Assembly: GCF_028736035.1 (NCBI RefSeq)
Contig: NZ_CP117866.1
Coordinates: 2,728,001-2,792,000, forward strand
Length of the DNA stretch: 64,000 nucleotides
Direction of reading: 5' to 3'
DNA from: Streptomyces sp. T12
Lineage (GTDB): Bacteria; Actinomycetota; Actinomycetes; Streptomycetales; Streptomycetaceae
Shown: piece after piece, positions 1-64,000 of the stretch
Numbering within the stretch: the first letter of the stretch is position 1
Layout: each line of letters opens with the position of its first letter
Translations under genes and position numbers: made by a program
Notes under the pieces: generated by a model
Told to the model about the DNA's origin: nothing
What the model saw: the letters and a program-made list of their open reading frames with translations, nothing else
The model's database searches: none

Positions 1-989
1 ACCACCCAGCCGGTCTCCCCGTCGAGCACCGCGTCCGGTGCGCCGCCCGAGTCTCCGGCGACCACCGGCAGGCCGGTCGCCGAAGCCTCCAGGTAGACGA
101 TGCCGAGCCCCTCCACGTCCAGCCCGCCCCGCCGAGTCCGGCACGGCATCGCGAAGACGTCGCCGGCGCCGTAGTGCGCGGGCAGCTCGGACCAGGGCAC
201 CGGCCCGGTGAACCGGACGGAGTCGGCGACCCCCGTCTCGCGCGCCATCCGCCGCAGGTCCGCCTCGTACGGGCCGCCCCCGACGATCAGCAGCACCGCG
301 TCCGGCTCGGCGGCCAGGATGCGCGGCATGGCCTGGATCAGGGTGTCCTGCCCCTTGCGCCGGACCAGACGGGAGACGCAGACGACCACCGGCCGGTCCG
401 TCAGGCCCAGCCGGGCCCGGATCTCGTCGCCGCCCGATGCGGGGTGGAAGGTCTTCTCGTCGACCCCCGGCGGCAGCTGCACCATCCGCGAGGCGGCCTG
501 CGGCGTCAGGGCGACGGCGATCCTCGACCGCGTGTACTCGCCGAGGTAGGTGATCGCGTCCGTCGACTCCCCGATCCGGCGCAGCAGCTGCCGGGCCGCG
601 GGCAGCTGGGCCCAGCCCGCCTCGTGGCCGTGGGTCGTGGCCACCAGCCGTTCGGCACCGGCCTTGCGCAGGGCCGGCGCCATCAGGCCGAGCGGTGCCG
701 CCGCCCCGAACCACACCGACGTGCACCCGTGCTCGCGCAGCAGCCCGACCGCCCGCCGGGTCGCCGCGGGCGTCGGCAGCAGCATCGTCGTACGGTCCCG
801 TACGACCGTGAAGGGCTGCTCGGCGTCGAAGGCGGCGGTGGCCTCGGCGCCCTCGCGGCCGCGCTTCCAGGTGGAGGCGTAGACGACCAGCCGCTCCGGG
901 TCGAGCCGCAGCGCCATGTTGTGCAGGAATGCCTGGATGCCGCCGGGGCGGGGCGGGAAGTCATTGGTCACGATGAGCGTCTTGTGCAT
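1..989 (-). CDS. GT4 glycosyltransferase, PimB-like (3' end beyond window)
   Basis: The protein begins MHKTLIVTNDFPPRPGGIQ, the usual opening of GT4 enzymes of the PimB' type, with the N-terminal acceptor fold and the GGIQ loop. About 329 codons are present and the C-terminus lies beyond base 1. Further in are a THGHE segment, CVSRLVRRKGQD at the start of the nucleotide-sugar fold, and an EGLGIVYLEA segment holding the donor-binding glutamates. In mycobacteria and corynebacteria PimB' adds the second mannose to phosphatidylinositol, and a GT87 mannosyltransferase lies close by, as here. The specific substrate is inferred from resemblance and neighbourhood; another mannosyl or glycosyl lipid acceptor is possible. 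The start is the only early ATG that keeps the family N-terminus. Confidence 0.85.
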   Translation of the reverse strand, partial: MHKTLIVTNDFPPRPGGIQAFLHNMALRLDPERLVVYASTWKRGREGAEATAAFDAEQPFTVVRDRTTMLLPTPAATRRAVGLLREHGCTSVWFGAAAPLGLMAPALRKAGAERLVATTHGHEAGWAQLPAARQLLRRIGESTDAITYLGEYTRSRIAVALTPQAASRMVQLPPGVDEKTFHPASGGDEIRARLGLTDRPVVVCVSRLVRRKGQDTLIQAMPRILAAEPDAVLLIVGGGPYEADLRRMARETGVADSVRFTGPVPWSELPAHYGAGDVFAMPCRTRRGGLDVEGLGIVYLEASATGLPVVAGDSGGAPDAVLDGETGWV

Positions 990-1108
990 CGCCGCAGACC
1001 TTACCGAAGCCGCTGTTCACAGCCGGGCCACGGCCACGTGTGTGGCCCGCACACAGCTGGAGGGGACATCATGTTCCCGCACGGCGGGAGCGAACGGCAG
1101 GGGATCTG

Positions 1109-2344
1109 GTGGAGACGACGGGCACGCGGCGGTCCCTGGCGTGGCTTGTGGGGGTCTGGGGCCTGACCAGGCTGCTCCTGCTGCTCTTCGTGTTCAAGGT
1201 GTACGTCTTTCCCGGCCCGGACGTCACCAGCGACGTGTCGGTGATCTACCAGGGCTGGTACGAGGTGCTGCGCACCGGAACGTTCCCGCTCGACGACGTC
1301 ACCTGGCAGTACCCGCCCGCCGCCGCGCTCGCGATCCTCTCCCCCGCGCTGGTGTTCTGGCTGGACTACCCGTCGGCGTTCTTCGTCCTCGCCTTCTGCG
1401 CCGACCTGGCCGTGCTGCTGCTCCTGCTGTACGCGGGCCTGCGCCCGGGGCGGACGCTGCGCGGGGCCTGGGTGTGGGTGGCGGGCGTTCCGCTGCTCGG
1501 ACCGACCGTGTACGCGCGCTACGACGTGATGGTCACCGCCGTCGCCGTGGCCGCGCTGCTCGCGGGCGCCCGGCATCCGAAGGTGATGGGCGCGCTGACG
1601 GCCTTCGGGGCGATGCTGAAGGTGTGGCCGGTGCTGCTGCTGGTCGCGGCCCGCGGACGCGCCGCCTGGGGCTGGGCCGCGCTGACCGCGGGCGCCCTGT
1701 CCGCGCTGTTCGCCCTCGCCATGCCCGGCGCCTTCGCCTTCCTGACCTTCCAGCGGGACCGCGGCACCGAGGTGGAGTCGCTGGGCGCGCTGGTCTTCCA
1801 TGTGGCCCGGCACTTCGGCTGGAACGGCCAGGTGCTGCTCAACTACGGCTCGGTGGAGTTCCTCGGCCCGCACGTCGACGTCGTCAGCACGGCCGCCCTC
1901 GCCCTGAGCGGGCTCGCCTTCGGCTGGCTGCTGCTGTGGCGGCTGAGGGCGAAACGGTTCCTGTCGCACACCCTCGCGGACGCGGCCTTCGTGGCGGTGC
2001 TGATGTTCACGACGACCAGCCGGGTGATCAGCCCGCAGTACCTGGTGTGGCTGGTCGGCCTCGCGGCCGTGTGCCTGTGCTTCCGCGGCAGCCGTATGGC
2101 GCTCCCCGTCGGCCTGGTCCTCGCGGCGTCGTTCGTGACGGTCCTCGAGTTCCCGGTCTGGTTCTCGCACGTCGTCGCCAGCGACGCCCTCGGCGTCACC
2201 CTCCTGTTCCTCCGCAACGGCCTGCTGGTCCTCGCCACGCTCCTCGCCGCCCGCGAGCTCTGGCGCTCGACGGTGGCCCGCCCCGCCCCGCTCCCCGTAC
2301 CGGCTCAGGCGACCCGCACCAAGGAAACGTCACTGCCCTCCTGA
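1109..2344 (+). CDS. GT87-type polyprenol-dependent mannosyltransferase, membrane protein
   Basis: A 411-residue polytopic protein with about ten hydrophobic segments. After the first segment comes a loop with PGPDVTSDVSVIYQGWYEVL, and a DVTWQYPPAA motif follows; acidic residues in this first loop are typical of GT-C enzymes of the GT87/DUF2029 family, which take mannose from polyprenyl-phosphate-mannose outside the membrane. I chose the GTG at 1109 because AGGGGA lies just upstream and the longer reading adds a polar, unlike-family N-terminus. It is divergent from the PimB-like gene, as in the mycobacterial PIM/lipomannan neighbourhood, so a role in glycolipid or lipoglycan mannosylation is likely but inferred. 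Its last 40 bases overlap the convergent MATE gene. Confidence 0.8.
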   Translation: METTGTRRSLAWLVGVWGLTRLLLLLFVFKVYVFPGPDVTSDVSVIYQGWYEVLRTGTFPLDDVTWQYPPAAALAILSPALVFWLDYPSAFFVLAFCADLAVLLLLLYAGLRPGRTLRGAWVWVAGVPLLGPTVYARYDVMVTAVAVAALLAGARHPKVMGALTAFGAMLKVWPVLLLVAARGRAAWGWAALTAGALSALFALAMPGAFAFLTFQRDRGTEVESLGALVFHVARHFGWNGQVLLNYGSVEFLGPHVDVVSTAALALSGLAFGWLLLWRLRAKRFLSHTLADAAFVAVLMFTTTSRVISPQYLVWLVGLAAVCLCFRGSRMALPVGLVLAASFVTVLEFPVWFSHVVASDALGVTLLFLRNGLLVLATLLAARELWRSTVARPAPLPVPAQATRTKETSLPS

Positions 2345-3621
2345 CGCCGGGCCCTGCGCAGCACCACCAGCACCACCGCGCACTGCACCCCCATGGCGAC
2401 AGCCAGGGCCAGGCACACACCCGGCAGCCCGAGGCCGGACAGCCCGTACGCGAGCGGCAGCTGGACGGCCGTACCGAGCACGGTCACCCGCAGCAGCACC
2501 GGCGCTGCCCCGCTCCCCTCGAAGACCCCGCCGAGCGCGATGAAGCAGGCCATCAGGAGCAGGTACGGCCCGATGCAGCGCAGGAAGAGCACGCCGGCGT
2601 GGGCGACGTCGGGACCGGCACCGAAGGCGGCCATGATCCAGGGCGCGGTCACGCCCAGCAGGACGGCCGCCACGAGCGCGAAAGCCCCCGCGACCAGCAC
2701 CGCCTGCCGCCCGATCGCGCGCCGCGCGTCCTGCCCGGCGCCGAGCAGGTGCGCGGTGTGGATGGAGGCGGCCTGGCGCACCGCGTAGAAGCCCATGGTG
2801 GCGACGTACATGACCTTGTACGCGATCGAGTACGCGGCCACCGCCGTCACCCCCAGCCGCGCCACGATCGCCACCAGCACCAGCGCGCCCGCCTGCCGCA
2901 CGGTGAAGTCGGCCGACATCGGCAGCCCGGTCCGCAGCGTCCGCCGCGCCGCACCGGCGAGCGACTGCGCGGGCCGCGCCCCGGCGGCCGCCCGCAGCAG
3001 CCGATTCCGGCGCAGGGCGACCAGCCCCACCCCGAGGGCGACGCTCCTGCACAACACGGTCGAGGCGGCGGCGCCCTGAACGCCGTGGACGCGGATGAGG
3101 AACGGATCGCAGACCAGGATCAGGCCGCCCGCGAGCAGCGCGAGCCGCATCGGAGTCCTGGTGTCACCGGCGCCTTTGAGGATGCCGTCGACCAGCTGCT
3201 GCGCGAAGAACACCGCCATGCCCGGCAGCGAGATCGCGAAGTAGCCCACCGCGAGCGGCTGGGCGGAACCCTCGCCGAGCACCAGCCGCGCCAGAGGTTC
3301 CCGCAGCAGGAACCCGCCCACGACGACCACCGGCGTGAGCAGCGCCCACACCGCCCATCCCCCGCGGACGGCGGCCCGCACGGCCCCCGCATCCCCCGCG
3401 CCCCTGGCATGCGCGACCAGCACGGTCGTACCGGAGCCGAAGACGAGCGCCACGCCGAGCAGGACGTTCTCGGTGTTGGTCGCGACCGCCACGGCGGCCA
3501 CGGCCGGGCCGCCGAGCCGGGACACCCAGACGGTGTTGATGATCCCGGCGGCGACGGAGGCGAGGAGCGAGAGGTAGACGGGGTGGGCGAGCGAGATGAC
3601 CTGCTTGCGATGCGCGTTCAC
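2305..3621 (-). CDS. MATE family efflux transporter
   Basis: A 438-residue integral membrane protein with about twelve hydrophobic segments in two related halves, starting MNAHRKQVISLAHPVYLSLLA. The GIINTVWVSRLGGPAVAAVA stretch is a typical MATE N-terminal signature, and AAYSIAYKVMYVATMG marks the second half. MATE proteins export cationic drugs or metabolites using Na+ or H+. It is divergent from a PadR-type regulator across an 86-base gap holding an inverted repeat, so repression by that regulator with relief by a ligand of the pump is the likely circuit. The substrate cannot be read from the sequence. Confidence 0.88.
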   Translation of the reverse strand: MNAHRKQVISLAHPVYLSLLASVAAGIINTVWVSRLGGPAVAAVAVATNTENVLLGVALVFGSGTTVLVAHARGAGDAGAVRAAVRGGWAVWALLTPVVVVGGFLLREPLARLVLGEGSAQPLAVGYFAISLPGMAVFFAQQLVDGILKGAGDTRTPMRLALLAGGLILVCDPFLIRVHGVQGAAASTVLCRSVALGVGLVALRRNRLLRAAAGARPAQSLAGAARRTLRTGLPMSADFTVRQAGALVLVAIVARLGVTAVAAYSIAYKVMYVATMGFYAVRQAASIHTAHLLGAGQDARRAIGRQAVLVAGAFALVAAVLLGVTAPWIMAAFGAGPDVAHAGVLFLRCIGPYLLLMACFIALGGVFEGSGAAPVLLRVTVLGTAVQLPLAYGLSGLGLPGVCLALAVAMGVQCAVVLVVLRRARRQEGSDVSLVRVA

Positions 3622-3641
3622 GATCCGGCCCCCTCATCGAC

Positions 3642-3679
3642 TGGTACCTCGATTAGATGTAGCTCGATAAGAGGTACCA
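3642..3679. promoter_or_regulatory. Probable PadR operator between MATE and padR genes
   Basis: A perfect 9-bp inverted repeat, TGGTACCTC at 3642-3650 and GAGGTACCA at 3671-3679, sits in the short divergent gap. Inside it, ACCTCGATTAGATGTA (3646-3661) and AGCTCGATAAGAGGTA (3661-3676) match at 13 of 16 positions as a direct repeat. The AT-rich core may also hold the -10 elements. Binding by the adjacent PadR protein is inferred. Confidence 0.6.
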
Positions 3680-3707
3680 TGGCCTCATCACGTCCGCAAG
3701 GAGGACC

Positions 3708-4238
3708 ATGCTGGAGCTGTCGATCCTCGGCTTCCTGGCCGAAGAGCCCCTGCACGGCTACGAGTTGAAGGCGCGCATCAAGGCGCTGAGCGGCCATGTC
3801 CGCCCCGTCAGCGACGGCGCGCTCTATCCGGCGATCACGCGCCTGACCAAGGCGGGCAAGCTCGACGAGCACGCGGAACCGGGCGCGAGCGCCGCCCCGC
3901 GCCGGATCCTCTCCCTCACCGACAAGGGCCGCGAGGACCTGCTGGAACGCCTGCGCCACCCCAAGCCCGTCGAGATCACGGACCAGGTGCGCTTCAACAC
4001 GGTCCTGTCCTTCCTACGGCACCTGCCGGACCGCCGCGAACAGGCCGAAGTGCTGCGCCGCCGACTGGAGTTCCTGACCGCGCCCACAAGCTTCTTCTAC
4101 GAAGGCGGGAAGCCCGTACGTGCGGAGGAGGCGGGCGACCTGTTCCGGCAGGGCATGCTGCGGGTGGCCCGGGCGACGGGCGAGGCGGAACGCGCATGGC
4201 TGACGGAGGCCATCGCCACACTGGATCAGCCGAGCTGA
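3708..4238 (+). CDS. PadR family transcriptional regulator
   Basis: A 176-residue regulator. The N-terminal winged helix reads MLELSILGFLAEEPLHGYEL followed by GALYPAITRLTKAGKL and the wing region, a clear PadR pattern. A C-terminal region of about 90 residues after RILSLTDKG is the usual dimerisation part. AGGAGG ends a few bases before the ATG at 3708 and fixes the start. The regulator is divergent from the MATE pump with a palindromic site between them, so it most likely represses the pump and itself. Its 3' end overlaps the convergent lipoprotein gene by 13 bases. Confidence 0.88.
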   Translation: MLELSILGFLAEEPLHGYELKARIKALSGHVRPVSDGALYPAITRLTKAGKLDEHAEPGASAAPRRILSLTDKGREDLLERLRHPKPVEITDQVRFNTVLSFLRHLPDRREQAEVLRRRLEFLTAPTSFFYEGGKPVRAEEAGDLFRQGMLRVARATGEAERAWLTEAIATLDQPS

Positions 4239-5419
4239 GCCCGCAGATACTCCCGCCACTGCCCGGTGAACCCCTCCAGCGACGTCCCCAGCACGTCCTT
4301 CAACGCGCCCTCGACCGCCCCCTCCCGCCGCTCGTGCGCGCCCACGGCCCGGTAGAACTCGCCGAGCCTGACCTCGCCCCAGCGGTCCGCGATCATCCGG
4401 CAGGCCATCCACCCGCTCTCATAGGCCCGCGCCAGCTTGTTCGCGTCGCCGGTGAAGCCGAAGTCCGCGTCGGCCGGGAGCTCCCGCGGCCCGGACCCCT
4501 CGGACACGGCACGCCACAGCTCGGGCGCGGCCTGGGACGGGGAGCGGCCGCTGCCGAGGTAGCCGACCCAGTCGGCGTAGCCCTCGGAGAGCCACAGCGG
4601 GGTGGCGGCAGTGGTGTCGGCACGGGTGGCGACATGCGTGGTCTCGTGGGTGAGGACGACCTTCTTGCCCACCGTCCCCAGGACGCCGTACGCGTCGGGG
4701 TTGACGATGATCCGGTCGGCGGGCGCCTTCTCCGGAGCGCCGGTCTCGCCGGTGGTGACGGCGGCGATCCCGCGGTAGGAGGACGCGGGCGAGCCGAGCA
4801 GCCCGGCCATGTCGTCCAGGGACTTCGGTACGAGGACCACGACGTGCCGGGCCCAGTCCGTGCCCCACGCCTGCGACACGGCCGGCACCGCGTCGTCCGC
4901 CAGCTCCGCGTACGACCGCAGCGCCGCCTCGGACTGCCCGACTCCGAGGACGAGGCTGTCGTCGCCCCGTACGACGCTCACCTCGCCCTGGTCCCACAGC
5001 TGCTCGGCGGATCTTCCGGCGGGCCGCTCGGCTTCGACGTACCACTCGCCCTGCGCGTCCAGGCTGAGGCTCAGCGTGCGGCCGGCGCTGACCGGCGCCC
5101 GGTCGTAACCCTCGACGCGATAGCGGAGCTCGGCCTCGGCGGTGGCCGTGTCGCCGGTGCGGTGCAGGCCGGTCAGCCGGTAGGACCACCCGGCGAGGGG
5201 CACCGCGCGCAGGTGGTCGAACCCGTCCGGCGCGCCCGTCCTGCGATACGCCGCCTCGTCGCGGTCGAGCATCGCGGCCGCCCGCCGGTCGAGGACGCGC
5301 TGCACCTCGGCCTTGGCGCCGTCGGTGTCGGTCCGCCCGCCGCAGCCCACCAGACAGACGAACAGCAGACAGAGCGCGAGGACCACCCGCGCTCCCGAAG
5401 CCCGCCTTCGACCAGCCAT
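4226..5419 (-). CDS. Lipoprotein with HEXXH metallopeptidase-like motif
   Basis: A 397-residue exported protein. The signal peptide ends in a lipobox, LVGCGG, so the mature protein should be anchored outside the membrane. HETTH at about residues 258-262 followed by LSEGYADW about 15 residues later gives the HExxH plus downstream Glu arrangement of gluzincin-like zinc peptidases (peptidase MA-like). The N-terminal half (about 35-200) is a beta-rich region of unknown role. The substrate is unknown; a cell-wall or secreted-protein target is possible. Five 11-bp direct repeats lie immediately upstream and may be its operator. Confidence 0.75.
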   Translation of the reverse strand: MAGRRRASGARVVLALCLLFVCLVGCGGRTDTDGAKAEVQRVLDRRAAAMLDRDEAAYRRTGAPDGFDHLRAVPLAGWSYRLTGLHRTGDTATAEAELRYRVEGYDRAPVSAGRTLSLSLDAQGEWYVEAERPAGRSAEQLWDQGEVSVVRGDDSLVLGVGQSEAALRSYAELADDAVPAVSQAWGTDWARHVVVLVPKSLDDMAGLLGSPASSYRGIAAVTTGETGAPEKAPADRIIVNPDAYGVLGTVGKKVVLTHETTHVATRADTTAATPLWLSEGYADWVGYLGSGRSPSQAAPELWRAVSEGSGPRELPADADFGFTGDANKLARAYESGWMACRMIADRWGEVRLGEFYRAVGAHERREGAVEGALKDVLGTSLEGFTGQWREYLRAQLG

Positions 5420-5450
5420 TTCCCGATCGTACGGCGGCGAGGGCGCGGCG

Positions 5451-5505
5451 GTCAGACCCGAGTCACACCCGAGTCAGACCCGAGTCACACCCACGTCAGA
5501 CCCGG
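5451..5505. repeat. Five 11-bp direct repeats upstream of the lipoprotein gene
   Basis: Units GTCAGACCCGA, GTCACACCCGA, GTCAGACCCGA, GTCACACCCAC and GTCAGACCCGG run head to tail with exact 11-bp phase. They begin 31 bases upstream of the lipoprotein start and the last runs into the 3' end of the NlpC/P60 gene. Eleven-base phased repeats are typical sites for OmpR/PhoP-type regulators; simple repeat expansion is the alternative. Confidence 0.7.
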
Positions 5506-6512
5506 GTGACCGTCGCCCCCGGCATCATGCCCACCGGGTCGTAGCGCACGGGTGCGCCGGGGTAGGGGGCGTGGATCACCTGGCCGTTGCCGGCGTACAT
5601 CCCGACATGGCTGGCGTCGGAGCGGTAGGTGACGACGTCGCCGGGCTGGGCCTCGGAGAGCGGGACCTGCCGGCCGGCGTACCGCTGCCCCTGCGAGGTG
5701 CGCGGCAGGGAGACACCGGCCTGGGCGTACGACCACTGGATCAGGCCCGAACAGTCGAAGCCGGAGGGGCCGTTGGCGCCCCAGATGTACGGCTTACCCA
5801 GCGCGGAGTGGGCGGCGGCTACGGCGGCTGCCGCGCGGCCCGACGGTGCGACGAGGCTTCCGAAGTCGGGCATGACGTCGCGGCCGGAGCGGGAGGCGCG
5901 GTCGTAGGCGGCGCGGTCGGTCTGGGTGAGGGAGTTCAGGAGCCTGCGCGCCTGGGCGAGTTTGCGCTCGACGGTTCGCTTGTGGGCGGCGACGACCTTG
6001 CGGCTCTTCTCCAGTTGGACGAGCTTCCCGGCCGCCTCGGCCCGCTCCTGGGCGAGGGCCCGCATCGCGTCCTGGAGGTCCTCCAGCTCGCCGGCCTGGT
6101 GGGCGCTGATCCGGGCGATCCGGGCGGCCCTGTCGAGGTAGTCGGCCGGGTCGTCGGAGAGCAGCAGGGCGAGGGAGGGATCGATGCCGCCGGACCGGTA
6201 CTGGGCACCGGCCAGCGAACCGAGGGCGTCCCGCATGGAGTTGATGCTCTCCTGCTGCCGGGCGATCCGGTCCTGGGCGTCGGTCACCTGCTTGCGGAGC
6301 TTGTCGGCGCGCTCGTCGGCCTTGTTGTAGGCCTCGGTGGCCTTCTCGGCCTCTTCGTAGAGGCGGTCCACCTTGGCCCGGGTGTCGTCGTCGTGCGGCG
6401 TGGCCGTGGCCGGTACGACCCCGAGGGCCGTGGCGGCGGCTGACATGACGCAGAGCGCTGCACCGGCGCCCCGGTCGAACCCGGACGGTGCAAGGCGGCG
6501 ATGAGACCCCAC
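5496..6512 (-). CDS. Secreted coiled-coil NlpC/P60 peptidoglycan endopeptidase (first copy)
   Basis: With the GTG start at 6512 this is a 338-residue protein. That start has GGAAGGAG upstream and gives a signal peptide ending near ATATPH; a longer reading adds about 48 atypical residues. Residues roughly 35-200 form a long coiled coil starting at DDDTRAKVDRLYEEAEKATE. The C-terminal NlpC/P60 domain has FDCSGLIQWSYAQAG (catalytic Cys), SHVGMYAGNGQVIHAP (catalytic His region) and PRTSQGQ. Such enzymes (RipA/RipC type) cleave peptide stems of peptidoglycan. It is a paralogue of the next gene upstream, and a hairpin separates the two. Confidence 0.85.
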   Translation of the reverse strand: MGSHRRLAPSGFDRGAGAALCVMSAAATALGVVPATATPHDDDTRAKVDRLYEEAEKATEAYNKADERADKLRKQVTDAQDRIARQQESINSMRDALGSLAGAQYRSGGIDPSLALLLSDDPADYLDRAARIARISAHQAGELEDLQDAMRALAQERAEAAGKLVQLEKSRKVVAAHKRTVERKLAQARRLLNSLTQTDRAAYDRASRSGRDVMPDFGSLVAPSGRAAAAVAAAHSALGKPYIWGANGPSGFDCSGLIQWSYAQAGVSLPRTSQGQRYAGRQVPLSEAQPGDVVTYRSDASHVGMYAGNGQVIHAPYPGAPVRYDPVGMMPGATVTRV

Positions 6513-6631
6513 GGGAAGCCGCTCTCCTTCCGCTGGCGGACAAGGACCTTCCCCCGGCGGCGGGGGAAACGCGGCAGACAGTAGCTCCGTGCGGGGGCGC
6601 CGACCAACGACCGCCGTGGGCACACAAAGTG

Positions 6632-6667
6632 ACGCCCCGCCTCTGACGCAGGTCATGGGCGGGGCGT
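6632..6667 (-). terminator. Hairpin between the two NlpC/P60 genes
   Basis: ACGCCCCGCC (6632-6641) and GGCGGGGCGT (6658-6667) form a perfect 10-bp stem with a 16-base loop. It lies 76 bases past the stop of the second NlpC/P60 gene. There is no clear U-tract, so termination is probable rather than certain. Confidence 0.55.
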
Positions 6668-6742
6668 GGGGTCAGTCGGCGGTGCCGCAATTCGCTCGTT
6701 CGGGCGGCACGCGGCGTTGATCTTGCAGGCGTGGAGCCGGGA

Positions 6743-7774
6743 TCAGATCCGGACGCCGAACTGGAACGGCATGTTGTTGATCGACTCGTACCGGACGACC
6801 GCGCCGGTGCGCGGGGCGTGCAGGACCTGGCCGTTGCCGGCGTACAGGCCGACGTGGTGCAAGTCGTCGTAGAAGATGACCAGGTCGCCGACCTTGAGTT
6901 CGCTCATCGACAGGTGCACGCCGGCGTTGGCCTGGGCCTGCGAGGTGCGCGGGATGGAGACGCCGGCCTGGGCGTAGGCCCAGGAGGTCAGGCCCGAGCA
7001 GTCGTAGGAGGCGGTGCCGGTGGCGCCGTAGACGTACGGCTTGCCGATCTGGCTCTGGGCGGCCTGGAAGGCGGCCTGGGCCCGGCCGGAGGCGGAGCCG
7101 ACGTTGCCGAGGTCCACGCGGTCGGCGGCGGAGCGGCTGGCGCGGGCGTCCGCGGCGGCGAGGGCGGCCTTCTCCGCGGCCGTCAGGGTGTTGAGCAGCT
7201 TCTGGGCCTCGGCGAGCTTGGCCTGGACCTGCTTCTTCTTCTTGCCCAGTTCGGTGCGGGTGGAGGCGAGGTCCTTGAGCTTCTCGGCGGCCTCGGCGCG
7301 CTCCTGGGCGAGTTCGCGCTGCTTCTCCTGGATCTTCTTCAGCGAGTCGACCTGCTGGGCGCTGAGCTGGTCGGCGGTGGACGCCTTGTCCAGGTAGTCG
7401 TCCGGGTTCGACGACAGGAACAGCTGGAGGGAGGAGTCGATGCTGCCCGTGCGGTACTGGGCGGCGGCCGCGAGGCCCATCGAGTCGCGCAGTTCGTTCA
7501 GGTCTTCCTGACCGCGCGCCACGTTGTCCTGGATGGTGGAGATCTCCTTCTGGAGCTTCTCCTGCTTCTCCTTGGCGCCGTTGTACTTCTCGGTGGCCTG
7601 CTCGGCCTCCTCGTAGAGCTTGTCGACCTTGGCCTTGACCTCGTCCTTGCTCGGCTTCTCGCTGGGTGCCGCGTTGGCGGCCTGCGAACTGATGGCCACG
7701 GCGGCAGCGGCCGCGGTGGTCAGCACGGTCACACGTGCTCGGCTCGGCTGCTTGGGTCGACGGTGGGACGCCAC
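6743..7774 (-). CDS. Secreted coiled-coil NlpC/P60 peptidoglycan endopeptidase (second copy)
   Basis: A 343-residue paralogue of the first copy. The GTG at 7774, preceded by AAGAAGGG, gives a basic N-terminus (VASHRRPKQPSRARV) and a signal peptide ending ANAAPS; an ATG ten codons upstream is the alternative. A coiled coil follows from EVKAKVDKLYEEAEQATEKY to about residue 215. The catalytic domain contains YDCSGLTSWAYAQAG, HHVGLYAGNGQVLHAP and PRTSQAQANAG. The two copies share domain order but differ in linker charge, suggesting an old duplication. The role is cleavage of peptidoglycan stem peptides in growth or separation. Confidence 0.87.
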   Translation of the reverse strand: MASHRRPKQPSRARVTVLTTAAAAAVAISSQAANAAPSEKPSKDEVKAKVDKLYEEAEQATEKYNGAKEKQEKLQKEISTIQDNVARGQEDLNELRDSMGLAAAAQYRTGSIDSSLQLFLSSNPDDYLDKASTADQLSAQQVDSLKKIQEKQRELAQERAEAAEKLKDLASTRTELGKKKKQVQAKLAEAQKLLNTLTAAEKAALAAADARASRSAADRVDLGNVGSASGRAQAAFQAAQSQIGKPYVYGATGTASYDCSGLTSWAYAQAGVSIPRTSQAQANAGVHLSMSELKVGDLVIFYDDLHHVGLYAGNGQVLHAPRTGAVVRYESINNMPFQFGVRI

Positions 7775-7984
7775 TGAGGTGAAACCCTTCTTGTGAGTGA
7801 TCACCCGCTCGGAGGTTCGACGCCAGACCCTAGTGACCCAGTTGTGATCAGATCAAATCCTCACACAAAAATTCTCGTCACACCTGTCATTCTTTACACA
7901 CAACTCACATGCTGTGATGCGCGCTTGACCCTACGTTGCGTGACGGTCGCATCAATTCGGGCATTACGCCTGTACGTTGGCGTT
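7775..7984. other. AT-richer upstream region of the second NlpC/P60 gene
   Basis: This gap is clearly less GC-rich than its surroundings, especially 7840-7925. It should hold the promoter of the leftward NlpC/P60 gene. I looked for the conserved core of the ydaO (cyclic-di-AMP) riboswitch often found before Streptomyces cell-wall hydrolase genes and could not trace it. Confidence 0.5.
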
Positions 7985-9328
7985 TCAGGACAGCCGCTTG
8001 AGAAGCACCGCAGAAGCCACCGGACGCGCTCCGGCCCTGGCCACCCCGTCGGCGACCTCCCGGTCGGTGGAGGCGACGATGACCGGACGGCCCGGCGGCT
8101 CGGCCCGCACCAGTTGGCGGATCAGCTCGTCGGCGGTCACGCCGGGCTTGGAGAACAGCACCCGCACGCCGCGCGGCGGCGCGAGCAGCACCGGCGCGGC
8201 CAGCTCGGCCCCGTCGAAGACACAGGTCACCTCGGCGCCGGTCTGTGCGGCGAGCTGCGAGAGCTGGCCGAGCAGCCGCAGGCGCTGCTTCTCCAGCGGC
8301 ATCTGGGGATAGCCGGTCTTGGTGACGTTGTAGCCGTCGACCACCAGATGGGCCTGCGGCAGCGCGAGGAGCTGGTCGAGGATCGCGGGGTCGTTCTCGG
8401 ACAACGCCCGCGCGGCGATGTCCTTCGGGGTCATTCGTCCCGGTTCGACCGCGTCCACGGTCTCGGCGGGCCGCACGGAGACCGGCGGCAACGCCAGCTC
8501 CCGGCGCAGCCCTTGGGCGGCGTCCAGCAGGGTGTCCAGGAGCAGCCGTACGCGCATGTCCTCGACGCTGCGCCCCTCGCGGGCCGCTCTGCGCGTCGCC
8601 TCCAGGGCGGCCTCGGCCTCCCCGAGCCGCGCCTTGAGCCGCCGGGTCTCGCTCTCGGCCGCGGAGACCTGGGCGTGGCCCTCGGCGCGCACGGTCTCGA
8701 TCTCGCCCTGGACCTTGCGCAGGGCGGCCTCGCCGCGCTTGACGTCACTGAGGGCCGACCGAAGCTTGCGGTGAAGCGATTCGGCTTCCTTCTTCGCCGC
8801 GTCCAGCTCGGTGCGCAGCCGCTCGGTCTCGGCCCGGGTGTGCTCACGGGCGTGGGCGAGCTCCTCGCGCAGCCGCTCCAGCTCGGCGCGGCTCTCCTCG
8901 TCGGCGCGCTCGGCGTCGGCCCGCTGGGCCTCCTCGCCGGCCGCGGTGACCAGCTTGACCCAACCGGTGGGCCGCAGAACATAGGCCGCGGCCGCCACGT
9001 CGAGCGGGTCCGCGGCCGGGGGCGCCGAGCCTGAGTCGAGGGCGCCGGAGAGCTCCGGCTGGGCCTCTCTGAACTTCTCCCCGATGCGCTGGCGGAACAG
9101 CGGATCGGTCTCCAGCGCCGCCGCCATCGCGTTGCCGGCGAACTTGGCCCGCCGGTTCGGCGCGAACCGGGCGTACTGCCGCAGCTGTGCGGGCAGTTCG
9201 CCGACGGTCAGCCCGCCGAACCCGTCGGACACGATCTGCACGACCTTGCGCCGCACTCCGTCGGGCAGCGGACGGTCGAGCACCTCAGCGGCGCCGTCGC
9301 CCGGCCCCCCGCCTTGTGTCTCCACCAT
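7985..9328 (-). CDS. NYN-domain RNA-binding/nuclease-like protein with coiled coil
   Basis: A 447-residue cytoplasmic protein with three parts. The N-terminal region (about 1-130) contains a basic RRAKFAGNAM segment. A long charged coiled coil runs from about residue 135 to 265. The C-terminal NYN/YacP-like domain contains AHLVVDGYNVTKTGYP, VTCVFDGAE and VIVASTDREVADG; these aspartates match the PIN/NYN metal-binding pattern of RNases. An RNA-processing role is inferred from the domain. It is followed by the two NlpC/P60 genes on the same strand but after a promoter-like gap. Confidence 0.8.
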   Translation of the reverse strand: MVETQGGGPGDGAAEVLDRPLPDGVRRKVVQIVSDGFGGLTVGELPAQLRQYARFAPNRRAKFAGNAMAAALETDPLFRQRIGEKFREAQPELSGALDSGSAPPAADPLDVAAAAYVLRPTGWVKLVTAAGEEAQRADAERADEESRAELERLREELAHAREHTRAETERLRTELDAAKKEAESLHRKLRSALSDVKRGEAALRKVQGEIETVRAEGHAQVSAAESETRRLKARLGEAEAALEATRRAAREGRSVEDMRVRLLLDTLLDAAQGLRRELALPPVSVRPAETVDAVEPGRMTPKDIAARALSENDPAILDQLLALPQAHLVVDGYNVTKTGYPQMPLEKQRLRLLGQLSQLAAQTGAEVTCVFDGAELAAPVLLAPPRGVRVLFSKPGVTADELIRQLVRAEPPGRPVIVASTDREVADGVARAGARPVASAVLLKRLS

Positions 9329-9365
9329 CCGTCACACCCCAATGCTGTGCGGGGCCCGCTCCCCC

Positions 9366-9605
9366 TCAGGAGCCGGCGCCCGGCCTGTCCACGAGTTCCA
9401 CCTTGTCCACGGCGTTGCACCAGCGGCAGCGCACCGACTCGATGGTCTCACTGAGCACCTCGCGCTCCTCGACCTTGGGCTCACCGGCCAGATCGAGGTG
9501 GACGTACTCCACGACCTTGGAAGAGCGCGTCACGTCGAAGCGCGTGAGGTTGCCGCAGAGGGTGCAGCGCCACCGCGTCGTGCCGGTCGGCAGGGGAACC
9601 GTCAT
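9366..9605 (-). CDS. Small zinc-ribbon protein, conserved hypothetical
   Basis: A 79-residue protein starting at the ATG at 9605, with an AGAAGGAAAG ribosome-binding region upstream. CTLCG near the N-terminus and CRWC near residue 60 form two Cys pairs about 40 residues apart, as in a zinc ribbon. No enzymatic motif is visible. Longer upstream readings run through the rhomboid gene on the other strand and are not genuine. It sits 38 bases upstream of the NYN gene in the same direction, so co-transcription is likely. Function unknown. Confidence 0.75.
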   Translation of the reverse strand: MTVPLPTGTTRWRCTLCGNLTRFDVTRSSKVVEYVHLDLAGEPKVEEREVLSETIESVRCRWCNAVDKVELVDRPGAGS

Positions 9606-9773
9606 CGTGACTGTGCTCTTTCCTTCTAGGCTTTCTATTGTCTGCGATACGCCCCGAGCTCCCCGGTGCGTGTGGCTCGTAACCCTACGGCCTGGCGGGT
9701 ACTCGCCGCTCGGCCGTCCACGGCGGCGAGGCGGTCTGTGCGCGTGCGTCCCGTTACGCCATGCTCTGTGTCC

Positions 9774-10550
9774 ATGATCAGCGACTGGAGCGTGGCGCGT
9801 TTCGGGGCTCGGTTCGGCAGAGTGGGCCGATCGGTCTTCCGGTCGTCGGCGCCGGTGACGTACGGGCTGATCGCCCTGTGCTGTCTGCTCTTCCTGATGG
9901 GCCCGGCGGCAGGGCTGAATCCGGCGTACGGCTCCGGCGACGGGCTGCTCGCCACGCAGCGGGCCTACTTCCACCGCTGGGGCGTGGTGCCCGCCGAGCT
10001 GTTCGAGGGCTCGCCCCGCGCCGCCCTCACCCCGGCCACGGCCCTCTTCGTGCACGGCAGCTGGGTGCATCTGCTCGGCAACATGCTCTTCCTCTACGTC
10101 TTCGGGGTGATGACCGAGGAACGGATGGGACGCGTCCAGTTCACCCTGTTCTACCTCGGCTGCGGCTACCTCGCCCTGCTGGGCTACGCGGCCGCCAACG
10201 ACGACTCCACCCAGTCCCTGGTCGGCGCGTCCGGGGCGATCTCGGCCGTCCTCGGCGCGTTCCTGTTCGTCTTCCCCGGCGCGCGGGTGACAAGCCTGCT
10301 GCCGTTTCTGCTCTTCCTGCCGCTGCGCTTCCCGGCGTGGGTCGTGCTGCCGTTCTGGGTGGCCCTGCAGTGGGTGGCGGCGGGGCGGGCGGACCAGGGG
10401 CCGGGCGTGGCCTATCTGGCGCACCTGGTGGGCTTCGGGCTGGGCTTCGGCTACGCGTGGGCGCGGTTCAGGCCTGCGACTGCTGTGTCTTCCCGGGGGC
10501 CAACCCCCGGACCCCCGGCAGAACAACCAGGCCAGTTGGACCACGAGTAG
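9774..10550 (+). CDS. Rhomboid family intramembrane serine protease
   Basis: A 258-residue protein with about six membrane segments. HGSWVHLLGNMLFLYVFG is the rhomboid TM2 signature, GASGAISAVLG carries the catalytic Ser (GxSG), and AHLVGFGLGFG supplies the catalytic His. Rhomboids cut membrane proteins within the bilayer. The ATG at 9774 is chosen; a GTG at 9768 is an alternative two codons upstream. The last 25 or so codons are low-complexity and are encoded by part of an intergenic-type repeat (10495-10518), so the tail is probably not conserved. Confidence 0.87.
   Translation: MISDWSVARFGARFGRVGRSVFRSSAPVTYGLIALCCLLFLMGPAAGLNPAYGSGDGLLATQRAYFHRWGVVPAELFEGSPRAALTPATALFVHGSWVHLLGNMLFLYVFGVMTEERMGRVQFTLFYLGCGYLALLGYAAANDDSTQSLVGASGAISAVLGAFLFVFPGARVTSLLPFLLFLPLRFPAWVVLPFWVALQWVAAGRADQGPGVAYLAHLVGFGLGFGYAWARFRPATAVSSRGPTPGPPAEQPGQLDHE
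10495..10518 (+). repeat. Family-2-like repeat fragment in the rhomboid 3' end
   Basis: GGGGGCCAACCCCCGGACCC resembles the start of the family-2 repeat at 43026 (GGGGGCTGCCGCCCCCAGAC). It encodes part of the low-complexity rhomboid tail. Confidence 0.5.
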
Positions 10551-10592
10551 GGTGAGAGCCCCAGCAATGGCCTCCGAGGGAGAGAACCAGCC

Positions 10593-10874
10593 GTGATCAC
10601 CGCGATCGTCCTCATCAAGACCAGCGTGGACCGGATTCCCGAGATCGCGGAGCGGATCGCTTCGCTGGAGAGCGTCACCGAGGTCTTCTCGGTCACCGGT
10701 ACGTACGACCTGATCGCCATGGTCCGGGTGAAGCAGCACGAGGATCTCGCCGAGGTCATCCCGGGCCGGATCAGCAAGATCCCCGGCGTGGAGGGGACGG
10801 ACACGCACGTGGCGTTCCGGACGTACTCGCAGCACGACATCGAGGCCGCGTTCGCCATCGGCCTGGACAGCTGA
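10593..10874 (+). CDS. Stand-alone Lrp/AsnC ligand-binding (RAM) domain protein
   Basis: A 93-residue protein starting GTG at 10593. It is a single alpha-beta RAM/ACT-like domain with VTGTYDLIAMVRVKQHEDLAE, matching the C-terminal effector-binding half of Lrp/AsnC regulators, and there is no helix-turn-helix. Such stand-alone proteins assemble into rings and bind amino acids or partner with full-length regulators. It follows the rhomboid gene by 42 bases in the same direction. The ligand cannot be told from the sequence. Confidence 0.85.
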   Translation: MITAIVLIKTSVDRIPEIAERIASLESVTEVFSVTGTYDLIAMVRVKQHEDLAEVIPGRISKIPGVEGTDTHVAFRTYSQHDIEAAFAIGLDS

Positions 10875-10899
10875 CACCTGCGGCCCAAGATGAAGAGTT

Positions 10900-10921
10900 C
10901 TTCATCCTGGGCTCATCCTCG
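10900..10921. promoter_or_regulatory. 11-bp direct repeat, site A, upstream of the two-component operon
   Basis: CTTCATCCTGG-GCTCATCCTCG forms two adjoining 11-bp units about 30 bases before the secreted peptide gene. An almost identical pair is at 13352. The units resemble the Streptomyces PHO box (GTTCAYY type) and other OmpR-family operators. Autoregulation by the adjacent response regulator is inferred. Confidence 0.55.
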
Positions 10922-10951
10922 GCACCCGTTGCCGGGGGCAGGCTCGATGGC

Positions 10952-11245
10952 ATGGTCTTCTCGCACCGGATCGCGGCCCTGGCCGCCGTAGTGGCGATTC
11001 CGCTCGGTATCGCCGCGACGAGCTTCGCCCTCACCGACACCCCGGAGTCCCCCAAGGTCCCGGCCAAGGTGGAACTGGACAGCGGCTCCCCCACCCCGAC
11101 GCCCACCCGGCCCACAGCGACGCCGAGCGACGAGGTCGTCTCCCGGCCTCCGGTGACCGACAGCCCCGCGAGTGACGACGATGACGACGCCCCCGACCGG
11201 GAGACCTCGGACGACGACCGCGGCGAGCTCGGGGACGACGGCTGA
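10952..11245 (+). CDS. Small secreted acidic protein of a two-component operon
   Basis: A 97-residue protein. It has a signal-peptide-like N-terminus (MVFSHRIAALAAVVAIPLGI) with likely cleavage near SFA-LTD, then a disordered Pro/Thr/Ser stretch and a very acidic C-terminus with DDDDD and SDDDRGE. No known domain is visible. The sensor kinase begins 5 bases after its stop, so the two are co-transcribed. An extracellular accessory or metal-binding role for the sensor is possible; this is inference from position and charge only. Confidence 0.7.
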   Translation: MVFSHRIAALAAVVAIPLGIAATSFALTDTPESPKVPAKVELDSGSPTPTPTRPTATPSDEVVSRPPVTDSPASDDDDDAPDRETSDDDRGELGDDG

Positions 11246-11249
11246 CCCC

Positions 11250-12668
11250 GTGCGCCGACGGATCTCCGCCAGGGTCCGCATCCTGCTCTGGCTGCTGTTC
11301 GTCATGGCCGTCGGGCTCGTGTCGGTGGCGACGACCACGCGCTCGATCCTGCTGCGGGACGTCGACCACCGGGTGAACGGGCTGCTGGCGCAGGAGGCGG
11401 GCGAGTTCGCCAACTTCGAGGAGCGGGGCGTCGACCCCGAGACCGGCCGCCCGTTCACCGACCCGTCGCGGCTGCTGGTCGAGTTCCTGGTACGGCAGTA
11501 CGCCGACCCGGACGAGGAGCTGATCGGCCTGGTGGGCCGGGCGGGCACGTCCCCGGCTCAGTTCCGCCAGCCGCGCGACATCCCCGTCCCCGTTCCCCTG
11601 CACGAGGACGCCGACGCCCGCCGCCGCATCTTCGACTCCCCCGACTCCACGGGCACGCTGCACCGGGCGTCCGGCGAGGTCCGCTGGGCCAAGGTCACGG
11701 TCGCCCGGGCCGGCGGCGAGGCGGAGGCCGCGTTCGTCGTCGCCTTCCACCCCGGGCGCGAACAGGCGGCGGTGAACGAGGAGTTCCGTATCCTGCTCGC
11801 CATCTCCGGAGTCGCCCTGCTGATGACGACCGGCATCGGCTGGGCGGTCGCGGGACGGATCCTCAAGCCCGTACGGCTGGTGCGCACCGCGGCGGCGCAG
11901 CTCACCGAGCAGGACCTCACCCGCCGTATCCCGGTGCACGGGCGCGACGACATCGCCGCGCTCGCGGAGACCTTCAACGCCATGCTCGACCGGCTGGAGC
12001 GCGCCTTCGCTGCCCAGCGCGAGTTCGTCGACGACGCCGGCCACGAGCTGCGCACGCCGATCACCATCGTGCGCGGGCATCTGGAGCTCATGGGCGACGA
12101 CCCGGTGGAGCGCGAGGAGACGATACGGCTGGTCACCGACGAGCTGGACCGGATGAGCCGCATCGTCGAGGACCTGCTGCTGCTCGCCAAGGCCGAGCGC
12201 CCCGACTTCGTCACCCCGGAGCCGGTCCAGCTCGCCGAACTCACCGCCGACGTCTACGTCAAGGCCCGCACCCTCGGCGAACGGGACTGGCAGCTCGCCG
12301 AAGTCGCCGACGTCGAGGCCGAGCTGGACCCGCAGCGGATCACGCAGGCGATGGTCCAGCTCGCCCAGAACGCCGTGCAGCACACCGCGCCCGGCCAGAG
12401 CGTCCGGATCGGCTCCCGCGCCGACGGGCCGGGCGTCGAGCTGTACGTCGCCGACTCCGGGTGCGGCGTGCAGCCGCAGGACGGCGAGGTGATCTTCGAA
12501 CGGTTCCGGCGCGGTACGTCCCGGCGCGGCGGCCGGGGCTCCGGAGCCGGGCTCGGCCTCTCGATCGTCCGGGCGATCGCGGAGGCGCACGGCGGCCGGG
12601 TGCGCCTGCGCGACACGGAGGGCGGCGGCGCCACCTTCGTACTGGCACTGGGAGAGGGACAGACGTGA
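11250..12668 (+). CDS. Sensor histidine kinase (HAMP, HisKA, HATPase)
   Basis: A 472-residue membrane kinase with a GTG start at 11250, 5 bases after the preceding stop. TM1 (ILLWLLFVMAVGLVSVA) is followed by an extracytoplasmic loop of about 150 residues, TM2 (ILLAISGVALLMTTGIGWAV) and a HAMP domain (LTEQDLTRRIPVHGRDDIA). The H-box is FVDDAGHELRTPI with the phospho-accepting His, the N-box QLAQNAVQHT, and the G-boxes VADSGCGV and GSGAGLGLSIV. It overlaps the response regulator gene by 4 bases, so the two form a cognate pair. The signal is unknown. Confidence 0.92.
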   Translation: MRRRISARVRILLWLLFVMAVGLVSVATTTRSILLRDVDHRVNGLLAQEAGEFANFEERGVDPETGRPFTDPSRLLVEFLVRQYADPDEELIGLVGRAGTSPAQFRQPRDIPVPVPLHEDADARRRIFDSPDSTGTLHRASGEVRWAKVTVARAGGEAEAAFVVAFHPGREQAAVNEEFRILLAISGVALLMTTGIGWAVAGRILKPVRLVRTAAAQLTEQDLTRRIPVHGRDDIAALAETFNAMLDRLERAFAAQREFVDDAGHELRTPITIVRGHLELMGDDPVEREETIRLVTDELDRMSRIVEDLLLLAKAERPDFVTPEPVQLAELTADVYVKARTLGERDWQLAEVADVEAELDPQRITQAMVQLAQNAVQHTAPGQSVRIGSRADGPGVELYVADSGCGVQPQDGEVIFERFRRGTSRRGGRGSGAGLGLSIVRAIAEAHGGRVRLRDTEGGGATFVLALGEGQT

Positions 12669-13327
12669 ACCGCATTCTGATCGTCGAGGACGAGGACAGG
12701 ATCGCCTCCTTCGTCGAGAAGGGCCTGCGCTCCAACGGCTTCACCACGACCGTCGTCGGCGACGGCGACGCCGCCTACGAGTACGCGTTGACCGGCGGTT
12801 TCGACCTCGTGGTCCTGGACATCGGCCTGCCCGGCCGGGACGGCTTCACGGTGCTGCGGGAACTGCGCGAGGCCCGGGTGACGGTCCCGGTGATCGTGCT
12901 GACCGCCCGGGACTCCGTACGCGACACGGTGGCCGGTCTGGAGGGCGGCGCCGACGACTGGATGACCAAGCCGTTCCGCTTCGAGGAACTGCTCGCCCGG
13001 GTGCGCCTGCGGCTGCGTACGGCGGCCCGGGCGCCCGAGGTGACGGTGCTGCGGTCGGGCTCACTGACCCTGGACCTGCGCACCCGGCGGGCGCGGGCCG
13101 GGGAGCGGACGGTGGACCTGACGGCCCGTGAGTTCGTGCTGCTGGACCTGTTCCTGAGGCATCCGGGGCAGGTACTGTCCCGCGAGCAGATCCTGTCCCA
13201 CGTGTGGGGCTACGACTTCGACCCGGGCTCCAACATCGTGGACGTGTATGTGCGGGCGCTGCGCAAGAAGCTGGGGGCCGAACGGGTCGAGACAGTGCGC
13301 GGGGTGGGGTACCGCCTGTCCGTCTGA
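12665..13327 (+). CDS. OmpR/PhoB family response regulator
   Basis: A 220-residue regulator with a GTG start overlapping the kinase stop (GTGA). The receiver domain has the acidic pair E8-D9, phospho-acceptor D52 in VVLDIGLPG, and the conserved TK/KP region ILTARD...TKPF. The C-terminal winged helix ends with IVDVYVRALRKKLG and VRGVGYRL, the usual OmpR DNA-binding signature. Direct repeats with 11-bp spacing before the operon and before the downstream transporter are its plausible sites. Confidence 0.93.
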   Translation: MNRILIVEDEDRIASFVEKGLRSNGFTTTVVGDGDAAYEYALTGGFDLVVLDIGLPGRDGFTVLRELREARVTVPVIVLTARDSVRDTVAGLEGGADDWMTKPFRFEELLARVRLRLRTAARAPEVTVLRSGSLTLDLRTRRARAGERTVDLTAREFVLLDLFLRHPGQVLSREQILSHVWGYDFDPGSNIVDVYVRALRKKLGAERVETVRGVGYRLSV

Positions 13328-13351
13328 AGTCTCCGGTCCGCGTGAAGTCTC

Positions 13352-13384
13352 CTTCATCTACGGCTCATCGAGGGCTCACGGCCC
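13352..13384. promoter_or_regulatory. 11-bp direct repeats, site B, upstream of the DASS transporter
   Basis: CTTCATCTACG, GCTCATCGAGG and GCTCACGGCCC run with 11-bp phase between the regulator stop and the transporter start. The first two units closely match site A at 10900. This suggests the regulator controls the transporter as well as its own operon (inference). Confidence 0.55.
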
Positions 13385-13402
13385 GGGTGAACCCTCGATG
13401 AC

Positions 13403-14818
13403 GTGACCCTGAGCCTCCGTCTGAGCGCCGCCCTGTGCGTGACCCTCTCCCTGTGCGCGCTGCTCGCCGTCCCCGGCAACTTCCCCGGACTGGGCGCCGA
13501 CGCCCGCCTCACCCTCGCCGTGTTCGCCCTGGCGACCTGCGCCTGGATCGCCACGCCGGTCGACGACACGTACATCGCGCTGGGCGCGGGGCTCGCGCTG
13601 ACGGTGACCGGGGTGATCAGCAGCGACACGCTCTTCGGCACCCTCGGCGACTCCACGGTGTGGCTGCTGATCTGCGCATTCGTGCTGGCGGCCGCGGTGA
13701 CCCGGACGGGGCTGGCGGGGCGGGCGGCGGCGTTCCTGGTCGGCGGGGCGCGGACCGTACGGCAGCTGGTGCACCTGACCACGGCCGCCCTGGTCGTCAC
13801 GGCGTTCGCGGTGCCGGCCACCTCGGGCCGGGCCGCCCTGGCGCTGCCGGTGTTCCTGGCCCTGGCCAAGGCGCTCGCCGACCGCAGGCGCCTGGTCGTG
13901 ATGCTGGCCCTGCTGTTCCCGACCGTGATCCTGCTGTCGGCGGTGGCGACCCTGATCGGGGCGGGCGCCCATCTGATCACCGTGTCGGTGCTGTGGCAGG
14001 CCACCGGCGACCGGATCGGCTTCACCGAGTGGCTGCTGCTCGGTCTGCCGCTGGCCGTGGCGTCGTCCCACCTGGCCGCCGAGGCCGTACTCCTGACGAC
14101 CACGGGGCGCGCGGACCGCAAAGGCCCCGTGCACATCACCGCCGAGCAGATCCAGGAGCACAGCGACCACCCGGTCACCGGCCCCTGGTCACAGGCCGAG
14201 AAGCGGTGCGCGCTGCTGCTCGGCACGGTCGTGCTGCTGTGGTGCAGCGAGCCGCTGCACCGGGTGCCGCCCGCGGTCGTCGCGCTGATCGGCGCGGTGG
14301 TGGCGGCCTCGCCGGCCCTCGGCACCGTGCACCTGAAGGACGCGCTGAAGACGGTGCCGTGGTCGCTGCTGCTGTTCATGGCGGCGACGATGGCGATGGG
14401 CGTCGCGCTCGCCGACTCGGGAGCGGCGAAGTGGCTGGTGGACGGGCTGCCCGGTGGAGTCAGCCCGGTGGTGTTCCTGATCGTCGTGATCGCGATCAGT
14501 ACGGCGGCCCACCTGGTACTTCAGTCCCGCTCGGCCCGTTCGTCGGTGCTGGTGCCGCTGGTGGTCGCGGCGGCGGTGGGGGCTGGGGTGAATCCGGTCG
14601 CGGCGGCGCTCGCGTCCACTGCGGCGGCCGGTTTCTGCCATACGCTTCCGGCTTCCGCCAAGCCGGTGACGCTCTTCTCCGACATCCCGGGGACGCCCAC
14701 CTACACCCCGCGTGACCTGCTGCGTCTGTCCGCCGTCCTGGCCCCGCTGACGGCTGCACTCGTCCTGCTGTTCGTCGTCGCGGTGTGGCCGCTGCTCGGC
14801 GTGCCCGTGACCCGATGA
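13403..14818 (+). CDS. DASS/SLC13-type anion transporter
   Basis: A 471-residue integral membrane protein with about twelve segments, starting at the GTG at 13403. The pattern of the divalent anion:Na+ symporter family is visible: TVWLLICAFVLAAAVTRTGLAGR near the N-terminus, and a C-terminal half with SRSARSSVLVPLVVAAAVGAG and PASAKPVTLFSDIPG. The family carries dicarboxylates, sulfate, phosphate or tricarboxylates. Substrate is not decidable here. A regulator-type direct repeat upstream links it to the two-component system just before it. Confidence 0.75.
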   Translation: MTLSLRLSAALCVTLSLCALLAVPGNFPGLGADARLTLAVFALATCAWIATPVDDTYIALGAGLALTVTGVISSDTLFGTLGDSTVWLLICAFVLAAAVTRTGLAGRAAAFLVGGARTVRQLVHLTTAALVVTAFAVPATSGRAALALPVFLALAKALADRRRLVVMLALLFPTVILLSAVATLIGAGAHLITVSVLWQATGDRIGFTEWLLLGLPLAVASSHLAAEAVLLTTTGRADRKGPVHITAEQIQEHSDHPVTGPWSQAEKRCALLLGTVVLLWCSEPLHRVPPAVVALIGAVVAASPALGTVHLKDALKTVPWSLLLFMAATMAMGVALADSGAAKWLVDGLPGGVSPVVFLIVVIAISTAAHLVLQSRSARSSVLVPLVVAAAVGAGVNPVAAALASTAAAGFCHTLPASAKPVTLFSDIPGTPTYTPRDLLRLSAVLAPLTAALVLLFVVAVWPLLGVPVTR

Positions 14819-14845
14819 CAGTGCCTCGATACGCCGTCGAACGTC

Positions 14846-14925
14846 GGCTGCGCCGTTGTGGCTGGTCGCGCCCACGCGGCGGAGCCGCATATGTCACAGC
14901 CCCGCGCCCCTTTGAGGGCGTTGCC
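14846..14925 (+). repeat. Dispersed intergenic repeat, family 1, copy 1
   Basis: A segment of about 80 bases with the core GTGGCTGGTCGCGCCC, an internal GCGGC-GGA-GCCGC hairpin and CAGCCCCGCGCCCCT. Near-identical copies lie at 28520 and 58030, all in intergenic positions and in the same orientation. This copy lies directly before the glycerate kinase ribosome-binding site. Confidence 0.85.
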
Positions 14926-14952
14926 GAACCCCAGACGTGTATAGGAGACCCC

Positions 14953-16137
14953 ATGCTGACCCGCGTCGTCGTAGCCCCCAGTGGCTTCAAGGAGTCGCTG
15001 TCCGCCCAAGCCGCCGCCGAAGCCATTGCCGACGGGGTGCGGCGGGTGCTGCCGGAGGCCCTGATCGACCTGATCCCGCTGGTGGACGGCGGGGAGGGCA
15101 CGGCCGCCACGCTGGCCGCCGCGACCGGTGGACGGCTCGTCGCGCTGCCCGCGACCGGCCCCGTCGGCGAACCGATCGGCACGCACTTCGCGTTGCTCGG
15201 CTCCCAGGACACAGCGGTCGTCGAGATGGCGGCGGTCGCGGGGCTCTCCCTCGTCCCCCGCACCCTGCGCGACCCGGGCGCCACGACGACGTACGGCGTC
15301 GGCGAGCTGATCCGCGCCGCGCTCGACACCGGCGTACGGCGCGTCCTGATCGGCTGCGGCGACTCGGGGACGTCCGACGGGGGCGCCGGCGCGCTGCAGG
15401 CCCTCGGCGCCCGACTGCTGGACGCCGACGGCTTCGAACTCCCCCGTGGTGGACGTGAGTTGACGCGGCTCGCCCGGATCGACCCGTCCGGCCTGGACCC
15501 ACGCCTGCGGGATGTCGAGCTGCTCGTCGCCTGCAACCCGTACAACGTGCTGTGCGGCGAGCGCGGCGTGGCCCGCGTCTTCGGCCCGCAGAAGGGGGCG
15601 ACGCCCGCACAGGTCGAGCATCTGTCGGCGGGCCTGGAGAACTGGGCGTACGTCCTCACCCGCGACCTGGGGGCCGTGGGCACCGACCTGCACCACGGCC
15701 CCGGCACCGGCGCGTCCGGCGGCCTGGGCGCGGGCCTCGCCGCGCTGGGCGCCCGCCTGCTCCCCCGCTTCGACGTGCTCCTGGACCACCTCGACCTGGA
15801 CGCCCGCCTCGCCCGCGCCGACCTGGTCGTGACCGCCGAGGGCGCCCTGGACCACCAGACGCCCCGCGGTAAGGTCCCGGCCGAGGTGGCCCGCCGGGCC
15901 AAGGTGTCCGGCCGCCCGGTGCTCGCGCTGGCGGGCACCCTCGGCGAGGGCGCGCCCGACGTGCCCGGCGTGGACGCGTTCAGCGGGATCCTGCCGGCGC
16001 CGATGGCCCTGGCGGAGGCCCTCGTCCGGGCCTCCGAACTCCTCACGGACGCCACCGAACGCGCCCTGCGGATGATCCTGCTGGGCGCCCGGCTACCGGC
16101 TCACGCGGAGGTGTCCGGCACGCAACGCCCGTCCTGA
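14953..16137 (+). CDS. Glycerate kinase (GlxK/GckA family)
   Basis: A 394-residue kinase with the ATG at 14953 after ATAGGAGACCC. The N-terminus VVVAPSGFKESLSA and the motifs LVDGGEGTAATLA, GCGDSGTSDGGAGALQALG, FGPQKGA, GTGASGGLGAGL and VVTAEGALDHQT are all typical of the family. It phosphorylates glycerate, feeding glycolysis from serine or glyoxylate routes. A family-1 repeat precedes it. Its last 37 bases overlap the convergent desulfurase-like gene. Confidence 0.92.
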   Translation: MLTRVVVAPSGFKESLSAQAAAEAIADGVRRVLPEALIDLIPLVDGGEGTAATLAAATGGRLVALPATGPVGEPIGTHFALLGSQDTAVVEMAAVAGLSLVPRTLRDPGATTTYGVGELIRAALDTGVRRVLIGCGDSGTSDGGAGALQALGARLLDADGFELPRGGRELTRLARIDPSGLDPRLRDVELLVACNPYNVLCGERGVARVFGPQKGATPAQVEHLSAGLENWAYVLTRDLGAVGTDLHHGPGTGASGGLGAGLAALGARLLPRFDVLLDHLDLDARLARADLVVTAEGALDHQTPRGKVPAEVARRAKVSGRPVLALAGTLGEGAPDVPGVDAFSGILPAPMALAEALVRASELLTDATERALRMILLGARLPAHAEVSGTQRPS

Positions 16138-17483
16138 GTGCGGTAGTTCCACCGGGCGCCGTCCGTCACGAGCTCCTTCACGGCGCTCACGAACCGCTCG
16201 ACGTGCTCGTCCGGCGTACCGGCCCCGAAGCTCACCCGGATCGCGTTGAGGGACTTCTCACCGGGAGCCGCCTCGGGGGCGCCGCACTCGCCCTGCGTCT
16301 GCGGGTCGCTGCCCAGCAGCGTCCGGACCAGCGGGTGGGCGCAGAACAGCCCGTCGCGCACCCCGATGCCGTACTCGGCGGAGAGCGCGGCGGCGAAGTG
16401 GGAGCTGTTCCAGCCCTCGACGACGAAGGAGATCACGCCGACGCGGGGGGCGTCGTCGCCGAAGAGGGAGAGGATGCGGACCTCGGGCACCTCGGCGAGA
16501 CCCGCGCGCACCTTCTCGATCAGGTACTGCTCACGGGCGACCAGCGTGTCGAAGCCCGCCTCCGCCAGGGCCTTGCAGGCGGAGGCGATGGAGTAGGCGC
16601 CGATGACGTTCGGGGAGCCGGCCTCGTGCCGGGCGGCGCTCTCGTGCCACTCGACGTCCACTCCCCCGTCCTCGCGCCGGGTGACCTTGCGGCTGGCGCC
16701 GCCGCCCGCGAGGTACGGCTCGGCCTCGCGCAGCCAGTCGGTACGGCCGGCCAGGACGCCGGAGCCGAAGGGGGCGTACAGCTTGTGGCCGGAGAAGGCG
16801 ACCCAGTCGACGTCGAGTTCCTGGAGGCTCACCGGGTGGTGCGGGGCCAGCTGGGCGGCGTCGAGCACGATCCGGGCGCCGTGCGCGTGGGCGGCGGCGG
16901 CCAGCTCGCGGACCGGCCACAGCTCGCCGGTGACGTTCGAGGCGCCGGTGACGCAGACCAGGGCCGGGCCGTAGCCCCCTTCAATCGACACAGTGCGGTC
17001 GGCGAGGGCGCGCTCCAGGGTCTCGACGGCCTGGCGCGGGGTGCGGGGCGCGTCGAGGTAGGTGACGCGGGCGTCGCGCCAGGGCAGCAGGGAGGCGTGG
17101 TGCTCGGTCTCGAAGACGAAGACCTGGCAGTCGGCCGGGAGGGCGGCGGCGAGCAGGTTCAGCGAGTCGGTGGTGGACCGGGTGAACACCACCTGGTCGG
17201 TGTCCCGGCAGTCGAGGAACTCGGCGACCGTCCTGCGGGCGTTCTCGAACAGGTCGGTGGAGAGCTGGGAGAGGTAGCCGGCACCGCGGTGGACGCTGCC
17301 GTAGTACGGCGCGTAGGCGGCGACGTCGTCCCAGACGCGCTGGAGGGCCGGGGCGCTGGCGGCGTAGTCGAGCGCGGCGTAGGTGACCTCGCCGCCGGTG
17401 ACCAGCGGGACGGTGACATCACGGCCCAGAACGGGCAGCGGGGCGCAAATGGTCTGGGCGGCGGCAGCGGTGGAGACAGACAT
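16101..17483 (-). CDS. Cysteine desulfurase-like class V aminotransferase under SAM riboswitch control
   Basis: A 460-residue PLP enzyme of fold type I. The Schiff-base lysine is in VAFSGHKLYAPFGSG, and TEHHASLLPW and VTGASNVTGELWPV match class V enzymes. GLFCAHP in the C-terminal domain places a Cys where group II (SufS-type) desulfurases have theirs. A SAM-IV riboswitch and a tiny uORF lie upstream on the same strand, which ties the gene to sulfur or methionine metabolism. Whether it acts as a desulfurase, a cysteine lyase or a related enzyme is not settled by sequence. Its C-terminus is about 50 residues longer than typical SufS. Confidence 0.85.
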   Translation of the reverse strand: MSVSTAAAAQTICAPLPVLGRDVTVPLVTGGEVTYAALDYAASAPALQRVWDDVAAYAPYYGSVHRGAGYLSQLSTDLFENARRTVAEFLDCRDTDQVVFTRSTTDSLNLLAAALPADCQVFVFETEHHASLLPWRDARVTYLDAPRTPRQAVETLERALADRTVSIEGGYGPALVCVTGASNVTGELWPVRELAAAAHAHGARIVLDAAQLAPHHPVSLQELDVDWVAFSGHKLYAPFGSGVLAGRTDWLREAEPYLAGGGASRKVTRREDGGVDVEWHESAARHEAGSPNVIGAYSIASACKALAEAGFDTLVAREQYLIEKVRAGLAEVPEVRILSLFGDDAPRVGVISFVVEGWNSSHFAAALSAEYGIGVRDGLFCAHPLVRTLLGSDPQTQGECGAPEAAPGEKSLNAIRVSFGAGTPDEHVERFVSAVKELVTDGARWNYRTQDGRCVPDTSA

Positions 17484-17501
17484 GGCGAACTCCCGTGAGG
17501 G

Positions 17502-17522
17502 GCATGCGAGTTGAAGGCATGC
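17502..17522 (-). promoter_or_regulatory. Paired GCATGC sites in the leader of the desulfurase-like gene
   Basis: GCATGC occurs at 17502-17507 and 17517-17522, 15 bases apart, just upstream of the ribosome-binding site. This could be an operator or an RNA hairpin in the riboswitch leader. Function unproved. Confidence 0.35.
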
Positions 17523-17564
17523 GGAGAAGAGAAAAAGGGTGCGCGGAGGCGGGGCTCGGCGGCC

Positions 17565-17585
17565 CTATCGCATTCGCTTGCTCAC
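17565..17585 (-). CDS. Six-codon upstream ORF after the SAM-IV riboswitch
   Basis: GTG AGC AAG CGA ATG CGA TAG would encode MSKRMR. GAGGGAG lies 6 bases before the GTG, a good ribosome-binding site. That site is paired in a strong hairpin: CUCGAA and ACCAGG on one side, CCUGGU and UUCGAG on the other, spanning about 17594-17624. This suggests that ligand binding alters translation of the uORF, and through it the main gene starting at 17483. Too short for a stable protein; a regulatory role is inferred. Confidence 0.5.
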   Translation of the reverse strand: MSKRMR

Positions 17586-17627
17586 GGAAGACTCCCTCGA
17601 ACGACCAGGACCCCTGGTTTCGAGAGG

Positions 17628-17744
17628 GGCCCGCGCTTGCCGTAGACCTCGCTGCCTACGGCCTGGTCTTCACCCGGGGCACCCCGCCACGGACGGAGGG
17701 TTGCCGGACAGTCGGCCGGGGCCTCATGACTGTCACTCATGACC
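17628..17744 (-). ncRNA. SAM-IV riboswitch
   Basis: On the minus strand the RNA begins GGUCAUGAGUGACAG and continues with CCGGCAACCCUCC, GGGGUGCCCCGGGUGAAGACC and a terminal GCAAGCGCGGGCC. This is the conserved SAM-IV layout (SAM-I-like ligand core plus the family's extra hairpins and pseudoknot segments) known from Streptomyces and relatives. The length of about 117 nt fits. It lies 145 bases before the cysteine desulfurase-like gene on the same strand. High S-adenosylmethionine is expected to turn the gene down. Confidence 0.85.
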
Positions 17745-17780
17745 TGGTCCAACATCCTGCCATACGATCTTCGATGCGCA

Positions 17781-17811
17781 AGGGCGCAGTCCGGATCCTG
17801 GACTGCGCCCT
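17781..17811 (-). terminator. Terminator after trpD
   Basis: AGGGCGCAGTCC (17781-17792) and GGACTGCGCCCT (17800-17811) form a perfect 12-bp stem with a 7-base loop, 19 bases past the trpD stop. It separates trpD from the SAM-IV riboswitch transcript. Confidence 0.75.
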
Positions 17812-17829
17812 GCGTCACATGCTGCCGGA

Positions 17830-18894
17830 TCAGGCGTTGCTGGCAGCCACCCACCGGTCGAGGGTCCGCTTCGCCGCGCCCGAGTCGATCGACTCCGCCG
17901 CCCTCGCCATGCCGAGCCGGATCTGCTCCGTGAGCGGGGCATCCGTGGGCTCCAACGCCACCAGCGCCGCCGCCGAGTTGAGCAGTACGGCGTCCCGCAC
18001 CGGCCCTGTCTCGCCGTCCAGGAGACGCCGGGCGACCTCCGCGTTGTACGACGCGTCCGCGCCGCGCAGCGCCTCCACGGGCACCAGGTCGAGGCCGACG
18101 TCGCGCGGGTCGAAGGCCTCCTCGGTCACCTTGCCGTCGCGGACCACCCACACCCGCGAGGTGGCTGTCGTAGTGAGCTCGTCGAGGCCGTCGTCGCCGC
18201 GGAACACGAGCGCCGACGAGCCGCGCTCGGCCAGGACGCCGGCGATGAGCCCCGCCATCCGGGTGTCGAAGCAGCCGACGGCCGAGGCGGTGACGCGGGC
18301 GGGGTTGGTCAGCGGGCCGAGGAGGTTGAAGGAGGTCGGGATGCCCAGGTCCCGCCGTACGCCACCGACGAACCGCATCGAGGGGTGGAACTTGGCGGCG
18401 AAGCAGAAGGTGATGCCGGCCTCGTCCACCACCCGCGCCACGCCCTGAGGCGACAGGTCCAGGTTGATGCCGAGCTTCTCCAGCACGTCGGACGAGCCGC
18501 TCGCCGAGGACGACGCCCGGTTGCCGTGCTTGACGACCTTCGCCCCGGCGCCCGCGATCACGATGGCGGACATCGTCGAGATGTTGACCGTCTTGGCCCG
18601 GTCGCCACCCGTGCCGACGATGTCGACGGCCGGGCCGGGGATGTCCAGCGGCTGCGCGTGGGCGTACATCGCCTCGACGAGGCCGTTGATCTCCTCGACC
18701 GTCTCGCCCTTGGCCCGCAGGGCCACCATGAAGCCCGCGATCTGGGCGTCCGAGGCCTCGCCGCTCATGAAGCGGTCCATCGCCCATGCCGTGTCGCCGG
18801 CGCTCAGGTCCTGTCCGCCGAGCAGGGCGCTCAACACCTCGGGCCAGGAACGGCCCGCCGCGGTGTCGCCTCCAGCGGGGGTCACAGCGCTCAT
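17830..18894 (-). CDS. trpD: Anthranilate phosphoribosyltransferase
   Basis: A 354-residue enzyme of the nucleoside phosphorylase type III fold. It joins anthranilate and PRPP in tryptophan synthesis. Visible motifs are [19 protein letters not shown] (PRPP and anthranilate site), [21 protein letters not shown] and LLGPLTNPA. No other trp genes are near, as usual in actinobacteria. A hairpin terminator follows. The position next to the qcr genes matches the mycobacterial arrangement as I recall it. Confidence 0.95.
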
Positions 18895-19024
18895 AAGCCG
18901 CTCCTGGGTCAGTTGTGGTGTCCCGCTCTACGGGACGCGAGTCTCAACGGGTCCACCCTATCCAGCCCCGGGGCACAGAGAAGCGCCCCGTCCGAACACC
19001 GGACGGCTCGTCTCCCCGCACGGC

Positions 19025-19058
19025 GAAGGGCCCCGTCCGCAATCGGACGGGGCCCTTC
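19025..19058 (-). terminator. Terminator after qcrB
   Basis: GAAGGGCCCCGTCCG (19025-19039) and CGGACGGGGCCCTTC (19044-19058) pair perfectly over 15 bp with a 4-base loop, just past the qcrB stop. A weaker 7-bp stem follows at 18988-19006. No clear U-tract. Confidence 0.75.
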
Positions 19059-19083
19059 AACCGTGGCGTGGCTGGCGCAGCGA

Positions 19084-20727
19084 TCAGTGGTGGCCGTGGC
19101 CGCTCGTGATCTCCTTGTACTCCTCGACGGTCGGCTTCGGGATCTGGCCGTCCTCGTCGAAGTACGCCTTGCTGAGCTTGGCGCGCAGCTTCTCGGAGCC
19201 CTTCACCTTGCGCTCGACGCCGTTCTCGTCGACCGTCGGGCCGATCTCGAGCGGCTTGTACTGCTCGTGCGCGGTGAGGGTGTACAGCGCGTCCTGACTG
19301 AGCGGCTCGTGCACCTCGATGAACTCACCGTGCGGCAGGCGCTTGATGATGCCCGACTCGCGGCCGTGCAGCACCTTGTCCTTGTCCCGGCGCTGCAGGC
19401 CGAGGCAGATCCGCTTGGTGATGATGAAGGCGAGGACCGGCACGACGAAGAAGCCGATCCGGACGAACCAGGTGACCGCGTTGATCGACAGGTGGAAGTG
19501 CGTGGCCCACAGGTCGTTGCCACCACCGACGAGCAGCAGCAGGTACAGCGACATCCAGGCGACACCGAAGGCCGTGCGGGTCGGGGCGTTGCGCGGGCGG
19601 TCCAGGATGTGGTGCTCGCTCTTGTCGCCGGTGATCCAGGCCTCGATGAACGGGTAGACCGCGATCGCCACTAGGACCAGCGGGAAGATCACCAACGGGA
19701 TGAACACACCCAGGACGAGCGTGTGACCCCAGAAGTCGATCTCCCAACCCGGCATGAAGCGGATCAGACCCTCGGAGAAGCCCATGTACCAGTCGGGCTG
19801 GGCGCCAGTGGACACCTGGTCCGGACGGTAGGGGCCCATGGCCCAGATCGGGTTGATCTGGGCGATCGCCGAGAGGGCCGCGATGACACCGAAGACCAGG
19901 AAGAAGAAGCCTCCGGCCTTGGCCATGTAGACCGGCATCAGCGGCATGCCGACGACGTTCTTGTTGGTCTTTCCAGGCCCCGCGAACTGCGTGTGCTTGT
20001 GGTAGAAGACCAGGATCAGGTGGCCGACCACCAGGCCGAGCATGATGCCCGGCAGCAGCAGGATGTGGATCGAGTAGAAGCGGGCCACGAAGTCGCCGCC
20101 CGGGAACTCGCCGCCGAAGAGGAAGAACGACAGGTACGTGCCGACGATCGGCACGGACAGGACCGCGCCTTCCATGAAGCGGACACCGGTGCCGGAGAGC
20201 AGGTCGTCCGGGAGCGAGTAGCCGGTGAAACCGGTGAACATGCCCAGGACGAACAGCAGGAAGCCGAACAGCCAGTTGATCTCACGCGGCTTGCGGAACG
20301 CGCCGGTGAAGAACACACGCATCATGTGCACGAACATGCCGGCGAGGAAGATCAGCGCGGCCCAGTGGTGGATCTGCCGGATGAGCAGACCACCGCGCAC
20401 GTCGAAGGAGATGTGCAGCGTCGAGCTGAACGCCTCACTCATCAGCTGTCCCTGCATCGGGACGTAACTGCCGTGGTACTCCACCTCGTTCATCGACGGG
20501 TGGAAGAACAGCGTCAGGTACACACCCGTGAGGATGATGATGATGAAGCTGTAGAGGCAGACCTCACCCAACATGAACGACCAGTGGTCGGGGAAGATCT
20601 TGCGCATGTTGGCCTTGGCCAGGGAGTAGATCCCGAGCCGACCGTCCGCCCAGTCGGCGACGCGCTCGCCGGCCGGCGCCTTGTCGCGCCGGTCTGCGTT
20701 GTTCGCGTTGTTCTCGTTGGTGCTCAT
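19084..20727 (-). CDS. qcrB: Cytochrome bc1 complex cytochrome b subunit
   Basis: A 547-residue membrane protein of the menaquinol:cytochrome c reductase. Heme-ligating histidines are visible in IRQIHHWAALIFLAGMFVHM and in SIHILLLPGIMLGLVVGHL. PDWYMGF corresponds to the PEWY quinol-oxidation motif. A C-terminal soluble extension of about 120 residues is typical of actinobacteria. The ATG at 20727 overlaps the qcrA stop by 4 bases, showing translational coupling in qcrC-qcrA-qcrB. Confidence 0.96.
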   Translation of the reverse strand: MSTNENNANNADRRDKAPAGERVADWADGRLGIYSLAKANMRKIFPDHWSFMLGEVCLYSFIIIILTGVYLTLFFHPSMNEVEYHGSYVPMQGQLMSEAFSSTLHISFDVRGGLLIRQIHHWAALIFLAGMFVHMMRVFFTGAFRKPREINWLFGFLLFVLGMFTGFTGYSLPDDLLSGTGVRFMEGAVLSVPIVGTYLSFFLFGGEFPGGDFVARFYSIHILLLPGIMLGLVVGHLILVFYHKHTQFAGPGKTNKNVVGMPLMPVYMAKAGGFFFLVFGVIAALSAIAQINPIWAMGPYRPDQVSTGAQPDWYMGFSEGLIRFMPGWEIDFWGHTLVLGVFIPLVIFPLVLVAIAVYPFIEAWITGDKSEHHILDRPRNAPTRTAFGVAWMSLYLLLLVGGGNDLWATHFHLSINAVTWFVRIGFFVVPVLAFIITKRICLGLQRRDKDKVLHGRESGIIKRLPHGEFIEVHEPLSQDALYTLTAHEQYKPLEIGPTVDENGVERKVKGSEKLRAKLSKAYFDEDGQIPKPTVEEYKEITSGHGHH

Positions 20728-21773
20728 CCGCGCTCCCAGAATGCAGGACCGACGGGCTCTTCGAAGTCGCCGAGCGCCTCGAGGTAGCCCTCGTCGTTCA
20801 CACCGATGCGCAACTGTGGCAGGGCGTGACCGGCCGGGCCGAAGATCACTCGGGCACCGTCGGAGAGGTCGAAGGTGGACTGGTGGCAGGGGCAGAGCAC
20901 GTGGTGCGTCTGCTGCTCGTACAGGGAGATCGGGCAACCGACGTGCGTGCAGATCTTCGAGTACGCGACGATGCCCTGGTAGGACCAGTCGAGCTCCTGC
21001 TTGTCCTTGATGTCGTCGGGCTGGAGCCGGACGATCATCAGGGCGGCCTTGGCGATCTCGGTCTGGAACTCGTGGTCGTGCTCCTCCAGGCCCTCCGGCT
21101 TGGCGAAGGTGAGGGAGCCGACCGCGACGTCCGAGGGACGCAGCGGCTCGTTGGTGTTCATGTTGACGAGCAGCTTGCCCTTGGACCACAGGGTGTGACG
21201 CAGCTTGGTGCCGGGCAGCGGGCCGAGGTCGCGCAGCAGGACGACGCCGGAGAGCGGGAACAGGGCCAGCGCGCCGAACATCGTGTTGCGGATCAGCTTG
21301 CGGCGACCGAGCGCCGACTCCTTGGCGCCCTGCCGGAAGTCGGCCATGACCTTGGCCTTGACCTCGGGCTCCGCCTCGATGGCGTGCCGGTCATCGGCGA
21401 CCTCCACGTCGGACATCAGGGTACGGGCCCAGTGGACCGCACCCGCGCCGATGCAGAACAGCGCCGCGCCGAGGGTCAGACCCAGCGCGAAGTTCAGCGC
21501 GTTGAGGTGACCGATCGGGAAGACGAAGACCGACTTGTCGTGCGGGATCGCGACGTACGAGGCGATGAAGCCGACGGTGGCCAGCATCGACACCGTGAAC
21601 AGCAGGGCGACCGTGCGCTCGGACCGCTTGGCGGCCCGCTCGTCGATGTCCTGGATCCGGTGCTCGTGGGGCGGCAGGCCGGGGTCGGCGAAGGGGTGCT
21701 TCTCGTCCGCTACCGCGACGGTGGCGTCCTGCTCAGCGGGCAGGTTCTCTTCTGGAATGTCTTGGCTACTCAT
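20724..21773 (-). CDS. qcrA: Cytochrome bc1 complex Rieske iron-sulfur subunit
   Basis: A 349-residue protein with a long acidic N-terminus, about three membrane segments (two early, one before the Rieske domain) and a C-terminal Rieske fold. The [2Fe-2S] ligands are in CTHVGCP and CPCHQS. The three-helix form is characteristic of actinobacterial QcrA. It overlaps both neighbours by 4 bases. Confidence 0.96.
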   Translation of the reverse strand: MSSQDIPEENLPAEQDATVAVADEKHPFADPGLPPHEHRIQDIDERAAKRSERTVALLFTVSMLATVGFIASYVAIPHDKSVFVFPIGHLNALNFALGLTLGAALFCIGAGAVHWARTLMSDVEVADDRHAIEAEPEVKAKVMADFRQGAKESALGRRKLIRNTMFGALALFPLSGVVLLRDLGPLPGTKLRHTLWSKGKLLVNMNTNEPLRPSDVAVGSLTFAKPEGLEEHDHEFQTEIAKAALMIVRLQPDDIKDKQELDWSYQGIVAYSKICTHVGCPISLYEQQTHHVLCPCHQSTFDLSDGARVIFGPAGHALPQLRIGVNDEGYLEALGDFEEPVGPAFWERG

Positions 21774-22582
21774 GACTTCTTGGCCTTTGCGGTCCGAGCG
21801 GCGACCCAGACGGCGACCGCGATCATGGCTCCGAGACCGAAGATCCAGGAGAAGAGGCCCTCAGTGACCGGCCCGAGGCCGCCCAGCTCCAGACCACCCG
21901 GATTCACCGTCTCATCGCTGTTGACCGCGTGCAGGTACGCGATGATGTCCTTCTTGTTCTGCTCCGACAGCGTGGTGTCGGGGAACGAAGGCATGTTCTG
22001 CGGGCCGGTCTGCATGGCCTCGTAGATGTGCTTCGGGTCGACACTCTCGAGCGTCGGCGCGAACTTGCCGTGCGTCAGCGCGCCGCCCTTGCCGGTGAAG
22101 TTGTGGCACTGGGCGCAGTTGTTGCGGAAGAGCTCGCCGCCCTTGGCGATGTCCGCACCCTCGGGGCCGTACTGCTCCTCGGTCGGGACGTTCGGGCCGG
22201 CGCCCAGCGAGGCGATGTACGCCGCGAGCTGGTCGATCTCGGCCTGCGAGTAGATGTTCTTCTTCGCCGGGACCTGGGCGCCCTGGGAGGTGGCGGCCGG
22301 CATACGGCCCGTCGAGACCTGGAAGTCGACGGCTGCGGCGCCGACGCCCACCAGGCTCGGACCGTCGGAGGTGCCCTGACCGCCGGTTCCGTGGCAGCTG
22401 GCGCAGCCGACGGTGTAGAGCTTCTTGCCCTCCTCGATGGTGAGGGACTGGGCGGATTCCTCGGCCTGCGCCTTGTCCGCGGGAGCGAACACGGCGTACA
22501 GCCCCCCCGTGCACGCCAGCGCGAGGAGTAGGACGACGACCGCCGCCAGCGGATGGCGTCGTCGTGCGGAGAGCTTTTTCAC
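21770..22582 (-). CDS. qcrC: Cytochrome bc1 complex diheme cytochrome c subunit
   Basis: A 270-residue protein with an N-terminal signal anchor and two heme c sites, CASCH and CAQCH, each in a cytochrome c domain. A C-terminal membrane helix (GLFSWIFGLGAMIAVAVWVAA) follows. The diheme form links the bc1 complex to the aa3 oxidase directly, since these bacteria lack soluble cytochrome c. First gene of the coupled qcrCAB set, 80 bases after ctaE. Confidence 0.96.
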   Translation of the reverse strand: MKKLSARRRHPLAAVVVLLLALACTGGLYAVFAPADKAQAEESAQSLTIEEGKKLYTVGCASCHGTGGQGTSDGPSLVGVGAAAVDFQVSTGRMPAATSQGAQVPAKKNIYSQAEIDQLAAYIASLGAGPNVPTEEQYGPEGADIAKGGELFRNNCAQCHNFTGKGGALTHGKFAPTLESVDPKHIYEAMQTGPQNMPSFPDTTLSEQNKKDIIAYLHAVNSDETVNPGGLELGGLGPVTEGLFSWIFGLGAMIAVAVWVAARTAKAKKS

Positions 22583-22662
22583 GGATTACCCCGGTGTCAG
22601 GATCTTCTGCGTCGATGCTTGCGGTGTGTGCGTTTGTGGAACGCGCGCGGGATCGGGCCCGG

Positions 22663-23283
22663 CTACTTGATCATGTAGATCGTGGCGAAGAGGCCGATCC
22701 AGACGACATCGACGAAGTGCCAGTAGTAGGACACGACGATCGCGGCGGTCGCCTGCTCGTGCGTGAACCTCTTCGCCGCGTAGGTGCGGCCGAGGACCAG
22801 CAGGAAGGCGATCAGACCGCCCGTCACGTGCAGGCCGTGGAAGCCGGTGGTCAGGTAGAAGACCGAGCCGTACGGGTCGGACGAGAGCGAGAGGCCCTCG
22901 TGCTTGACCAGCTCGGTGTACTCGTACACCTGACCGCCGATGAAGATCGCACCCATGATGAAGGTGACGATGAACCAGCCCCGGAGCTTCTTCACGTCAC
23001 CGCGCTCGGCGGCGAAGACGCCGAGCTGGCAGGTGAGGGAGGAGAGCACCAGGATCGTGGTGTTCGTCGCCGAGAACGGGAAGTTCAGGAAGTCCGCCTT
23101 CTCCTTCCAGAACTCGGGACCCGTCACCGATCGCAGGGTGAAGTACATCGCGAAGAGGGCCGCGAAGAACATCAGCTCGGAACTCAACCAGATGATGGTT
23201 CCGACGCTGGTGAGGTTCGGTCGGTTGACCGACGGGTGCGCGTGACCCTTGTCTACTGTCGTTGCTGTCGCCACGACCGACAT
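22663..23283 (-). CDS. ctaE: Cytochrome c oxidase subunit III
   Basis: A 206-residue protein with five membrane segments. [32 protein letters not shown] and [19 protein letters not shown] are typical of COX3. It starts at the ATG at 23283 and heads the ctaE-qcrCAB operon, supplying a subunit of the aa3 oxidase that joins the bc1 complex in a supercomplex. A divergent gene begins 145 bases away, so the operon promoter lies in that gap. Confidence 0.95.
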
Positions 23284-23428
23284 TATGTCGGTCGCTTATC
23301 CCGCCCTCACTCCGGGGGGTGCCGTTCGGAGTGTCTTCCCCGTTCATACCGGTGTTGACGTGGTGTTCAAGGGAGTAGCATCCGGCCCAACGGGCCTGTC
23401 CTTACGACGCTGACGTCACGGAGGAACA

Positions 23429-23830
23429 ATGCAGCCGACCGCCACGGTGCTGGTCTACAGCGACGACTCCAACACCCGCGAGCAGGTGAGGCTGGCTACC
23501 GGGCGCCGGCCGGCTCCTGACGTGCCGGTAGTGGAGTTCGTGGAGTGCGCGACGCCGGCCGCGGTGCTGCGCGAGCTGGACAAGGGCGGCATCGACGTCT
23601 GTGTGCTGGACGGTGAGGCCGTGCCCATGGGGGGCATGGGGGTCTGCCGCCAGATCAAGGACGAGGTGTTCAACGCCCCGCCGGTGCTGCTGCTGATCGG
23701 GCGGCCGCAGGATGCGTGGCTGGCCACGTGGAGCCGGGCCGAGGCGGCGGTGACGTTGCCTGTGGAGCCGGTGGAGTTCGCGGCGGCGTTGGCATCTCTG
23801 TTGCGGACGAAGAGGCTTCAGAGCGCCTAG
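23429..23830 (+). CDS. Pseudo-receiver domain protein
   Basis: A 133-residue protein with CheY-like layout and GGAGGAAC before the ATG. The beta-3 Asp is kept in IDVCVLDGEA and an acidic pair appears early (YSDDSN). The conserved Lys before Pro near the end is missing (VTLPVEPVEF), and the alpha-4/beta-5 region is altered. This suggests a receiver-like domain that may not be phosphorylated in the standard way. No output domain is present. Divergent from ctaE, so a link to respiration is possible but unproved. Confidence 0.7.
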   Translation: MQPTATVLVYSDDSNTREQVRLATGRRPAPDVPVVEFVECATPAAVLRELDKGGIDVCVLDGEAVPMGGMGVCRQIKDEVFNAPPVLLLIGRPQDAWLATWSRAEAAVTLPVEPVEFAAALASLLRTKRLQSA

Positions 23831-23851
23831 GAGCTCGGGGGGCGGTCCCTC

Positions 23852-25114
23852 TCACACGCTCTGGGGCCTCAACCTCGCCCGCTCCGACGGGCTTGGGCCA
23901 TCAGGGGTACCGCCCACCAGGGCGCTGCCGCCCCGCCACTTCTTCCAGGGCAGGTTCCAGTCACCGAAGCCGTTGCCGAACGGTTCCATCGTGTTGCCGT
24001 ACGAGTTGATGACCTTGACGATGTCGCCCTCGCGGACGTTGTCGAAGAACCACTCGGCGTTGGCGGTGCTCATGCCGGTGCAGCCGTGGCTGACGTTGGC
24101 GTAGCCCTGGGAGCCGACCGACCAGGGGGCGGCGTGTACGTACTCGCCGCTCCAGGTCACGCGGGTGGCGTAGTAGACCGGTAGGTCGTACGAATCGGCG
24201 GAGCCCTCGGCTATGCCGATGCTGGTGCCGCGCATACGTACGAAGTACTCCTTGCCCAGGACGACCTTGACGCCGTTGCGGGTCTCGAAGCCGGGCTTGC
24301 CGGTCGTGACCGGTATCGACCTGACCTCCTCGCCGTTGCGGTAGAGCGTCAGCTGGTGGGACGCGGCGTCCGTGACGGCGATGACCTGGTCGCCGATGGT
24401 GATCGTCAGGGGCTTGACCTTGCCGCCCCAGAGGCGGTCGCTGACCTTGACGCCTTCGAGGTTGCTGCGGGCCCGGACCGTGGCGTGGGTGGGCCAGTAC
24501 TCCTTGGGGCGGTAGTGGAGTTCCTTGTCGTCCACCCAGTGCCAGGTGCCCTCCACGGCGGGCGTGGAGTCGACCTTGAGGGCCCGCTCGACTATCTGCC
24601 GCTGCTTCTTGTCCTTGACGGGCTGGTTCAGTTCGGCCGTGACGGGCTGGCCCACGCCGTAGGTGCCCGCCTTGGGGCCGAACTCCACCGTCAGGTGCTT
24701 CTTGGTGGTCGGCTTGCTGGTGTCGAAGGTGAGGAGCTTGCGGCCGGGGGCGCCGTCCTCGTCCTCGGTGCTCACCCGCACCGTGTAGCGGGCGTTGGCG
24801 GCCAGCGGGGAGGTGCTGTGCCAGCGGGTGCCGTCGGCGGAGAGTTCGCCCGCCACGTAGCGTCCTGCGGCGTCCCTGGCGGTGACGTCCGTGATGCGGC
24901 CGTCGGAGTCCTCCGCGGTGATCTCCAGGGGCTTGTCGGGGTCGGCCTTCTTGCCGTCGCCCGTGGGGCCGTTGAAGGCGATCTGGTCGGCCGCGTCGTA
25001 GGGCTCGGCGGCCAGGGGGTTGCCGTCGCTGCTGCAGCCGGCGGCGCTCGCGCCTATCGCGATCAGCAGGAGCGAGCAGCCTATGACGGTGCTCGTGCGC
25101 GGTGTTTTGCTCAT
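23852..25114 (-). CDS. Lipoprotein L,D-transpeptidase
   Basis: A 420-residue exported lipoprotein with lipobox SAAGCSSD. Two Ig-like regions occupy about residues 45-240. The C-terminal YkuD catalytic domain contains YVHAAPWSVG and NVSHGCTGMS, where His and Cys form the active site of the 3-3 crosslinking enzyme. This fits the LdtMt2-type family of actinobacteria. It lies between the two respiratory blocks but is transcribed alone, after a strong terminator behind ctaF. Confidence 0.93.
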   Translation of the reverse strand: MSKTPRTSTVIGCSLLLIAIGASAAGCSSDGNPLAAEPYDAADQIAFNGPTGDGKKADPDKPLEITAEDSDGRITDVTARDAAGRYVAGELSADGTRWHSTSPLAANARYTVRVSTEDEDGAPGRKLLTFDTSKPTTKKHLTVEFGPKAGTYGVGQPVTAELNQPVKDKKQRQIVERALKVDSTPAVEGTWHWVDDKELHYRPKEYWPTHATVRARSNLEGVKVSDRLWGGKVKPLTITIGDQVIAVTDAASHQLTLYRNGEEVRSIPVTTGKPGFETRNGVKVVLGKEYFVRMRGTSIGIAEGSADSYDLPVYYATRVTWSGEYVHAAPWSVGSQGYANVSHGCTGMSTANAEWFFDNVREGDIVKVINSYGNTMEPFGNGFGDWNLPWKKWRGGSALVGGTPDGPSPSERARLRPQSV

Positions 25115-25191
25115 GGCCTCACGCTAGGAAGCCGCGTCACCCACGGCGCGCCGGGTAATGCGTACGGGTGACGCCGATTGCTGCAAAAGCG

Positions 25192-25227
25192 GGAGCCCGG
25201 ACACTCCTGACGGAGTGTCCGGGCTCC
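25192..25227 (-). terminator. Terminator after ctaF
   Basis: GGAGCCCGGACACTCC (25192-25207) and GGAGTGTCCGGGCTCC (25212-25227) form a perfect 16-bp stem with a TGAC loop. On the minus strand it is followed shortly by GCTTTTGC, a short U-tract. It ends the ctaCDF operon. Confidence 0.85.
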
Positions 25228-25244
25228 TGTGAGCTCAGCTCGTG

Positions 25245-25643
25245 TTACTGGGTGCGGTTCTCACCGCGGTAGTACTCGAAGACCCAGCCCCAGATGCCGA
25301 TGAGGATCAGCGGCGCCGAGAAGTACATCAGCCACCAGCCGATCGCGATCGACGTGAAGGCCAGCGCGCCACCGAAGGCGAGCGCCAGCGGCTGCCAGCT
25401 GTGCGGGCTGAAGAACCCGACCTCGCCAGCGTCGTCGGCGACGTCCGCTTCCTTGTTGTCCTGCGCGCCCGCGTCGACCCGCCGGGCCGTGAAGCCCAGG
25501 TAGAAGCCGATCATGATGCACAGCGCGAAGGCCAGGAAGAGGGCCGTGGTACCGGCCGGCTCCTTCGACCAGACGCCGTAGACGATCGCCATGGCGAGGA
25601 CGAAGATGCCCAGCCAAGCGAACATCGTGCCTTGAGTCTTCAC
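25245..25643 (-). CDS. ctaF: Cytochrome c oxidase subunit IV (actinobacterial)
   Basis: A 132-residue protein with four membrane segments arranged as two pairs ([31 protein letters not shown], then two after a charged loop). It matches the small actinobacterial subunit IV of the aa3 oxidase. The GTG at 25643 overlaps the ctaD stop by 4 bases. Confidence 0.93.
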
Positions 25644-27376
25644 TTGCCGGCCTCCTTGCCACCAGCCAGAGCCTTCTCACCGTGAGGCGCGTTCTCGAGC
25701 TGGTCGAGGGCCGCGATCTCAGGGTGGTGCAGGTCGAACGCCGGGGATTCGGAACGGATCCGCGGCAGAGTGAGGAAGTTGTGCCGCGGCGGCGGGCAGG
25801 ACGTCGCCCACTCCAGCGAGCGGCCGTAGCCCCACGGGTCGTCGACGCCGACCGGCTTGCCGTACTTGGCCGTCTTCCACACGTTGTAGAAGAAGGGCAG
25901 CAGCGACGCGCCGAGCACGAACGAGCTGATCGTCGAGATGGTGTTCAGGGCGGTGAAGCCGTCGGCCGCGAGGTAGTCGGCGTAACGGCGCGGCATGCCC
26001 TCGGCACCCAGCCAGTGCTGGACCAGGAACGTGCCGTGGAAGCCGATGAACAGCGTCCAGAAGGTCATCTTGCCGAGGCGCTCGTCGAGCATCTTGCCGG
26101 TCATCTTCGGCCACCAGAAGTGGAAGCCGGAGAACATCGCGAAGACGACGGTGCCGAAGACGACGTAGTGGAAGTGCGCCACCACGAAGTACGAGTCGGA
26201 GACGTGGAAGTCCATCGGCGGCGAGGCCAGGATGACACCGGTCAGACCACCGAAGGTGAAGGTGATCAGGAAGCCGGTCGCCCAGAGCATCGGTGTCTCG
26301 AAGGACAGCGAGCCCTTCCACATCGTTCCGATCCAGTTGAAGAACTTCACGCCTGTGGGGACGGCGATGAGGAACGTCATGAAGGAGAAGAACGGCAGCA
26401 GCACACCGCCGGTGACGTACATGTGGTGCGCCCACACCGTCACGGACAGGCCCGCGATCGCGATGGTCGCCGCGATCAGACCCATGTAGCCGAACATCGG
26501 CTTGCGGGAGAAGACCGGGATGACCTCGGAAATGATGCCGAAGAACGGCAGGGCGATGATGTACACCTCTGGATGGCCGAAGAACCAGAAGAGGTGTTGC
26601 CACAGCAGTGCTCCGCCGTTGGCGGAGTCGAAGACGTGGGCGCCGAACTTGCGGTCCGCCTCCAGCGCGAACAGCGCGGCGGCCAGCACCGGGAAGGCCA
26701 GCAGGACCAGCACCGCGGTCAGCAGCACGTTCCACACGAAGATCGGCATGCGGAACATGGTCATGCCGGGGGCGCGCATGCAGATGATCGTGGTGATGAA
26801 GTTGACCGAGCCGAGGATGGTGCCGAAGCCGGAGAAGGCCAGACCCATGATCCACATGTCGGCGCCGATGCCCGGGCTGCGGACCGCGTCCGACAGCGGG
26901 CTGTAGGCGAACCAGCCGAAGTCGGCCGCACCCTGCGGGGTGAGGAAGCCGCCGACCGCGATGAGCGAGCCGAACAGGTACAGCCAGTAGGCGAACATGT
27001 TCAGCCGCGGGAACGCCACGTCCGGCGCGCCGATCTGCAGCGGCATGATCCAGTTCGCGAAGCCGGCGAACAGCGGCGTCGCGAACATCAGCAGCATGAT
27101 CGTGCCGTGCATCGTGAACGCCTGGTTGAACTGCTCGTTCGACATGATCTGCAGGCCCGGACGGGCCAGCTCGGCGCGCATGAGCAGCGCCATCACGCCG
27201 CCGATCACGAAGAACGCGAACGACGTGACGAGGTACAGCGTTCCGATCGTCTTGTGGTCGGTGGTGGTGAGCCACTTGACCACGACGTTGCCGGGCTGCT
27301 TGCGCCTGACCGGCAGCTCGTTCTCGTACGAGTCCTCAGCTGCCGCGGCACCCTGGGGTTCGTTGAGGATGCTCAC
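25640..27376 (-). CDS. ctaD: Cytochrome c oxidase subunit I
   Basis: A 578-residue heme-copper oxidase core with twelve membrane segments. [10 protein letters not shown] gives a heme a ligand, [10 protein letters not shown] the CuB His and crosslinked Tyr, AHHMYVTG the two other CuB histidines, and AHFHYVVFG the heme a and a3 ligands. It reduces oxygen and pumps protons. The GTG at 27376 overlaps the ctaC stop; longer readings run into ctaC. Confidence 0.96.
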
Positions 27377-28338
27377 AGGTTTGTCGTCTCCCGGTTCTTC
27401 TCGTGGCTCGTCTGCGCGATGCCGGCGGGAACGTAACCGGTCTGCCCCTTCTTGGCGAGGTCCTTGAGGTGCTGCTCGTACTCGTCGGGGGAGACGACCT
27501 TCACGTTGAACAGCATCCGGGAGTGGTCGACGCCGCACAGCTCGGCGCACTTGCCCAGGAAGGTGCCCTCCTTGTTGGGGGTCACCTCGAAGGCGTTGGT
27601 GTGGCCCGGGATGACGTCCTGCTTCATCAGGAACGGCACCACCCAGAAGGAGTGGATGACGTCACGCGAGGTGAGGACGAAGCGGACCGTCTTGCCCTTG
27701 GGAAGCCACAGGGTCGGGCCGGGGTTGCCCGTGTCCGGGTTCCGCGTGCCGGGGGTGCCGGCGTCGTAGACACCGCCCGCGTTCGCCGGGAAGTCCTCCT
27801 TGAACCGGTCCGGAATGGCGGCCAGGTTCTTGTCGGTCTTCGCGTCACCGGTGGAACCGTCCACGGGCTGGACGTAGTTGAAGGCCCAGCTCCACTGGTA
27901 GCCCACGACGTTGACGGTGAGGTCGGGCTTGTCCTTGAGGCTGAGGAGCTTCGACTCGTCGCGGGCCGTGAAGTAGAACAGGACCGAGACGATGATGAGC
28001 GGGACCACCGTGTACAGCGCCTCGATCGGCATGTTGTACCGGGTCTGCGGGGGAACCTCGACCTTGGTGCGGCTGCGCCGGTGGAAGATCGCGCTCCACA
28101 GGATCAGGCCCCAGACCAGCACGCCTGTGGCGAGCGCGGCCGCCCACGACCCCTGCCACAGCGAGAGGATCCGCGGAGCCTCTTCCGTGGCCGGGGTGGG
28201 CATACCAAGGCGGGGGAAGTCTTCCCAGTTGTACGAGCAACCGGTGGCTGTCGCCAGGACCAGGCCCGCAGTCATTGCCTGCAGCAGCTTCCGCCGCATC
28301 GGGCGCCGCGGCGAGCGGTCGGAGCCGTTGGGACTCAC
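27373..28338 (-). CDS. ctaC: Cytochrome c oxidase subunit II (CuA)
   Basis: A 321-residue lipoprotein-type subunit. The GTG at 28338 has GGAAGG upstream and gives a basic N-terminus and lipobox ATATGCS. Two membrane helices follow, then the cupredoxin domain. [12 protein letters not shown] supplies the CuA ligands. An insertion of about 35 residues rich in Asp, Asn and Gly (from [13 protein letters not shown]) is typical of actinobacteria. First gene of ctaCDF. Confidence 0.95.
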
Positions 28339-28423
28339 GTAGCGCCTTCCCGAGAGTCTCGCCCGCGCGGTATGGCTGCGGCCTGGCCTTCTCGCGGGTC
28401 GGTCGCCGCCCTGCGTCGGGCAG

Positions 28424-28452
28424 GGGTTTGGATGTTTATGCGGACCAAACCC
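28424..28452. promoter_or_regulatory. Inverted repeat in the ctaC upstream region
   Basis: GGGTTTGG (28424-28431) and CCAAACCC (28445-28452) form an 8-bp inverted repeat with an AT-rich 13-base centre, roughly 90-115 bases before ctaC. It is a candidate operator or promoter region for the oxidase operon. Confidence 0.4.
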
Positions 28453-28519
28453 TAGCCGACGCTCTCCGAGGGTTCGCGGGGAGGGGGGCCTACTGGAGTG
28501 GGGGGTTCGCTTGATTGGC

Positions 28520-28600
28520 GGCTGCGGGTTGTTTGTGGCTGGTCGCGCCCCGCGGCGGAGCCGCACATGTCACCGCCCCGCGCCCCTTCAGGGACGTTGC
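28520..28600 (+). repeat. Dispersed intergenic repeat, family 1, copy 2
   Basis: Same element as at 14846 and 58030: GTGGCTGGTCGCGCCC, then a GCGGC-GGA-GCCGC hairpin, then CCCCGCGCCCCTT. It lies in the divergent gap between ctaC and the desulfurase-TusA gene. Confidence 0.85.
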
Positions 28601-28614
28601 AGCGATCGGCGGTT

Positions 28615-28620
28615 TAGCGT
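28615..28620 (+). promoter_or_regulatory. Leaderless -10 element before the desulfurase-TusA gene
   Basis: TAGCGT lies 6 bases before the GTG at 28627 and there is no ribosome-binding site. This is the TAnnnT pattern of leaderless actinobacterial transcripts. Confidence 0.5.
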
Positions 28621-28626
28621 TGCCGT

Positions 28627-30003
28627 GTGGGCTATTTCGACGCTGCTTCCAGTGCTCCTCTTCATCCCGTTGCCCGGCAGGCTCTTCAGGCCTCGCTCGA
28701 CGACGGGTGGGCTGATCCTGCACGCCTGTACCGGGAGGGTCGCAAGGCCCGGATGCTGCTGGACGCGGCTCGGGAGGCTGCCGCTGAGGCGGTGGGGTGC
28801 CGGGCCGATGAGTTGGTGTTCACCTCATCGGGGACGAAGGCCGTCCACTCGGGTGTCGCCGGGGTGTTGGCCGGGCGGCGGCGGGTCGGGCGTCACCTGA
28901 TTGTGTCTGCCGTCGAACACTCCTCTGTGCTCCATGCGGCTGACGCGCACGAGGCCGGGGGCGGTTCCGTCACGCAGGTCGCGGTGGACCGTGCGGGGGC
29001 GGTGAACGCGGGTGCGTACGCGGAGGCCCTTCGGGCGGACACCGCGCTCGCCTGCCTCCAGTCGGCCAACCACGAGGTGGGGACCGAGCAGCCGGTGGCG
29101 GAAGTGGCCGGGGTGTGCCGGGAGGCCGGGGTGCCGTTGCTGGTGGATGCGGCGCAGTCGCTCGGGTGGGGGCGCGTCGAGGGTGACTGGTCGGTGTTGA
29201 CCGGGAGTGCCCATAAATGGGGTGGGCCGTCGGGGGTCGGGCTGCTCGTCGTACGCAAAGGGGTGCGGTTCGCCGCGCAAGGGCCCGCGGACGAGCGGGA
29301 GTCGGGGCGGGCGGCCGGGTTCGAGAACATCCCGGCGATCGTCGCCGCGGCGGCCTCGCTGCGTGCCGTCCAGGCGGAGGCGGCCCAAGAGGCGGTACGG
29401 CTGCGGGAGCTGACGGAGCGGATCCGGGCGCGAGTGCCGGGGCTGGTGCCGGATGTGGAGGTGGTCGGCGATCCGGTGCGGCGGTTGCCCGGCGTCGTCA
29501 CCTTCTCCTGTCTCTATGTCGACGGGGAGACATTGCTGCACGAGCTGGACCGCGCCGGGTTCTCGGTCTCGTCCGGTTCGTCCTGTACGAGCAGCACGTT
29601 GACGCCCAGCCATGTGCTGAAGGCGATGGGGGTGCTGAGCGAGGGGAACGTGCGGGTGTCGTTGCCGTCCGGGACGGCGGCGGAGGACGTCGAGCGGTTC
29701 CTGGAGGTGCTGCCGGGGGCCGTGGCGTCCGTACGGGAGAAGCTCGGGGCGCCGGTGCCCAGCACGGTCGTACAGGAGGACGTCCTGGTCGTGGACGCGA
29801 TCGGCAAGCTCTGTCCGCTTCCGGTCATCGAGCTGGCCAAGGTCATCGGCGAGGTGCCGGTGGGCGGCACGGTCCGGGTACTCGCGGACGACGAGGCGGC
29901 CCGCCTGGACATCCCGGCGTGGTGCGCGATGCGGGGGCAGGAGTACGTCGGCGAGGAACCGGCGGACCAAGGGACGGCGTACCTGGTCCGCCGGGTGAGC
30001 TGA
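28627..30003 (+). CDS. Cysteine desulfurase fused to a TusA-like sulfurtransferase domain
   Basis: A 458-residue protein with two domains. Residues about 1-370 are a class V PLP desulfurase: MGYFDAASSAPLHP, LVDAAQSLGW, Lys in GSAHKWGGPSG, and the persulfide Cys in SVSSGSSCTSSTLTPSH (group I, IscS-like). Residues about 385-458 form a TusA domain with AIGKLCPLPVIELAK, the conserved CPxP Cys. The fusion suggests that sulfur passes directly from the desulfurase to its acceptor, for tRNA thiolation, cofactor or Fe-S synthesis. The final acceptor is unknown. It is likely leaderless. Confidence 0.92.
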   Translation: MGYFDAASSAPLHPVARQALQASLDDGWADPARLYREGRKARMLLDAAREAAAEAVGCRADELVFTSSGTKAVHSGVAGVLAGRRRVGRHLIVSAVEHSSVLHAADAHEAGGGSVTQVAVDRAGAVNAGAYAEALRADTALACLQSANHEVGTEQPVAEVAGVCREAGVPLLVDAAQSLGWGRVEGDWSVLTGSAHKWGGPSGVGLLVVRKGVRFAAQGPADERESGRAAGFENIPAIVAAAASLRAVQAEAAQEAVRLRELTERIRARVPGLVPDVEVVGDPVRRLPGVVTFSCLYVDGETLLHELDRAGFSVSSGSSCTSSTLTPSHVLKAMGVLSEGNVRVSLPSGTAAEDVERFLEVLPGAVASVREKLGAPVPSTVVQEDVLVVDAIGKLCPLPVIELAKVIGEVPVGGTVRVLADDEAARLDIPAWCAMRGQEYVGEEPADQGTAYLVRRVS

Positions 30004-30023
30004 ACGCCTCGGGGGGCGAAGCG

Positions 30024-30998
30024 TCAGCCCAGGTGCGCCTGGACGTCGGCGGCGGCGTCATGCCCGTACGCCTTGGTGAAGCGGTCCATGAAGTGCGCCC
30101 GGCGCAGCTGGTACTCCTGCGTGCCGACGGTCTCGATGACGAGCGTCGCCAGCATGCAGCCGACCTGCGCGGCCCGCTCCAGCGAGACGCCCCAGGCGAG
30201 GCCGGAGAGGAACCCGGCGCGGAAGGCGTCGCCGACGCCCGTGGGGTCGGCCTTGCGGTCCTCCTCCGGGCAGCCGACCTCGATGGGGTCCTGGCCGACC
30301 TGCTCGATGCGCACACCGCGCGAGCCGAGGGTCGTGACGCGGTGGCCGACCTTGGACAGGATCTCCTCGTCCGTCCAGCCGGTCTTGGACTCGATGAGGC
30401 CCTTCTCGTACTCGTTCGAGAAGAGGTACGTCGCTCCGTCCAGCAGTATCCGGATCTCGTCGCCGTTCATGCGGGCGATCTGCTGGGAGAAGTCGGCGGC
30501 GAAGGGGATCTGCCGGGAGCGGCACTCCTCCGTGTGGCGGAGCATCGCCTCGGGGTCGTCGGCGCCGATGAGGACCAGGTCGAGGCCGCCGACGCGGTCC
30601 GCCACGGTCTTCAGCTCGATCAGGCGGGCCTCGCTCATCGCACCGGTGTAGAAGGAGCCGATCTGGTTGTGGTCGGCGTCGGTGGTGCAGACGAAGCGGG
30701 CGGTGTGCAGGGTCTCGGAGATGCGGACCGAGCCGGTGTCGACGCCGTGCCGGTCCAGCCAGGCCCGGTACTCGTCGAAGTCGGAGCCCGCGGCGCCGAC
30801 CAGGATCGGCTGCGTGCCCAGTTGTCCCATGCCGAAGGCGATGTTCGCGCCTACGCCGCCCCGGCGTACGTCCAGGTTGTCGACCAGGAAGGAGAGCGAG
30901 ACCGTGTGCAGCTGGTCCGCGACGAACTGGTCGGCGAAACGGCCGGGGAAGGTCATGAGGTGGTCGGTGGCGATGGAGCCGGTGACTGCGATGCGCAC
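30024..30998 (-). CDS. PfkB family kinase, probable adenosine kinase
   Basis: A 324-residue ribokinase-fold enzyme. RRGGVGANIAFGMGQLG near the N-terminus and DPTGVGDAFRAGFLSG near the C-terminus are the two PfkB signatures, the second holding the catalytic Asp. Length, and a setting near cta genes and a HesB-like gene, match M. tuberculosis adenosine kinase (AdoK) as I recall it. Adenosine salvage from SAM-dependent methylation is the likely role; another sugar or nucleoside substrate cannot be excluded. It converges on the desulfurase-TusA gene with 20 bases between stops. Confidence 0.85.
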   Translation of the reverse strand: MRIAVTGSIATDHLMTFPGRFADQFVADQLHTVSLSFLVDNLDVRRGGVGANIAFGMGQLGTQPILVGAAGSDFDEYRAWLDRHGVDTGSVRISETLHTARFVCTTDADHNQIGSFYTGAMSEARLIELKTVADRVGGLDLVLIGADDPEAMLRHTEECRSRQIPFAADFSQQIARMNGDEIRILLDGATYLFSNEYEKGLIESKTGWTDEEILSKVGHRVTTLGSRGVRIEQVGQDPIEVGCPEEDRKADPTGVGDAFRAGFLSGLAWGVSLERAAQVGCMLATLVIETVGTQEYQLRRAHFMDRFTKAYGHDAAADVQAHLG

Positions 30999-31117
30999 GG
31001 CGTGGAGTCTCCTGCGGGGAGGAAGGGTTGACAGTCCACGCTACCGTTCGTGACCGGGACTCTGAAGCAGGCAAAACTACCCGATAGTAGATCTTTCTTC
31101 GCGGGCTCCTGCGTGCC

Positions 31118-31123
31118 TACGGT
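31118..31123 (+). promoter_or_regulatory. Leaderless -10 element before the 73-residue gene
   Basis: TACGGT lies 6 bases before the ATG at 31130, with no ribosome-binding site between. Confidence 0.45.
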
Positions 31124-31129
31124 GCCACT

Positions 31130-31351
31130 ATGACGAAAACCAAGGTCCACGCCCCCGCTCCGATCGACGCTCCGATCGACCTGGAGGGCGACCTGGCGAC
31201 GTTGCGCGGTGACTGCGCGCGGATGGCTCCGCACTGGACCGCTCCCGACCGTGTCCTTTCCCGTCCGGTCCCCCCGTCACTCATCCATGGCGTGACCGTG
31301 CCGCCGAAGTCGGCGCGGCTGCTGGACGCGATGTCGGACTACGGCGACTGA
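31130..31351 (+). CDS. Small conserved-looking hypothetical protein
   Basis: A 73-residue soluble protein, MTKTKVHAPAPIDAPIDLEG at the start and LLDAMSDYGD at the end. No domain is recognised. Support comes from the leaderless promoter pattern, Streptomyces codon bias and free space on both strands. A 14-base direct repeat (31341 and 31359) spans its stop. It is divergent from the PfkB kinase. Function unknown. Confidence 0.55.
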   Translation: MTKTKVHAPAPIDAPIDLEGDLATLRGDCARMAPHWTAPDRVLSRPVPPSLIHGVTVPPKSARLLDAMSDYGD

Positions 31352-31372
31352 TCGGGCCACGGCGACTGATCG
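31341..31372 (+). repeat. 14-bp direct repeat at the end of the 73-residue gene
   Basis: ACGGCGACTGATCG occurs at 31341-31354 and 31359-31372, an 18-base period across the stop codon. Probably a small duplication. Confidence 0.6.
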
Positions 31373-31536
31373 AACTCCGGCGGCCGAATCGGCGCCTTTC
31401 AGGGAACCGTGCGCTCCCCCGCTGCGTCCCATCGCTGTCCCCCGTAAAGGGGATGCGGGATACGACCCGATAGCCGGCCTTTTGACAGGGCCGGGTCAGG
31501 GTCAAGGGACATGTGCGCAGCCGAAGGAGCGATGCG

Positions 31537-33384
31537 GTGAACACCGAGCGACCCGACAACGACGACGCGGGCGCCTCCGGCAAGGACACGGAGGAGGCAC
31601 GGGCGGAGAAGGACGCCGTCGGTGCGGAGGGGCTCGGAGCCGAGGGTGAGGACGCCTCGCAGGAGGCCTCTGCGGAGAAGGGCGATGCGGAGGGGGCCTC
31701 GGACCCGGCCCCGGACCCGGCGACTGCCGCCGCTTCTGCCGCCCCCGCCGACAGCCCGGCTCCTGCTGCTCCCCCGGTCCCTGCGGCCCCGGCAGCCGAG
31801 ACCCCGGACCCCGCCACCGAACCCGCCACCGACCCCGACCCCGATCCCGCCGCCGACCACCGGCATGACGACGCCCACCGGCATGACGACGCCCGCCGGC
31901 ACGACGACGCCCACGACGGTGCCCGGCGCCGGTCCCCCGCGGTCATCGCCTCCGTCGCTGCCGCCGTGCTGCTCGTCGGCGGGGGCGGGGCCTACCTCGC
32001 CGCGAGCGCGTCCGGAGGGTCGGGCGGAGGTACGGCGTCGGGGGCCTCCGGCGGTGGTACTCCCCCGCCGCTGCACCTCGACGGCTACACCGAGGGCGGT
32101 ACCAACGGCATCGCGCCCGGGGAGCCCAACCCGTACGGCGTCACCTACCAGGCCGACGGGGAGCTGGCGGACGGGCCCGGCTCGGCGCCGGTGTACCGGG
32201 CCCAGGGTGAGGTCGGCGCGGCGGAGGTCGCCCGGCTGGCCGAGGCGCTCGGGGTGGACGGGACGCCGGTGGCGCAGGGGCAGACCTGGAAGGTCGGAGC
32301 ACAGGACGGGTCGGGGCCCAGTCTGCAGGTGAACAAGCAGGCGCCGGGGACCTGGACGTTCTACCGGTACGCACCCGGCACCGACAACTGCGAGAGCACC
32401 ACCGTCTGCAGCAAGGACGCCCCGGATCCGGCCGCCGACCCGGTGAGCGAGGACGCCGCGAAGAAGGCTGCCGCACCGGTTCTCAAGGCGGTGGGTCAGG
32501 ACGACGCGAAGCTCGACGCGAGCCAGCTCATGGGCGCCCAGCGGGTCGTGAACGCGAACCCCTTGGTCGGCGGGCTGCCCACGTACGGCTGGACGACCGG
32601 GGTCACCGTGAGCGCCCAGGGCGAAGTGGTCGGCGGAAGCGGCCAGTTGAAGGCGCCGGTGAAGGGGGACACGTACCCCGTGCTGGATGCCGAGAAGACG
32701 CTCGGGCTGATGAACGCGGCGCCGGGGACCGACCACCGCATGGGCATAGGCGGCTGCGCCAGCCCCGTACCGCTGAAGGACCGCCTCGAGGCGCCCTGCG
32801 GGGCGGAGGCCTCGACGGGTGCGCCGGCGAAGGACATCGTCACGGTCGAGACGGCGGTGTTCGGGCTGGCCTCGCACTACGTGGACGCGCGGCAGACGCT
32901 GGTGCCGTCCTGGCTGTTCCAGGTGCGGGCGCCGGGCGCGCAGGACAGCTTCACGGTGACGTATCCGGCCGTCGACCCTAAGTATCTGGCCTCGGCCACG
33001 CCGTCCGAGGAGCCGAGCGGGCAGCCGACCCCGCGGCCGACCGGGCCGAAGGACGAGCCGACCTCGGCGCCGGTCACGCAGAACGTGGCGGTGGACGGCT
33101 ACACCGTCGACGGCAGGGAACTGACCGTGGCCTTCACGGGCGGCGTGTGCGCCGAGTACAAGGTGACGGCGAGCGAGAGCGAGGACCAGGTGAGGGTCCA
33201 GGTGACCGCGACCTCTCAACCGGACGAGGTCTGCATCATGATCGCCAAGGTGTTCCACAAGACCGTGCAGCTGGACGCGCCGCTCGGCGACCGCAAGGTC
33301 GTGGGGACGGACGGCCAGGCGGTCCCGCTGGAGAAGCCCGGGACGCGGCTGCCGGACGCACCGCAGACGTCCGGGGCCCGGTAA
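31537..33384 (+). CDS. Large single-pass membrane-anchored protein, function unknown
   Basis: A 615-residue protein with GAAGGAG before the GTG at 31537. Residues about 1-130 are disordered, rich in Ala, Pro, Glu and Asp, with three RHDDAH repeats near 110-125. One membrane helix (VIASVAAAVLLVGGGGAYLAA) follows, then an extracytoplasmic part with GGYT-type and beta-rich segments. Two Cys pairs (CESTTVC and CASP...PCG) are near the middle and another pair near the C-terminus. A Pro-rich linker (EPSGQPTPRPTGPKDEP) precedes the last domain. The topology suggests a cytoplasmic tail and an external sensor or wall-binding part. No enzyme motif is seen. Confidence 0.8.
   Translation: MNTERPDNDDAGASGKDTEEARAEKDAVGAEGLGAEGEDASQEASAEKGDAEGASDPAPDPATAAASAAPADSPAPAAPPVPAAPAAETPDPATEPATDPDPDPAADHRHDDAHRHDDARRHDDAHDGARRRSPAVIASVAAAVLLVGGGGAYLAASASGGSGGGTASGASGGGTPPPLHLDGYTEGGTNGIAPGEPNPYGVTYQADGELADGPGSAPVYRAQGEVGAAEVARLAEALGVDGTPVAQGQTWKVGAQDGSGPSLQVNKQAPGTWTFYRYAPGTDNCESTTVCSKDAPDPAADPVSEDAAKKAAAPVLKAVGQDDAKLDASQLMGAQRVVNANPLVGGLPTYGWTTGVTVSAQGEVVGGSGQLKAPVKGDTYPVLDAEKTLGLMNAAPGTDHRMGIGGCASPVPLKDRLEAPCGAEASTGAPAKDIVTVETAVFGLASHYVDARQTLVPSWLFQVRAPGAQDSFTVTYPAVDPKYLASATPSEEPSGQPTPRPTGPKDEPTSAPVTQNVAVDGYTVDGRELTVAFTGGVCAEYKVTASESEDQVRVQVTATSQPDEVCIMIAKVFHKTVQLDAPLGDRKVVGTDGQAVPLEKPGTRLPDAPQTSGAR
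31861..31914 (+). repeat. Three 18-bp tandem repeats encoding RHDDAH
   Basis: CGGCATGACGACGCCCAC and two variants run in tandem at 31861, 31879 and 31897, inside the large membrane protein gene. They encode a His/Asp-rich repeat just before the membrane helix. Confidence 0.9.
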
Positions 33385-33396
33385 GGGCCCGCGGAA

Positions 33397-33441
33397 ACGG
33401 GAAGGCGGCGGCCCCGTCGGAGGGGGTCGCCGCCTTCCCGT
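33397..33441. terminator. Bidirectional hairpin between convergent genes
   Basis: ACGGGAAGGCGGCG (33397-33410) and CGCCGCCTTCCCGT (33428-33441) form a perfect 14-bp stem between the stop of the large membrane protein and that of the ErpA-like gene. It can serve both. Confidence 0.75.
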
Positions 33442-33460
33442 GTCTTGGCCGGGCTGTCTC

Positions 33461-33492
33461 AGCCGGGCTCAGCTGTCAGCCGGGCTCAGCTG
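33461..33492. repeat. 15-bp direct repeat at the ErpA-like stop codon
   Basis: AGCCGGGCTCAGCTG occurs at 33461-33475 and 33478-33492. The second copy includes the stop codon of the ErpA-like gene. Confidence 0.7.
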
Positions 33493-33842
33493 AAGGAGTC
33501 GCCGCAGGCGCAGGAGCCCGTCGCGTTCGGGTTGTCGATCGTGAAGCCCTGCTTCTCGATGGTGTCGACGAAGTCGATGGACGCGCCGCCCAGGTACGGG
33601 GCGCTCATGCGGTCGGTGACGACCTTGACGCCACCGAAGTCCTTGACGACGTCGCCGTCGAGCGAGCGCTCGTCGAAGAAGAGCTGGTAACGCAGGCCGG
33701 AGCAGCCGCCGGGCTGAACGGCGACGCGCAGGGCCAGGTCGTCACGGCCTTCCTGGTCGAGCAGGGCCTTGACCTTCGCCGCGGCGGCGTCGGACAGGAT
33801 GATGCCGTCGGTGACGGTGCCGGTCTCGTCCGATACGGACAT
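33486..33842 (-). CDS. A-type iron-sulfur carrier, ErpA/HesB family
   Basis: A 118-residue protein with the three conserved cysteines of A-type carriers: one in GGCSGLRYQL and two in the C-terminal SCACGDSF. It carries Fe-S clusters to target enzymes. Its divergent neighbour is NadA, a [4Fe-4S] enzyme, and a cysteine desulfurase fusion lies about 3.5 kb away, so the local genes form an Fe-S/sulfur group. Confidence 0.93.
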   Translation of the reverse strand: MSVSDETGTVTDGIILSDAAAAKVKALLDQEGRDDLALRVAVQPGGCSGLRYQLFFDERSLDGDVVKDFGGVKVVTDRMSAPYLGGASIDFVDTIEKQGFTIDNPNATGSCACGDSFS

Positions 33843-34037
33843 CTACATCTCTCCCGGGTTGTACGGAGACTGCTTGCCGACTGGTCCAACCGGCAAGGCC
33901 GCGGATTCATTCCGGGCCGGGCACCGGTTTTTCCGGCGCCTTCTTCATGCTCGCACATGCGGCCGGGAGCGGAAAACGCCTCATCGGGATTCATGTCACA
34001 TCGACGCTATGACCATCGTCAAAGTGACGTGAACCGG

Positions 34038-34052
34038 GTTATGATAGATAAC
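34038..34052. promoter_or_regulatory. Palindrome and -10 region before nadA
   Basis: GTTAT-GATAG-ATAAC is a 5-5-5 palindrome in the AT-richer nadA promoter, about 35 bases before the start. TGACGT (34025) and ACGTCA (34051) form an outer inverted pair. TATGAT (34040) fits a -10 element. A NAD-biosynthesis repressor such as an NrtR-type protein could bind here; this is a guess from position. Confidence 0.45.
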
Positions 34053-34086
34053 GTCAGTTCGACGAAAAGCAGAAAGGGTGCGTGTC

Positions 34087-35271
34087 GTGACCACCGCCCA
34101 GACCACGGAGCTCGACGTACAGCCGAGTCCGCTCGCCCTGTTGCTGCTCGGCCGTGAGGCCGACCCGAAGAGCGAGCGGGGCGTCGAGTGCCCCGGCGAC
34201 CTACCCTCGCCCTCCGACCCCGACCTGGTCGAGCGCGCCCGCGCGGCCAAGGAGAAGCTCGGGAACAAGGTCTTCGTGCTCGGCCACCACTACCAGCGCG
34301 ACGAGGTCATCCAGTTCGCGGACGTGACCGGCGACTCCTTCAAGCTGGCCCGCGACGCGGCCGCGCGCCCGGAGGCCGAGTACATCGTGTTCTGCGGTGT
34401 GCACTTCATGGCGGAGTCGGCGGACATCCTGACGTCCGACGACCAGAAGGTCGTCCTCCCCGACCTCGCCGCCGGCTGCTCGATGGCCGACATGGCGACG
34501 GCCGAGCAGGTCGCCGAGTGCTGGGACGTGCTGACCGAGGCCGGCATAGCCGAGCAGGTCGTGCCGGTGTCGTACATGAACTCCTCCGCCGACATCAAGG
34601 CGTTCACGGGCAAGCACGGCGGCACGATCTGCACCTCGTCCAACGCCAAGAAGGCTCTCGATTGGGCCTTCGAGCAGGGCGAGAAGGTGCTGTTCCTGCC
34701 CGACCAGCACCTCGGCCGCAACACCGCGGTCCGGGACATGGGCATGTCCCTGGAGGACTGCGTCGTCTACAACCCGCACAAGCCGAACGGCGGGCTGACC
34801 GCCGACGAGCTGCGGGCGGCGAAGATGATCCTGTGGCGCGGCCACTGCTCGGTGCACGGCCGCTTCAGCCCGGAGTCGGTGGAAGACGTGCGCGCCCGGA
34901 TCCCCGGCGTCAACGTGCTGGTCCACCCCGAGTGCAAGCACGAGGTCGTGGCCGCGGCGGACTACGTCGGTTCGACCGAGTACATCATCAAGGCCCTGGA
35001 GGCCGCCCCGGCCGGCTCCAAGTGGGCCATCGGGACCGAGCTGAATCTGGTACGCCGCCTGGCGAACCGTTTCGCGCCGGAGGGCAAGGAGATCGTCTTC
35101 CTCGACAAGACGGTCTGCTTCTGCTCGACGATGAACCGCATCGACCTGCCCCACCTGGTCTGGGCCCTGGAGTCGCTGGCCGAGGGCAACCTGGTCAACC
35201 GCATCGAGGTCGACAAGGAGACCGAGGCGTTCGCGAAGCTGGCGCTGGAGCGGATGCTGGCGCTGCCGTAG
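34087..35271 (+). CDS. nadA: Quinolinate synthase NadA
   Basis: A 394-residue enzyme that condenses iminoaspartate with dihydroxyacetone phosphate. VLGHHYQRDEVIQFAD, SYMNSSADIKAF, HPECKHEV and VCFCSTMNRIDLPHL are clear NadA signatures. Cysteines in VFCGVHFMAESAD, HPEC and VCFC fit the [4Fe-4S] ligands. The GTG at 34087 has AGAAAGGG upstream; a GTG three codons earlier is too close to that site. No nadB or nadC follows in this window. Confidence 0.95.
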   Translation: MTTAQTTELDVQPSPLALLLLGREADPKSERGVECPGDLPSPSDPDLVERARAAKEKLGNKVFVLGHHYQRDEVIQFADVTGDSFKLARDAAARPEAEYIVFCGVHFMAESADILTSDDQKVVLPDLAAGCSMADMATAEQVAECWDVLTEAGIAEQVVPVSYMNSSADIKAFTGKHGGTICTSSNAKKALDWAFEQGEKVLFLPDQHLGRNTAVRDMGMSLEDCVVYNPHKPNGGLTADELRAAKMILWRGHCSVHGRFSPESVEDVRARIPGVNVLVHPECKHEVVAAADYVGSTEYIIKALEAAPAGSKWAIGTELNLVRRLANRFAPEGKEIVFLDKTVCFCSTMNRIDLPHLVWALESLAEGNLVNRIEVDKETEAFAKLALERMLALP

Positions 35272-35292
35272 CCCGTCCACCGCGGCCCGCGC

Positions 35293-37539
35293 TCACCCCG
35301 CCGAGACCGGTGTCCGGTCGGGGTGGGCCGGGTCGAGGGTGAAGATCGTGCCGTCGGCGGCCGCCACCACCAGGGCGCCCCTGTCGAACAGCACCACGGG
35401 CGTGATCCCGCTGGCCAGGACCTCGGCGCGGGTGGAGGACTCCCACAGCAGCGTGCCCCGCGCCGCGTCCAGGGCCGCCACCCGTCCGCTCCCACTGGCC
35501 ACGTACGCGGTGCGCCCGCCGGCATCCACCGAGAGCTGGCCGGGCGACTCCACGGTGGTGCGGGTCTCCCACACCTTCACTCCCGTCAGCGGGGAGGCGG
35601 CGGTCACCTGGCCGGTGGACTTGGAGAAGTAGAGCGTGCCGCGCGCCAGGGCCACGGTCCCCCGGTACCGCTGGGGCAGTTCTGTCACCGCGCGCTTCCC
35701 GCTCTCGGGGTCGACGCGCACGATACGGGTGTACGTCAGGTCTCTGCCGGCCGCGACCACGTCCGCTTCCGCGTCCGACTCCACGAACAGCAGCTTCCCG
35801 TCGAGGGCGCCGACGAAGCTGCCGCTGTCCGCGGGCGAGGCCAGGCGCCGCACGGAGCCGTCGGCGGGGTCGATGACGATGAACTGCGTGTCGTCGTCCG
35901 CCGAGTCGGTGACGCACTCGACGTACGGACGCTCCGCCCTGTCGAGCAGGGTGCAGAAGTGCTTCGCCGGCAGAGGTATCTTCCAGCGCTCCTTGCCGTC
36001 GGCCGCCGAGCGGGCGGTCACCGTCCGGCCGTCGGCCTCCTGCATGAGGACGAGTCCGGCGACGTCGATCGACGGCGGGCTGCCGTTGTACACCTTCCGG
36101 GACCAGAGTTCCTCGCCGCTGTGGCGGTCGAGGGCGACGAGGGACTGCTCCTGGGTGAAGCCGGACGCGTTGTTGACGAGGAGTTGGACGAGCACCACAT
36201 CGCCGTCGACCCCGACGACCGTCGAGGTGTACCGGTCGGCGGGGATGCCGGCCGGCGCGATGCCGGCGCGCCAGAGGGTCTTGCCGGTGGCGCCGTCGAT
36301 CCGTTCCGGGAGGAGTGCGTTGCCGCCGCAGTAGACGGAGCCCTGGTCCACCGCGCAGTGCGGCGCCACGTCCGCACCGTTCACGTCCGGCGCCTTCGTC
36401 ACTCCGCTCGCGGCGGTTTCGGTCACTCCCGTCTGCCACGGCTTCCAGCCGGCCGGGAGGGCTGCCCAGCGGGGCGCGGCGGACGCGGCGGCCGGGTCGG
36501 GGCTCACCGACGGCGGGTCGTCCGCGAAACCCGGCCCGTACCGCATATAGCCCAGGAGCCCCAGGCCGAGCACGCCGACCGTGCCGACCGCGGCCCACAA
36601 CGGACGCGTACGGCTGCGGCGGCCGGAGCCGGCGGTGGTGCGGCCGACGGCGATCCCCGGGTCGGTCTCCGCGCCGGCCCGCGGTGCGCCCGGACGCCGG
36701 GTCATCGTGGGCGGATCGCCCTCCGCGGGCTCGGGCAGGACGGCCGCGAACTCGTGGGCCAGTTCGTCGAGTCCGGGGCGGTCCTTGGTGTCCTTGGCCA
36801 GGCAGCGCTCCAGGACGGCGCGCAGCGGGCCCGCCACCCCCTCCAGCACCGGCTCGTCGTGGACCACCCGGTAAGCGGTCAGATAGGGGCTGTCGGCGTC
36901 GAAGGGGCCCCGGCCTGTCACGCAGAACACCAGCAGCGCGCCGAGCGAGAAGACGTCCGAGGCGGGGCCGACCTTGCGGGCGTCGGTGAGCTGTTCCGGT
37001 GACATGAAAGGCGGGGTGCCGATCATCTGGCCGGTCTCGGTGAGGGTGTGGTGGTTCTCGGCAGCGCGGGAGATGCCGAAGTCGATGACGCGGGGACCGT
37101 CCTCGGCCATCAGGACGTTGGCCGGCTTGAGGTCCCGGTGCACCACCCCCGCCCGGTGGATCTCCCGCAGGGCCTCCACCAACCCCAGGGCCACCTGCCG
37201 CAGTTCGCCGCCGCGCAGCGCGCCCTGCTCGCGGATCCGGTCGGCGAGCGAGCGGCCGGGCACGTACTGGGTGGCCATCCAGGGCCGTACCGCCTCGGGG
37301 TCGGCGTCCACGACCGGCGCGGTGAAGGCGCCGCTCACCTTGCGGACGGACTCGATCTCCTGGAGGAAGCGGGCGCGGAAGACCTCGTCCTCGGCGTACT
37401 GGGCGTGCACCACCTTGACGGCGACCTCGCGGCCCGAGCGTGCCCTGCCCCGGTAGACGATCCCCATGCCTCCGGCCCCGAGCCGGTCGACCAGCTTGTA
37501 GCCGCCGACCGACTTCGGGTCGTCCCTGTGCAGCGGCAC
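35293..37539 (-). CDS. Membrane Ser/Thr protein kinase with beta-propeller ectodomain
   Basis: A 748-residue protein with a GTG start at 37539 after GGAAGGGG. The kinase domain (about 10-265) has GAGGMG, AVKVV, HRDLKPANVLM, DFGIS and a GTPPFMSPEQ activation region. A disordered linker leads to one membrane helix (LWAAVGTVGVLGLGLLGY), then an ectodomain of PQQ-like repeats (for example GATGKTLW, HSGEELW, ASPLTGVKVWETR, ALDAARGTLLWESS) that should fold as a beta-propeller. It is a typical Streptomyces receptor kinase. The ligand and substrates are unknown. Confidence 0.92.
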   Translation of the reverse strand: MPLHRDDPKSVGGYKLVDRLGAGGMGIVYRGRARSGREVAVKVVHAQYAEDEVFRARFLQEIESVRKVSGAFTAPVVDADPEAVRPWMATQYVPGRSLADRIREQGALRGGELRQVALGLVEALREIHRAGVVHRDLKPANVLMAEDGPRVIDFGISRAAENHHTLTETGQMIGTPPFMSPEQLTDARKVGPASDVFSLGALLVFCVTGRGPFDADSPYLTAYRVVHDEPVLEGVAGPLRAVLERCLAKDTKDRPGLDELAHEFAAVLPEPAEGDPPTMTRRPGAPRAGAETDPGIAVGRTTAGSGRRSRTRPLWAAVGTVGVLGLGLLGYMRYGPGFADDPPSVSPDPAAASAAPRWAALPAGWKPWQTGVTETAASGVTKAPDVNGADVAPHCAVDQGSVYCGGNALLPERIDGATGKTLWRAGIAPAGIPADRYTSTVVGVDGDVVLVQLLVNNASGFTQEQSLVALDRHSGEELWSRKVYNGSPPSIDVAGLVLMQEADGRTVTARSAADGKERWKIPLPAKHFCTLLDRAERPYVECVTDSADDDTQFIVIDPADGSVRRLASPADSGSFVGALDGKLLFVESDAEADVVAAGRDLTYTRIVRVDPESGKRAVTELPQRYRGTVALARGTLYFSKSTGQVTAASPLTGVKVWETRTTVESPGQLSVDAGGRTAYVASGSGRVAALDAARGTLLWESSTRAEVLASGITPVVLFDRGALVVAAADGTIFTLDPAHPDRTPVSAG

Positions 37540-37603
37540 GCGCGAATCCCCTTCCGCCGCAGAGCAGTTCGAGGCCACAGAATACGTAACCCGGGTACGG
37601 CAG

Positions 37604-37643
37604 CGGCCGGGTCCCCGACCTTTGTGGATCGGGGACCCGGCCG
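37604..37643 (-). terminator. Terminator after the RND gene
   Basis: CGGCCGGGTCCCCGA (37604-37618) and TCGGGGACCCGGCCG (37629-37643) form a perfect 15-bp stem, 41 bases past the RND stop and before the kinase gene start. Confidence 0.7.
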
Positions 37644-37683
37644 CCGTGCGCGGGTCCGTCGTCGTCCTGGACGACGAGGGCCG

Positions 37684-40600
37684 TCACACTCCCGCGGGTT
37701 CGGGCTCCCCCGATTCCGCCGGCTGAGCGGGCGCCCCGGCCTTCTTCGCCGCCCGCTTCTTCGCCCGGCGCTCCTTGCGCAGCTCCAGCATCGTGTAGAG
37801 CGTCGGAACGAGCAGCAGCGTCAGCATGGTCGAGGTGATCAGACCGCCGATCACGACCACCGCCAGCGGCTGGGCGATGAAGCCGCCCTCGCCGGTGACA
37901 CCCGCGGCCATCGGGAGCAGCGCGAAGATCGTCGCCAGGGCCGTCATGAGGATCGGGCGCAGCCGGTGCCGGCCGCCCTCGATCACGGCCTCCACGACGC
38001 CGTAACCCTGCCTCCTGTACTGGTTGATGAGGTCGATCAGCACGATCGCGTTCGTCACCACGATGCCGATCAGCATCAGCATGCCGATCATCGCGGGGAC
38101 GCCCATCGGGGTGCCGGTCGCCACCAGGAGGCCGATCGCGCCGGTCGCCGCGAACGGGATCGACACGAGCAGGATGAGCGGCTGAGCCAGCGAGCGGAAG
38201 GTCGCCACCAGCAGCATGAAGACGATCGCGATCGCCGCGAGCATCGCCAGACCCAGGTTGGCGAACGCTTCGTCCTGGTCCTGCGAGACACCGCCGATCT
38301 CGGCGGTCGCGCCCGCCGGGAGGGTCAGACCGTTGATCTTGGACTGGAGGTCCGCGCTCACCGCGCCCGTGTTGTCGCCGGTCGGCTTCGCGGTGATCGT
38401 GGCGGCACGCTGACCGTCGATCCGGGTCATCGAGACCGGGCCGTCCACCAGCTGCACGTCCGCGATGTCACCCAGCTTCACCGGGCCAAGGCGCAGGTCC
38501 TGAAGCTGCTTCAGCGTCTTCGCGGGCTTCGCCGACTTGATGACGATGTCCCGCTCGGTGTCGTCGAGGGTCGCCTGGGCCGCCGTGTTGCCACGGACCG
38601 CCTGGGCGACGGCCATGCCGAGCGTCTGGTCGTTGAAGCCGGCCGCGGCCGCCTTGTCGTTGGCCTTGACCGAGATGCGCGGCACGCTCTGCGACAGGTC
38701 GCTGGTCACGTCCGTGACGTCGTCCAGGCCGGCCACCGCCTTGCGTACCTGCTCGGCCGCCGTGCGCAGGACGCCCCCGTCGGCCGCCTTCACGACGACG
38801 CTCAGGTCCTGGGCGCCGAAGCCGTCGCCGGCCGCGATGGTGGTCGTACCGATGCCGTCGAGCTTCTTCAGACCCGCCTCGATGCGGTCCTGCACCTCGT
38901 CGTACGACGCCGAGTCCTCCAGCATCACCTGGTACGACGCCTGGTTGGTGTCGGTGCCGCCGCCGAAGGCCGCCATGAAGCCGGACGAGCCGATGGTGAC
39001 CTGGTAGTCCTTCACGCCCTCGGTGTCGGCGAGCAGTTGCTCGACCTTCTTCGCCTGCGCGTCGGTCGCCGCCAGGCTGGTGCCCGGCTTCAACTCCTGC
39101 TTGACGGTGAGGACTTCCTGCTCGCCCTGGTCGAAGAAGTTCGTCTTCAGCAGCGGCGCCATGCCGAACGTGCCGATGAGGATGACGATCGCGAGCAGCA
39201 CGCTGGTCAGCCGGCGGCGCGTCGCGAACCGCAGGACGGGGACGTAGAAGCGCTGGAGCCTGCTCTTCGCCTCCTTCTCCTCGGCCTTGCGGCGGGCCTC
39301 GTCGGCGTCCGCCGGGGTGCCCTTCGGGGCGCGCAGGAACCAGTACGACAGGACCGGTACGACGGTCAGCGAGACCAGCAGCGATGCCAGCAGCGCGGCC
39401 GTCACCGTCAGGCTGAACGAGCCGAACAGCTCGCCCACCATGCCGCCGACCAGGCCGATCGGCAGGAAGACGGCGACCGTGGTGAGGGTGGAGGAGGTGA
39501 CCGCTCCGGCGACCTCGCGGACCGCCTTGAGGATGGCCTCCTCGCGCTCCTCGCCGTAGCCGAGGTGCCGCTTGATGTTCTCCAGCACCACGATCGAGTC
39601 GTCGACGACGCGGCCGATGGCGATGGTGAGCGCGCCGAGCGTCAGCATGTTCAGCGACAGGTCGCGCGTCCACAGCACGATCAGGGCGAGGACGACCGAC
39701 AGCGGGATGGAGACCGCGGTCACCAGCGTCGAGCGGATCGACGCGAGGAAGACCAGGATGATGAGGACCGCGAAGAGCAGGCCGAGCGCGCCCTCGGTGG
39801 TCAGGCCGTCGATGGACTTCTTCACCGCCGGGCCCTGGTCGCTGACCACGGTGAGCGTGGCGTCCGACCCGAGGTCCTTGCGTAGCTCCGGGAGCTTGTC
39901 GCGCACCGCGTCCGAGATCGCGACCGCGCTGCCGTCGCGGTCCATGGTGACCGCGACCGCGAGGGACGGCTTGCCGTCGGTGCGGGTGATGGAGTCGGCC
40001 GCGGCCTGCTCCTGCTTGACGTCGGCCACGTCACCGAGGCGGACCGGCTTCTTCCCGGCAGCGCCAGCGCCCTCGCCGGTGACCATGAGGTCCTCGATCT
40101 GCTGGATCGAGGTGAAGCCGCCGCCCACCTGGACCGTGCGGTTGTCGCCGTCCTCGTCGAAGGAGCCCGCCGGGACGGTGGCGCCGCCGGCCTGCAGGGC
40201 CTGGGAGAGGGCGGCCGAAGTGAGCCCCGCCTTGGCCAGCTTCGCGTCGTCCGGCGTGACGGTGACCTGGAGGTCCCGTACGCCGTCGACGGTGACCTGG
40301 CCGACGCCGTCGATGTCCTTCAGGTCCGCGACGACGGTCCGGTCGAGCTGGTCGGCCAGGGCCTGCTGGTCCTGGCCGGAGGTGACGGCGAGGACGACGG
40401 TCGGGATGTCGTCCGTGGAACCGGCGATGACCTGCGGGTCCACGTCGTCCGGCAGCTGGACGCGGGCCCGGTTGACGGCCTGCTGGACGTCGGCGACGAG
40501 CTGCTGGGTGTCGGGGCCGTAGTCGAAGGACGCCATGATCACGGCGTTGCCCTCGCTCGCGGTGGAGGTGACGCCGGTGATGCCGTCGACGGCTTCGAGG

Positions 40601-40812
40601 CTGTCCTCGATGGGCTCGACGACCTGCTTCTCGACCACGTCCGGTGAGGCGCCCTGGTACGGCGCCAGCACGGACACCATGGGCAGTTCGATGGAGGGCA
40701 GCAGCTGCTGCTTGAGCTGGGGTATCGCGATGGCTCCGAAGGCGATCGCGATGATCGACATCAGGCCTATCAGGGCACGTTGGGCAAGGCTGAATCTCGA
40801 CAGCCAGGACAT
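37684..40812 (-). CDS. RND family efflux transporter (HAE1/AcrB type)
   Basis: A 1042-residue protein with twelve membrane segments and two large external loops, in the AcrB layout. Visible marks are SIELPMVSVLAPYQGASPDVVE near the N-terminus, the TM4 signature GRVVDDSIVVLENIKRHLG, and GIVVTNAIVLIDLINQYRRQG in the second half. Gram-positive members such as Bacillus SwrC/YerP act without an outer-membrane channel, and no adaptor gene is near here. The substrate is unknown (drug, lipid or surfactant). A NarL-type two-component system follows on the same strand orientation. Confidence 0.93.
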   Translation of the reverse strand: MSWLSRFSLAQRALIGLMSIIAIAFGAIAIPQLKQQLLPSIELPMVSVLAPYQGASPDVVEKQVVEPIEDSLEAVDGITGVTSTASEGNAVIMASFDYGPDTQQLVADVQQAVNRARVQLPDDVDPQVIAGSTDDIPTVVLAVTSGQDQQALADQLDRTVVADLKDIDGVGQVTVDGVRDLQVTVTPDDAKLAKAGLTSAALSQALQAGGATVPAGSFDEDGDNRTVQVGGGFTSIQQIEDLMVTGEGAGAAGKKPVRLGDVADVKQEQAAADSITRTDGKPSLAVAVTMDRDGSAVAISDAVRDKLPELRKDLGSDATLTVVSDQGPAVKKSIDGLTTEGALGLLFAVLIILVFLASIRSTLVTAVSIPLSVVLALIVLWTRDLSLNMLTLGALTIAIGRVVDDSIVVLENIKRHLGYGEEREEAILKAVREVAGAVTSSTLTTVAVFLPIGLVGGMVGELFGSFSLTVTAALLASLLVSLTVVPVLSYWFLRAPKGTPADADEARRKAEEKEAKSRLQRFYVPVLRFATRRRLTSVLLAIVILIGTFGMAPLLKTNFFDQGEQEVLTVKQELKPGTSLAATDAQAKKVEQLLADTEGVKDYQVTIGSSGFMAAFGGGTDTNQASYQVMLEDSASYDEVQDRIEAGLKKLDGIGTTTIAAGDGFGAQDLSVVVKAADGGVLRTAAEQVRKAVAGLDDVTDVTSDLSQSVPRISVKANDKAAAAGFNDQTLGMAVAQAVRGNTAAQATLDDTERDIVIKSAKPAKTLKQLQDLRLGPVKLGDIADVQLVDGPVSMTRIDGQRAATITAKPTGDNTGAVSADLQSKINGLTLPAGATAEIGGVSQDQDEAFANLGLAMLAAIAIVFMLLVATFRSLAQPLILLVSIPFAATGAIGLLVATGTPMGVPAMIGMLMLIGIVVTNAIVLIDLINQYRRQGYGVVEAVIEGGRHRLRPILMTALATIFALLPMAAGVTGEGGFIAQPLAVVVIGGLITSTMLTLLLVPTLYTMLELRKERRAKKRAAKKAGAPAQPAESGEPEPAGV

Positions 40813-40991
40813 GGGTCAGGGTCTCTCTTCTGTGAGCGGCAGAAGTGGGCAGCGGACGTGGCAGAGGCGTCTGTGGCGCACATGTGAGCGCCCGCCCTTA
40901 CACCCTGAGCCATCGGGGAGCCCGGTTTCGTAGACCCCAGGTCCATTTCCTTATACGGCGCATACTCCGGGCGCAGTACGCCCGTCAGAGG

Positions 40992-41675
40992 TCACTCCAC
41001 CCTTGGACGTACCAGGCCGGACTCGTACGCGATCACCACGAGCTGGGCCCGGTCGCGGGCGCCGAGCTTGGACATGGCCCGGTTGACGTGCGTCTTCACG
41101 GTCAGCGGGCTGACCTCGAGGCGTTCGGCGATCTCGTCGTTGGAGTGTCCGCCGGCGACCTGGACCAGGACCTCGCGCTCCCGGACGGTGAGCGCGTCGA
41201 GCCGCTCGGCGCGGGCGGGGTCGCCGTCGTCGTCCGCGCCGTCGCCCTGGGCGAGGAAGCGGGCGATCAGCCCTTTGGTGGCGGCCGGGGACAGCAGGGC
41301 CTCGCCGCCCGCCGCGACGCGGATGGCACTGAGCAGCTCGTCGGGTTCGGAGCCCTTGCCGAGGAAGCCGGAGGCACCGGCGCGCAGCGACTGCACGACG
41401 TAGTCGTCGACCTCGAAGGTGGTGAGGATGACGACGCGGACCTGGGCGAGGGACGGGTCGGCGCTGATCATGCGGGTGGCGGCGAGGCCGTCGGTGCCGG
41501 GCATCCGGATGTCCATCAGCACGACGTCCGCCCGCTCCTCCTTGGCCAGCCGCACCGCCTCCGCCCCGTCGGACGCCTCCCCGACGACCTCCATGTCGGG
41601 CTCGGAGTCGACCAGCACCCGGAAGGCGCTGCGCAGGAGGGCCTGGTCGTCGGCGAGCAGGACGCGGATGGTCAT
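40992..41675 (-). CDS. NarL/LuxR family response regulator
   Basis: A 227-residue regulator. The receiver has acidic pair D9-D10, phospho-acceptor D55 in VVLMDIRMPG and Lys in FLGKG. The C-terminal LuxR helix-turn-helix reads LTVREREVLVQVAGGHSNDEIA...SPLTVKTHVNRAMSKLGA. Paired with the histidine kinase upstream. It is placed between an RND exporter and psp genes, both possible targets. Confidence 0.94.
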   Translation of the reverse strand: MTIRVLLADDQALLRSAFRVLVDSEPDMEVVGEASDGAEAVRLAKEERADVVLMDIRMPGTDGLAATRMISADPSLAQVRVVILTTFEVDDYVVQSLRAGASGFLGKGSEPDELLSAIRVAAGGEALLSPAATKGLIARFLAQGDGADDDGDPARAERLDALTVREREVLVQVAGGHSNDEIAERLEVSPLTVKTHVNRAMSKLGARDRAQLVVIAYESGLVRPRVE

Positions 41676-41710
41676 GCGGGGTCCTCGTCTGTCGTGTGGC
41701 GTACCGCGTC

Positions 41711-41762
41711 TTCGGTGGTCATACGGCGTCTTCCGCTTCGGTGGTCATACGGCGTCTTCCGC
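41711..41762 (-). repeat. Perfect 26-bp tandem duplication between kinase and regulator genes
   Basis: A 26-base unit beginning TTCGGTGGTCATACGGCGTC occurs at 41711-41736 and 41737-41762. It includes the kinase stop codon and an ATGACC start-like sequence. Because 26 is not a multiple of three it changes the reading frame at the junction. Confidence 0.9.
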
Positions 41763-42977
41763 GACGCGGGTGCGGCTCTTGAGCGGCAGGATCGCATGGA
41801 CGCGGAAACCGCCTCCGTAGCGGGGGCCGGTGGTGAGGGTGCCGCGCAGGGCGGTGACGCGCTCGCGCATGCCGAGCAGGCCGTGCCCGCCGCCCTGCGG
41901 GGTGTCGTCCTCGCCGGCGCCGTCGTCGAGGACGGTGATCTCGATGTTCGGCCCCACGCGCACGACGCTGACCTCGGCTTTCGCCTCCGGGCCCGCGTGC
42001 TTCTGCACATTCGTGAGGGCCTCCTGTATGACGCGGTAGGCGGCCAGGTCGACGGCGGCGGGGAGCGTGGTGCCCTGATCGGCGCGGGCGACCTCCACCT
42101 GGAGCCCCGCGCTGCGGAAGGTGCCCGCGAGGTCGTCGAGGCGGGCGAGGCCGGGGGCGGGTTCGGTGGGGGCCTCGGGGTCGCCGGACTGCCGGAGCAG
42201 GCCTACGGTCGCGCGGAGTTCGTTGAGCGCGGAGCGGCTGGCTTCGCGTACGTGGGCGAGGGCTTCCTTGGCCTGGTCGGGCCGCTTGTCCATGACGTGG
42301 GCGGCGACGCCGGCCTGGACGTTGACGAGGGCGATGTGGTGGGCGACGACGTCGTGCAGGTCCCGGGCGATACGGAGGCGCTCCTCGGCGACGCGGCGCC
42401 GGGCCTCCTCCTCGCGGGTGCGCTCCGCCCGTTCGGCGCGCTCGCGGATGGCGGCCACGACGGCACGGCGGCTGCGGACCGCGTCGCCGGCGGTGGCGCC
42501 GATGCCGGTCCAGGCGAAGATGCCGAGGTTCTCCTGGGCGTACCAGGGCAGGGGGCCGGCGAGCATGGCGGATGCGGTCAGGGCGGTCATGGTGAGCAGG
42601 CCTACGCGCCAGGTGGTGGTGCGGTCGGTGGTCGAGGCGACGGTGTAGAGGGCGATGACCGCGGACATGGCGACCGGGGCGCGGGGGTCGCCGCTGACGC
42701 ATTCGACGAGGGAGAAGCTGCCGGTGAGGGCGAGGACCGGCATGGGGGCGCGGCGGCGGAAGACCAGGGCCGCGGCGCCGAGGGTCATGAGCAGGAGGCT
42801 GAGCGCGTCCGGGGTGCGCAGGCCCCAGGTGACCCCGTTCTCGCTGTGCGGGTCCACGAGCGAGCCGGCCACCATGCAGGCCAGTACGCCCACCGCCAAC
42901 GCGGCGTCCAGCGCCATGGGGTGCGCCTTGAGGTGCCGCCGGACGCGTGTCCCTGCGGGGCTTGGAACGGGGGCCAA
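41745..42977 (-). CDS. NarL-type sensor histidine kinase
   Basis: About 410 residues with a TTG start at 42977 preceded by AAGGA; the ATG at 42917 is the alternative. Four or five membrane segments occupy the N-terminal half. The HisKA_3 dimerisation motif is RIARDLHDVVAHHIALVNVQ with the phosphorylated His, and the ATPase has YRVIQEALTNVQKHAG, LDDGAG and GGGHGLLGMRERV. Readings starting further upstream run into a family-2 repeat and are unlikely. The last codons lie in a tandem duplication. Confidence 0.88.
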   Translation of the reverse strand: MAPVPSPAGTRVRRHLKAHPMALDAALAVGVLACMVAGSLVDPHSENGVTWGLRTPDALSLLLMTLGAAALVFRRRAPMPVLALTGSFSLVECVSGDPRAPVAMSAVIALYTVASTTDRTTTWRVGLLTMTALTASAMLAGPLPWYAQENLGIFAWTGIGATAGDAVRSRRAVVAAIRERAERAERTREEEARRRVAEERLRIARDLHDVVAHHIALVNVQAGVAAHVMDKRPDQAKEALAHVREASRSALNELRATVGLLRQSGDPEAPTEPAPGLARLDDLAGTFRSAGLQVEVARADQGTTLPAAVDLAAYRVIQEALTNVQKHAGPEAKAEVSVVRVGPNIEITVLDDGAGEDDTPQGGGHGLLGMRERVTALRGTLTTGPRYGGGFRVHAILPLKSRTRVAEDAV

Positions 42978-43025
42978 CTGCAGGTTCCTTGTGTTGTGTG
43001 CCCGGCGTTGCAGTGTGCGTCGCCC

Positions 43026-43097
43026 GGGGGCTGCCGCCCCCAGACCCCCGCTTCGGCCCTTAAGGGGCCTCGTCCTCAAACGCCGGACGGGCTGGAT
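43026..43097 (+). repeat. Streptomyces intergenic repeat, family 2
   Basis: GGGGGCTGCCGCCCCCAGAC, then CTTCGGCCCTTAAGGGGC, then CTCAAACGCCGGACGGGCTG. This is a repeat I recognise as common between genes in Streptomyces genomes. It sits between the psp genes and the kinase. Hairpin arms GGGGGC/GCCCCC and GCCCTTAAGGGGC are visible. Confidence 0.75.
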
Positions 43098-43144
43098 GAT
43101 ACGGACCGGCGCCGAGAAGCCACCGTCGGCCCCCGACCGTCGAC

Positions 43145-43432
43145 TCAGCCCGGGATCAAGCCGTCATCGCTCAGCAGCTCCCGGACCTCCTCCAGCGTCG
43201 CGTCCGAGGACGGGAGGATCAGCTCGGACGGTTCGAGGGAGTCGTCGGGCAGGGGCTCGCCGAGGTCGCGGACCTTGGACAGGAGTGCGTCGAGGGTGCG
43301 GCGGAAGCCGGGGCCGTCGCCGTTCTCCATTTCCACCAGGAGCTCGTCGTCGAGCTTGTTCAGCGCGGGCAGGTGGCTGTCGGACAGCTTCACCTGCCCT
43401 TCACCCATGATCCGGACGATCATCTCGCCCAT
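43145..43432 (-). CDS. PspA-associated protein PspAA
   Basis: A 95-residue acidic protein containing MIVRIMGEGQVKLSDSHLP, matching the small PspAA family that accompanies actinobacterial PspA. It begins 33 bases after the pspA stop in the same direction. GAGGAGGG is 4 bases before the first ATG (43432); an ATG three codons later (43423) is the better family start. It probably modulates PspA; its mechanism is not known to me. Confidence 0.8.
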   Translation of the reverse strand: MGEMIVRIMGEGQVKLSDSHLPALNKLDDELLVEMENGDGPGFRRTLDALLSKVRDLGEPLPDDSLEPSELILPSSDATLEEVRELLSDDGLIPG

Positions 43433-43465
43433 CTCGCCCTCCTCGGCGTGGGCCCCGGACCTCGG

Positions 43466-44263
43466 CTACTGCTTGTCGAAGCGCGGGGTGTCCTGCGGCT
43501 GCTGCTGGGACTGCGACTGGCCGTTGCCGCCCTCGATGGCCTGCTGGCCGCCCGACGAACCGCCCGCCAGCTCCGCCTTCATGCGCTGCAGCTCCAGCTC
43601 TACATCCGTACCACCGGAGAGCCGGTCCAGCTCGGCCTGGATGTCGTCCTTGTGCATCCCGGACTGGTCGTCCAGGGCGCCGGAGGCAAGGAGCTCGTCG
43701 ATCGCCCCGGCCCGCGCCTGGAGCTGGGCCGTCTTGTCCTCCGCCCGCTGGATCGCCAGGCCGACGTCGCCCATCTCCTCCGAGATGCCGGAGAACGCCT
43801 CCCCGATCCGGGTCTGGGCCTGGGCCGCGGTGTAGGTGGCCTTGATCGTCTCCTTCTTCGTACGGAAGGCGTCGACCTTCGCCTGCAGGCGCTGGGCCGC
43901 GAGGGTGAGCTTCTCCTCCTCGCCCTGCAGGGTCGCGTGCTGTGTCTCCAGGTCCGTCACCTGCTGCTGGAGGGCGGCGCGGCGCGAGAGCGCCTCGCGG
44001 GCCAGGTCCTCGCGGCCGAGCGCGAGCGCCTTGCGGCCCTGGTCCTCCAGCTTCGACGACTGCTGCTGGAGTTGGTTGAGCTGGAGTTCCAGGCGCTTGC
44101 GCGACGTGGCAACGTCCGCGACGCCGCGGCGGACCTTCTGGAGCAGTTCCAGCTGCTTCTGGTACGAGTAATCGAGGGTCTCGCGCGGGTCCTCGGCCCG
44201 GTCAAGGGCCTTGTTCGCCTTCGCGCGGAAGATCATCCCCATACGCTTCATGACACCGCTCAT
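43466..44263 (-). CDS. pspA: Phage shock protein A (PspA/IM30)
   Basis: A 265-residue, almost wholly helical coiled-coil protein. MKRMGMIFRAKANKALDRAEDP near the N-terminus is the family amphipathic helix, followed by YSYQKQLELLQKVRRGVADVA. The C-terminus is Gln/Gly/Ser-rich. PspA binds stressed membranes to keep the proton gradient. The ATG at 44263 is chosen; longer readings lack the family start. It is co-directional with PspAA and a two-component system. Confidence 0.93.
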   Translation of the reverse strand: MSGVMKRMGMIFRAKANKALDRAEDPRETLDYSYQKQLELLQKVRRGVADVATSRKRLELQLNQLQQQSSKLEDQGRKALALGREDLAREALSRRAALQQQVTDLETQHATLQGEEEKLTLAAQRLQAKVDAFRTKKETIKATYTAAQAQTRIGEAFSGISEEMGDVGLAIQRAEDKTAQLQARAGAIDELLASGALDDQSGMHKDDIQAELDRLSGGTDVELELQRMKAELAGGSSGGQQAIEGGNGQSQSQQQPQDTPRFDKQ

Positions 44264-44599
44264 GGGCTTCGCGCGCCCCCTTCTGACGTCCAGCTCCAGC
44301 TCTGCGACAGAACCCACAGTACGGGCCCTGCATCCATTGACGCACTGTTCGGGGACGGATGCGCTCATCCCCAAGGACGACTGCTGACGCTCCCGCTCCG
44401 GCGTAAGGAGTAGGTGACTCCCGGGTGGCTCATGGGTGGGCTCATGAGTGTCCACCCGGTGCCGCCCGAGTGCCTTCCCCGTGGCCGCCGAACGAACCGT
44501 CTGCAACGTCCCCTCTGTCCCCCTACGACGACTGGTGTTGCCGGATCGTTCCCCGCCGGGCTGACGTCCATGCCCCGGCACCCCGTACCCTTGGGTTTT
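44264..44599. other. Divergent intergenic region between pspA and the DUF3043 gene
   Basis: This 336-base gap has no convincing gene. On the pspA strand there is a possible -10 (TACTGT in GTACTGTGGG, near 44320). On the other strand TACCCT at 44586 serves the leaderless DUF3043 gene. An imperfect hairpin with CGGGTGG and CCACCCG arms lies around 44420-44460. Open frames entering from the neighbours are extensions of those genes. Confidence 0.5.
44586..44591 (+). promoter_or_regulatory. Leaderless -10 element before the DUF3043 gene
   Basis: TACCCT lies 8 bases before the GTG at 44600 and no ribosome-binding site is present. Confidence 0.5.
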
Positions 44600-45199
44600 G
44601 TGTTCCGTAGCCGTGCCAAGGAAGAGAAGGCCCAGGCCGCCGACAAGGCGCTGGTGACCGACTCCACTCAGACCCGTCACCCCGAGGCCCCGAAGGGCCG
44701 CCCCACGCCCAAGCGCAGTGCGGCCCAGTCGCAGCGTCGCAGCGTGGCCAACACGTCGCTGACGCGCAAGGATGCCGCCAAGCGCCAGCGCGAGGAGCGC
44801 CGGGCCGCCCTGGAGAGGCAGCGCCAGGCGCTGGCCGGGGGCGACGAGCGGTACCTGCCGGCCCGCGACAAGGGTCCGGTCCGCAAGTTCGCGCGTGACT
44901 TCATCGACTCGCGCTTCAACATCGCGGAGTTCTTCCTGCCGATGGCCGTGGTCATCCTCGTGCTGAGCATGGTCCAGGTACCGGCGCTGCAGAACATCGC
45001 GCTGCTGCTGTGGCTGATCGTGATCGTGCTCATCGTGCTCGACTCGGTCGTCACCGGCTTCCGTCTGAAGAAGCAGCTCGCCGAGCGCTTCCCCGACACC
45101 CCCAAGCGTGGTGCCGTCGCCTACGCGCTGATGCGTTCCCTGCAGATGCGCCGGCTCCGACTGCCGAAGCCGCAGGTCAAGCGCGGAGAGCGGCCCTGA
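44600..45199 (+). CDS. DUF3043 membrane protein
   Basis: A 199-residue protein. The first 100 residues are basic and charged (VFRSRAKEEKAQ, TPKRSAAQSQRRS, RQREERRAALERQRQALAGG), followed by ARDKGPVRKFARDFIDSRFN, two membrane helices and a basic C-terminal tail. This is the DUF3043 family layout of actinobacteria; its role is unknown. The GTG at 44600 is preferred, with a leaderless promoter. A methyltransferase follows with overlapping stop and start. Confidence 0.85.
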   Translation: MFRSRAKEEKAQAADKALVTDSTQTRHPEAPKGRPTPKRSAAQSQRRSVANTSLTRKDAAKRQREERRAALERQRQALAGGDERYLPARDKGPVRKFARDFIDSRFNIAEFFLPMAVVILVLSMVQVPALQNIALLLWLIVIVLIVLDSVVTGFRLKKQLAERFPDTPKRGAVAYALMRSLQMRRLRLPKPQVKRGERP

Positions 45200-45984
45200 G
45201 CGCAGCTGCTTTCACCGGGGGTGCGGCCGATGCGTGGCTCAGCAAGCTGGGCGGGCTGCGCGATGTCGTACGACAGGAGCTGGTGGCCCGGCAGCTCGAC
45301 GAACAGATAGCCGGGCGGTTCCCGGTCGGGCAGCGGCTGCGGGTGCTCGACGTGGGGATGGGCCAGGGCACGCAGGCGCTGCGCCTGGCCAGGGCCGGTC
45401 ATCAGGTGACCGGCGTCGAGCAGGACCCGAAGATGATCGCGGCGGCCCGCGAGGAGCTCGCCGGCGAGCCCGAGGGGATCCGGGAGCGGGTCCGCATCGT
45501 CCAGGGGGACGGGCGGGACACCGGCGTCCACTTTCTGCCGGGCAGCTTCGACGTCGTGCTGTGCCACGGCGTGCTGATGTACATCGAGGAGCCCGATCCG
45601 CTGCTGGCCGGGCTGGCCCGGATGCTCGCCCCGGGCGGCCTGCTGTCGCTGCTCGTACGCAACGGCGACGCGCTGGCCATGCGGCCGGGACTGGCTGGGG
45701 ACTGGGCCGGGGCGCTGGCCTCCTTCGACACCACCGCCTACCGGAATCGGCTGGGGCTCGACGTACGGGCGGACCGGCTCGCGGACCTGACGGCGACGCT
45801 CGCGGGGATCGCGGCGCCGCTGCACGCCTGGTACGGGGTGCGGGTGTTCACCGACACGGCCGTCGACGGGGCGGAGATCCCGGCGGACGTGGAGGCGTTG
45901 CTGGCGGTCGAGGAGCGGGCCGGGAAGACGGATCCCTATCGGGGCGTCGCGGCGCTGCTGCATCTGTGCGGAGTGCGTGGCTGA
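45196..45984 (+). CDS. Class I SAM-dependent methyltransferase
   Basis: About 262 residues. LRVLDVGMGQGTQALRLARAG is the SAM-binding motif I, VTGVEQDP motif II, and SFDVVLCHGVLMYIEEPDPL and MLAPGGLLSLLVRN follow. The reading frame has no ATG or GTG before the conserved GGAADAWLSKLGGLRDVV stretch. A CTG at 45196 overlaps the preceding TGA and has GGAGAG 5 bases upstream, so a rare CTG start is likely; a GTG near 45280 would cut into conserved sequence. The substrate is unknown; a CmoA-like or quinone-type target is possible. Confidence 0.8.
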   Translation: MSAAAFTGGAADAWLSKLGGLRDVVRQELVARQLDEQIAGRFPVGQRLRVLDVGMGQGTQALRLARAGHQVTGVEQDPKMIAAAREELAGEPEGIRERVRIVQGDGRDTGVHFLPGSFDVVLCHGVLMYIEEPDPLLAGLARMLAPGGLLSLLVRNGDALAMRPGLAGDWAGALASFDTTAYRNRLGLDVRADRLADLTATLAGIAAPLHAWYGVRVFTDTAVDGAEIPADVEALLAVEERAGKTDPYRGVAALLHLCGVRG

Positions 45985-46100
45985 GCCCGTCGTCCGCGCG
46001 CGATGCGCGACCGATCCCGTTGTCCTTGTGCAGCGCGCGGCCGGGCTCGTTCGGGTGAGCAGTACAGGCCGGGCCCGCGCCCCGAGGTGAGACTCGGGGC

Positions 46101-47201
46101 ATGGACGCTCGCCGTTTCCGTGCCCTGCGGTCGGCCCTCCCGGTCGCCGTCCTCTCCTGCTGCCTCGGTCTCTTCCTCTCCTTCCTCTCCCTCCTCTCCG
46201 GGTGTTCCGGCTCCTCGTCCCCGGGCGGGAAGGAGGACACGACCACGCAGGCCGCCGTACCGATGGGGGTCAAGGCGGCCGACGACCTCCAGGACGGCTA
46301 CCTGAAGGTGATCAAGGACGTTCTGCCGTCCGTCGTGCAGATCCAGGCCAGGAACGATCTGGGCTCGGGCGTGGTCTACGACGGCCAGGGGCACATCGTC
46401 ACGAACGCGCATGTCGTCGGGGACGAGGACAGCTTCCGGGTGACGACCGCCAACAGCGAGGACACTCTCACCGCGCGGCTCGTCTCCTCGTACCCACAGC
46501 AGGACCTCGCCGTCATCAAGCTGGACAAGGCGCCGAAGGGGCTGAAGGCGGCGGCGTTCGGGGACTCGGCGAGGGTCGAGGTCGGGCAGATCGTGCTGGC
46601 CATGGGCTCGCCGCTCGGGCTGTCGTCCAGCGTGACGCAGGGCATCGTGTCGGCGACCGGACGGACCGTCACCGAAGGCCGCAGCGGGGGCGGTACGGGC
46701 GCGACGATCGCCAACATGGTGCAGACGTCGGCCGCCATCAACCCCGGCAACAGCGGTGGTGCCCTGGTGAACCTCGACGGGCGGGTCATCGGCATCCCGA
46801 CCCTGGCGGCCACCGACCCCGGCGAGGGGAACAGCACGGCATCCGGCATCGGGTTCGCGATCCCGGCGTCGACGGTGCGGACGATCGCCGACCAGATCGT
46901 CAAGGACGGCAGGGTCACCGAATCGGGCCGGGCGGCGCTCGGCATCACGGGCCGTACGGTCGTGAACGACGACTACCAGGTCGCGGGCGTCGCGGTCGTC
47001 GAGGTGATGGCGGGCGGGGCGGCCGACAAGGCCGGAATCGAGCCCGGGGACGTCATCACCCGGCTCGGTGACACGGACATCACCACCATCACCTCACTCT
47101 CCGAGGAGCTTGCCTCCGACAGGCCGGGCGAGCGGACGACGGTGACGTACACGCGCAACGGCGATGAGAAGACAGTGGATGTGACGCTGGGTGAGCAGTG
47201 A
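46101..47201 (+). CDS. Secreted HtrA/DegP-like trypsin-type protease with PDZ domain
   Basis: A 366-residue lipoprotein-type protease with lipobox LLSGCSGS. The catalytic triad is in TNAHVV (His), QQDLAVIKL (Asp) and NPGNSGGALV (Ser). A single PDZ domain at the C-terminus has AGGAADKAGIEPGDVITRLG. It probably degrades or refolds damaged proteins outside the membrane. A Gly/Ser/Thr insertion lies before the catalytic Ser (EGRSGGGTGATI). Confidence 0.92.
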   Translation: MDARRFRALRSALPVAVLSCCLGLFLSFLSLLSGCSGSSSPGGKEDTTTQAAVPMGVKAADDLQDGYLKVIKDVLPSVVQIQARNDLGSGVVYDGQGHIVTNAHVVGDEDSFRVTTANSEDTLTARLVSSYPQQDLAVIKLDKAPKGLKAAAFGDSARVEVGQIVLAMGSPLGLSSSVTQGIVSATGRTVTEGRSGGGTGATIANMVQTSAAINPGNSGGALVNLDGRVIGIPTLAATDPGEGNSTASGIGFAIPASTVRTIADQIVKDGRVTESGRAALGITGRTVVNDDYQVAGVAVVEVMAGGAADKAGIEPGDVITRLGDTDITTITSLSEELASDRPGERTTVTYTRNGDEKTVDVTLGEQ

Positions 47202-47212
47202 CGGGAGGGCGG

Positions 47213-47244
47213 GGCGAGGGCCGTACGACCGTGTGGCCCTCGCC
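47213..47244. terminator. Hairpin between htrA-like gene and the 70-residue gene
   Basis: GGCGAGGGCC (47213-47222) and GGCCCTCGCC (47235-47244) pair over 10 bp between two convergent genes; imperfect G/C-rich flanks extend it. Confidence 0.6.
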
Positions 47245-47256
47245 GCCCCCCTCCGC

Positions 47257-47469
47257 CTACGCCTGCTCGGCGTGCAGGCTCATCGGCCCGTAGATCTCCG
47301 TGGAGTCCTCGTACAGCCGCACCTGGTCCGCACCGCCCTCGAGCAGCGCCTTCCAGTTCTCCCCGACCCAGGACTCGGCGTCCCCCTGGGTGGTGAACTC
47401 CTCGGGCTGCACCGCGGGCTGGACCTCCGCCCCGTCGGCCTTCTCGAACCGCCACGTCCATGCCGCCAT
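47257..47469 (-). CDS. Small conserved hypothetical protein
   Basis: A 70-residue acidic protein, MAAWTWRFEKADGAEVQP to GPMSLHAEQA. GGAGG lies 6 bases before the ATG at 47469. The pattern (aromatic N-terminal strand, GDAESWVGENW helix, VRLYEDSTEIYGPM) is a small alpha-beta protein. I recognise it as a recurrent Streptomyces type with no assigned role. Confidence 0.75.
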   Translation of the reverse strand: MAAWTWRFEKADGAEVQPAVQPEEFTTQGDAESWVGENWKALLEGGADQVRLYEDSTEIYGPMSLHAEQA

Positions 47470-47542
47470 GTACGCCTCCAAGGTGTCAGCACGTGCAGAG
47501 CAAGAGCCGGATCTTGGTCCGGCTCCTGCCCTGAGCCTAGCC

Positions 47543-47581
47543 GTGGGGGTCCCCCCGCTCGAGCGAAGTCGAGAGTGGGGG
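47543..47581 (+). repeat. Streptomyces hairpin repeat, family 3
   Basis: GTGGGGGTCCCCCCGCTCGA, then GCGAAG, then TCGAGAGTGGGGGC. The arms CTCGA/TCGAG and CCCCC/GGGGG make a hairpin. I recognise this short repeat as widespread in Streptomyces. It lies before the cobU-like gene. Confidence 0.7.
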
Positions 47582-47618
47582 CGCGCGAGACCTGCGCGGG
47601 CACGCGAAAATCGGTTCC

Positions 47619-48821
47619 GTGGAACTGACTCTCCTCGGCACCGGCGCCCCCGCGGGACTCCCCCGCCCCGACTGTCCGTGTGCGGCCTGTGCCGGCGCGC
47701 TCGGCGATGATGCGCGGGCGGCCACCGCGTTGCTCGTGGACGGGACGCTGTTGCTCGATCTGACGCCCGGGGCGGCGTTCGCGGCGGCTCGGGCGGGGCG
47801 TTCGCTGGGGGGCGTACGGCAGGTGCTGCTGTCGCATCCGCACAACGGGCCCGCCGTGGAGGTGCCGGCAGGGCTGCCGCAGCCCGGGCGGGTGCCGGAC
47901 GGGCGGGAGTTGGCGCTGCTGACGGGGCATCGGGTGCGGGCGGTGGCGATGGACTCGCCGGGCACGGGGTACGCGCTGACCGGGCCGGGCGGGCAGCGGC
48001 TGCTGTATCTGCCGCCGGGGGGTGCGCCGGCCGGGCTGGAGAACGGGACCGTCGGGATGTACGACATGGTGGTCGCCGATGTCGTGGGGCGGCCGGACGC
48101 GCTGGCCAAGCTGCGGGCGGTGGGGGCGATCGGGCCGACGACGGATGTCGTCGCCGTACATCTGGATCATGACGTACCGCCGGGGAACGAGTTGCGGCGG
48201 CGGCTGGCCGCGGCGGGCGCGCGGGCGGTGCCGGACGGGGCGACGCTGGTGGTGGGGGTGTACGAGGACGTGCCGGATGTGCCGCGGCGAACCCTGGTGC
48301 TGGGCGGGGCCCGGTCCGGGAAGTCGGTGGAGGCGGAGCGGCGGTTGGAGGCCTTCCCGGACGTGCTGTACGTGGCGACCGGGGGCACACGGGGCGGCGA
48401 CCACGAGTGGGCGGCGCGGGTGGCCGCACACCGCGAGCGGCGGCCGGGGTCGTGGCGTACGGCCGAGACGTGCGACCTGGTGCCGCTGCTGGCCGAGGCC
48501 GGGGCGCCGTTGCTCGTCGACTGTCTGTCCCTGTGGCTGACGGACGCCATGGACTCCGTCGGGGCGTGGGACGACGCGGTGTGGGCGGACGGCGGGGAGC
48601 GGGCGCTGCGGGAGCGGGTACGGGAGTTGACGGAGGCGGTGCGGGCCACGCGGCGGACCGTGGTCGCCGTATCGAACGAGGTGGGGTCGGGAATCGTGCC
48701 GGCCACGGCGTCGGGGCGGCGGTACCGGGACGAGCTGGGCCGGCTGAACGCCGCGTTCGCCGGGGAGTGCGAGCAGGTGGTGCTGGTGGTGGCGGGGCAG
48801 GCGCTGGTGCTGCGGGGTTAG
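47619..48821 (+). CDS. cobU: Adenosylcobinamide kinase/guanylyltransferase with N-terminal MBL-like domain
   Basis: A 400-residue fusion, GTG start at 47619. Residues about 1-220 resemble a PhnP-type metallo-beta-lactamase fold: LTLLGTGAPAGLPRPDCPCA with the CxC pair. The metal-binding HxHxDH is reduced to LLSHPHNGP, so activity is doubtful. Residues about 225-400 are CobU: P-loop VLGGARSGKS, VATGG, VDCLSLWLTD and VSNEVGSGIVP. The enzyme phosphorylates adenosylcobinamide and adds GMP in the cobalamin nucleotide loop route, with CobT and CobS downstream. Confidence 0.9.
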   Translation: MELTLLGTGAPAGLPRPDCPCAACAGALGDDARAATALLVDGTLLLDLTPGAAFAAARAGRSLGGVRQVLLSHPHNGPAVEVPAGLPQPGRVPDGRELALLTGHRVRAVAMDSPGTGYALTGPGGQRLLYLPPGGAPAGLENGTVGMYDMVVADVVGRPDALAKLRAVGAIGPTTDVVAVHLDHDVPPGNELRRRLAAAGARAVPDGATLVVGVYEDVPDVPRRTLVLGGARSGKSVEAERRLEAFPDVLYVATGGTRGGDHEWAARVAAHRERRPGSWRTAETCDLVPLLAEAGAPLLVDCLSLWLTDAMDSVGAWDDAVWADGGERALRERVRELTEAVRATRRTVVAVSNEVGSGIVPATASGRRYRDELGRLNAAFAGECEQVVLVVAGQALVLRG

Positions 48822-48865
48822 GCCTTGTCGTCGAACTCCCGTCAGGCGGGAATTCGGCGCGGGCC

Positions 48866-49681
48866 TCAGGCCCGTGCGGTCGGCTCCTTGCGGGCGACGA
48901 CGCGGTAGGTGTTCGAGAAGCGGGTGTGGCGCAGTACGGGGGCCAGGATGTGGTCGAGTGCCCAGGCCACGGCCACCAGCGGCGCGCACGCCCGGGACAG
49001 CGGCCAGGGCAGGACGAGCGCCAGCGCACGCGAGGTCGTGGCGGCGAGGTCGTAGGGGATGTGCGGGGTGCGGCGGTCCGTGGAGAGGATCGTGCAGCCC
49101 TGGGACTGAAGTTCCTGGCGGAGCGTGTCCAGGGGCAGCAGGTGCAGGTGGCCCGGGCGGCTGTGCGGGGTCCACCATCTGCCGAGCAGCAGGGCGAACA
49201 CGCAGCGCGGGTCGGGGAGTTCGAGGAGGAGGAGGCCGCCGGGCCGCAGGACCGTCAGGGCGGCGCGGAGCTCCTCGCGGGGGTCCGGGGTGTGTTCCAG
49301 ATGGCGGAACATGCTGACGATGTCGTAGCGGGCGCGCAGGCGGGCCGTGATGCGGGCGTCCGTCAGGTTGCCGACGTGGGCTTCCTCCACCCGCTCGGCC
49401 ACGCGTGCGTGCAGGACGCGGTAAGTCGGGTCCAGGCCGTCGAACGCCGTGTACGGGAAGAGTTCCTTCGCCACCTCCGGGAAGCGGGCGTAGCCCGTGC
49501 CCACGTCCAGCCAGCTCTCCGGCTCGGGGAAGGACAGCGCCGCGCTGGCCGCGGCCCGCAGCCGGCGGGACGGCAGCCGTGTGAGCCCCAGGTGCCGGGG
49601 GACGTACGGCTGGTCCCGGCATGCGGCGAGGGTGAACGCGCAGTCGGCGCGGGGGCGTTCGGGGGGTGCGGTCGCGGTCAT
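48866..49681 (-). CDS. SAM-dependent methyltransferase
   Basis: A 271-residue class I methyltransferase; the ATG at 49681 has GGGAG 6 bases upstream. SWLDVGTGYARFPEVAKELFP is motif I, MFRHLEHTPDPREELRAAL and VLRPGGLLLLELPDP are later motifs. The C-terminus is hydrophobic (ALALVLPWPLSRACAPLVAVAWALD). The first 45 residues contain CAFTLAACRDQP, and HLGLTRLPSRRLR follows. It lies between cobU and cobT on the opposite strand, so it is probably not part of the cobalamin operon. Substrate unknown. Confidence 0.82.
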   Translation of the reverse strand: MTATAPPERPRADCAFTLAACRDQPYVPRHLGLTRLPSRRLRAAASAALSFPEPESWLDVGTGYARFPEVAKELFPYTAFDGLDPTYRVLHARVAERVEEAHVGNLTDARITARLRARYDIVSMFRHLEHTPDPREELRAALTVLRPGGLLLLELPDPRCVFALLLGRWWTPHSRPGHLHLLPLDTLRQELQSQGCTILSTDRRTPHIPYDLAATTSRALALVLPWPLSRACAPLVAVAWALDHILAPVLRHTRFSNTYRVVARKEPTARA

Positions 49682-49886
49682 GGGCGGCTCCCGGGCGCGC
49701 GGGCGTATGGCGGGGGCGTACGGCAGGGGGCATACGACGGGACGGTGCGAGCATGCCCCGACAATCCACTGCAAAACGGAACGTATGGGATGACGATCTA
49801 GGGTGCAACGACGTCGCGCCGATGTGGTGGTGCCGTGGCGGGGCCGCTGGTGGCCATGTGGCGCCGTTCTGTTCGACCGGTGCCGG

Positions 49887-49892
49887 TACTGT
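49887..49892 (+). promoter_or_regulatory. Leaderless -10 element before cobT
   Basis: TACTGT lies 7 bases before the ATG at 49900 without a ribosome-binding site. I found no cobalamin riboswitch in this gap. Confidence 0.5.
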
Positions 49893-49899
49893 TCGGCGA

Positions 49900-51036
49900 A
49901 TGAGCTCGCTTAATCTCGACGACTTCACTGATCTGATCGAGCGCCCCGACGGTGGGGTGCGCCGGGACGCCGAGGCGCGCCGTGAGCGGCAGATCGTGCC
50001 GCCCGGGGCGCTGGGCCGCCTCGACGACCTGGGTGAGTGGCTGGCGGCGGCACAGTCCGCCGTACCGGTGCGGCCGATCGAACAGCCGCGGGTCGTGCTG
50101 TTCGCCGGTGACCACGGCATCGCCGAGCTGGGCGTCTCGGCGCGACGTGCGGGCGGCGCCGTGGAGTTGGTGCGGGAGATCCTCGAGGGCGGCCGGCCGG
50201 TGTCCGTGCTCGCACGGCGGCTCGGGGTTCCGGTGCGGGTCGTCGACATGGCGCTGGACTGCGATCCGCAGGAGCTGCCGGAGACCGTCGTACGGCATCG
50301 GGTGCGGCGCGGGAGCGGTCGTATCGACGTCGAGGACGCGTTGACGCTCGAGGAGGCGGAGGCCGCCTTCCGGGCCGGGGTGGCGGTGGCCGACGAAGAG
50401 GCCGACTCCGGTACCGATCTGGTGGTGCTCGGCGATGTGAGCGTCGGCGGCACCACGGCGGCCGGGGTGCTGGTCGCCGCGCTGTGCGGGACGGATGCGT
50501 CGGTCGTCACCGGGCGGGGCGGGCTGGCCATCGACGACCTGGTGTGGATGCGCAAGTGCGCGGCGATCCGGGACGCCCTGCGCCGGGCGCGCCCCGTGCT
50601 CGGGGATCAGCTGCAGTTGCTCGCGACGGTGGGCGGGGCCGATCTCGCCGCGATCACCGGGTTCCTGCTGCAGAGTGCGGTGCGGAAGATGCCGGTCGTG
50701 CTGGACGGGGTCGTGGTCGCCGCCTGTGCGCTGGTGGGGCAGCGGATCGCGTTCCGGGCGCCGGACTGGTGGCTGGCCGCGCACAACAGCGGGGAGCCGG
50801 GGCAGGCGAAGGCGCTGGACCGGATGGCCCTGGAGCCGCTGCTCGACCCGGGCGTGAAGGTCGGAGAGGGCGCCGGAGGCTTGCTGGCCCTGCCGATGGT
50901 CCAGTCCGCTGCCGCACTGGCCGCGGAGCTGCCGGAGAAGCCGACGGACTCGGAGACGCCGAAGGACTCGGAGACGCCGAAGGCCGAGGAGCCCGAGGCG
51001 GAGAAGGAACAGAAGGAACAGTCAGCGACGGAGTGA
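49900..51036 (+). CDS. cobT: Nicotinate-nucleotide-dimethylbenzimidazole phosphoribosyltransferase
   Basis: A 378-residue enzyme that makes alpha-ribazole phosphate for the lower loop of cobalamin. GDHGIAELGVSA, VVLGDVSVGGTTAAGVL, ATVGGADLAAITGFLLQ, AHNSGEPGQAKALD and VGEGAGG (catalytic Glu) are family motifs. The last 35 residues are a Glu/Lys/Thr-rich tail with SETPKD repeated, not part of the fold. The gene is probably leaderless. Confidence 0.93.
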   Translation: MSSLNLDDFTDLIERPDGGVRRDAEARRERQIVPPGALGRLDDLGEWLAAAQSAVPVRPIEQPRVVLFAGDHGIAELGVSARRAGGAVELVREILEGGRPVSVLARRLGVPVRVVDMALDCDPQELPETVVRHRVRRGSGRIDVEDALTLEEAEAAFRAGVAVADEEADSGTDLVVLGDVSVGGTTAAGVLVAALCGTDASVVTGRGGLAIDDLVWMRKCAAIRDALRRARPVLGDQLQLLATVGGADLAAITGFLLQSAVRKMPVVLDGVVVAACALVGQRIAFRAPDWWLAAHNSGEPGQAKALDRMALEPLLDPGVKVGEGAGGLLALPMVQSAAALAAELPEKPTDSETPKDSETPKAEEPEAEKEQKEQSATE

Positions 51037-51116
51037 CGGGTCGCGCGCGGTTCGGCACCGCCGGACTGCGCCGTCACGGCCGAGCGGAAAAGGGCGGTTC
51101 GTCGCGACTGCGCCCA

Positions 51117-51122
51117 TATGAT
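51117..51122 (+). promoter_or_regulatory. Leaderless -10 element before the rhomboid-like gene
   Basis: TATGAT, a near-consensus -10 element, lies 8 bases before the GTG at 51131; no ribosome-binding site is visible. Confidence 0.5.
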
Positions 51123-51130
51123 CCCCACTC

Positions 51131-51826
51131 GTGATGAACACCCTCGGCCGCCGGGCCCGTGCCGAGTGGGGGGCGTTGTATCTCGCCGTGCGGGAGCCGT
51201 TGGTGCAGCGGCGGTGGCGGGCCGTACCGATGACCCTCGGGGCCGTCTGCCTGACGGGGCTCGTGCAGGTCGTGCAGAACCAGTCCTGGGGGTACCAGGT
51301 CGTCCAGGACCTCGGGGCGGTGAAGGCCGAGGATCCGCTGTGGCTCGCGCTCCTGCGGACGCCGCTGTCGTTGTTCGTGCCCGCCCTCGACCTGCCGGTG
51401 TGGGGTGCGCTCGCGCAGATTCTGCTCGTGTTCGGGATCGCCGAGCTCTGTCTGGGCTGGTGGCGAACGCTCGTCATCGCGTACGTCGCGACCCTCGCCG
51501 GAACCCTGTACGCGCGCGTGGGCATCGCGCTCGGCCCGGACCACCCGATCGGGCTGCCCGCCTCGGACGCGCAGGTCGTGGACACGGGACCGTCGGCGGC
51601 GGTGGTGGGCCTCGCCGTGTTCCTCGGATGGCGCTACGGCGCGTATGTCACGGCCGCTGCGGTGATCGTGGCGATGGTGGTCGAGGTGGTGCTGGAGGAC
51701 AACCTCGCCGGGAAGGAGCACCTGGCGGCGATCGCGGCGGTGCTGGTGCTGTGCGCGGGGACGGCGCTGCGTCAGTGGCGTTCCAGGGCCCGGTCCACGT
51801 CGGGCGCGCCGCCGATCCAGTCCTGA
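51131..51826 (+). CDS. Rhomboid-like integral membrane protein
   Basis: A 231-residue protein with about six membrane segments. VVDTGPSAAVVGLAVFLGW resembles the rhomboid serine motif region (GxSx), and KEHLAAIAAVLVL gives a His in the last helix where the catalytic dyad would need it. The usual HxxxN oxyanion motif is not obvious, so it may be an active divergent protease or a pseudo-rhomboid. GTG 51131 is taken; ATG 51134 is next. Its end overlaps the convergent gene by 55 bases. Confidence 0.65.
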   Translation: MMNTLGRRARAEWGALYLAVREPLVQRRWRAVPMTLGAVCLTGLVQVVQNQSWGYQVVQDLGAVKAEDPLWLALLRTPLSLFVPALDLPVWGALAQILLVFGIAELCLGWWRTLVIAYVATLAGTLYARVGIALGPDHPIGLPASDAQVVDTGPSAAVVGLAVFLGWRYGAYVTAAAVIVAMVVEVVLEDNLAGKEHLAAIAAVLVLCAGTALRQWRSRARSTSGAPPIQS

Positions 51827-52530
51827 AGTTTGCGGCTGGGGCCCGCCCAGCGCCGGTCGTGGTGGAAGGCGCGCAGCTGGGCCTTGGCGCGGGCGCGCGG
51901 ACGGCGACGGTAGAAGCGTCTGGCCCAGGGGGAGGCGGGACGGGCCAGGCGGACGGCGCCGAACAGGGCGATGAAGGGGACGACCACCCCGAAGATCGCG
52001 ATCCGGGCCTTGCCCTTGGCCAGGGCGATCAGGGCCAGGAGGAAGTTCCCGAGGACCGTACTGATCACCGACCCGCGGTTCTGCAGTTCGTCGTCGCTGA
52101 GGTCGTTGACCCCGAAGGGTGCGTAGCCGAGGAGGAACAGGCCGACCACGGCGGCGGTGAGCACGACCACCTCGACGCTCTTGCGGCCGGCCTCGGTCCA
52201 GTAGACGTCGTCCAGATGCACGATCAGCGCGAACTCGTCCATGACCAGGCCCGCGCCCATCCCGAACACCACGGCGGCCACGGCCGCGCCGAAGCCGTGC
52301 TGACCGCCGGCGACCGCGCAGAAGCCACCGATGACCGTGAGGACGATTCCGGGGACGACATGGTGGATGTGGACGGCGCCGGTCTCGATGTTGCGGAAGG
52401 GGCCTTTGCCCGCGCGGATCATGCGGGTGATGACCCGGGTGACGACGAAGGTGACCACGAAGGCGGTCAGCGCCAGGAGCAGGGGAAGCTTGCCCGGTTC
52501 GATGATGTTGCGCTGCCACCAGTCACCCAT
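51772..52530 (-). CDS. Integral membrane protein, conserved hypothetical
   Basis: A 252-residue protein with about six membrane segments and a basic C-terminal tail (RRFYRRRPRARAKAQLRAF). Conserved-looking elements are TGAVHIHHVVPGIVL near segment 2 and GLVMDEFALIVHLDDVYWTEAGRKSVE after segment 4. The His and Asp/Glu residues could bind a metal or form an active site. I do not recognise the family. It overlaps the rhomboid-like gene at its 3' end and is divergent from cobS. Confidence 0.75.
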   Translation of the reverse strand: MGDWWQRNIIEPGKLPLLLALTAFVVTFVVTRVITRMIRAGKGPFRNIETGAVHIHHVVPGIVLTVIGGFCAVAGGQHGFGAAVAAVVFGMGAGLVMDEFALIVHLDDVYWTEAGRKSVEVVVLTAAVVGLFLLGYAPFGVNDLSDDELQNRGSVISTVLGNFLLALIALAKGKARIAIFGVVVPFIALFGAVRLARPASPWARRFYRRRPRARAKAQLRAFHHDRRWAGPSRKLQDWIGGAPDVDRALERH

Positions 52531-52585
52531 GGTTTCAGTGTGTCCGCGCCAGGGGTGGGCCGCCTGGCGGATACGGCGTCCGGGC

Positions 52586-52591
52586 TACTCT
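52586..52591 (+). promoter_or_regulatory. Leaderless -10 element before cobS
   Basis: TACTCT lies 6 bases before the GTG at 52598; no ribosome-binding site is present. Confidence 0.5.
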
Positions 52592-52597
52592 GCGGGC

Positions 52598-53434
52598 GTG
52601 TCCATGACCCCGCCGCCCCTGCACGGCCTCCGTCTGCACGGCCTCCGCTTCGCCTTCGGCACCCTGAGCGTGCTCCCCGTCAAGGTGAGCCGGTGGGACC
52701 GGGAAGCGGCGCGCGGCGGGATGCTGTGCGCCCCGCTGGTCGGGGTGGTGCTCGGCTGCGGCGCCGCGCTAGTCGCCCTTCTGCTGCTGTTCCTCGGCGC
52801 CGGTCCTCTCCTGGCCGCCGTCGCGGCCGCCGCCGTGCCCGCCGCCCTCACCCGCGGACTGCATCTCGACGGGCTCGCCGACACCGCCGACGGGCTCGGC
52901 AGCGGCAAGCCCGCCGAGGACGCGCTGCGGATCATGAAGCAGTCGGACATCGGGCCGTTCGGCGTCATCACCCTCGTGTTGGTGCTGTTCGCGCAGGTGG
53001 CCGCCCTCTCGCAGCTGTACGGCGACTCATGGGCCCGGGGCGCCCTCGCCACCGTCGTCTCGGCGGTCGCCGCCCGGCTCGCGCTCACCCTGGCCGCCCG
53101 GGCCGGCGTGCCCGCCGCACGGCCGGAGGGGCTGGGGGCGGCGGTGGCCGGCGTCGTGCCCGTACGTAGTGCGGTGGCCGTCGCCCTGGCCGTGACCGGC
53201 GTCGCCGCCGCGGCGGGAGCGCTGCTCGGGACGTACGACGTGACGAACGGCGTGACGTACGGCACGACGAACGGCATCGCCCGCACCGCCCTCGCGGTCC
53301 TCGCCGCACTCGCCACCGCCGAGCTGCTCCTGCGGCACTGCACGCGCCGCTTCGGCGGCGCCACCGGTGACGTGTTCGGCGGGCTCGCGGAGACGGCGGC
53401 GACGACCGCGCTCGTCGTGCTGTCACTGGGCTGA
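52598..53434 (+). CDS. cobS: Adenosylcobinamide-GDP ribazoletransferase
   Basis: A 278-residue membrane enzyme that joins adenosylcobinamide-GDP to alpha-ribazole in the last steps of cobalamin synthesis. LRFAFGTLSVLPV at the start, and LTRGLHLDGLADTADGLG and MKQSDIGPFGVITLV, are CobS signatures with the metal-binding aspartates. A short repetitive loop (TYDVTNGVTYGTTNG) lies near residue 220. The GTG at 52598 fits a leaderless start; an ATG two codons later is possible. Confidence 0.93.
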   Translation: MSMTPPPLHGLRLHGLRFAFGTLSVLPVKVSRWDREAARGGMLCAPLVGVVLGCGAALVALLLLFLGAGPLLAAVAAAAVPAALTRGLHLDGLADTADGLGSGKPAEDALRIMKQSDIGPFGVITLVLVLFAQVAALSQLYGDSWARGALATVVSAVAARLALTLAARAGVPAARPEGLGAAVAGVVPVRSAVAVALAVTGVAAAAGALLGTYDVTNGVTYGTTNGIARTALAVLAALATAELLLRHCTRRFGGATGDVFGGLAETAATTALVVLSLG

Positions 53435-53437
53435 CCC

Positions 53438-54250
53438 TCAGCACGCCCGGCGCCATACCCCCAGTTCGTACTTCTTCAGCATCGAACTCAGCTTCAGGCG
53501 ACGCGACTCGGCACAGAAGCTGCGCGTCGGGACCTCGTACTCGACGTGGAACACCGCCTTGCCCGCCTTCACGAAGGGGCTCAGGGTCGCGCACTCCCCG
53601 TACTGCGCGCACTGCTCGTTGACCGCGAAGTCGAAGTCGTCCACCAGCTCCGGGATCTGGTCCAGGTCGTTCTTCAGGCCGACCGCCATGCCCCGCTCGT
53701 GGGCGAGCCCGGCGATCAGGCGGTTGTAGCGGAGCTGGTCGCGGGCCTTCAGGGGGAAGCCGGTGCGGTTCTTGTAGCCGTCCATGTTGTCGGGCTCCAC
53801 CGCGTCGAAGCCCTTCTCGCGGCACATGTCCAGCCGGGCCGCCATCAGGGGTTCCAGGACGTCCAGGCGCCGGATGTCGAGCCAGCGCTCGCCCTCCCAG
53901 CCGTTGCCCTTGCCGATCACCGACTTGGGGAACTTCCCGGCGTCGGGGCGCCAGTCCTCCCAGGCCCCGGTGGAGAGGTAGCAGATGACCTTGCGGTCCT
54001 CGCGGTGCAGCGCGGCGACGGTCTTCCCGGACTGGTCGAAGCCGTCGATGTCGTAGACCGGCACGTCGACGGAGGTGTCGATACGGCCGCGGAGCTGCCA
54101 CTGCCAGGCCGTGCCGGGCCGCGGCTGCCAGCGCGAGCCGCTCGGACCACCCTCGCCGCCCTCGCCGTCGCCGGCGCCGTCAGGGGCCGTCGTGCAGCCC
54201 GCCAGGAGGAGGAGAGGCAGAACAACCAGCGGAATGATGAGGCGTCTCAC
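53438..54250 (-). CDS. GH114-type endo-alpha-1,4-polygalactosaminidase, lipoprotein
   Basis: A 270-residue secreted protein with lipobox LLLAGCTT. The TIM-barrel GH114 pattern is clear: WQWQLRGRIDTSVDVPVYDI, DRKVICYLSTGAWEDWRPD, ERWLDIR, GFDAVEPDNMDGY, GLKNDLDQIPELVDDFDFAV and EQCAQYGEC. The acidic residues in YDID and EPDNMD are likely catalytic. The family cleaves alpha-1,4-linked galactosamine polymers and is related to the hydrolase domain of PelA. It overlaps the preceding gene by 4 bases and is last in the operon. Confidence 0.88.
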   Translation of the reverse strand: MRRLIIPLVVLPLLLLAGCTTAPDGAGDGEGGEGGPSGSRWQPRPGTAWQWQLRGRIDTSVDVPVYDIDGFDQSGKTVAALHREDRKVICYLSTGAWEDWRPDAGKFPKSVIGKGNGWEGERWLDIRRLDVLEPLMAARLDMCREKGFDAVEPDNMDGYKNRTGFPLKARDQLRYNRLIAGLAHERGMAVGLKNDLDQIPELVDDFDFAVNEQCAQYGECATLSPFVKAGKAVFHVEYEVPTRSFCAESRRLKLSSMLKKYELGVWRRAC

Positions 54251-54915
54251 CGAGCGGGCTCCAGAGTGTGCGGCAACGTTCCCCAAGGATGATCGCCCAT
54301 CCCCGGTACCGCGCAGTGCACGGTGGCCCCGCGGGCGCGGGCCAGGTCCGCCAGCTCGGCCCCGGCCGGGACGCCGTACACCAGATGGCACAGGCGCACT
54401 CCGCCGCCGCCACGCCACTGCGGCGGGCCGAGCCGGGTGTACGACGTCCAGGTGCCCTCGAAGGTGACCAGGACGTCCGCGATCCTGGCGTACGACGGGT
54501 GCGGTGTCGTGCCGTGGTTCAGGGCGAGCGTGCCGCAGCCGGCGCCCCAGGCCGCCGTCGCGAGCCGCTGGTAGTACGCGAACTCCTCGCGTCCCGCGGC
54601 GACTTGGTCGAGGAAGACGCCGTCCGCGTCGTACCAGTCGCGGTGCCGGGCGATGTCGCGTGCGACGTCGGCGTGCGGTCGGCGGCCGTAGTCGGTGTCG
54701 GCGTAGCCGAGCACCCGCACGCCCCCCGAGGGGGTGCCCCCGGCGCCGCGCAGCCGGGTCACGACCTCGGCGAACGCCGGGTCGGGCGCCTCGCCGGGGC
54801 CGCTGGCCGGGTTGAGGACGACCCCGTAGAGGCGGGGCGCGGCCGCGATGATCGCGTCCCATTCGGCGGGGCGGACGGACGGGTGCTCGTAGTAAGGGAC
54901 CAGCAGCTCGCTCAT
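54247..54915 (-). CDS. Spherulin-4 family protein, probable glycosidase-like
   Basis: A 222-residue protein without a signal peptide. MSELLVPYYEHPS, VVLNPASGPGEAPD, VLGYADTDYGRR and DGVFLDQVA fit the spherulation-specific family 4, a TIM-barrel related to GH114. It is joined by 4-base overlaps to the membrane protein before it and the GH114 gene after it. With no export signal it may act inside the cell or on nascent polymer; a short GGTPSGG segment is encoded by G/C-rich repeat-like sequence. Confidence 0.82.
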   Translation of the reverse strand: MSELLVPYYEHPSVRPAEWDAIIAAAPRLYGVVLNPASGPGEAPDPAFAEVVTRLRGAGGTPSGGVRVLGYADTDYGRRPHADVARDIARHRDWYDADGVFLDQVAAGREEFAYYQRLATAAWGAGCGTLALNHGTTPHPSYARIADVLVTFEGTWTSYTRLGPPQWRGGGGVRLCHLVYGVPAGAELADLARARGATVHCAVPGMGDHPWGTLPHTLEPAR

Positions 54916-56453
54916 CGGTGGGCGGTCGCCCTCCCCAACAGCGCGCAGACCAGGACGACTTGGGCCACCGCCGCCGTCCCGTGCACGATCAGGCCGACCC
55001 CGTGCGGGCTGCCCGAGTGCGTCACCAGGGCCACCGTCTGGGCGAGGGCCGTCGCGCAGCAGATCGTCGCGGCGCTGAGCACCGCACCGAAGGACTGCAG
55101 GAGCAGGCCCGTCCACAGGACCACGCCCAGCAGGAGCAGACCTGCGAGGCGGACGCCTGAGACACCCGGGGCGTGCGGCCACAGCGCCGAGGTGGCGAGG
55201 CTCAGGGCGAGCAGGGCGACCAGGTAGCCGGAGAGGCACTCCACGACCGTGCGCACCGTCGTCCGGCAGAACGCCCTCGGCGTGCTGCTGGAACGCAGGC
55301 CCGCCAGGCTGCCGCTGCGGAAGCGGTACAGCAGCCATTCGGCGGGGCCCATGCTGAGGGTGAGGGCGACGGCGGCGGGCGCGGCGACCGCGCCGGTCCC
55401 GGCCCCCTCGTCCGCCAGGACGTCTCCCAGGGCCGCGTACAGGACGAGCACGCCGGTGCCCAGGCCGAAAAGGGCGTACGGGAGGGAGCCGGTGAGGCCG
55501 GGAGTGGCGGTGCGCTCCGGCTGCCCCTCGGGTGCGGTGCCGTACGGTCCGAAGGGCAGGAGGGCGGTGAGTCCGGCGGTCCAGCCGCCCTTGCCCCACT
55601 CCCTTGTGGCAGGCGCGACTTCGAGGAACGCGAGCACCGCCACCGCGAGCAGGGAGCCCAGCAGCAGCGCGGATCCCGCCAGGTCGGGGATGGGGTGGAG
55701 GAGGGCGAGGACCGCTGCCGCCGCCATCGGCAGCAGGGCCGCCAGCAGGGCCCGTTCGCGGCCCATGACCAGCAGGACCGTCGCCGCGCCGAGGTAGCAG
55801 GACTGCCCGGCGGCGAAGGCGGCCGCCGCCGCGTCGAACGTACCCGCCGTCCCCGCGACGACCAGGGCGACCAGGGCGCCGAGCAGGGCGCCCGCCGGTG
55901 CGCCGAGGAGCAGGGAGCGGCGGGCGGCGCCCCGGTCGCCCAGCCCGAGCCAGGAGTACGCCCGGTGGGCGAGACCCTGGTTCCAGGTCCAGCCGGTCAG
56001 GGCGCCGGCCAGCAGCGGGACCGTGCCCGCGGGCAGGCCGAAGTCGCCCTGCGGGCCCGCGAGCAGGGGGGCGCCGAGGACGTAGCCGAAGCCGGGAAGG
56101 GCGAAGACCACGCCTCTGAGCAGGCAGCCGAGCAGGCCCACCTGCCAGGGGTCGTGGGCCGGGCCGTCCGGCTCCGGGTAGCGGCGCTCGACCCGCTCGA
56201 AGAGTTCCTCGGCCAGGGCGAAGGAGTTCTTGACGCCGTAGCGCTCGCGTATCTGGTCGTCCGACAGTCCGTCGGACTCCAGCAGTGCGGCGATCTCGTC
56301 CGGGTGGACGGCGGCGGCTATGAAGTCGTCGAGGCGTTCGGCGAGTTCGTCGAGGGGGTCGGGCTGCGCCCAGCTGGGTGTGGTGCGCCGGCGCGGGACG
56401 GCGGGCAGGGTGTCGGGGCGGGAGCCGGGCGGCATCCAGATGCTTCCGCTCAC
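54912..56453 (-). CDS. Polytopic membrane protein of the Pel-like cluster
   Basis: A 513-residue protein, GTG start overlapping the glycosyltransferase stop. The first 125 residues are soluble (LDELAERLDDFIAAAVHPDEIAALLES, SDDQIRERYGVKNSFALAEELF), then about twelve membrane segments follow. The size and topology resemble the exporter PelG, but I see no clear sequence match, and it could be a different flippase or synthase partner. Its place between a PelF-like transferase and two polymer-cleaving proteins suggests a role in moving the polymer across the membrane (inference). Confidence 0.75.
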   Translation of the reverse strand: MSGSIWMPPGSRPDTLPAVPRRRTTPSWAQPDPLDELAERLDDFIAAAVHPDEIAALLESDGLSDDQIRERYGVKNSFALAEELFERVERRYPEPDGPAHDPWQVGLLGCLLRGVVFALPGFGYVLGAPLLAGPQGDFGLPAGTVPLLAGALTGWTWNQGLAHRAYSWLGLGDRGAARRSLLLGAPAGALLGALVALVVAGTAGTFDAAAAAFAAGQSCYLGAATVLLVMGRERALLAALLPMAAAAVLALLHPIPDLAGSALLLGSLLAVAVLAFLEVAPATREWGKGGWTAGLTALLPFGPYGTAPEGQPERTATPGLTGSLPYALFGLGTGVLVLYAALGDVLADEGAGTGAVAAPAAVALTLSMGPAEWLLYRFRSGSLAGLRSSSTPRAFCRTTVRTVVECLSGYLVALLALSLATSALWPHAPGVSGVRLAGLLLLGVVLWTGLLLQSFGAVLSAATICCATALAQTVALVTHSGSPHGVGLIVHGTAAVAQVVLVCALLGRATAHR

Positions 56454-57970
56454 CAGCCGGTTCCGTCCGTCGCGACCTTCTCGTACCAGGGGTCGCGCAG
56501 TTCGAGGGTCCAGTCGGCGACCGTCTCCAGAGTGGGCTCGTACACCTCGGTGCTGCCCGCGAGCTCCTGGTAGATCGTCCGGAAATTGTCCACGGAGCGG
56601 CGCAGCGTGAAGCGGTCGATCACGCGCTGACGGGACAACTCACCCAGTTTCAGGCGCCGTTCGTCGTCGCGGAGCAGGGTCAGCGCGGCCGCCGCCATCT
56701 TCTCCGGTTCGCGCGGCGGGACCACCAGGCCGGTGTCGCCGACGGCCTCGCGCACTCCCCCGACGTCCGTCGAGACCGTCGTGCGGCCGCAGGACATGGC
56801 CTCGATGAGGGAGAACGGGAAGCCCTCGGAGATGGACGACAGCATGACGACGTGACCGGCGGCGTAGGCGCGCCAGACCTCGCTGATGCACCCCTCGAAG
56901 GTCAGGCCGTCCGTCACGCCCAGCTCGGCGGCGAGCTTCTCCAGCTTGGTGCGGTAGGCCTCGCCTCCCGGTGGAACCGGGCCGAACAACCGCAGTCGGG
57001 TTTCCGGGAGTTCGGCGCGGACCATGCCGTAGGCCCGCAGCAGGGTCTCCAGGTCCTTGATGGGGTCGACGCGGCCGCACCAGGTGAGGGTGGGGACCTC
57101 GGGCTCGGGGCCGGCGTGCGGGAAGGCGTGCGGGTCGACGCCGTTGTAGACGGTGCGGATCTTGTCGGCGTCGGCGCCGCCGCGCTCCTCCCAGCGGCGG
57201 TTGTACTGGTTGCAGGGGGTGATCAGGTCGGCCGTCCGGTAACCGAGTGAATTCAGCTCACGGTAGAAGCCGAGCATGAACGCCTTCACGGGCCAGCGCT
57301 GGGCGTCGCTGCGGTAGCCGAGGTAGCGCTCGCGCAGATAGATGCCGTGCTCGGTGAGGAGGAAGGGCACGCCGTCCAGCTTGCGGGCGGCGAGGGCCGG
57401 GAGAGTCGCAAGGCCGCTGCTCACCGCGTGGGCGACGGAGTCCTCGGGGATGCGGATCCCCAGGGGGCGCAGGGCGTGTTCCAGCAGGTCGGTCGCGGTC
57501 AGGGCGTCGTGGACGGTCGGTCGGGCGGCGGCGGTCGGCAGATGCGGCATCGTCCACATCCACATCAGCGACCGCAGCGCCGACTCGGTGCGCAGCGCCG
57601 CCGACAGGCGCCCGTCGCGGGCGAGTTGGGCCAGCTCGTACAGGGCCTCACCGAAGTCGCCACTCGCCTCGGGGTCGAGGAAGGAGAGCAGGAAGCGCTC
57701 GTAGGAGTCGGTGAAACGGCGCCGGGCCCTGCCGTACGGCGCGTGTTTGCGCCCCGGGCGCGGGCCCCAGGTCGGTACGGAGATGTGCCGGTACACGTTC
57801 TGCGGCAGCTCCCAGGTGACGGGTTCGCGGCCGGTTCCGGTGAGCGACACGATGTGGAAGTCGACCTCCGGCATGCCCTTGACGAGCTGGTCGCACCAGG
57901 TGCTGACTCCGCCGTGGACGTGCGGATAGGTGCCTTCGGTGAGCATGGTGACATGACGGCCTGTGCGCAT
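56450..57970 (-). CDS. pelF: PelF-like GT4 glycosyltransferase (DUF3492)
   Basis: A 506-residue cytoplasmic enzyme. MLTEGTYPHVHGGVSTWCDQ is the DUF3492 start specific to PelF. LLTEHGIYLRERYL, TPCNQYNRRWEERGG, VYNGVDPHAF, CGRVDPIKDLETLLRAY and SEGFPFSLIEAMSCGRTTVS (donor-binding Glu motif) follow. PelF polymerises the UDP-activated amino sugars of Pel. Here the gene lies in an operon with a deacetylase and two galactosaminidase-type proteins. The symbol reflects homology; identity of the polymer is inferred. Confidence 0.85.
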   Translation of the reverse strand: MRTGRHVTMLTEGTYPHVHGGVSTWCDQLVKGMPEVDFHIVSLTGTGREPVTWELPQNVYRHISVPTWGPRPGRKHAPYGRARRRFTDSYERFLLSFLDPEASGDFGEALYELAQLARDGRLSAALRTESALRSLMWMWTMPHLPTAAARPTVHDALTATDLLEHALRPLGIRIPEDSVAHAVSSGLATLPALAARKLDGVPFLLTEHGIYLRERYLGYRSDAQRWPVKAFMLGFYRELNSLGYRTADLITPCNQYNRRWEERGGADADKIRTVYNGVDPHAFPHAGPEPEVPTLTWCGRVDPIKDLETLLRAYGMVRAELPETRLRLFGPVPPGGEAYRTKLEKLAAELGVTDGLTFEGCISEVWRAYAAGHVVMLSSISEGFPFSLIEAMSCGRTTVSTDVGGVREAVGDTGLVVPPREPEKMAAAALTLLRDDERRLKLGELSRQRVIDRFTLRRSVDNFRTIYQELAGSTEVYEPTLETVADWTLELRDPWYEKVATDGTGW

Positions 57971-58029
57971 CGCTGCGTTGCTTCCCCCTGTAGTGCGGAT
58001 GATGTGCGGGGAACTGCTGCCCGGACCCC

Positions 58030-58110
58030 GGCTGCGGGTTCGTCGTGGCTGGTCGCGCCCGCGCGGCGGAGCCGCATATCGATACAGCCCCGCGCCCCTG
58101 ACGGGGCGCT
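58030..58110 (+). repeat. Dispersed intergenic repeat, family 1, copy 3
   Basis: GTGGCTGGTCGCGCCC, a GCGCGGCGGAGCCGC hairpin and CAGCCCCGCGCCCCTGACGG, close to copies at 14846 and 28520. It lies between the deacetylase and glycosyltransferase genes, on the strand opposite to both. Confidence 0.85.
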
Positions 58111-58114
58111 CCAG

Positions 58115-60148
58115 CTAAGGCAGCTTCAGCGTCACTGCCGACTGCAGTGGCTCCGGCGTGGTCCAAGCCGAGCGCCTGCCCGCGTACGGTGTCCCGAACG
58201 CGGTGGTGGAGAGCAGGAGTTGCTTCCCGGTGCCCTCCGGTGCGGTCACCGGGATCCGGGTCCCGGACGGTGCGGTGATCGTGACCGTGGTGCCGATCCG
58301 GTACGCCGTGACCTTGCCGGCCGCCAGCGCGGTCCGCCAGGCGGCGCGGCGCTGGAGCTCGGTGCCGATGGCGCTCTGCGCGAGGTTCTCCACCGGGGTG
58401 TTGTCGGCGAAGAGCGCCTGGTAGTCGGCGAGCACCTTGTCCAGGACGGGGTACAGCGTCCGGTCCTCGGCCAGGTTGGACTGGTGGGCGTAGTGCGGCC
58501 GCGGGTCGTTGCTGATCACGTGCCCGAGGGCGGTGCGGGCCTCCAGCGGAACGATGTACTCGGTGTACCCGGTGGCCGGGTCCAGCGGGTCGTCGAGGCA
58601 GGTGGAGGCGGGGTTGTTCGCGCAGATGCCGCTGCCGCCGTCGGCCGTGGAGGTGTAGATCCAGTTGTACTCGTCGACCATCTCCTCCTCGGTACCCACG
58701 TTGTAGTACACGTTCATCGGGTGCCGGGGCACGGTCAGGGCGGCGCCGACCGCACGCTGGCCGGGCTCACGGGAGTTGTCCGAGGCGGTCCACTTGACGC
58801 CGTTGTCAGCGAGGGCGCCGGCCAGGTCGGGGTTGTCGTCGGGCTGCTGCGGCAGGGTCTTCAGGCCCGAGTGCTCGCCGGTCACGAGTTCCGTGCGGTC
58901 GAGCGGGAGCCCCTTGGTGACGCCCCAGTCGTAGTTGTTTCGGATCTGCGCCGAGATGTCCGCGCGGCTCATGTACCGGGTCGAGCCGTCGGCGTTCTCG
59001 GCGCAGCTCCAGGGGACGGTCGAGGTGTCCTGGACGCATCCCAGGAACGCGTGCGTGTAGGTGTGGTTGATCCAGCGGTACTGCGCCTTGTCGGCGAGCA
59101 GCCGGTCGGCGAGCGGGTCGGTGCCGCCGTTCGCGCTCTTCCACTCCTCGCCGGACCCGGCGTTGTAGACCATGTCCAGCGTGAAGCCGTGCTCCTGCTG
59201 CCACTGCGCGGCGTGGACCGCGTCCTCGGCCGTCATACGGATCGGCGTGGTCCCCCCGCCGTCACCGCCCACGCAGTCGAAGTCACCGGGCGTGCAGTTG
59301 TGTTCGGTGTCCCAGCGGCTGTCGGGCGCGAGGACGTCGTCGACGTGCACCGCGAGATAGTTGCGCGCCTGGCCCAGGTGCACGCCCTGAGTCAGCCATT
59401 CGACGATGCCACGGGCAAGCACCCGGAACTGCTGCTGGTACTCGTTGTACGCGAAGGTCACGACCAGTTCGCGGCGCCCGTCGTGGCTGTACTCGCCGAT
59501 CAGGCTGCCGCGCCCGGAGCCGGCGGGCACGGGGATGTCGACATAGCTGGTGAAGCCCGTCCGGGGCCTGGCGACGAAGCCGTAACTCTCCTGTACGGAC
59601 GCGTCGTTGTCCTCGAACGTGAAGGCGCCGTCGAGATAGCCGAAGTACCCCGCCCTGCCCTCGGTCGTGACGGAGGCCGCCCGCCCGTCGAGAGTGCCGG
59701 CCCAGCCGCCCTCGCTGGTGTAGTCGAGGCCGACGCCCGGGTGGGCCCAGGTGTAGGCGTCGACCTGCGGGATGCCGTAGGTCCGCTCGTAGCTCTCCAG
59801 CGCGGTCTGCTCGGCGGAGCCCGCGCCGAAGGGGGCCTCGCTCGGCAGGACGACGCCTTGGTACTTGGCCCGGGGCGTGCCGTTCACCGTGTCGCTGAGG
59901 AACGCGTCCGTGATGGTCGGGCGGTTCGCGTCGGTCAGGTCGACGGTGGTGTACGGGATGCCGGTGCTCTTGAGCTGGGCGGTGATGGCCCGGACGGGGC
60001 TGTCGCCGTTGTCCACGACCAGCACCCTGAGATCGATGCGCGGCTCCTCGGCGGCCGCGGCGCCGGGCACTCCCAGACCCAGCGCCAGCAGACCGGCGGC
60101 CGCCACAGCAGCGGCCGCGTTTCTCCAGATGTGCGCACTCTGCGCCAT
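58115..60148 (-). CDS. Secreted PelA-like polysaccharide deacetylase
   Basis: A 677-residue exported protein with a Sec signal ending near GAAAAEE; the start is near 60148 (MAQSAHIWRN), and longer readings are unlikely. After an N-terminal beta region (about 30-300), the catalytic part has NYLAVHVDDVLAPDSRWD, WINHTYTHAFLGC, TGEHSGL and HYAHQSNL. The Asp-Asp pair and HTYTH motif match metal-dependent deacetylases of the carbohydrate esterase type as in PelA. A C-terminal beta-sandwich follows. It probably removes acetyl groups from an amino-sugar polymer outside the cell. Four further cluster genes follow after a 144-base gap. Confidence 0.82.
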   Translation of the reverse strand: MAQSAHIWRNAAAAVAAAGLLALGLGVPGAAAAEEPRIDLRVLVVDNGDSPVRAITAQLKSTGIPYTTVDLTDANRPTITDAFLSDTVNGTPRAKYQGVVLPSEAPFGAGSAEQTALESYERTYGIPQVDAYTWAHPGVGLDYTSEGGWAGTLDGRAASVTTEGRAGYFGYLDGAFTFEDNDASVQESYGFVARPRTGFTSYVDIPVPAGSGRGSLIGEYSHDGRRELVVTFAYNEYQQQFRVLARGIVEWLTQGVHLGQARNYLAVHVDDVLAPDSRWDTEHNCTPGDFDCVGGDGGGTTPIRMTAEDAVHAAQWQQEHGFTLDMVYNAGSGEEWKSANGGTDPLADRLLADKAQYRWINHTYTHAFLGCVQDTSTVPWSCAENADGSTRYMSRADISAQIRNNYDWGVTKGLPLDRTELVTGEHSGLKTLPQQPDDNPDLAGALADNGVKWTASDNSREPGQRAVGAALTVPRHPMNVYYNVGTEEEMVDEYNWIYTSTADGGSGICANNPASTCLDDPLDPATGYTEYIVPLEARTALGHVISNDPRPHYAHQSNLAEDRTLYPVLDKVLADYQALFADNTPVENLAQSAIGTELQRRAAWRTALAAGKVTAYRIGTTVTITAPSGTRIPVTAPEGTGKQLLLSTTAFGTPYAGRRSAWTTPEPLQSAVTLKLP

Positions 60149-60502
60149 TGGTCGCCCCTTCCCCCCGGAAGATCCCCTTGCTTCCCCTTGCGATGAATCG
60201 GCGGAGGATCCGTGGAAATCATGCAAAGCGGCAAGCTGATGGCTCACCGGAACCAGACGAGTGTGACTCAGCTCACCAAGATCGAGGATCAAGAAATGGC
60301 GACGACGCCACCGACAGGTGAACGCCCGTAGGAATGAGCGAACGCTCACACGAGCGTAGGCTCGTCCCGAGTGTTCGCCGTACCGGGGAAGGCCCCGCTG
60401 CTACCGCACCCGTAGGTCGGAACTAGGGTCGGCCGTCGGGCCCGGTCGACCCACACCATTCGGCCATCGCAAACTTCACATCGGAAGCGAGATTTCACCA
60501 CC
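60149..60502. other. Divergent region between the deacetylase and pepA genes
   Basis: A 354-base gap with promoters for both directions but no gene I can support. TGAGCG (60335) and CGCTCA (60343) form a short inverted repeat, and CGAGC/GCTCG (60351-60364) a second one. These may be operator sites. The segment near 60440-60500 is AT-richer and is the likely pepA leader. Confidence 0.5.
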
Positions 60503-62041
60503 GTGACTGCTCTCACTCTCAGCACCGCCGCGGCGCCCGGCCTGCGGGCCGACGCGATCGTGATCGGTGTCGCCAAGGGCGCCAAGAGCCCGGTTGTCGC
60601 ACCGGGCGCAGAGGCTGTGGACAAGGCGTACGACGGCAAGCTCGCCGGCGTCCTGGAGACCCTCGGTGCCTCGGGCGCCGAGGGCGAGGTGACGAAGCTC
60701 CCCGCACCCGCCGGCTTCAAGGCCCCGCTCGTGGTGGCAGTGGGCCTGGGTGCCGAGCCCGAGGACCCCAAGGACGGGGCCTACGACGGCGAGGCCCTGC
60801 GCAAGGCCGCCGGTGTCGCCGCCCGCGCCCTCGCCGGCTCCAAGAAGGCCGCGTTCGCGCTGCCGCTGGGCGACGCCGGTGACGTCGGCGCCGTCGCCGA
60901 GGGCGTGCTGCTCGGGGCGTACGCCTTCGACGCCTACAAGGGCAACGACAACAACGTTCAGGACAAGAAGAAGAACGGCAAGGCGCCCCTCGCCGAGGCC
61001 GCGCTGCTCGGCGGCAAGCCGCGCGACAAGGAGCACAAGGCGGCGATCGAGCGCGCCACCGCCGTCTCCGAGGAGCTCAACCGCGCCCGCGACCTGATCA
61101 ACACCCCGCCGAACGACCTCACCCCCGAGTCCTTCGCCGCGATCGCCTCGGCGGCGGCCAAGGAGCACGGCATCAAGGTGCAGGTGCTCGACGAGAAGGC
61201 GCTGGCCAAGGGCGGCTACGGCGGCATCCTGGGCGTCGGCTCCGGGTCGGCGGCCGGCCCGCGGCTGGTGAAGCTGACGTACACGAGCTCCAAGTCGGCC
61301 AAGCACCTCGCCTTCGTCGGCAAGGGCATCACCTACGACTCGGGCGGCATCTCGCTGAAGCCGGCCGGGCACAACGAGACGATGAAGTGCGACATGAGCG
61401 GTGCGGCCGCCGTGTTCGCCGCCGTCGTCGCCGCCGCGCGCCTCGGTCTCGAGGTGAACATCACCGGGTGGCTGGCGCTCGCCGAGAACATGCCGTCGGG
61501 CTCCGCCGTGCGCCCGGGTGACGTGCTGCGCATGTACAGCGGCAAGACGGTGGAGGTGCTCAACACGGACGCCGAGGGCCGGCTGGTGCTCGCGGACGCG
61601 CTGTGGGCGGCGTCGCAGGAGAAGCCGGACGCGATCGTGGACGTCGCGACGCTGACCGGGGCGATGGTGCTGGCGCTGGGCAACCGGACGTTCGGTGTCA
61701 TGGCCAACGACGACGCGTTCCGCTCCGCGATCGTGGAGGCGGCCGAGGAGGTCGGCGAGGAGTCCTGGCCGATGCCGCTGCCGGAGCACCTGCGCAAGGG
61801 GATGGACTCGCCGACCGCCGACATCGCCAACATGGGTGAGCGCATGGGTGGGGGCCTGGTCGCCGGTCTCTTCCTGCGTGAGTTCGTGGGCGAGGGCATC
61901 ACGTGGGGGCACGTCGACATCGCCGGTCCCGCGTTCAACGAGGGCGGGCCCTTCGGCTACACACCGAAGGGTGGTACCGGTAGCGCGGTGCGGACGCTGG
62001 TTCGGCTGGCCGAGCTGACGGCGGCCGGCGACCTGGGCTGA
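60503..62041 (+). CDS. pepA: Leucyl aminopeptidase (M17)
   Basis: A 512-residue peptidase with a GTG start at 60503. The C-terminal catalytic half has VGKGITYDSGGISLKPAG, MKCDMSGAAAVFAA and the M17 signature NTDAEGRLVLADAL, giving the two-metal site and catalytic Lys and Arg. The N-terminal domain is a macro-like fold. It removes N-terminal residues from peptides in the cytoplasm. A hairpin terminator follows. Confidence 0.95.
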   Translation: MTALTLSTAAAPGLRADAIVIGVAKGAKSPVVAPGAEAVDKAYDGKLAGVLETLGASGAEGEVTKLPAPAGFKAPLVVAVGLGAEPEDPKDGAYDGEALRKAAGVAARALAGSKKAAFALPLGDAGDVGAVAEGVLLGAYAFDAYKGNDNNVQDKKKNGKAPLAEAALLGGKPRDKEHKAAIERATAVSEELNRARDLINTPPNDLTPESFAAIASAAAKEHGIKVQVLDEKALAKGGYGGILGVGSGSAAGPRLVKLTYTSSKSAKHLAFVGKGITYDSGGISLKPAGHNETMKCDMSGAAAVFAAVVAAARLGLEVNITGWLALAENMPSGSAVRPGDVLRMYSGKTVEVLNTDAEGRLVLADALWAASQEKPDAIVDVATLTGAMVLALGNRTFGVMANDDAFRSAIVEAAEEVGEESWPMPLPEHLRKGMDSPTADIANMGERMGGGLVAGLFLREFVGEGITWGHVDIAGPAFNEGGPFGYTPKGGTGSAVRTLVRLAELTAAGDLG

Positions 62042-62055
62042 AGTTGTTCTGAATG

Positions 62056-62090
62056 AGGGGGCTCCGCGCGCGGGTAGGGCGGAGCCCCCT
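62056..62090 (+). terminator. Terminator after pepA
   Basis: AGGGGGCTCCGC (62056-62067) and GCGGAGCCCCCT (62079-62090) form a perfect 12-bp stem, followed by CTTCC. Confidence 0.75.
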
Positions 62091-62283
62091 CTTCCGTGTC
62101 CGCTCGACTGAACGTGGGACGTCTCACACACCGGCCCGGCGTCTCGTTCGGTGTGGACAAGTGCGAAGATGGGGCTCGGCAGGACAGGGCCCCACCCCAG
62201 GGCCGAAGAAAGAGCGGCCGGACACCAGCCGCCTGCCGGTCATCGAAGACCGGCGTACGGCGCACATGCATGGAGGACGTGAC

Positions 62284-63672
62284 GTGGCGAACGACGCCAG
62301 CACCGTTTTCGACCTAGTGATCCTCGGCGGTGGTAGTGGCGGTTACGCCGCGGCCCTGCGCGGGGCGCAGCTGGGCCTGGACGTCGCCCTGATCGAGAAG
62401 GACAAGGTCGGCGGCACCTGCCTGCACCGGGGTTGCATCCCCACCAAGGCCCTGCTGCACGCGGGCGAGATCGCCGACCAGGCCCGCGAGAGCGCGCAGT
62501 TCGGTGTGAAGGCCACCTTCGAGGGCATCGACATCGCCGGGGTCCACAAGTACAAGGACGGCGTGATCGCCGGCCTGTACAAGGGTCTGCAGGGGCTCGT
62601 CGCCTCCCGCAAGGTGACGTACATCGAGGGCGAGGGTCGTCTCTCCTCCCCCACCTCCGTCGACGTCAACGGCCAGCGCATCCAGGGCCGCCACGTCCTG
62701 CTGGCGACCGGCTCCGTACCGAAGTCGCTGCCGGGCCTGGAGATCGACGGCAACCGCATCATCTCCTCGGACCACGCCCTCGTCCTGGACCGCGTGCCGA
62801 AGTCCGCGATCATCCTGGGCGGCGGCGTCATCGGCGTCGAGTTCGCCTCCGCGTGGAAGTCCTTCGGCTCGGACGTCACCGTCATCGAGGGCCTGAAGCA
62901 CCTCGTCCCGGTCGAGGACGAGAACTCCTCGAAGCTTCTTGAGCGCGCGTTCCGCAAGCGCGGCATCAAGTTCAACCTGGGCACCTTCTTCTCCAAGGCC
63001 GAGTACACGGCCGACGGTGTCAAGGTCACCCTCGCCGACGGCAAGGAGTTCGAGGCCGAGGTCCTCCTCGTCGCCGTCGGCCGCGGCCCCGTCTCCGCCG
63101 GTCTCGGCTACGAGGAGCAGGGCGTCGCCATGGACCGCGGCTACGTCCTCGTCGACGAGTACATGCGCACCAACGTCCCGACCATCTCCGCCGTCGGTGA
63201 CCTGGTCCCCACGCTCCAGCTCGCGCACGTCGGCTTCGCCGAGGGCATCCTGGTTGCGGAGCGTCTGGCCGGTCTGAAGACCGTTCCGATCGACTACGAC
63301 GGTGTCCCGCGGGTGACGTACTGCCACCCGGAGGTCGCCTCCGTCGGTATCACCGAGGCCAAGGCCAAGGAGATCTACGGCGCGGACAAGGTCGTCGCTC
63401 TGAAGTACAACCTGGCGGGCAACGGCAAGAGCAAGATCCTGAACACCGCGGGTGAGATCAAGCTCGTCCAGGTCAAGGACGGTGCCGTGGTCGGCGTCCA
63501 CATGGTCGGCGACCGCATGGGCGAGCAGGTCGGCGAGGCCCAGCTGATCTACAACTGGGAGGCGCTGCCGGCCGAGGTCGCCCAGCTCATCCACGCCCAC
63601 CCGACGCAGAACGAGGCGCTCGGCGAGGCGCACCTGGCCCTCGCGGGCAAGCCGCTGCACGCGCACGACTGA
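62284..63672 (+). CDS. lpdA: Dihydrolipoyl dehydrogenase (E3)
   Basis: A 462-residue flavoenzyme. FDLVILGGGSGGYAAALRGA is the FAD site, GGTCLHRGCIPTKALLH the redox disulfide, AIILGGGVIGVEFAS the NAD site, and HAHPTQNEALGEA the His-Glu pair. It reoxidises dihydrolipoamide in the pyruvate, 2-oxoglutarate and branched-chain complexes. GGAGG precedes the GTG at 62284. The E2 gene follows 76 bases later, so the pair is an operon. Confidence 0.96.
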   Translation: MANDASTVFDLVILGGGSGGYAAALRGAQLGLDVALIEKDKVGGTCLHRGCIPTKALLHAGEIADQARESAQFGVKATFEGIDIAGVHKYKDGVIAGLYKGLQGLVASRKVTYIEGEGRLSSPTSVDVNGQRIQGRHVLLATGSVPKSLPGLEIDGNRIISSDHALVLDRVPKSAIILGGGVIGVEFASAWKSFGSDVTVIEGLKHLVPVEDENSSKLLERAFRKRGIKFNLGTFFSKAEYTADGVKVTLADGKEFEAEVLLVAVGRGPVSAGLGYEEQGVAMDRGYVLVDEYMRTNVPTISAVGDLVPTLQLAHVGFAEGILVAERLAGLKTVPIDYDGVPRVTYCHPEVASVGITEAKAKEIYGADKVVALKYNLAGNGKSKILNTAGEIKLVQVKDGAVVGVHMVGDRMGEQVGEAQLIYNWEALPAEVAQLIHAHPTQNEALGEAHLALAGKPLHAHD

Positions 63673-63748
63673 TCCCTCGGTCGACGAAGCGACTCCGCGT
63701 CTTAGCGACGACACAGACTTCCGCAATTCGTAAGGAGCAACCGAAACC

Positions 63749-64000
63749 ATGGCGGTTTCCGTAACCCTTCCGGCGCTCGGCGAGAGCGTCACCGAGGGCA
63801 CTGTCACCCGCTGGCTGAAGGCCGAGGGTGAGCGTGTAGAGGCCGACGAGCCGCTGCTCGAGGTCTCGACCGACAAGGTCGACACCGAGATCCCCTCCCC
63901 CGCCGCCGGCGTCCTGGCGTCCATCAAGGTCGCCGAGGACGAGACGGTCGAGGTCGGCGCCGAGCTGGCCGTGATCGACGACGGCACGGGCGCGCCCGCC
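63749..64000 (+). CDS. sucB: 2-oxo acid dehydrogenase E2 acyltransferase (5' part only)
   Basis: Only 84 codons are in the window. The lipoyl domain is complete: [33 protein letters not shown] with lipoylated Lys at residue 43, and [23 protein letters not shown] precedes the ATG at 63749. Position after lpdA suggests the 2-oxoglutarate or pyruvate dehydrogenase E2; the truncated sequence cannot decide between them. Confidence 0.88.

Follow-up and report, generated by a model that had tools for sequence, protein, structure and literature searches.

A five-gene Streptomyces locus that looks akin to the galactosaminogalactan (GAG) gene cluster of fungi

Is the run of five genes between pepA and cobS in Streptomyces sp. 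T12 a Pel locus from which parts have been lost, or does it belong with a different type of galactosamine polymer system? The initial annotation, made on the window (the whole 64,000-nucleotide stretch analysed), took it to be a minimal Pel system. In our reading it is probably a galactosaminogalactan (GAG)-type exopolysaccharide operon, in which a GT4 glycosyltransferase (GT) and a MOP protein would act as synthase-exporter, with Agd3-like deacetylation and GH114 trimming of the product; the genes resemble a bacterial version of the cluster known from fungi rather than a Pel operon that has been pruned. The five leftward genes first described are all present as intact ORFs, and the 4-base overlaps ascribed to the last four, GT through GH114, are seen at all three junctions (GTGA, ATGA and GTGA). 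The features, with the flanking genes, are:

52331-53434, plus strand: cobS, cobalamin-5-phosphate synthase, convergent; stops 3 bases short of the GH114 gene; start approximate
53438-54250, minus strand: GH114 endo-alpha-1,4-polygalactosaminidase, lipoprotein, 270 aa; lipobox LAGC
54247-54915, minus strand: spherulin-4 (GH135-like) hydrolase, 222 aa; starts at barrel strand 1; D102 and E152 conserved
54912-56453, minus strand: 12-TM membrane protein of MOP-superfamily fold, 513 aa; N-terminal cytoplasmic helical domain at about residues 33-90
56450-57970, minus strand: cytoplasmic GT4 family glycosyltransferase, DUF3492/PelF type, 506 aa; EX7E at residue 382
57971-58114, minus strand: deacetylase-GT intergenic sequence, 144 bp; hairpin-like GCGCCCCGTCAGGGGCGC and a repeat-like stretch at 58068-58098; single copy in the 64-kb window
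58115-60148, minus strand: secreted Agd3-like (CE18-like) polysaccharide deacetylase, 677 aa; CBM87-like N-terminal domain, CE domain and C-terminal beta region
60149-60460, minus strand: conserved region upstream of the deacetylase, presumed promoter/leader; blocks GTTCACC, TCACACTCGTC and GCATGATTTCCACGGATCC
60503-62041, plus strand: pepA, M17 leucyl aminopeptidase, divergent from the operon

The neighbouring frame at 51772-52530 (minus strand) has no family match. Alignment of 21 upstream regions, the window's own among them, suggests a regulated promoter 5′ of the deacetylase gene, and no known operator was identified in it. That the locus is conserved as a unit, for which a neighbourhood survey had been proposed as a check, is borne out: among 68 pepA-to-cobS loci the deacetylase-GT-membrane protein trio is retained in 62, all five genes are present in 46, and only the four genes other than GH114 in 12. 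Across 81 sequences, again with the window among them, the 4-base overlap recurs at 61 of 67 GT/membrane protein pairs, 40 of 59 membrane protein/spherulin-4 pairs and 44 of 46 spherulin-4/GH114 pairs, which is more than chance. The set also occurs, whole or partial, in five loci that represent as many other families of the same class.

What in these genes speaks for Pel? The GT was named as a DUF3492/PelF-type enzyme and it is one, with 198.6 bits to Pfam DUF3492 and 166.7 bits to the NCBIfam PelF model NF038011 (cut-off 100), and its passing the latter is a point for a reduced but true Pel system consisting of PelF, a diverged PelG and a PelA whose deacetylase and hydrolase have become separate proteins, PelD and PelE having been lost; it is counted for the GAG-type reading as well. 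Against it, a GT tree, neither dated nor rooted, places three proteobacterial PelFs apart from the remaining 35 rows (support 100/100), but on long branches and with a warning from the tool that such joins may be false; these three, two of which adjoin PelG while the third is on an unannotated record, are the only PelFs in the tree.

The deacetylase had been described as secreted and PelA-like. The first part stands, as there is an AxA-type signal peptide; the second does not, for both profile and fold match Agd3. Its profile matched Agd3 among solved structures (6nwz, E 7.7e-14) and did not match PelA at E<=1, though PelA chains are in the structure set searched; the single sequence gave a chance match only. 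The Pfam scores are sub-threshold (Agd3_CE 16.5 and CBM87_Agd3 15.4 bits, cut-offs 27.6; a third Pfam match is at chance level), and so it is termed Agd3-like and is not filed as CE18. The CE-domain residues are D270/D271, H362/H366, R475 and H555, of which D270/D271 and H555 align with D377/D378 and H668 of Agd3, R475 corresponds to Agd3 R613 within one residue by count, and the HxxxH is invariant in the alignment. Agd3 M666, reported as essential (PMC7229062), is faced by an aromatic residue (Tyr or Phe) in 19 rows out of 20; the remaining row has Thr. The structure model is weak (pLDDT 67.4, pTM 0.53) and, as its match to the Agd3 fold has a large rmsd (18.2), it does no more than back the profile match.

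The GH114 protein scores 295.6 bits to PF03537 and 210 bits (E 2.9e-61) to Ega3 (6ojb), and D154/E212 correspond by spacing to the Ega3 catalytic pair D189/E247. Against solved structures (E<=10) Ega3 was matched and PelA was not, whereas a hydrolase encoded next to a canonical Pel locus recovered PelA, at 159 bits, from the same structure set. By sequence, neither the deacetylase profile nor the GH114 protein matched PelA, and the hydrolase is of the Ega3 type (GH114), not the PelA type (GH166). A crude lipobox pattern is present in 49 of 50 GH114 proteins. The window copy was the only GH114 hit in a genome scan, a type of scan that can miss members.

For the membrane protein no family was found in Pfam or NCBIfam. 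The 12 segments originally assigned to it are plausible, as some 12 long helices follow residue 100 in its AlphaFold model, although a simple hydropathy count gives 9 segments, fewer than the model. The model matches the two-bundle 12-TM MATE/Wzx/MurJ (MOP) fold, with WzxE and MurJ among the matches. PelG is a member of the MOP superfamily and is described as a putative exopolysaccharide exporter, and here too there is something in favour of a true Pel system. Nevertheless PelG was not found at the locus: PF16933 had no Pfam match there, the best hit of a genome scan reached 26 bits, under the cut-off of 29, and is located elsewhere in the genome, and profile-profile comparison by hhalign gave a probability of 0.06% with a PelG profile of two sequences only. 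By its sequence, then, the membrane protein is not PelG, yet a MOP fold common to both is possible. The absence of PelD that had been noted stands, since a genome scan gave no PF16963 match while both of two Pel-bearing plasmids, the positive control, were detected. On these component tests, with Agd3 and Ega3-type GH114 matched instead of PelA and its GH166, and with PelG and PelD unmatched, the ‘minimal Pel’ interpretation was rejected, and we consider it unlikely.

The spherulin-4 protein was correctly identified at the outset. It scores 110.5 bits to PF12138 and matches Sph3 (5c5g, E 1.1e-11), and the catalytic Asp and Glu are retained in all 66 of the pepA-type loci with a match (in one locus it is in two pieces). 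The alpha-1,4 GalNAc/GalN polymer put forward initially is retained as the likely product, given the matches to both GH114 and GH135. The protein lacks a signal peptide and is predicted to be cytoplasmic; in the fungal model Sph3 is located outside, and that model has no counterpart of a cytoplasmic GH135.

This bears on whether the set makes a polymer at all or is instead a degradative, antagonistic one directed against fungal GAG, which a secreted deacetylase and a surface GH114 could digest. The deacetylase does occur without the GT and membrane protein in 6 of the 68 loci, a survival that an obligate synthesis operon does not predict. However, GT and membrane protein stand in the same unit in the 62 others, and an apparently cytoplasmic GH135-like protein would be useless against a polymer outside, so a degradative role seems highly improbable.

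How GT and membrane protein are joined elsewhere is also informative. Among 120 listed long GT relatives, 63 match the membrane-protein profile (E<1e-5), and 60 are fusions in which the match covers 300 or more of the 474 profile positions; none of the 120 listed, from 218 GT matches, is named as fungal, most rows being unnamed. Fusion of one GT with its membrane partner, as in these relatives, fits a synthase-dependent route. It argues against the pair making a wall-bound glycan, wall teichoic or another GalNAc polymer, with the hydrolases remodelling the wall during hyphal growth, and so does the lack, among the immediate neighbours tested, of an undecaprenyl-linked first-sugar transferase, polymerase or ligase. 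On the other side, MOP proteins also flip lipid-linked sugars, as the WzxE and MurJ matches recall, and low levels of a galactosamine polysaccharide are mentioned for Streptomyces walls in PMC7229062. On balance a wall-glycan role is improbable.

With the fungal cluster (uge3, gtb3/gt4c, agd3, sph3, ega3; Aspergillus fumigatus, Neurospora crassa) the locus shares a GT, an Agd3-type deacetylase, a GH135 spherulin-4 and a GH114 galactosaminidase, with catalytic residues retained; on the Streptomyces side it differs in having two genes for the GT and the membrane part, in the predicted cytoplasmic location of the GH135-like protein and in lacking an epimerase. None of the five genes that pepA and cobS flank codes for a UDP-glucose/GalNAc 4-epimerase, so UDP-GalNAc must be supplied from elsewhere. 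This weighs against the GAG-type reading, as do the deacetylase scores below the Agd3 cut-offs of Pfam, the residue at the M666 position, the lack of GH114 in many loci that are complete in other respects, the 6 loci with a deacetylase but neither GT nor membrane protein, and the predicted inside location of the GH135-like protein. The operon type is already in print, actinobacterial operons of this kind having been outlined in 2020 (Bamford et al. 2020, PMC7229062). In the portions of that text available to us these agd3 operons have, as here, a cytoplasmic GT, a multi-spanning membrane protein, an Agd3 homologue and GH114, and in some Actinobacteria spherulin-4 too; those portions do not deal with the membrane-protein fold, the fusions, the bacterial spherulin-4 compartment or the pepA-cobS Streptomyces locus, of which no description was found in open-licence literature by titles and abstract openings. 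Pel operons, Pseudomonas pelA-G and the Gram-positive pelDEA(DA)FG of Bacillus cereus (PMC7112168), share the PelF-type GT and the type of product, deacetylated and GalNAc-rich (predicted here), but in the present case PelD was unmatched, PelG is absent by sequence, and the deacetylase and hydrolase belong to other families. A Deinococcus ficus plasmid locus has a PelF-type GT, the same membrane-protein family (112.7 bits), hydrolases and an Agd3-like enzyme which is above the Pfam cut-offs (48.1 bits Agd3_CE, 64.5 bits CBM87_Agd3); it differs in having sugar-nucleotide genes and two hydrolases of which the first finds PelA, at 78 bits, and no spherulin match was found in that stretch.

For a GAG-type operon we infer the following substrate, linkage and order of action. 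From UDP-GalNAc, possibly together with other sugars, the cytoplasmic GT4 would build an alpha-1,4 chain, which the MOP-fold protein, GT-fused in other bacteria, would export; at the inner side the GH135-like protein may cut or edit the acetylated nascent chain. The secreted Agd3-like enzyme would deacetylate the chain as it emerges and so render it cationic and adhesive, and the GH114 lipoprotein would cut deacetylated stretches at the surface.

There is a second Streptomyces locus, beside moeZ, with a GT, a membrane protein, an epimerase and a catalytically degenerate GH135-like protein that lacks the acid/base Glu. By hmmscan the latter scores 75 bits to Spherulin4, yet a genome-wide Spherulin4 scan gave the window copy only, from which it follows that such scans can miss members; the 225.7 bits of the second-locus membrane protein are circular, as it is a row of the alignment behind the profile. 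A speculative extension, which we regard as possible though doubtful, is that Streptomyces has two paralogous GAG-type GT4-MOP synthases, with the window GH135 proof-reading or sizing the chain before export and that of the near-universal second locus being a structural or gating subunit, and that the bacterial split and fused forms reveal an origin of the fungal single-protein synthase before transfer.

A membrane protein that had no family name gains a testable role as exporter. If a cationic galactosamine polymer is made, it would be a matrix for adhesion, presumably of hyphae, and for pellet formation in Streptomyces. It would also provide a natural substrate for the endogalactosaminidase of Streptomyces griseus, known since 1975 (Reissig, cited in PMC7229062, PMC12054363) and, according to PMC12054363, without a sequence. 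And the fungal GAG cluster, whose product is a virulence polymer, has been proposed to stem from bacteria, an origin that would, if our reading is true, be open to study in Streptomyces as a harmless host.

All five genes that the initial annotation read as a minimal Pel-like galactosamine exopolysaccharide system are present and intact on the reverse strand, namely those for an Agd3-like deacetylase (58115-60148), a DUF3492/PelF-type glycosyltransferase (GT; 56450-57970), a membrane protein with a predicted MOP-type fold (54912-56453), a GH135-like spherulin-4 (54247-54915) and a GH114 protein (53438-54250), and the 4-base overlaps that it gave to the last four are seen at all three junctions. 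Deacetylase and GT are 144 bp apart, and the flanking genes are pepA (M17 aminopeptidase), divergent, and cobS, convergent. The window is 2,728,001-2,792,000 of an 11.36-Mb contig, and the named proteins closest to its deacetylase are from Streptomyces. Within the 144-bp gap, 58068-58098 is a GC-rich repeat-like stretch, single copy in the window; dispersed repeats resembling it occur in Streptomyces. Elsewhere in the window, 37684-40812 encodes a full-length AcrB-type RND transporter (ACR_tran 724 bits), in a Gram-positive genome, and the adjoining 35293-37578 a PQQ-repeat protein kinase.

How much of Pel is there? PelD, which the initial annotation gave as missing from the locus, was not found in a scan of the T12 genome, the control being positive on 2/2 Pel-bearing plasmids. 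PelG scores 514 bits in the canonical Paraburkholderia Pel locus (L130); in the T12 genome none was found over the cut-off, the one sub-threshold place being away from the locus, and when profiles were compared, the membrane protein gave a probability of 0.06% against PelG, whose profile was built from two sequences. The hydrolase adjoining L130 matches PelA at 159 bits with Ega3 absent from its matches, so the PelA/Ega3 match test distinguishes both hydrolase types.

A deacetylase-profile scan of named genomes confirmed at least 519 relatives, the best 80 of which were retained (71-94% identity; all Streptomyces but one, labelled Actinobacteria), a sample biased to close relatives. In 80/80 of these pepA adjoins the deacetylase. 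Gene content was scored by tblastn (E<=1e-6); 68 of the 80 loci reach cobS, the other 12 stopping early at contig ends. In this neighbourhood survey, which the initial annotation had proposed, the five genes occur together in 46/68; 12 loci lack GH114, 2 spherulin and 2 both, five have the deacetylase alone (L083, L103, L106, L110, L126) and one deacetylase and GH114 alone (L095). Strongly conserved blocks upstream of the window deacetylase (60149-60460) also precede the deacetylase where it stands alone in L106 and L110. The deacetylase is present in 10/22 genus genomes among those listed and in 5/224 outside the genus, two of the five weak; the membrane-protein profile reaches at least 150 bits in 39/81 sampled genus genomes, a count that includes a sister type, marked by an epimerase-like gene.

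Among 20 further loci, that sister type is represented by seven from Streptomyces (L029, L033, L035, L037, L039-L041), with a spherulin match in all but L033 (6/7). Pfam, which among them covers L033 only, identifies its inserted genes as a GDP-mannose dehydratase-type SDR and a nucleotidyltransferase, and a Streptomyces californicus plasmid (L132) has the same annotation. Eight more of the 20 belong to the pepA type. Seven of these have deacetylase, GT, membrane protein and spherulin; GH114 is seen in three of the seven, and one contig stops before its position. The eighth, L038, has the deacetylase alone between pepA and cobS; its genome bears a sister operon elsewhere (L039). The last five of the 20 represent five other families within the class: L043 and L044 are complete, with all five parts, L042 gives no tblastn match to the membrane protein, yet a frame there aligns with it at 24%, L045 begins at a contig end, without GT, and in the available stretch of L046 spherulin and GH114 were not found. 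Deinococcus ficus has a related operon (L129), akin to the sister operon with sugar-nucleotide genes inserted.

There is also a second Streptomyces locus:

L003:9878-16444 (G000:C1 about 7072877-7079443; 7.07 Mb), GT, membrane protein, epimerase and spherulin-4, adjoining moeZ

Its GT scores 102.8 bits against the PelF cut-off of 100. This gene order occurs in 15/16 loci examined, L003 counted, L143 being without spherulin. DUF3492 is matched in 16/16 same-genus genomes among the matches listed and in 3 further genomes of the class; 158/197 genomes have no match. The acid/base Glu is replaced in 15/15 second-locus spherulins, by Ser (7), Arg (5), Ala (2) or Gln (1), so that the protein looks like a conserved pseudoenzyme; the nucleophile Asp is retained in 11/15.

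Where would the products act? Crude sequence patterns predict a secreted deacetylase (AxA in 80/81), a lipoprotein GH114 (lipobox in 49/50) and a cytoplasmic GT. The window spherulin probably sits inside the cell, since it starts at the first barrel strand and five N-termini inspected have no signal peptide; as strand 1 is hydrophobic, the N-terminal hydropathy value is not decisive. Fungal Sph3, in contrast, is outside the membrane, according to PMC12054363.

In titles and abstract openings, and in passages of the papers cited here, no published account was found of the membrane-protein fold, GT-MOP fusions, the predicted cytoplasmic GH135 or the second locus's degenerate GH135. The kind of operon is already known, since Gram-positive Pel loci are treated in Whitfield et al. 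2020 (PMC7112168), and actinobacterial agd3 operons with a GT, a multi-spanning membrane protein, GH114 and, in some, spherulin-4 in Bamford et al. 2020 (PMC7229062); the latter paper also favours transfer to fungi. It is likely that the five genes encode a synthase-exporter of the type that makes fungal galactosaminogalactan, with deacetylation and trimming after synthesis.
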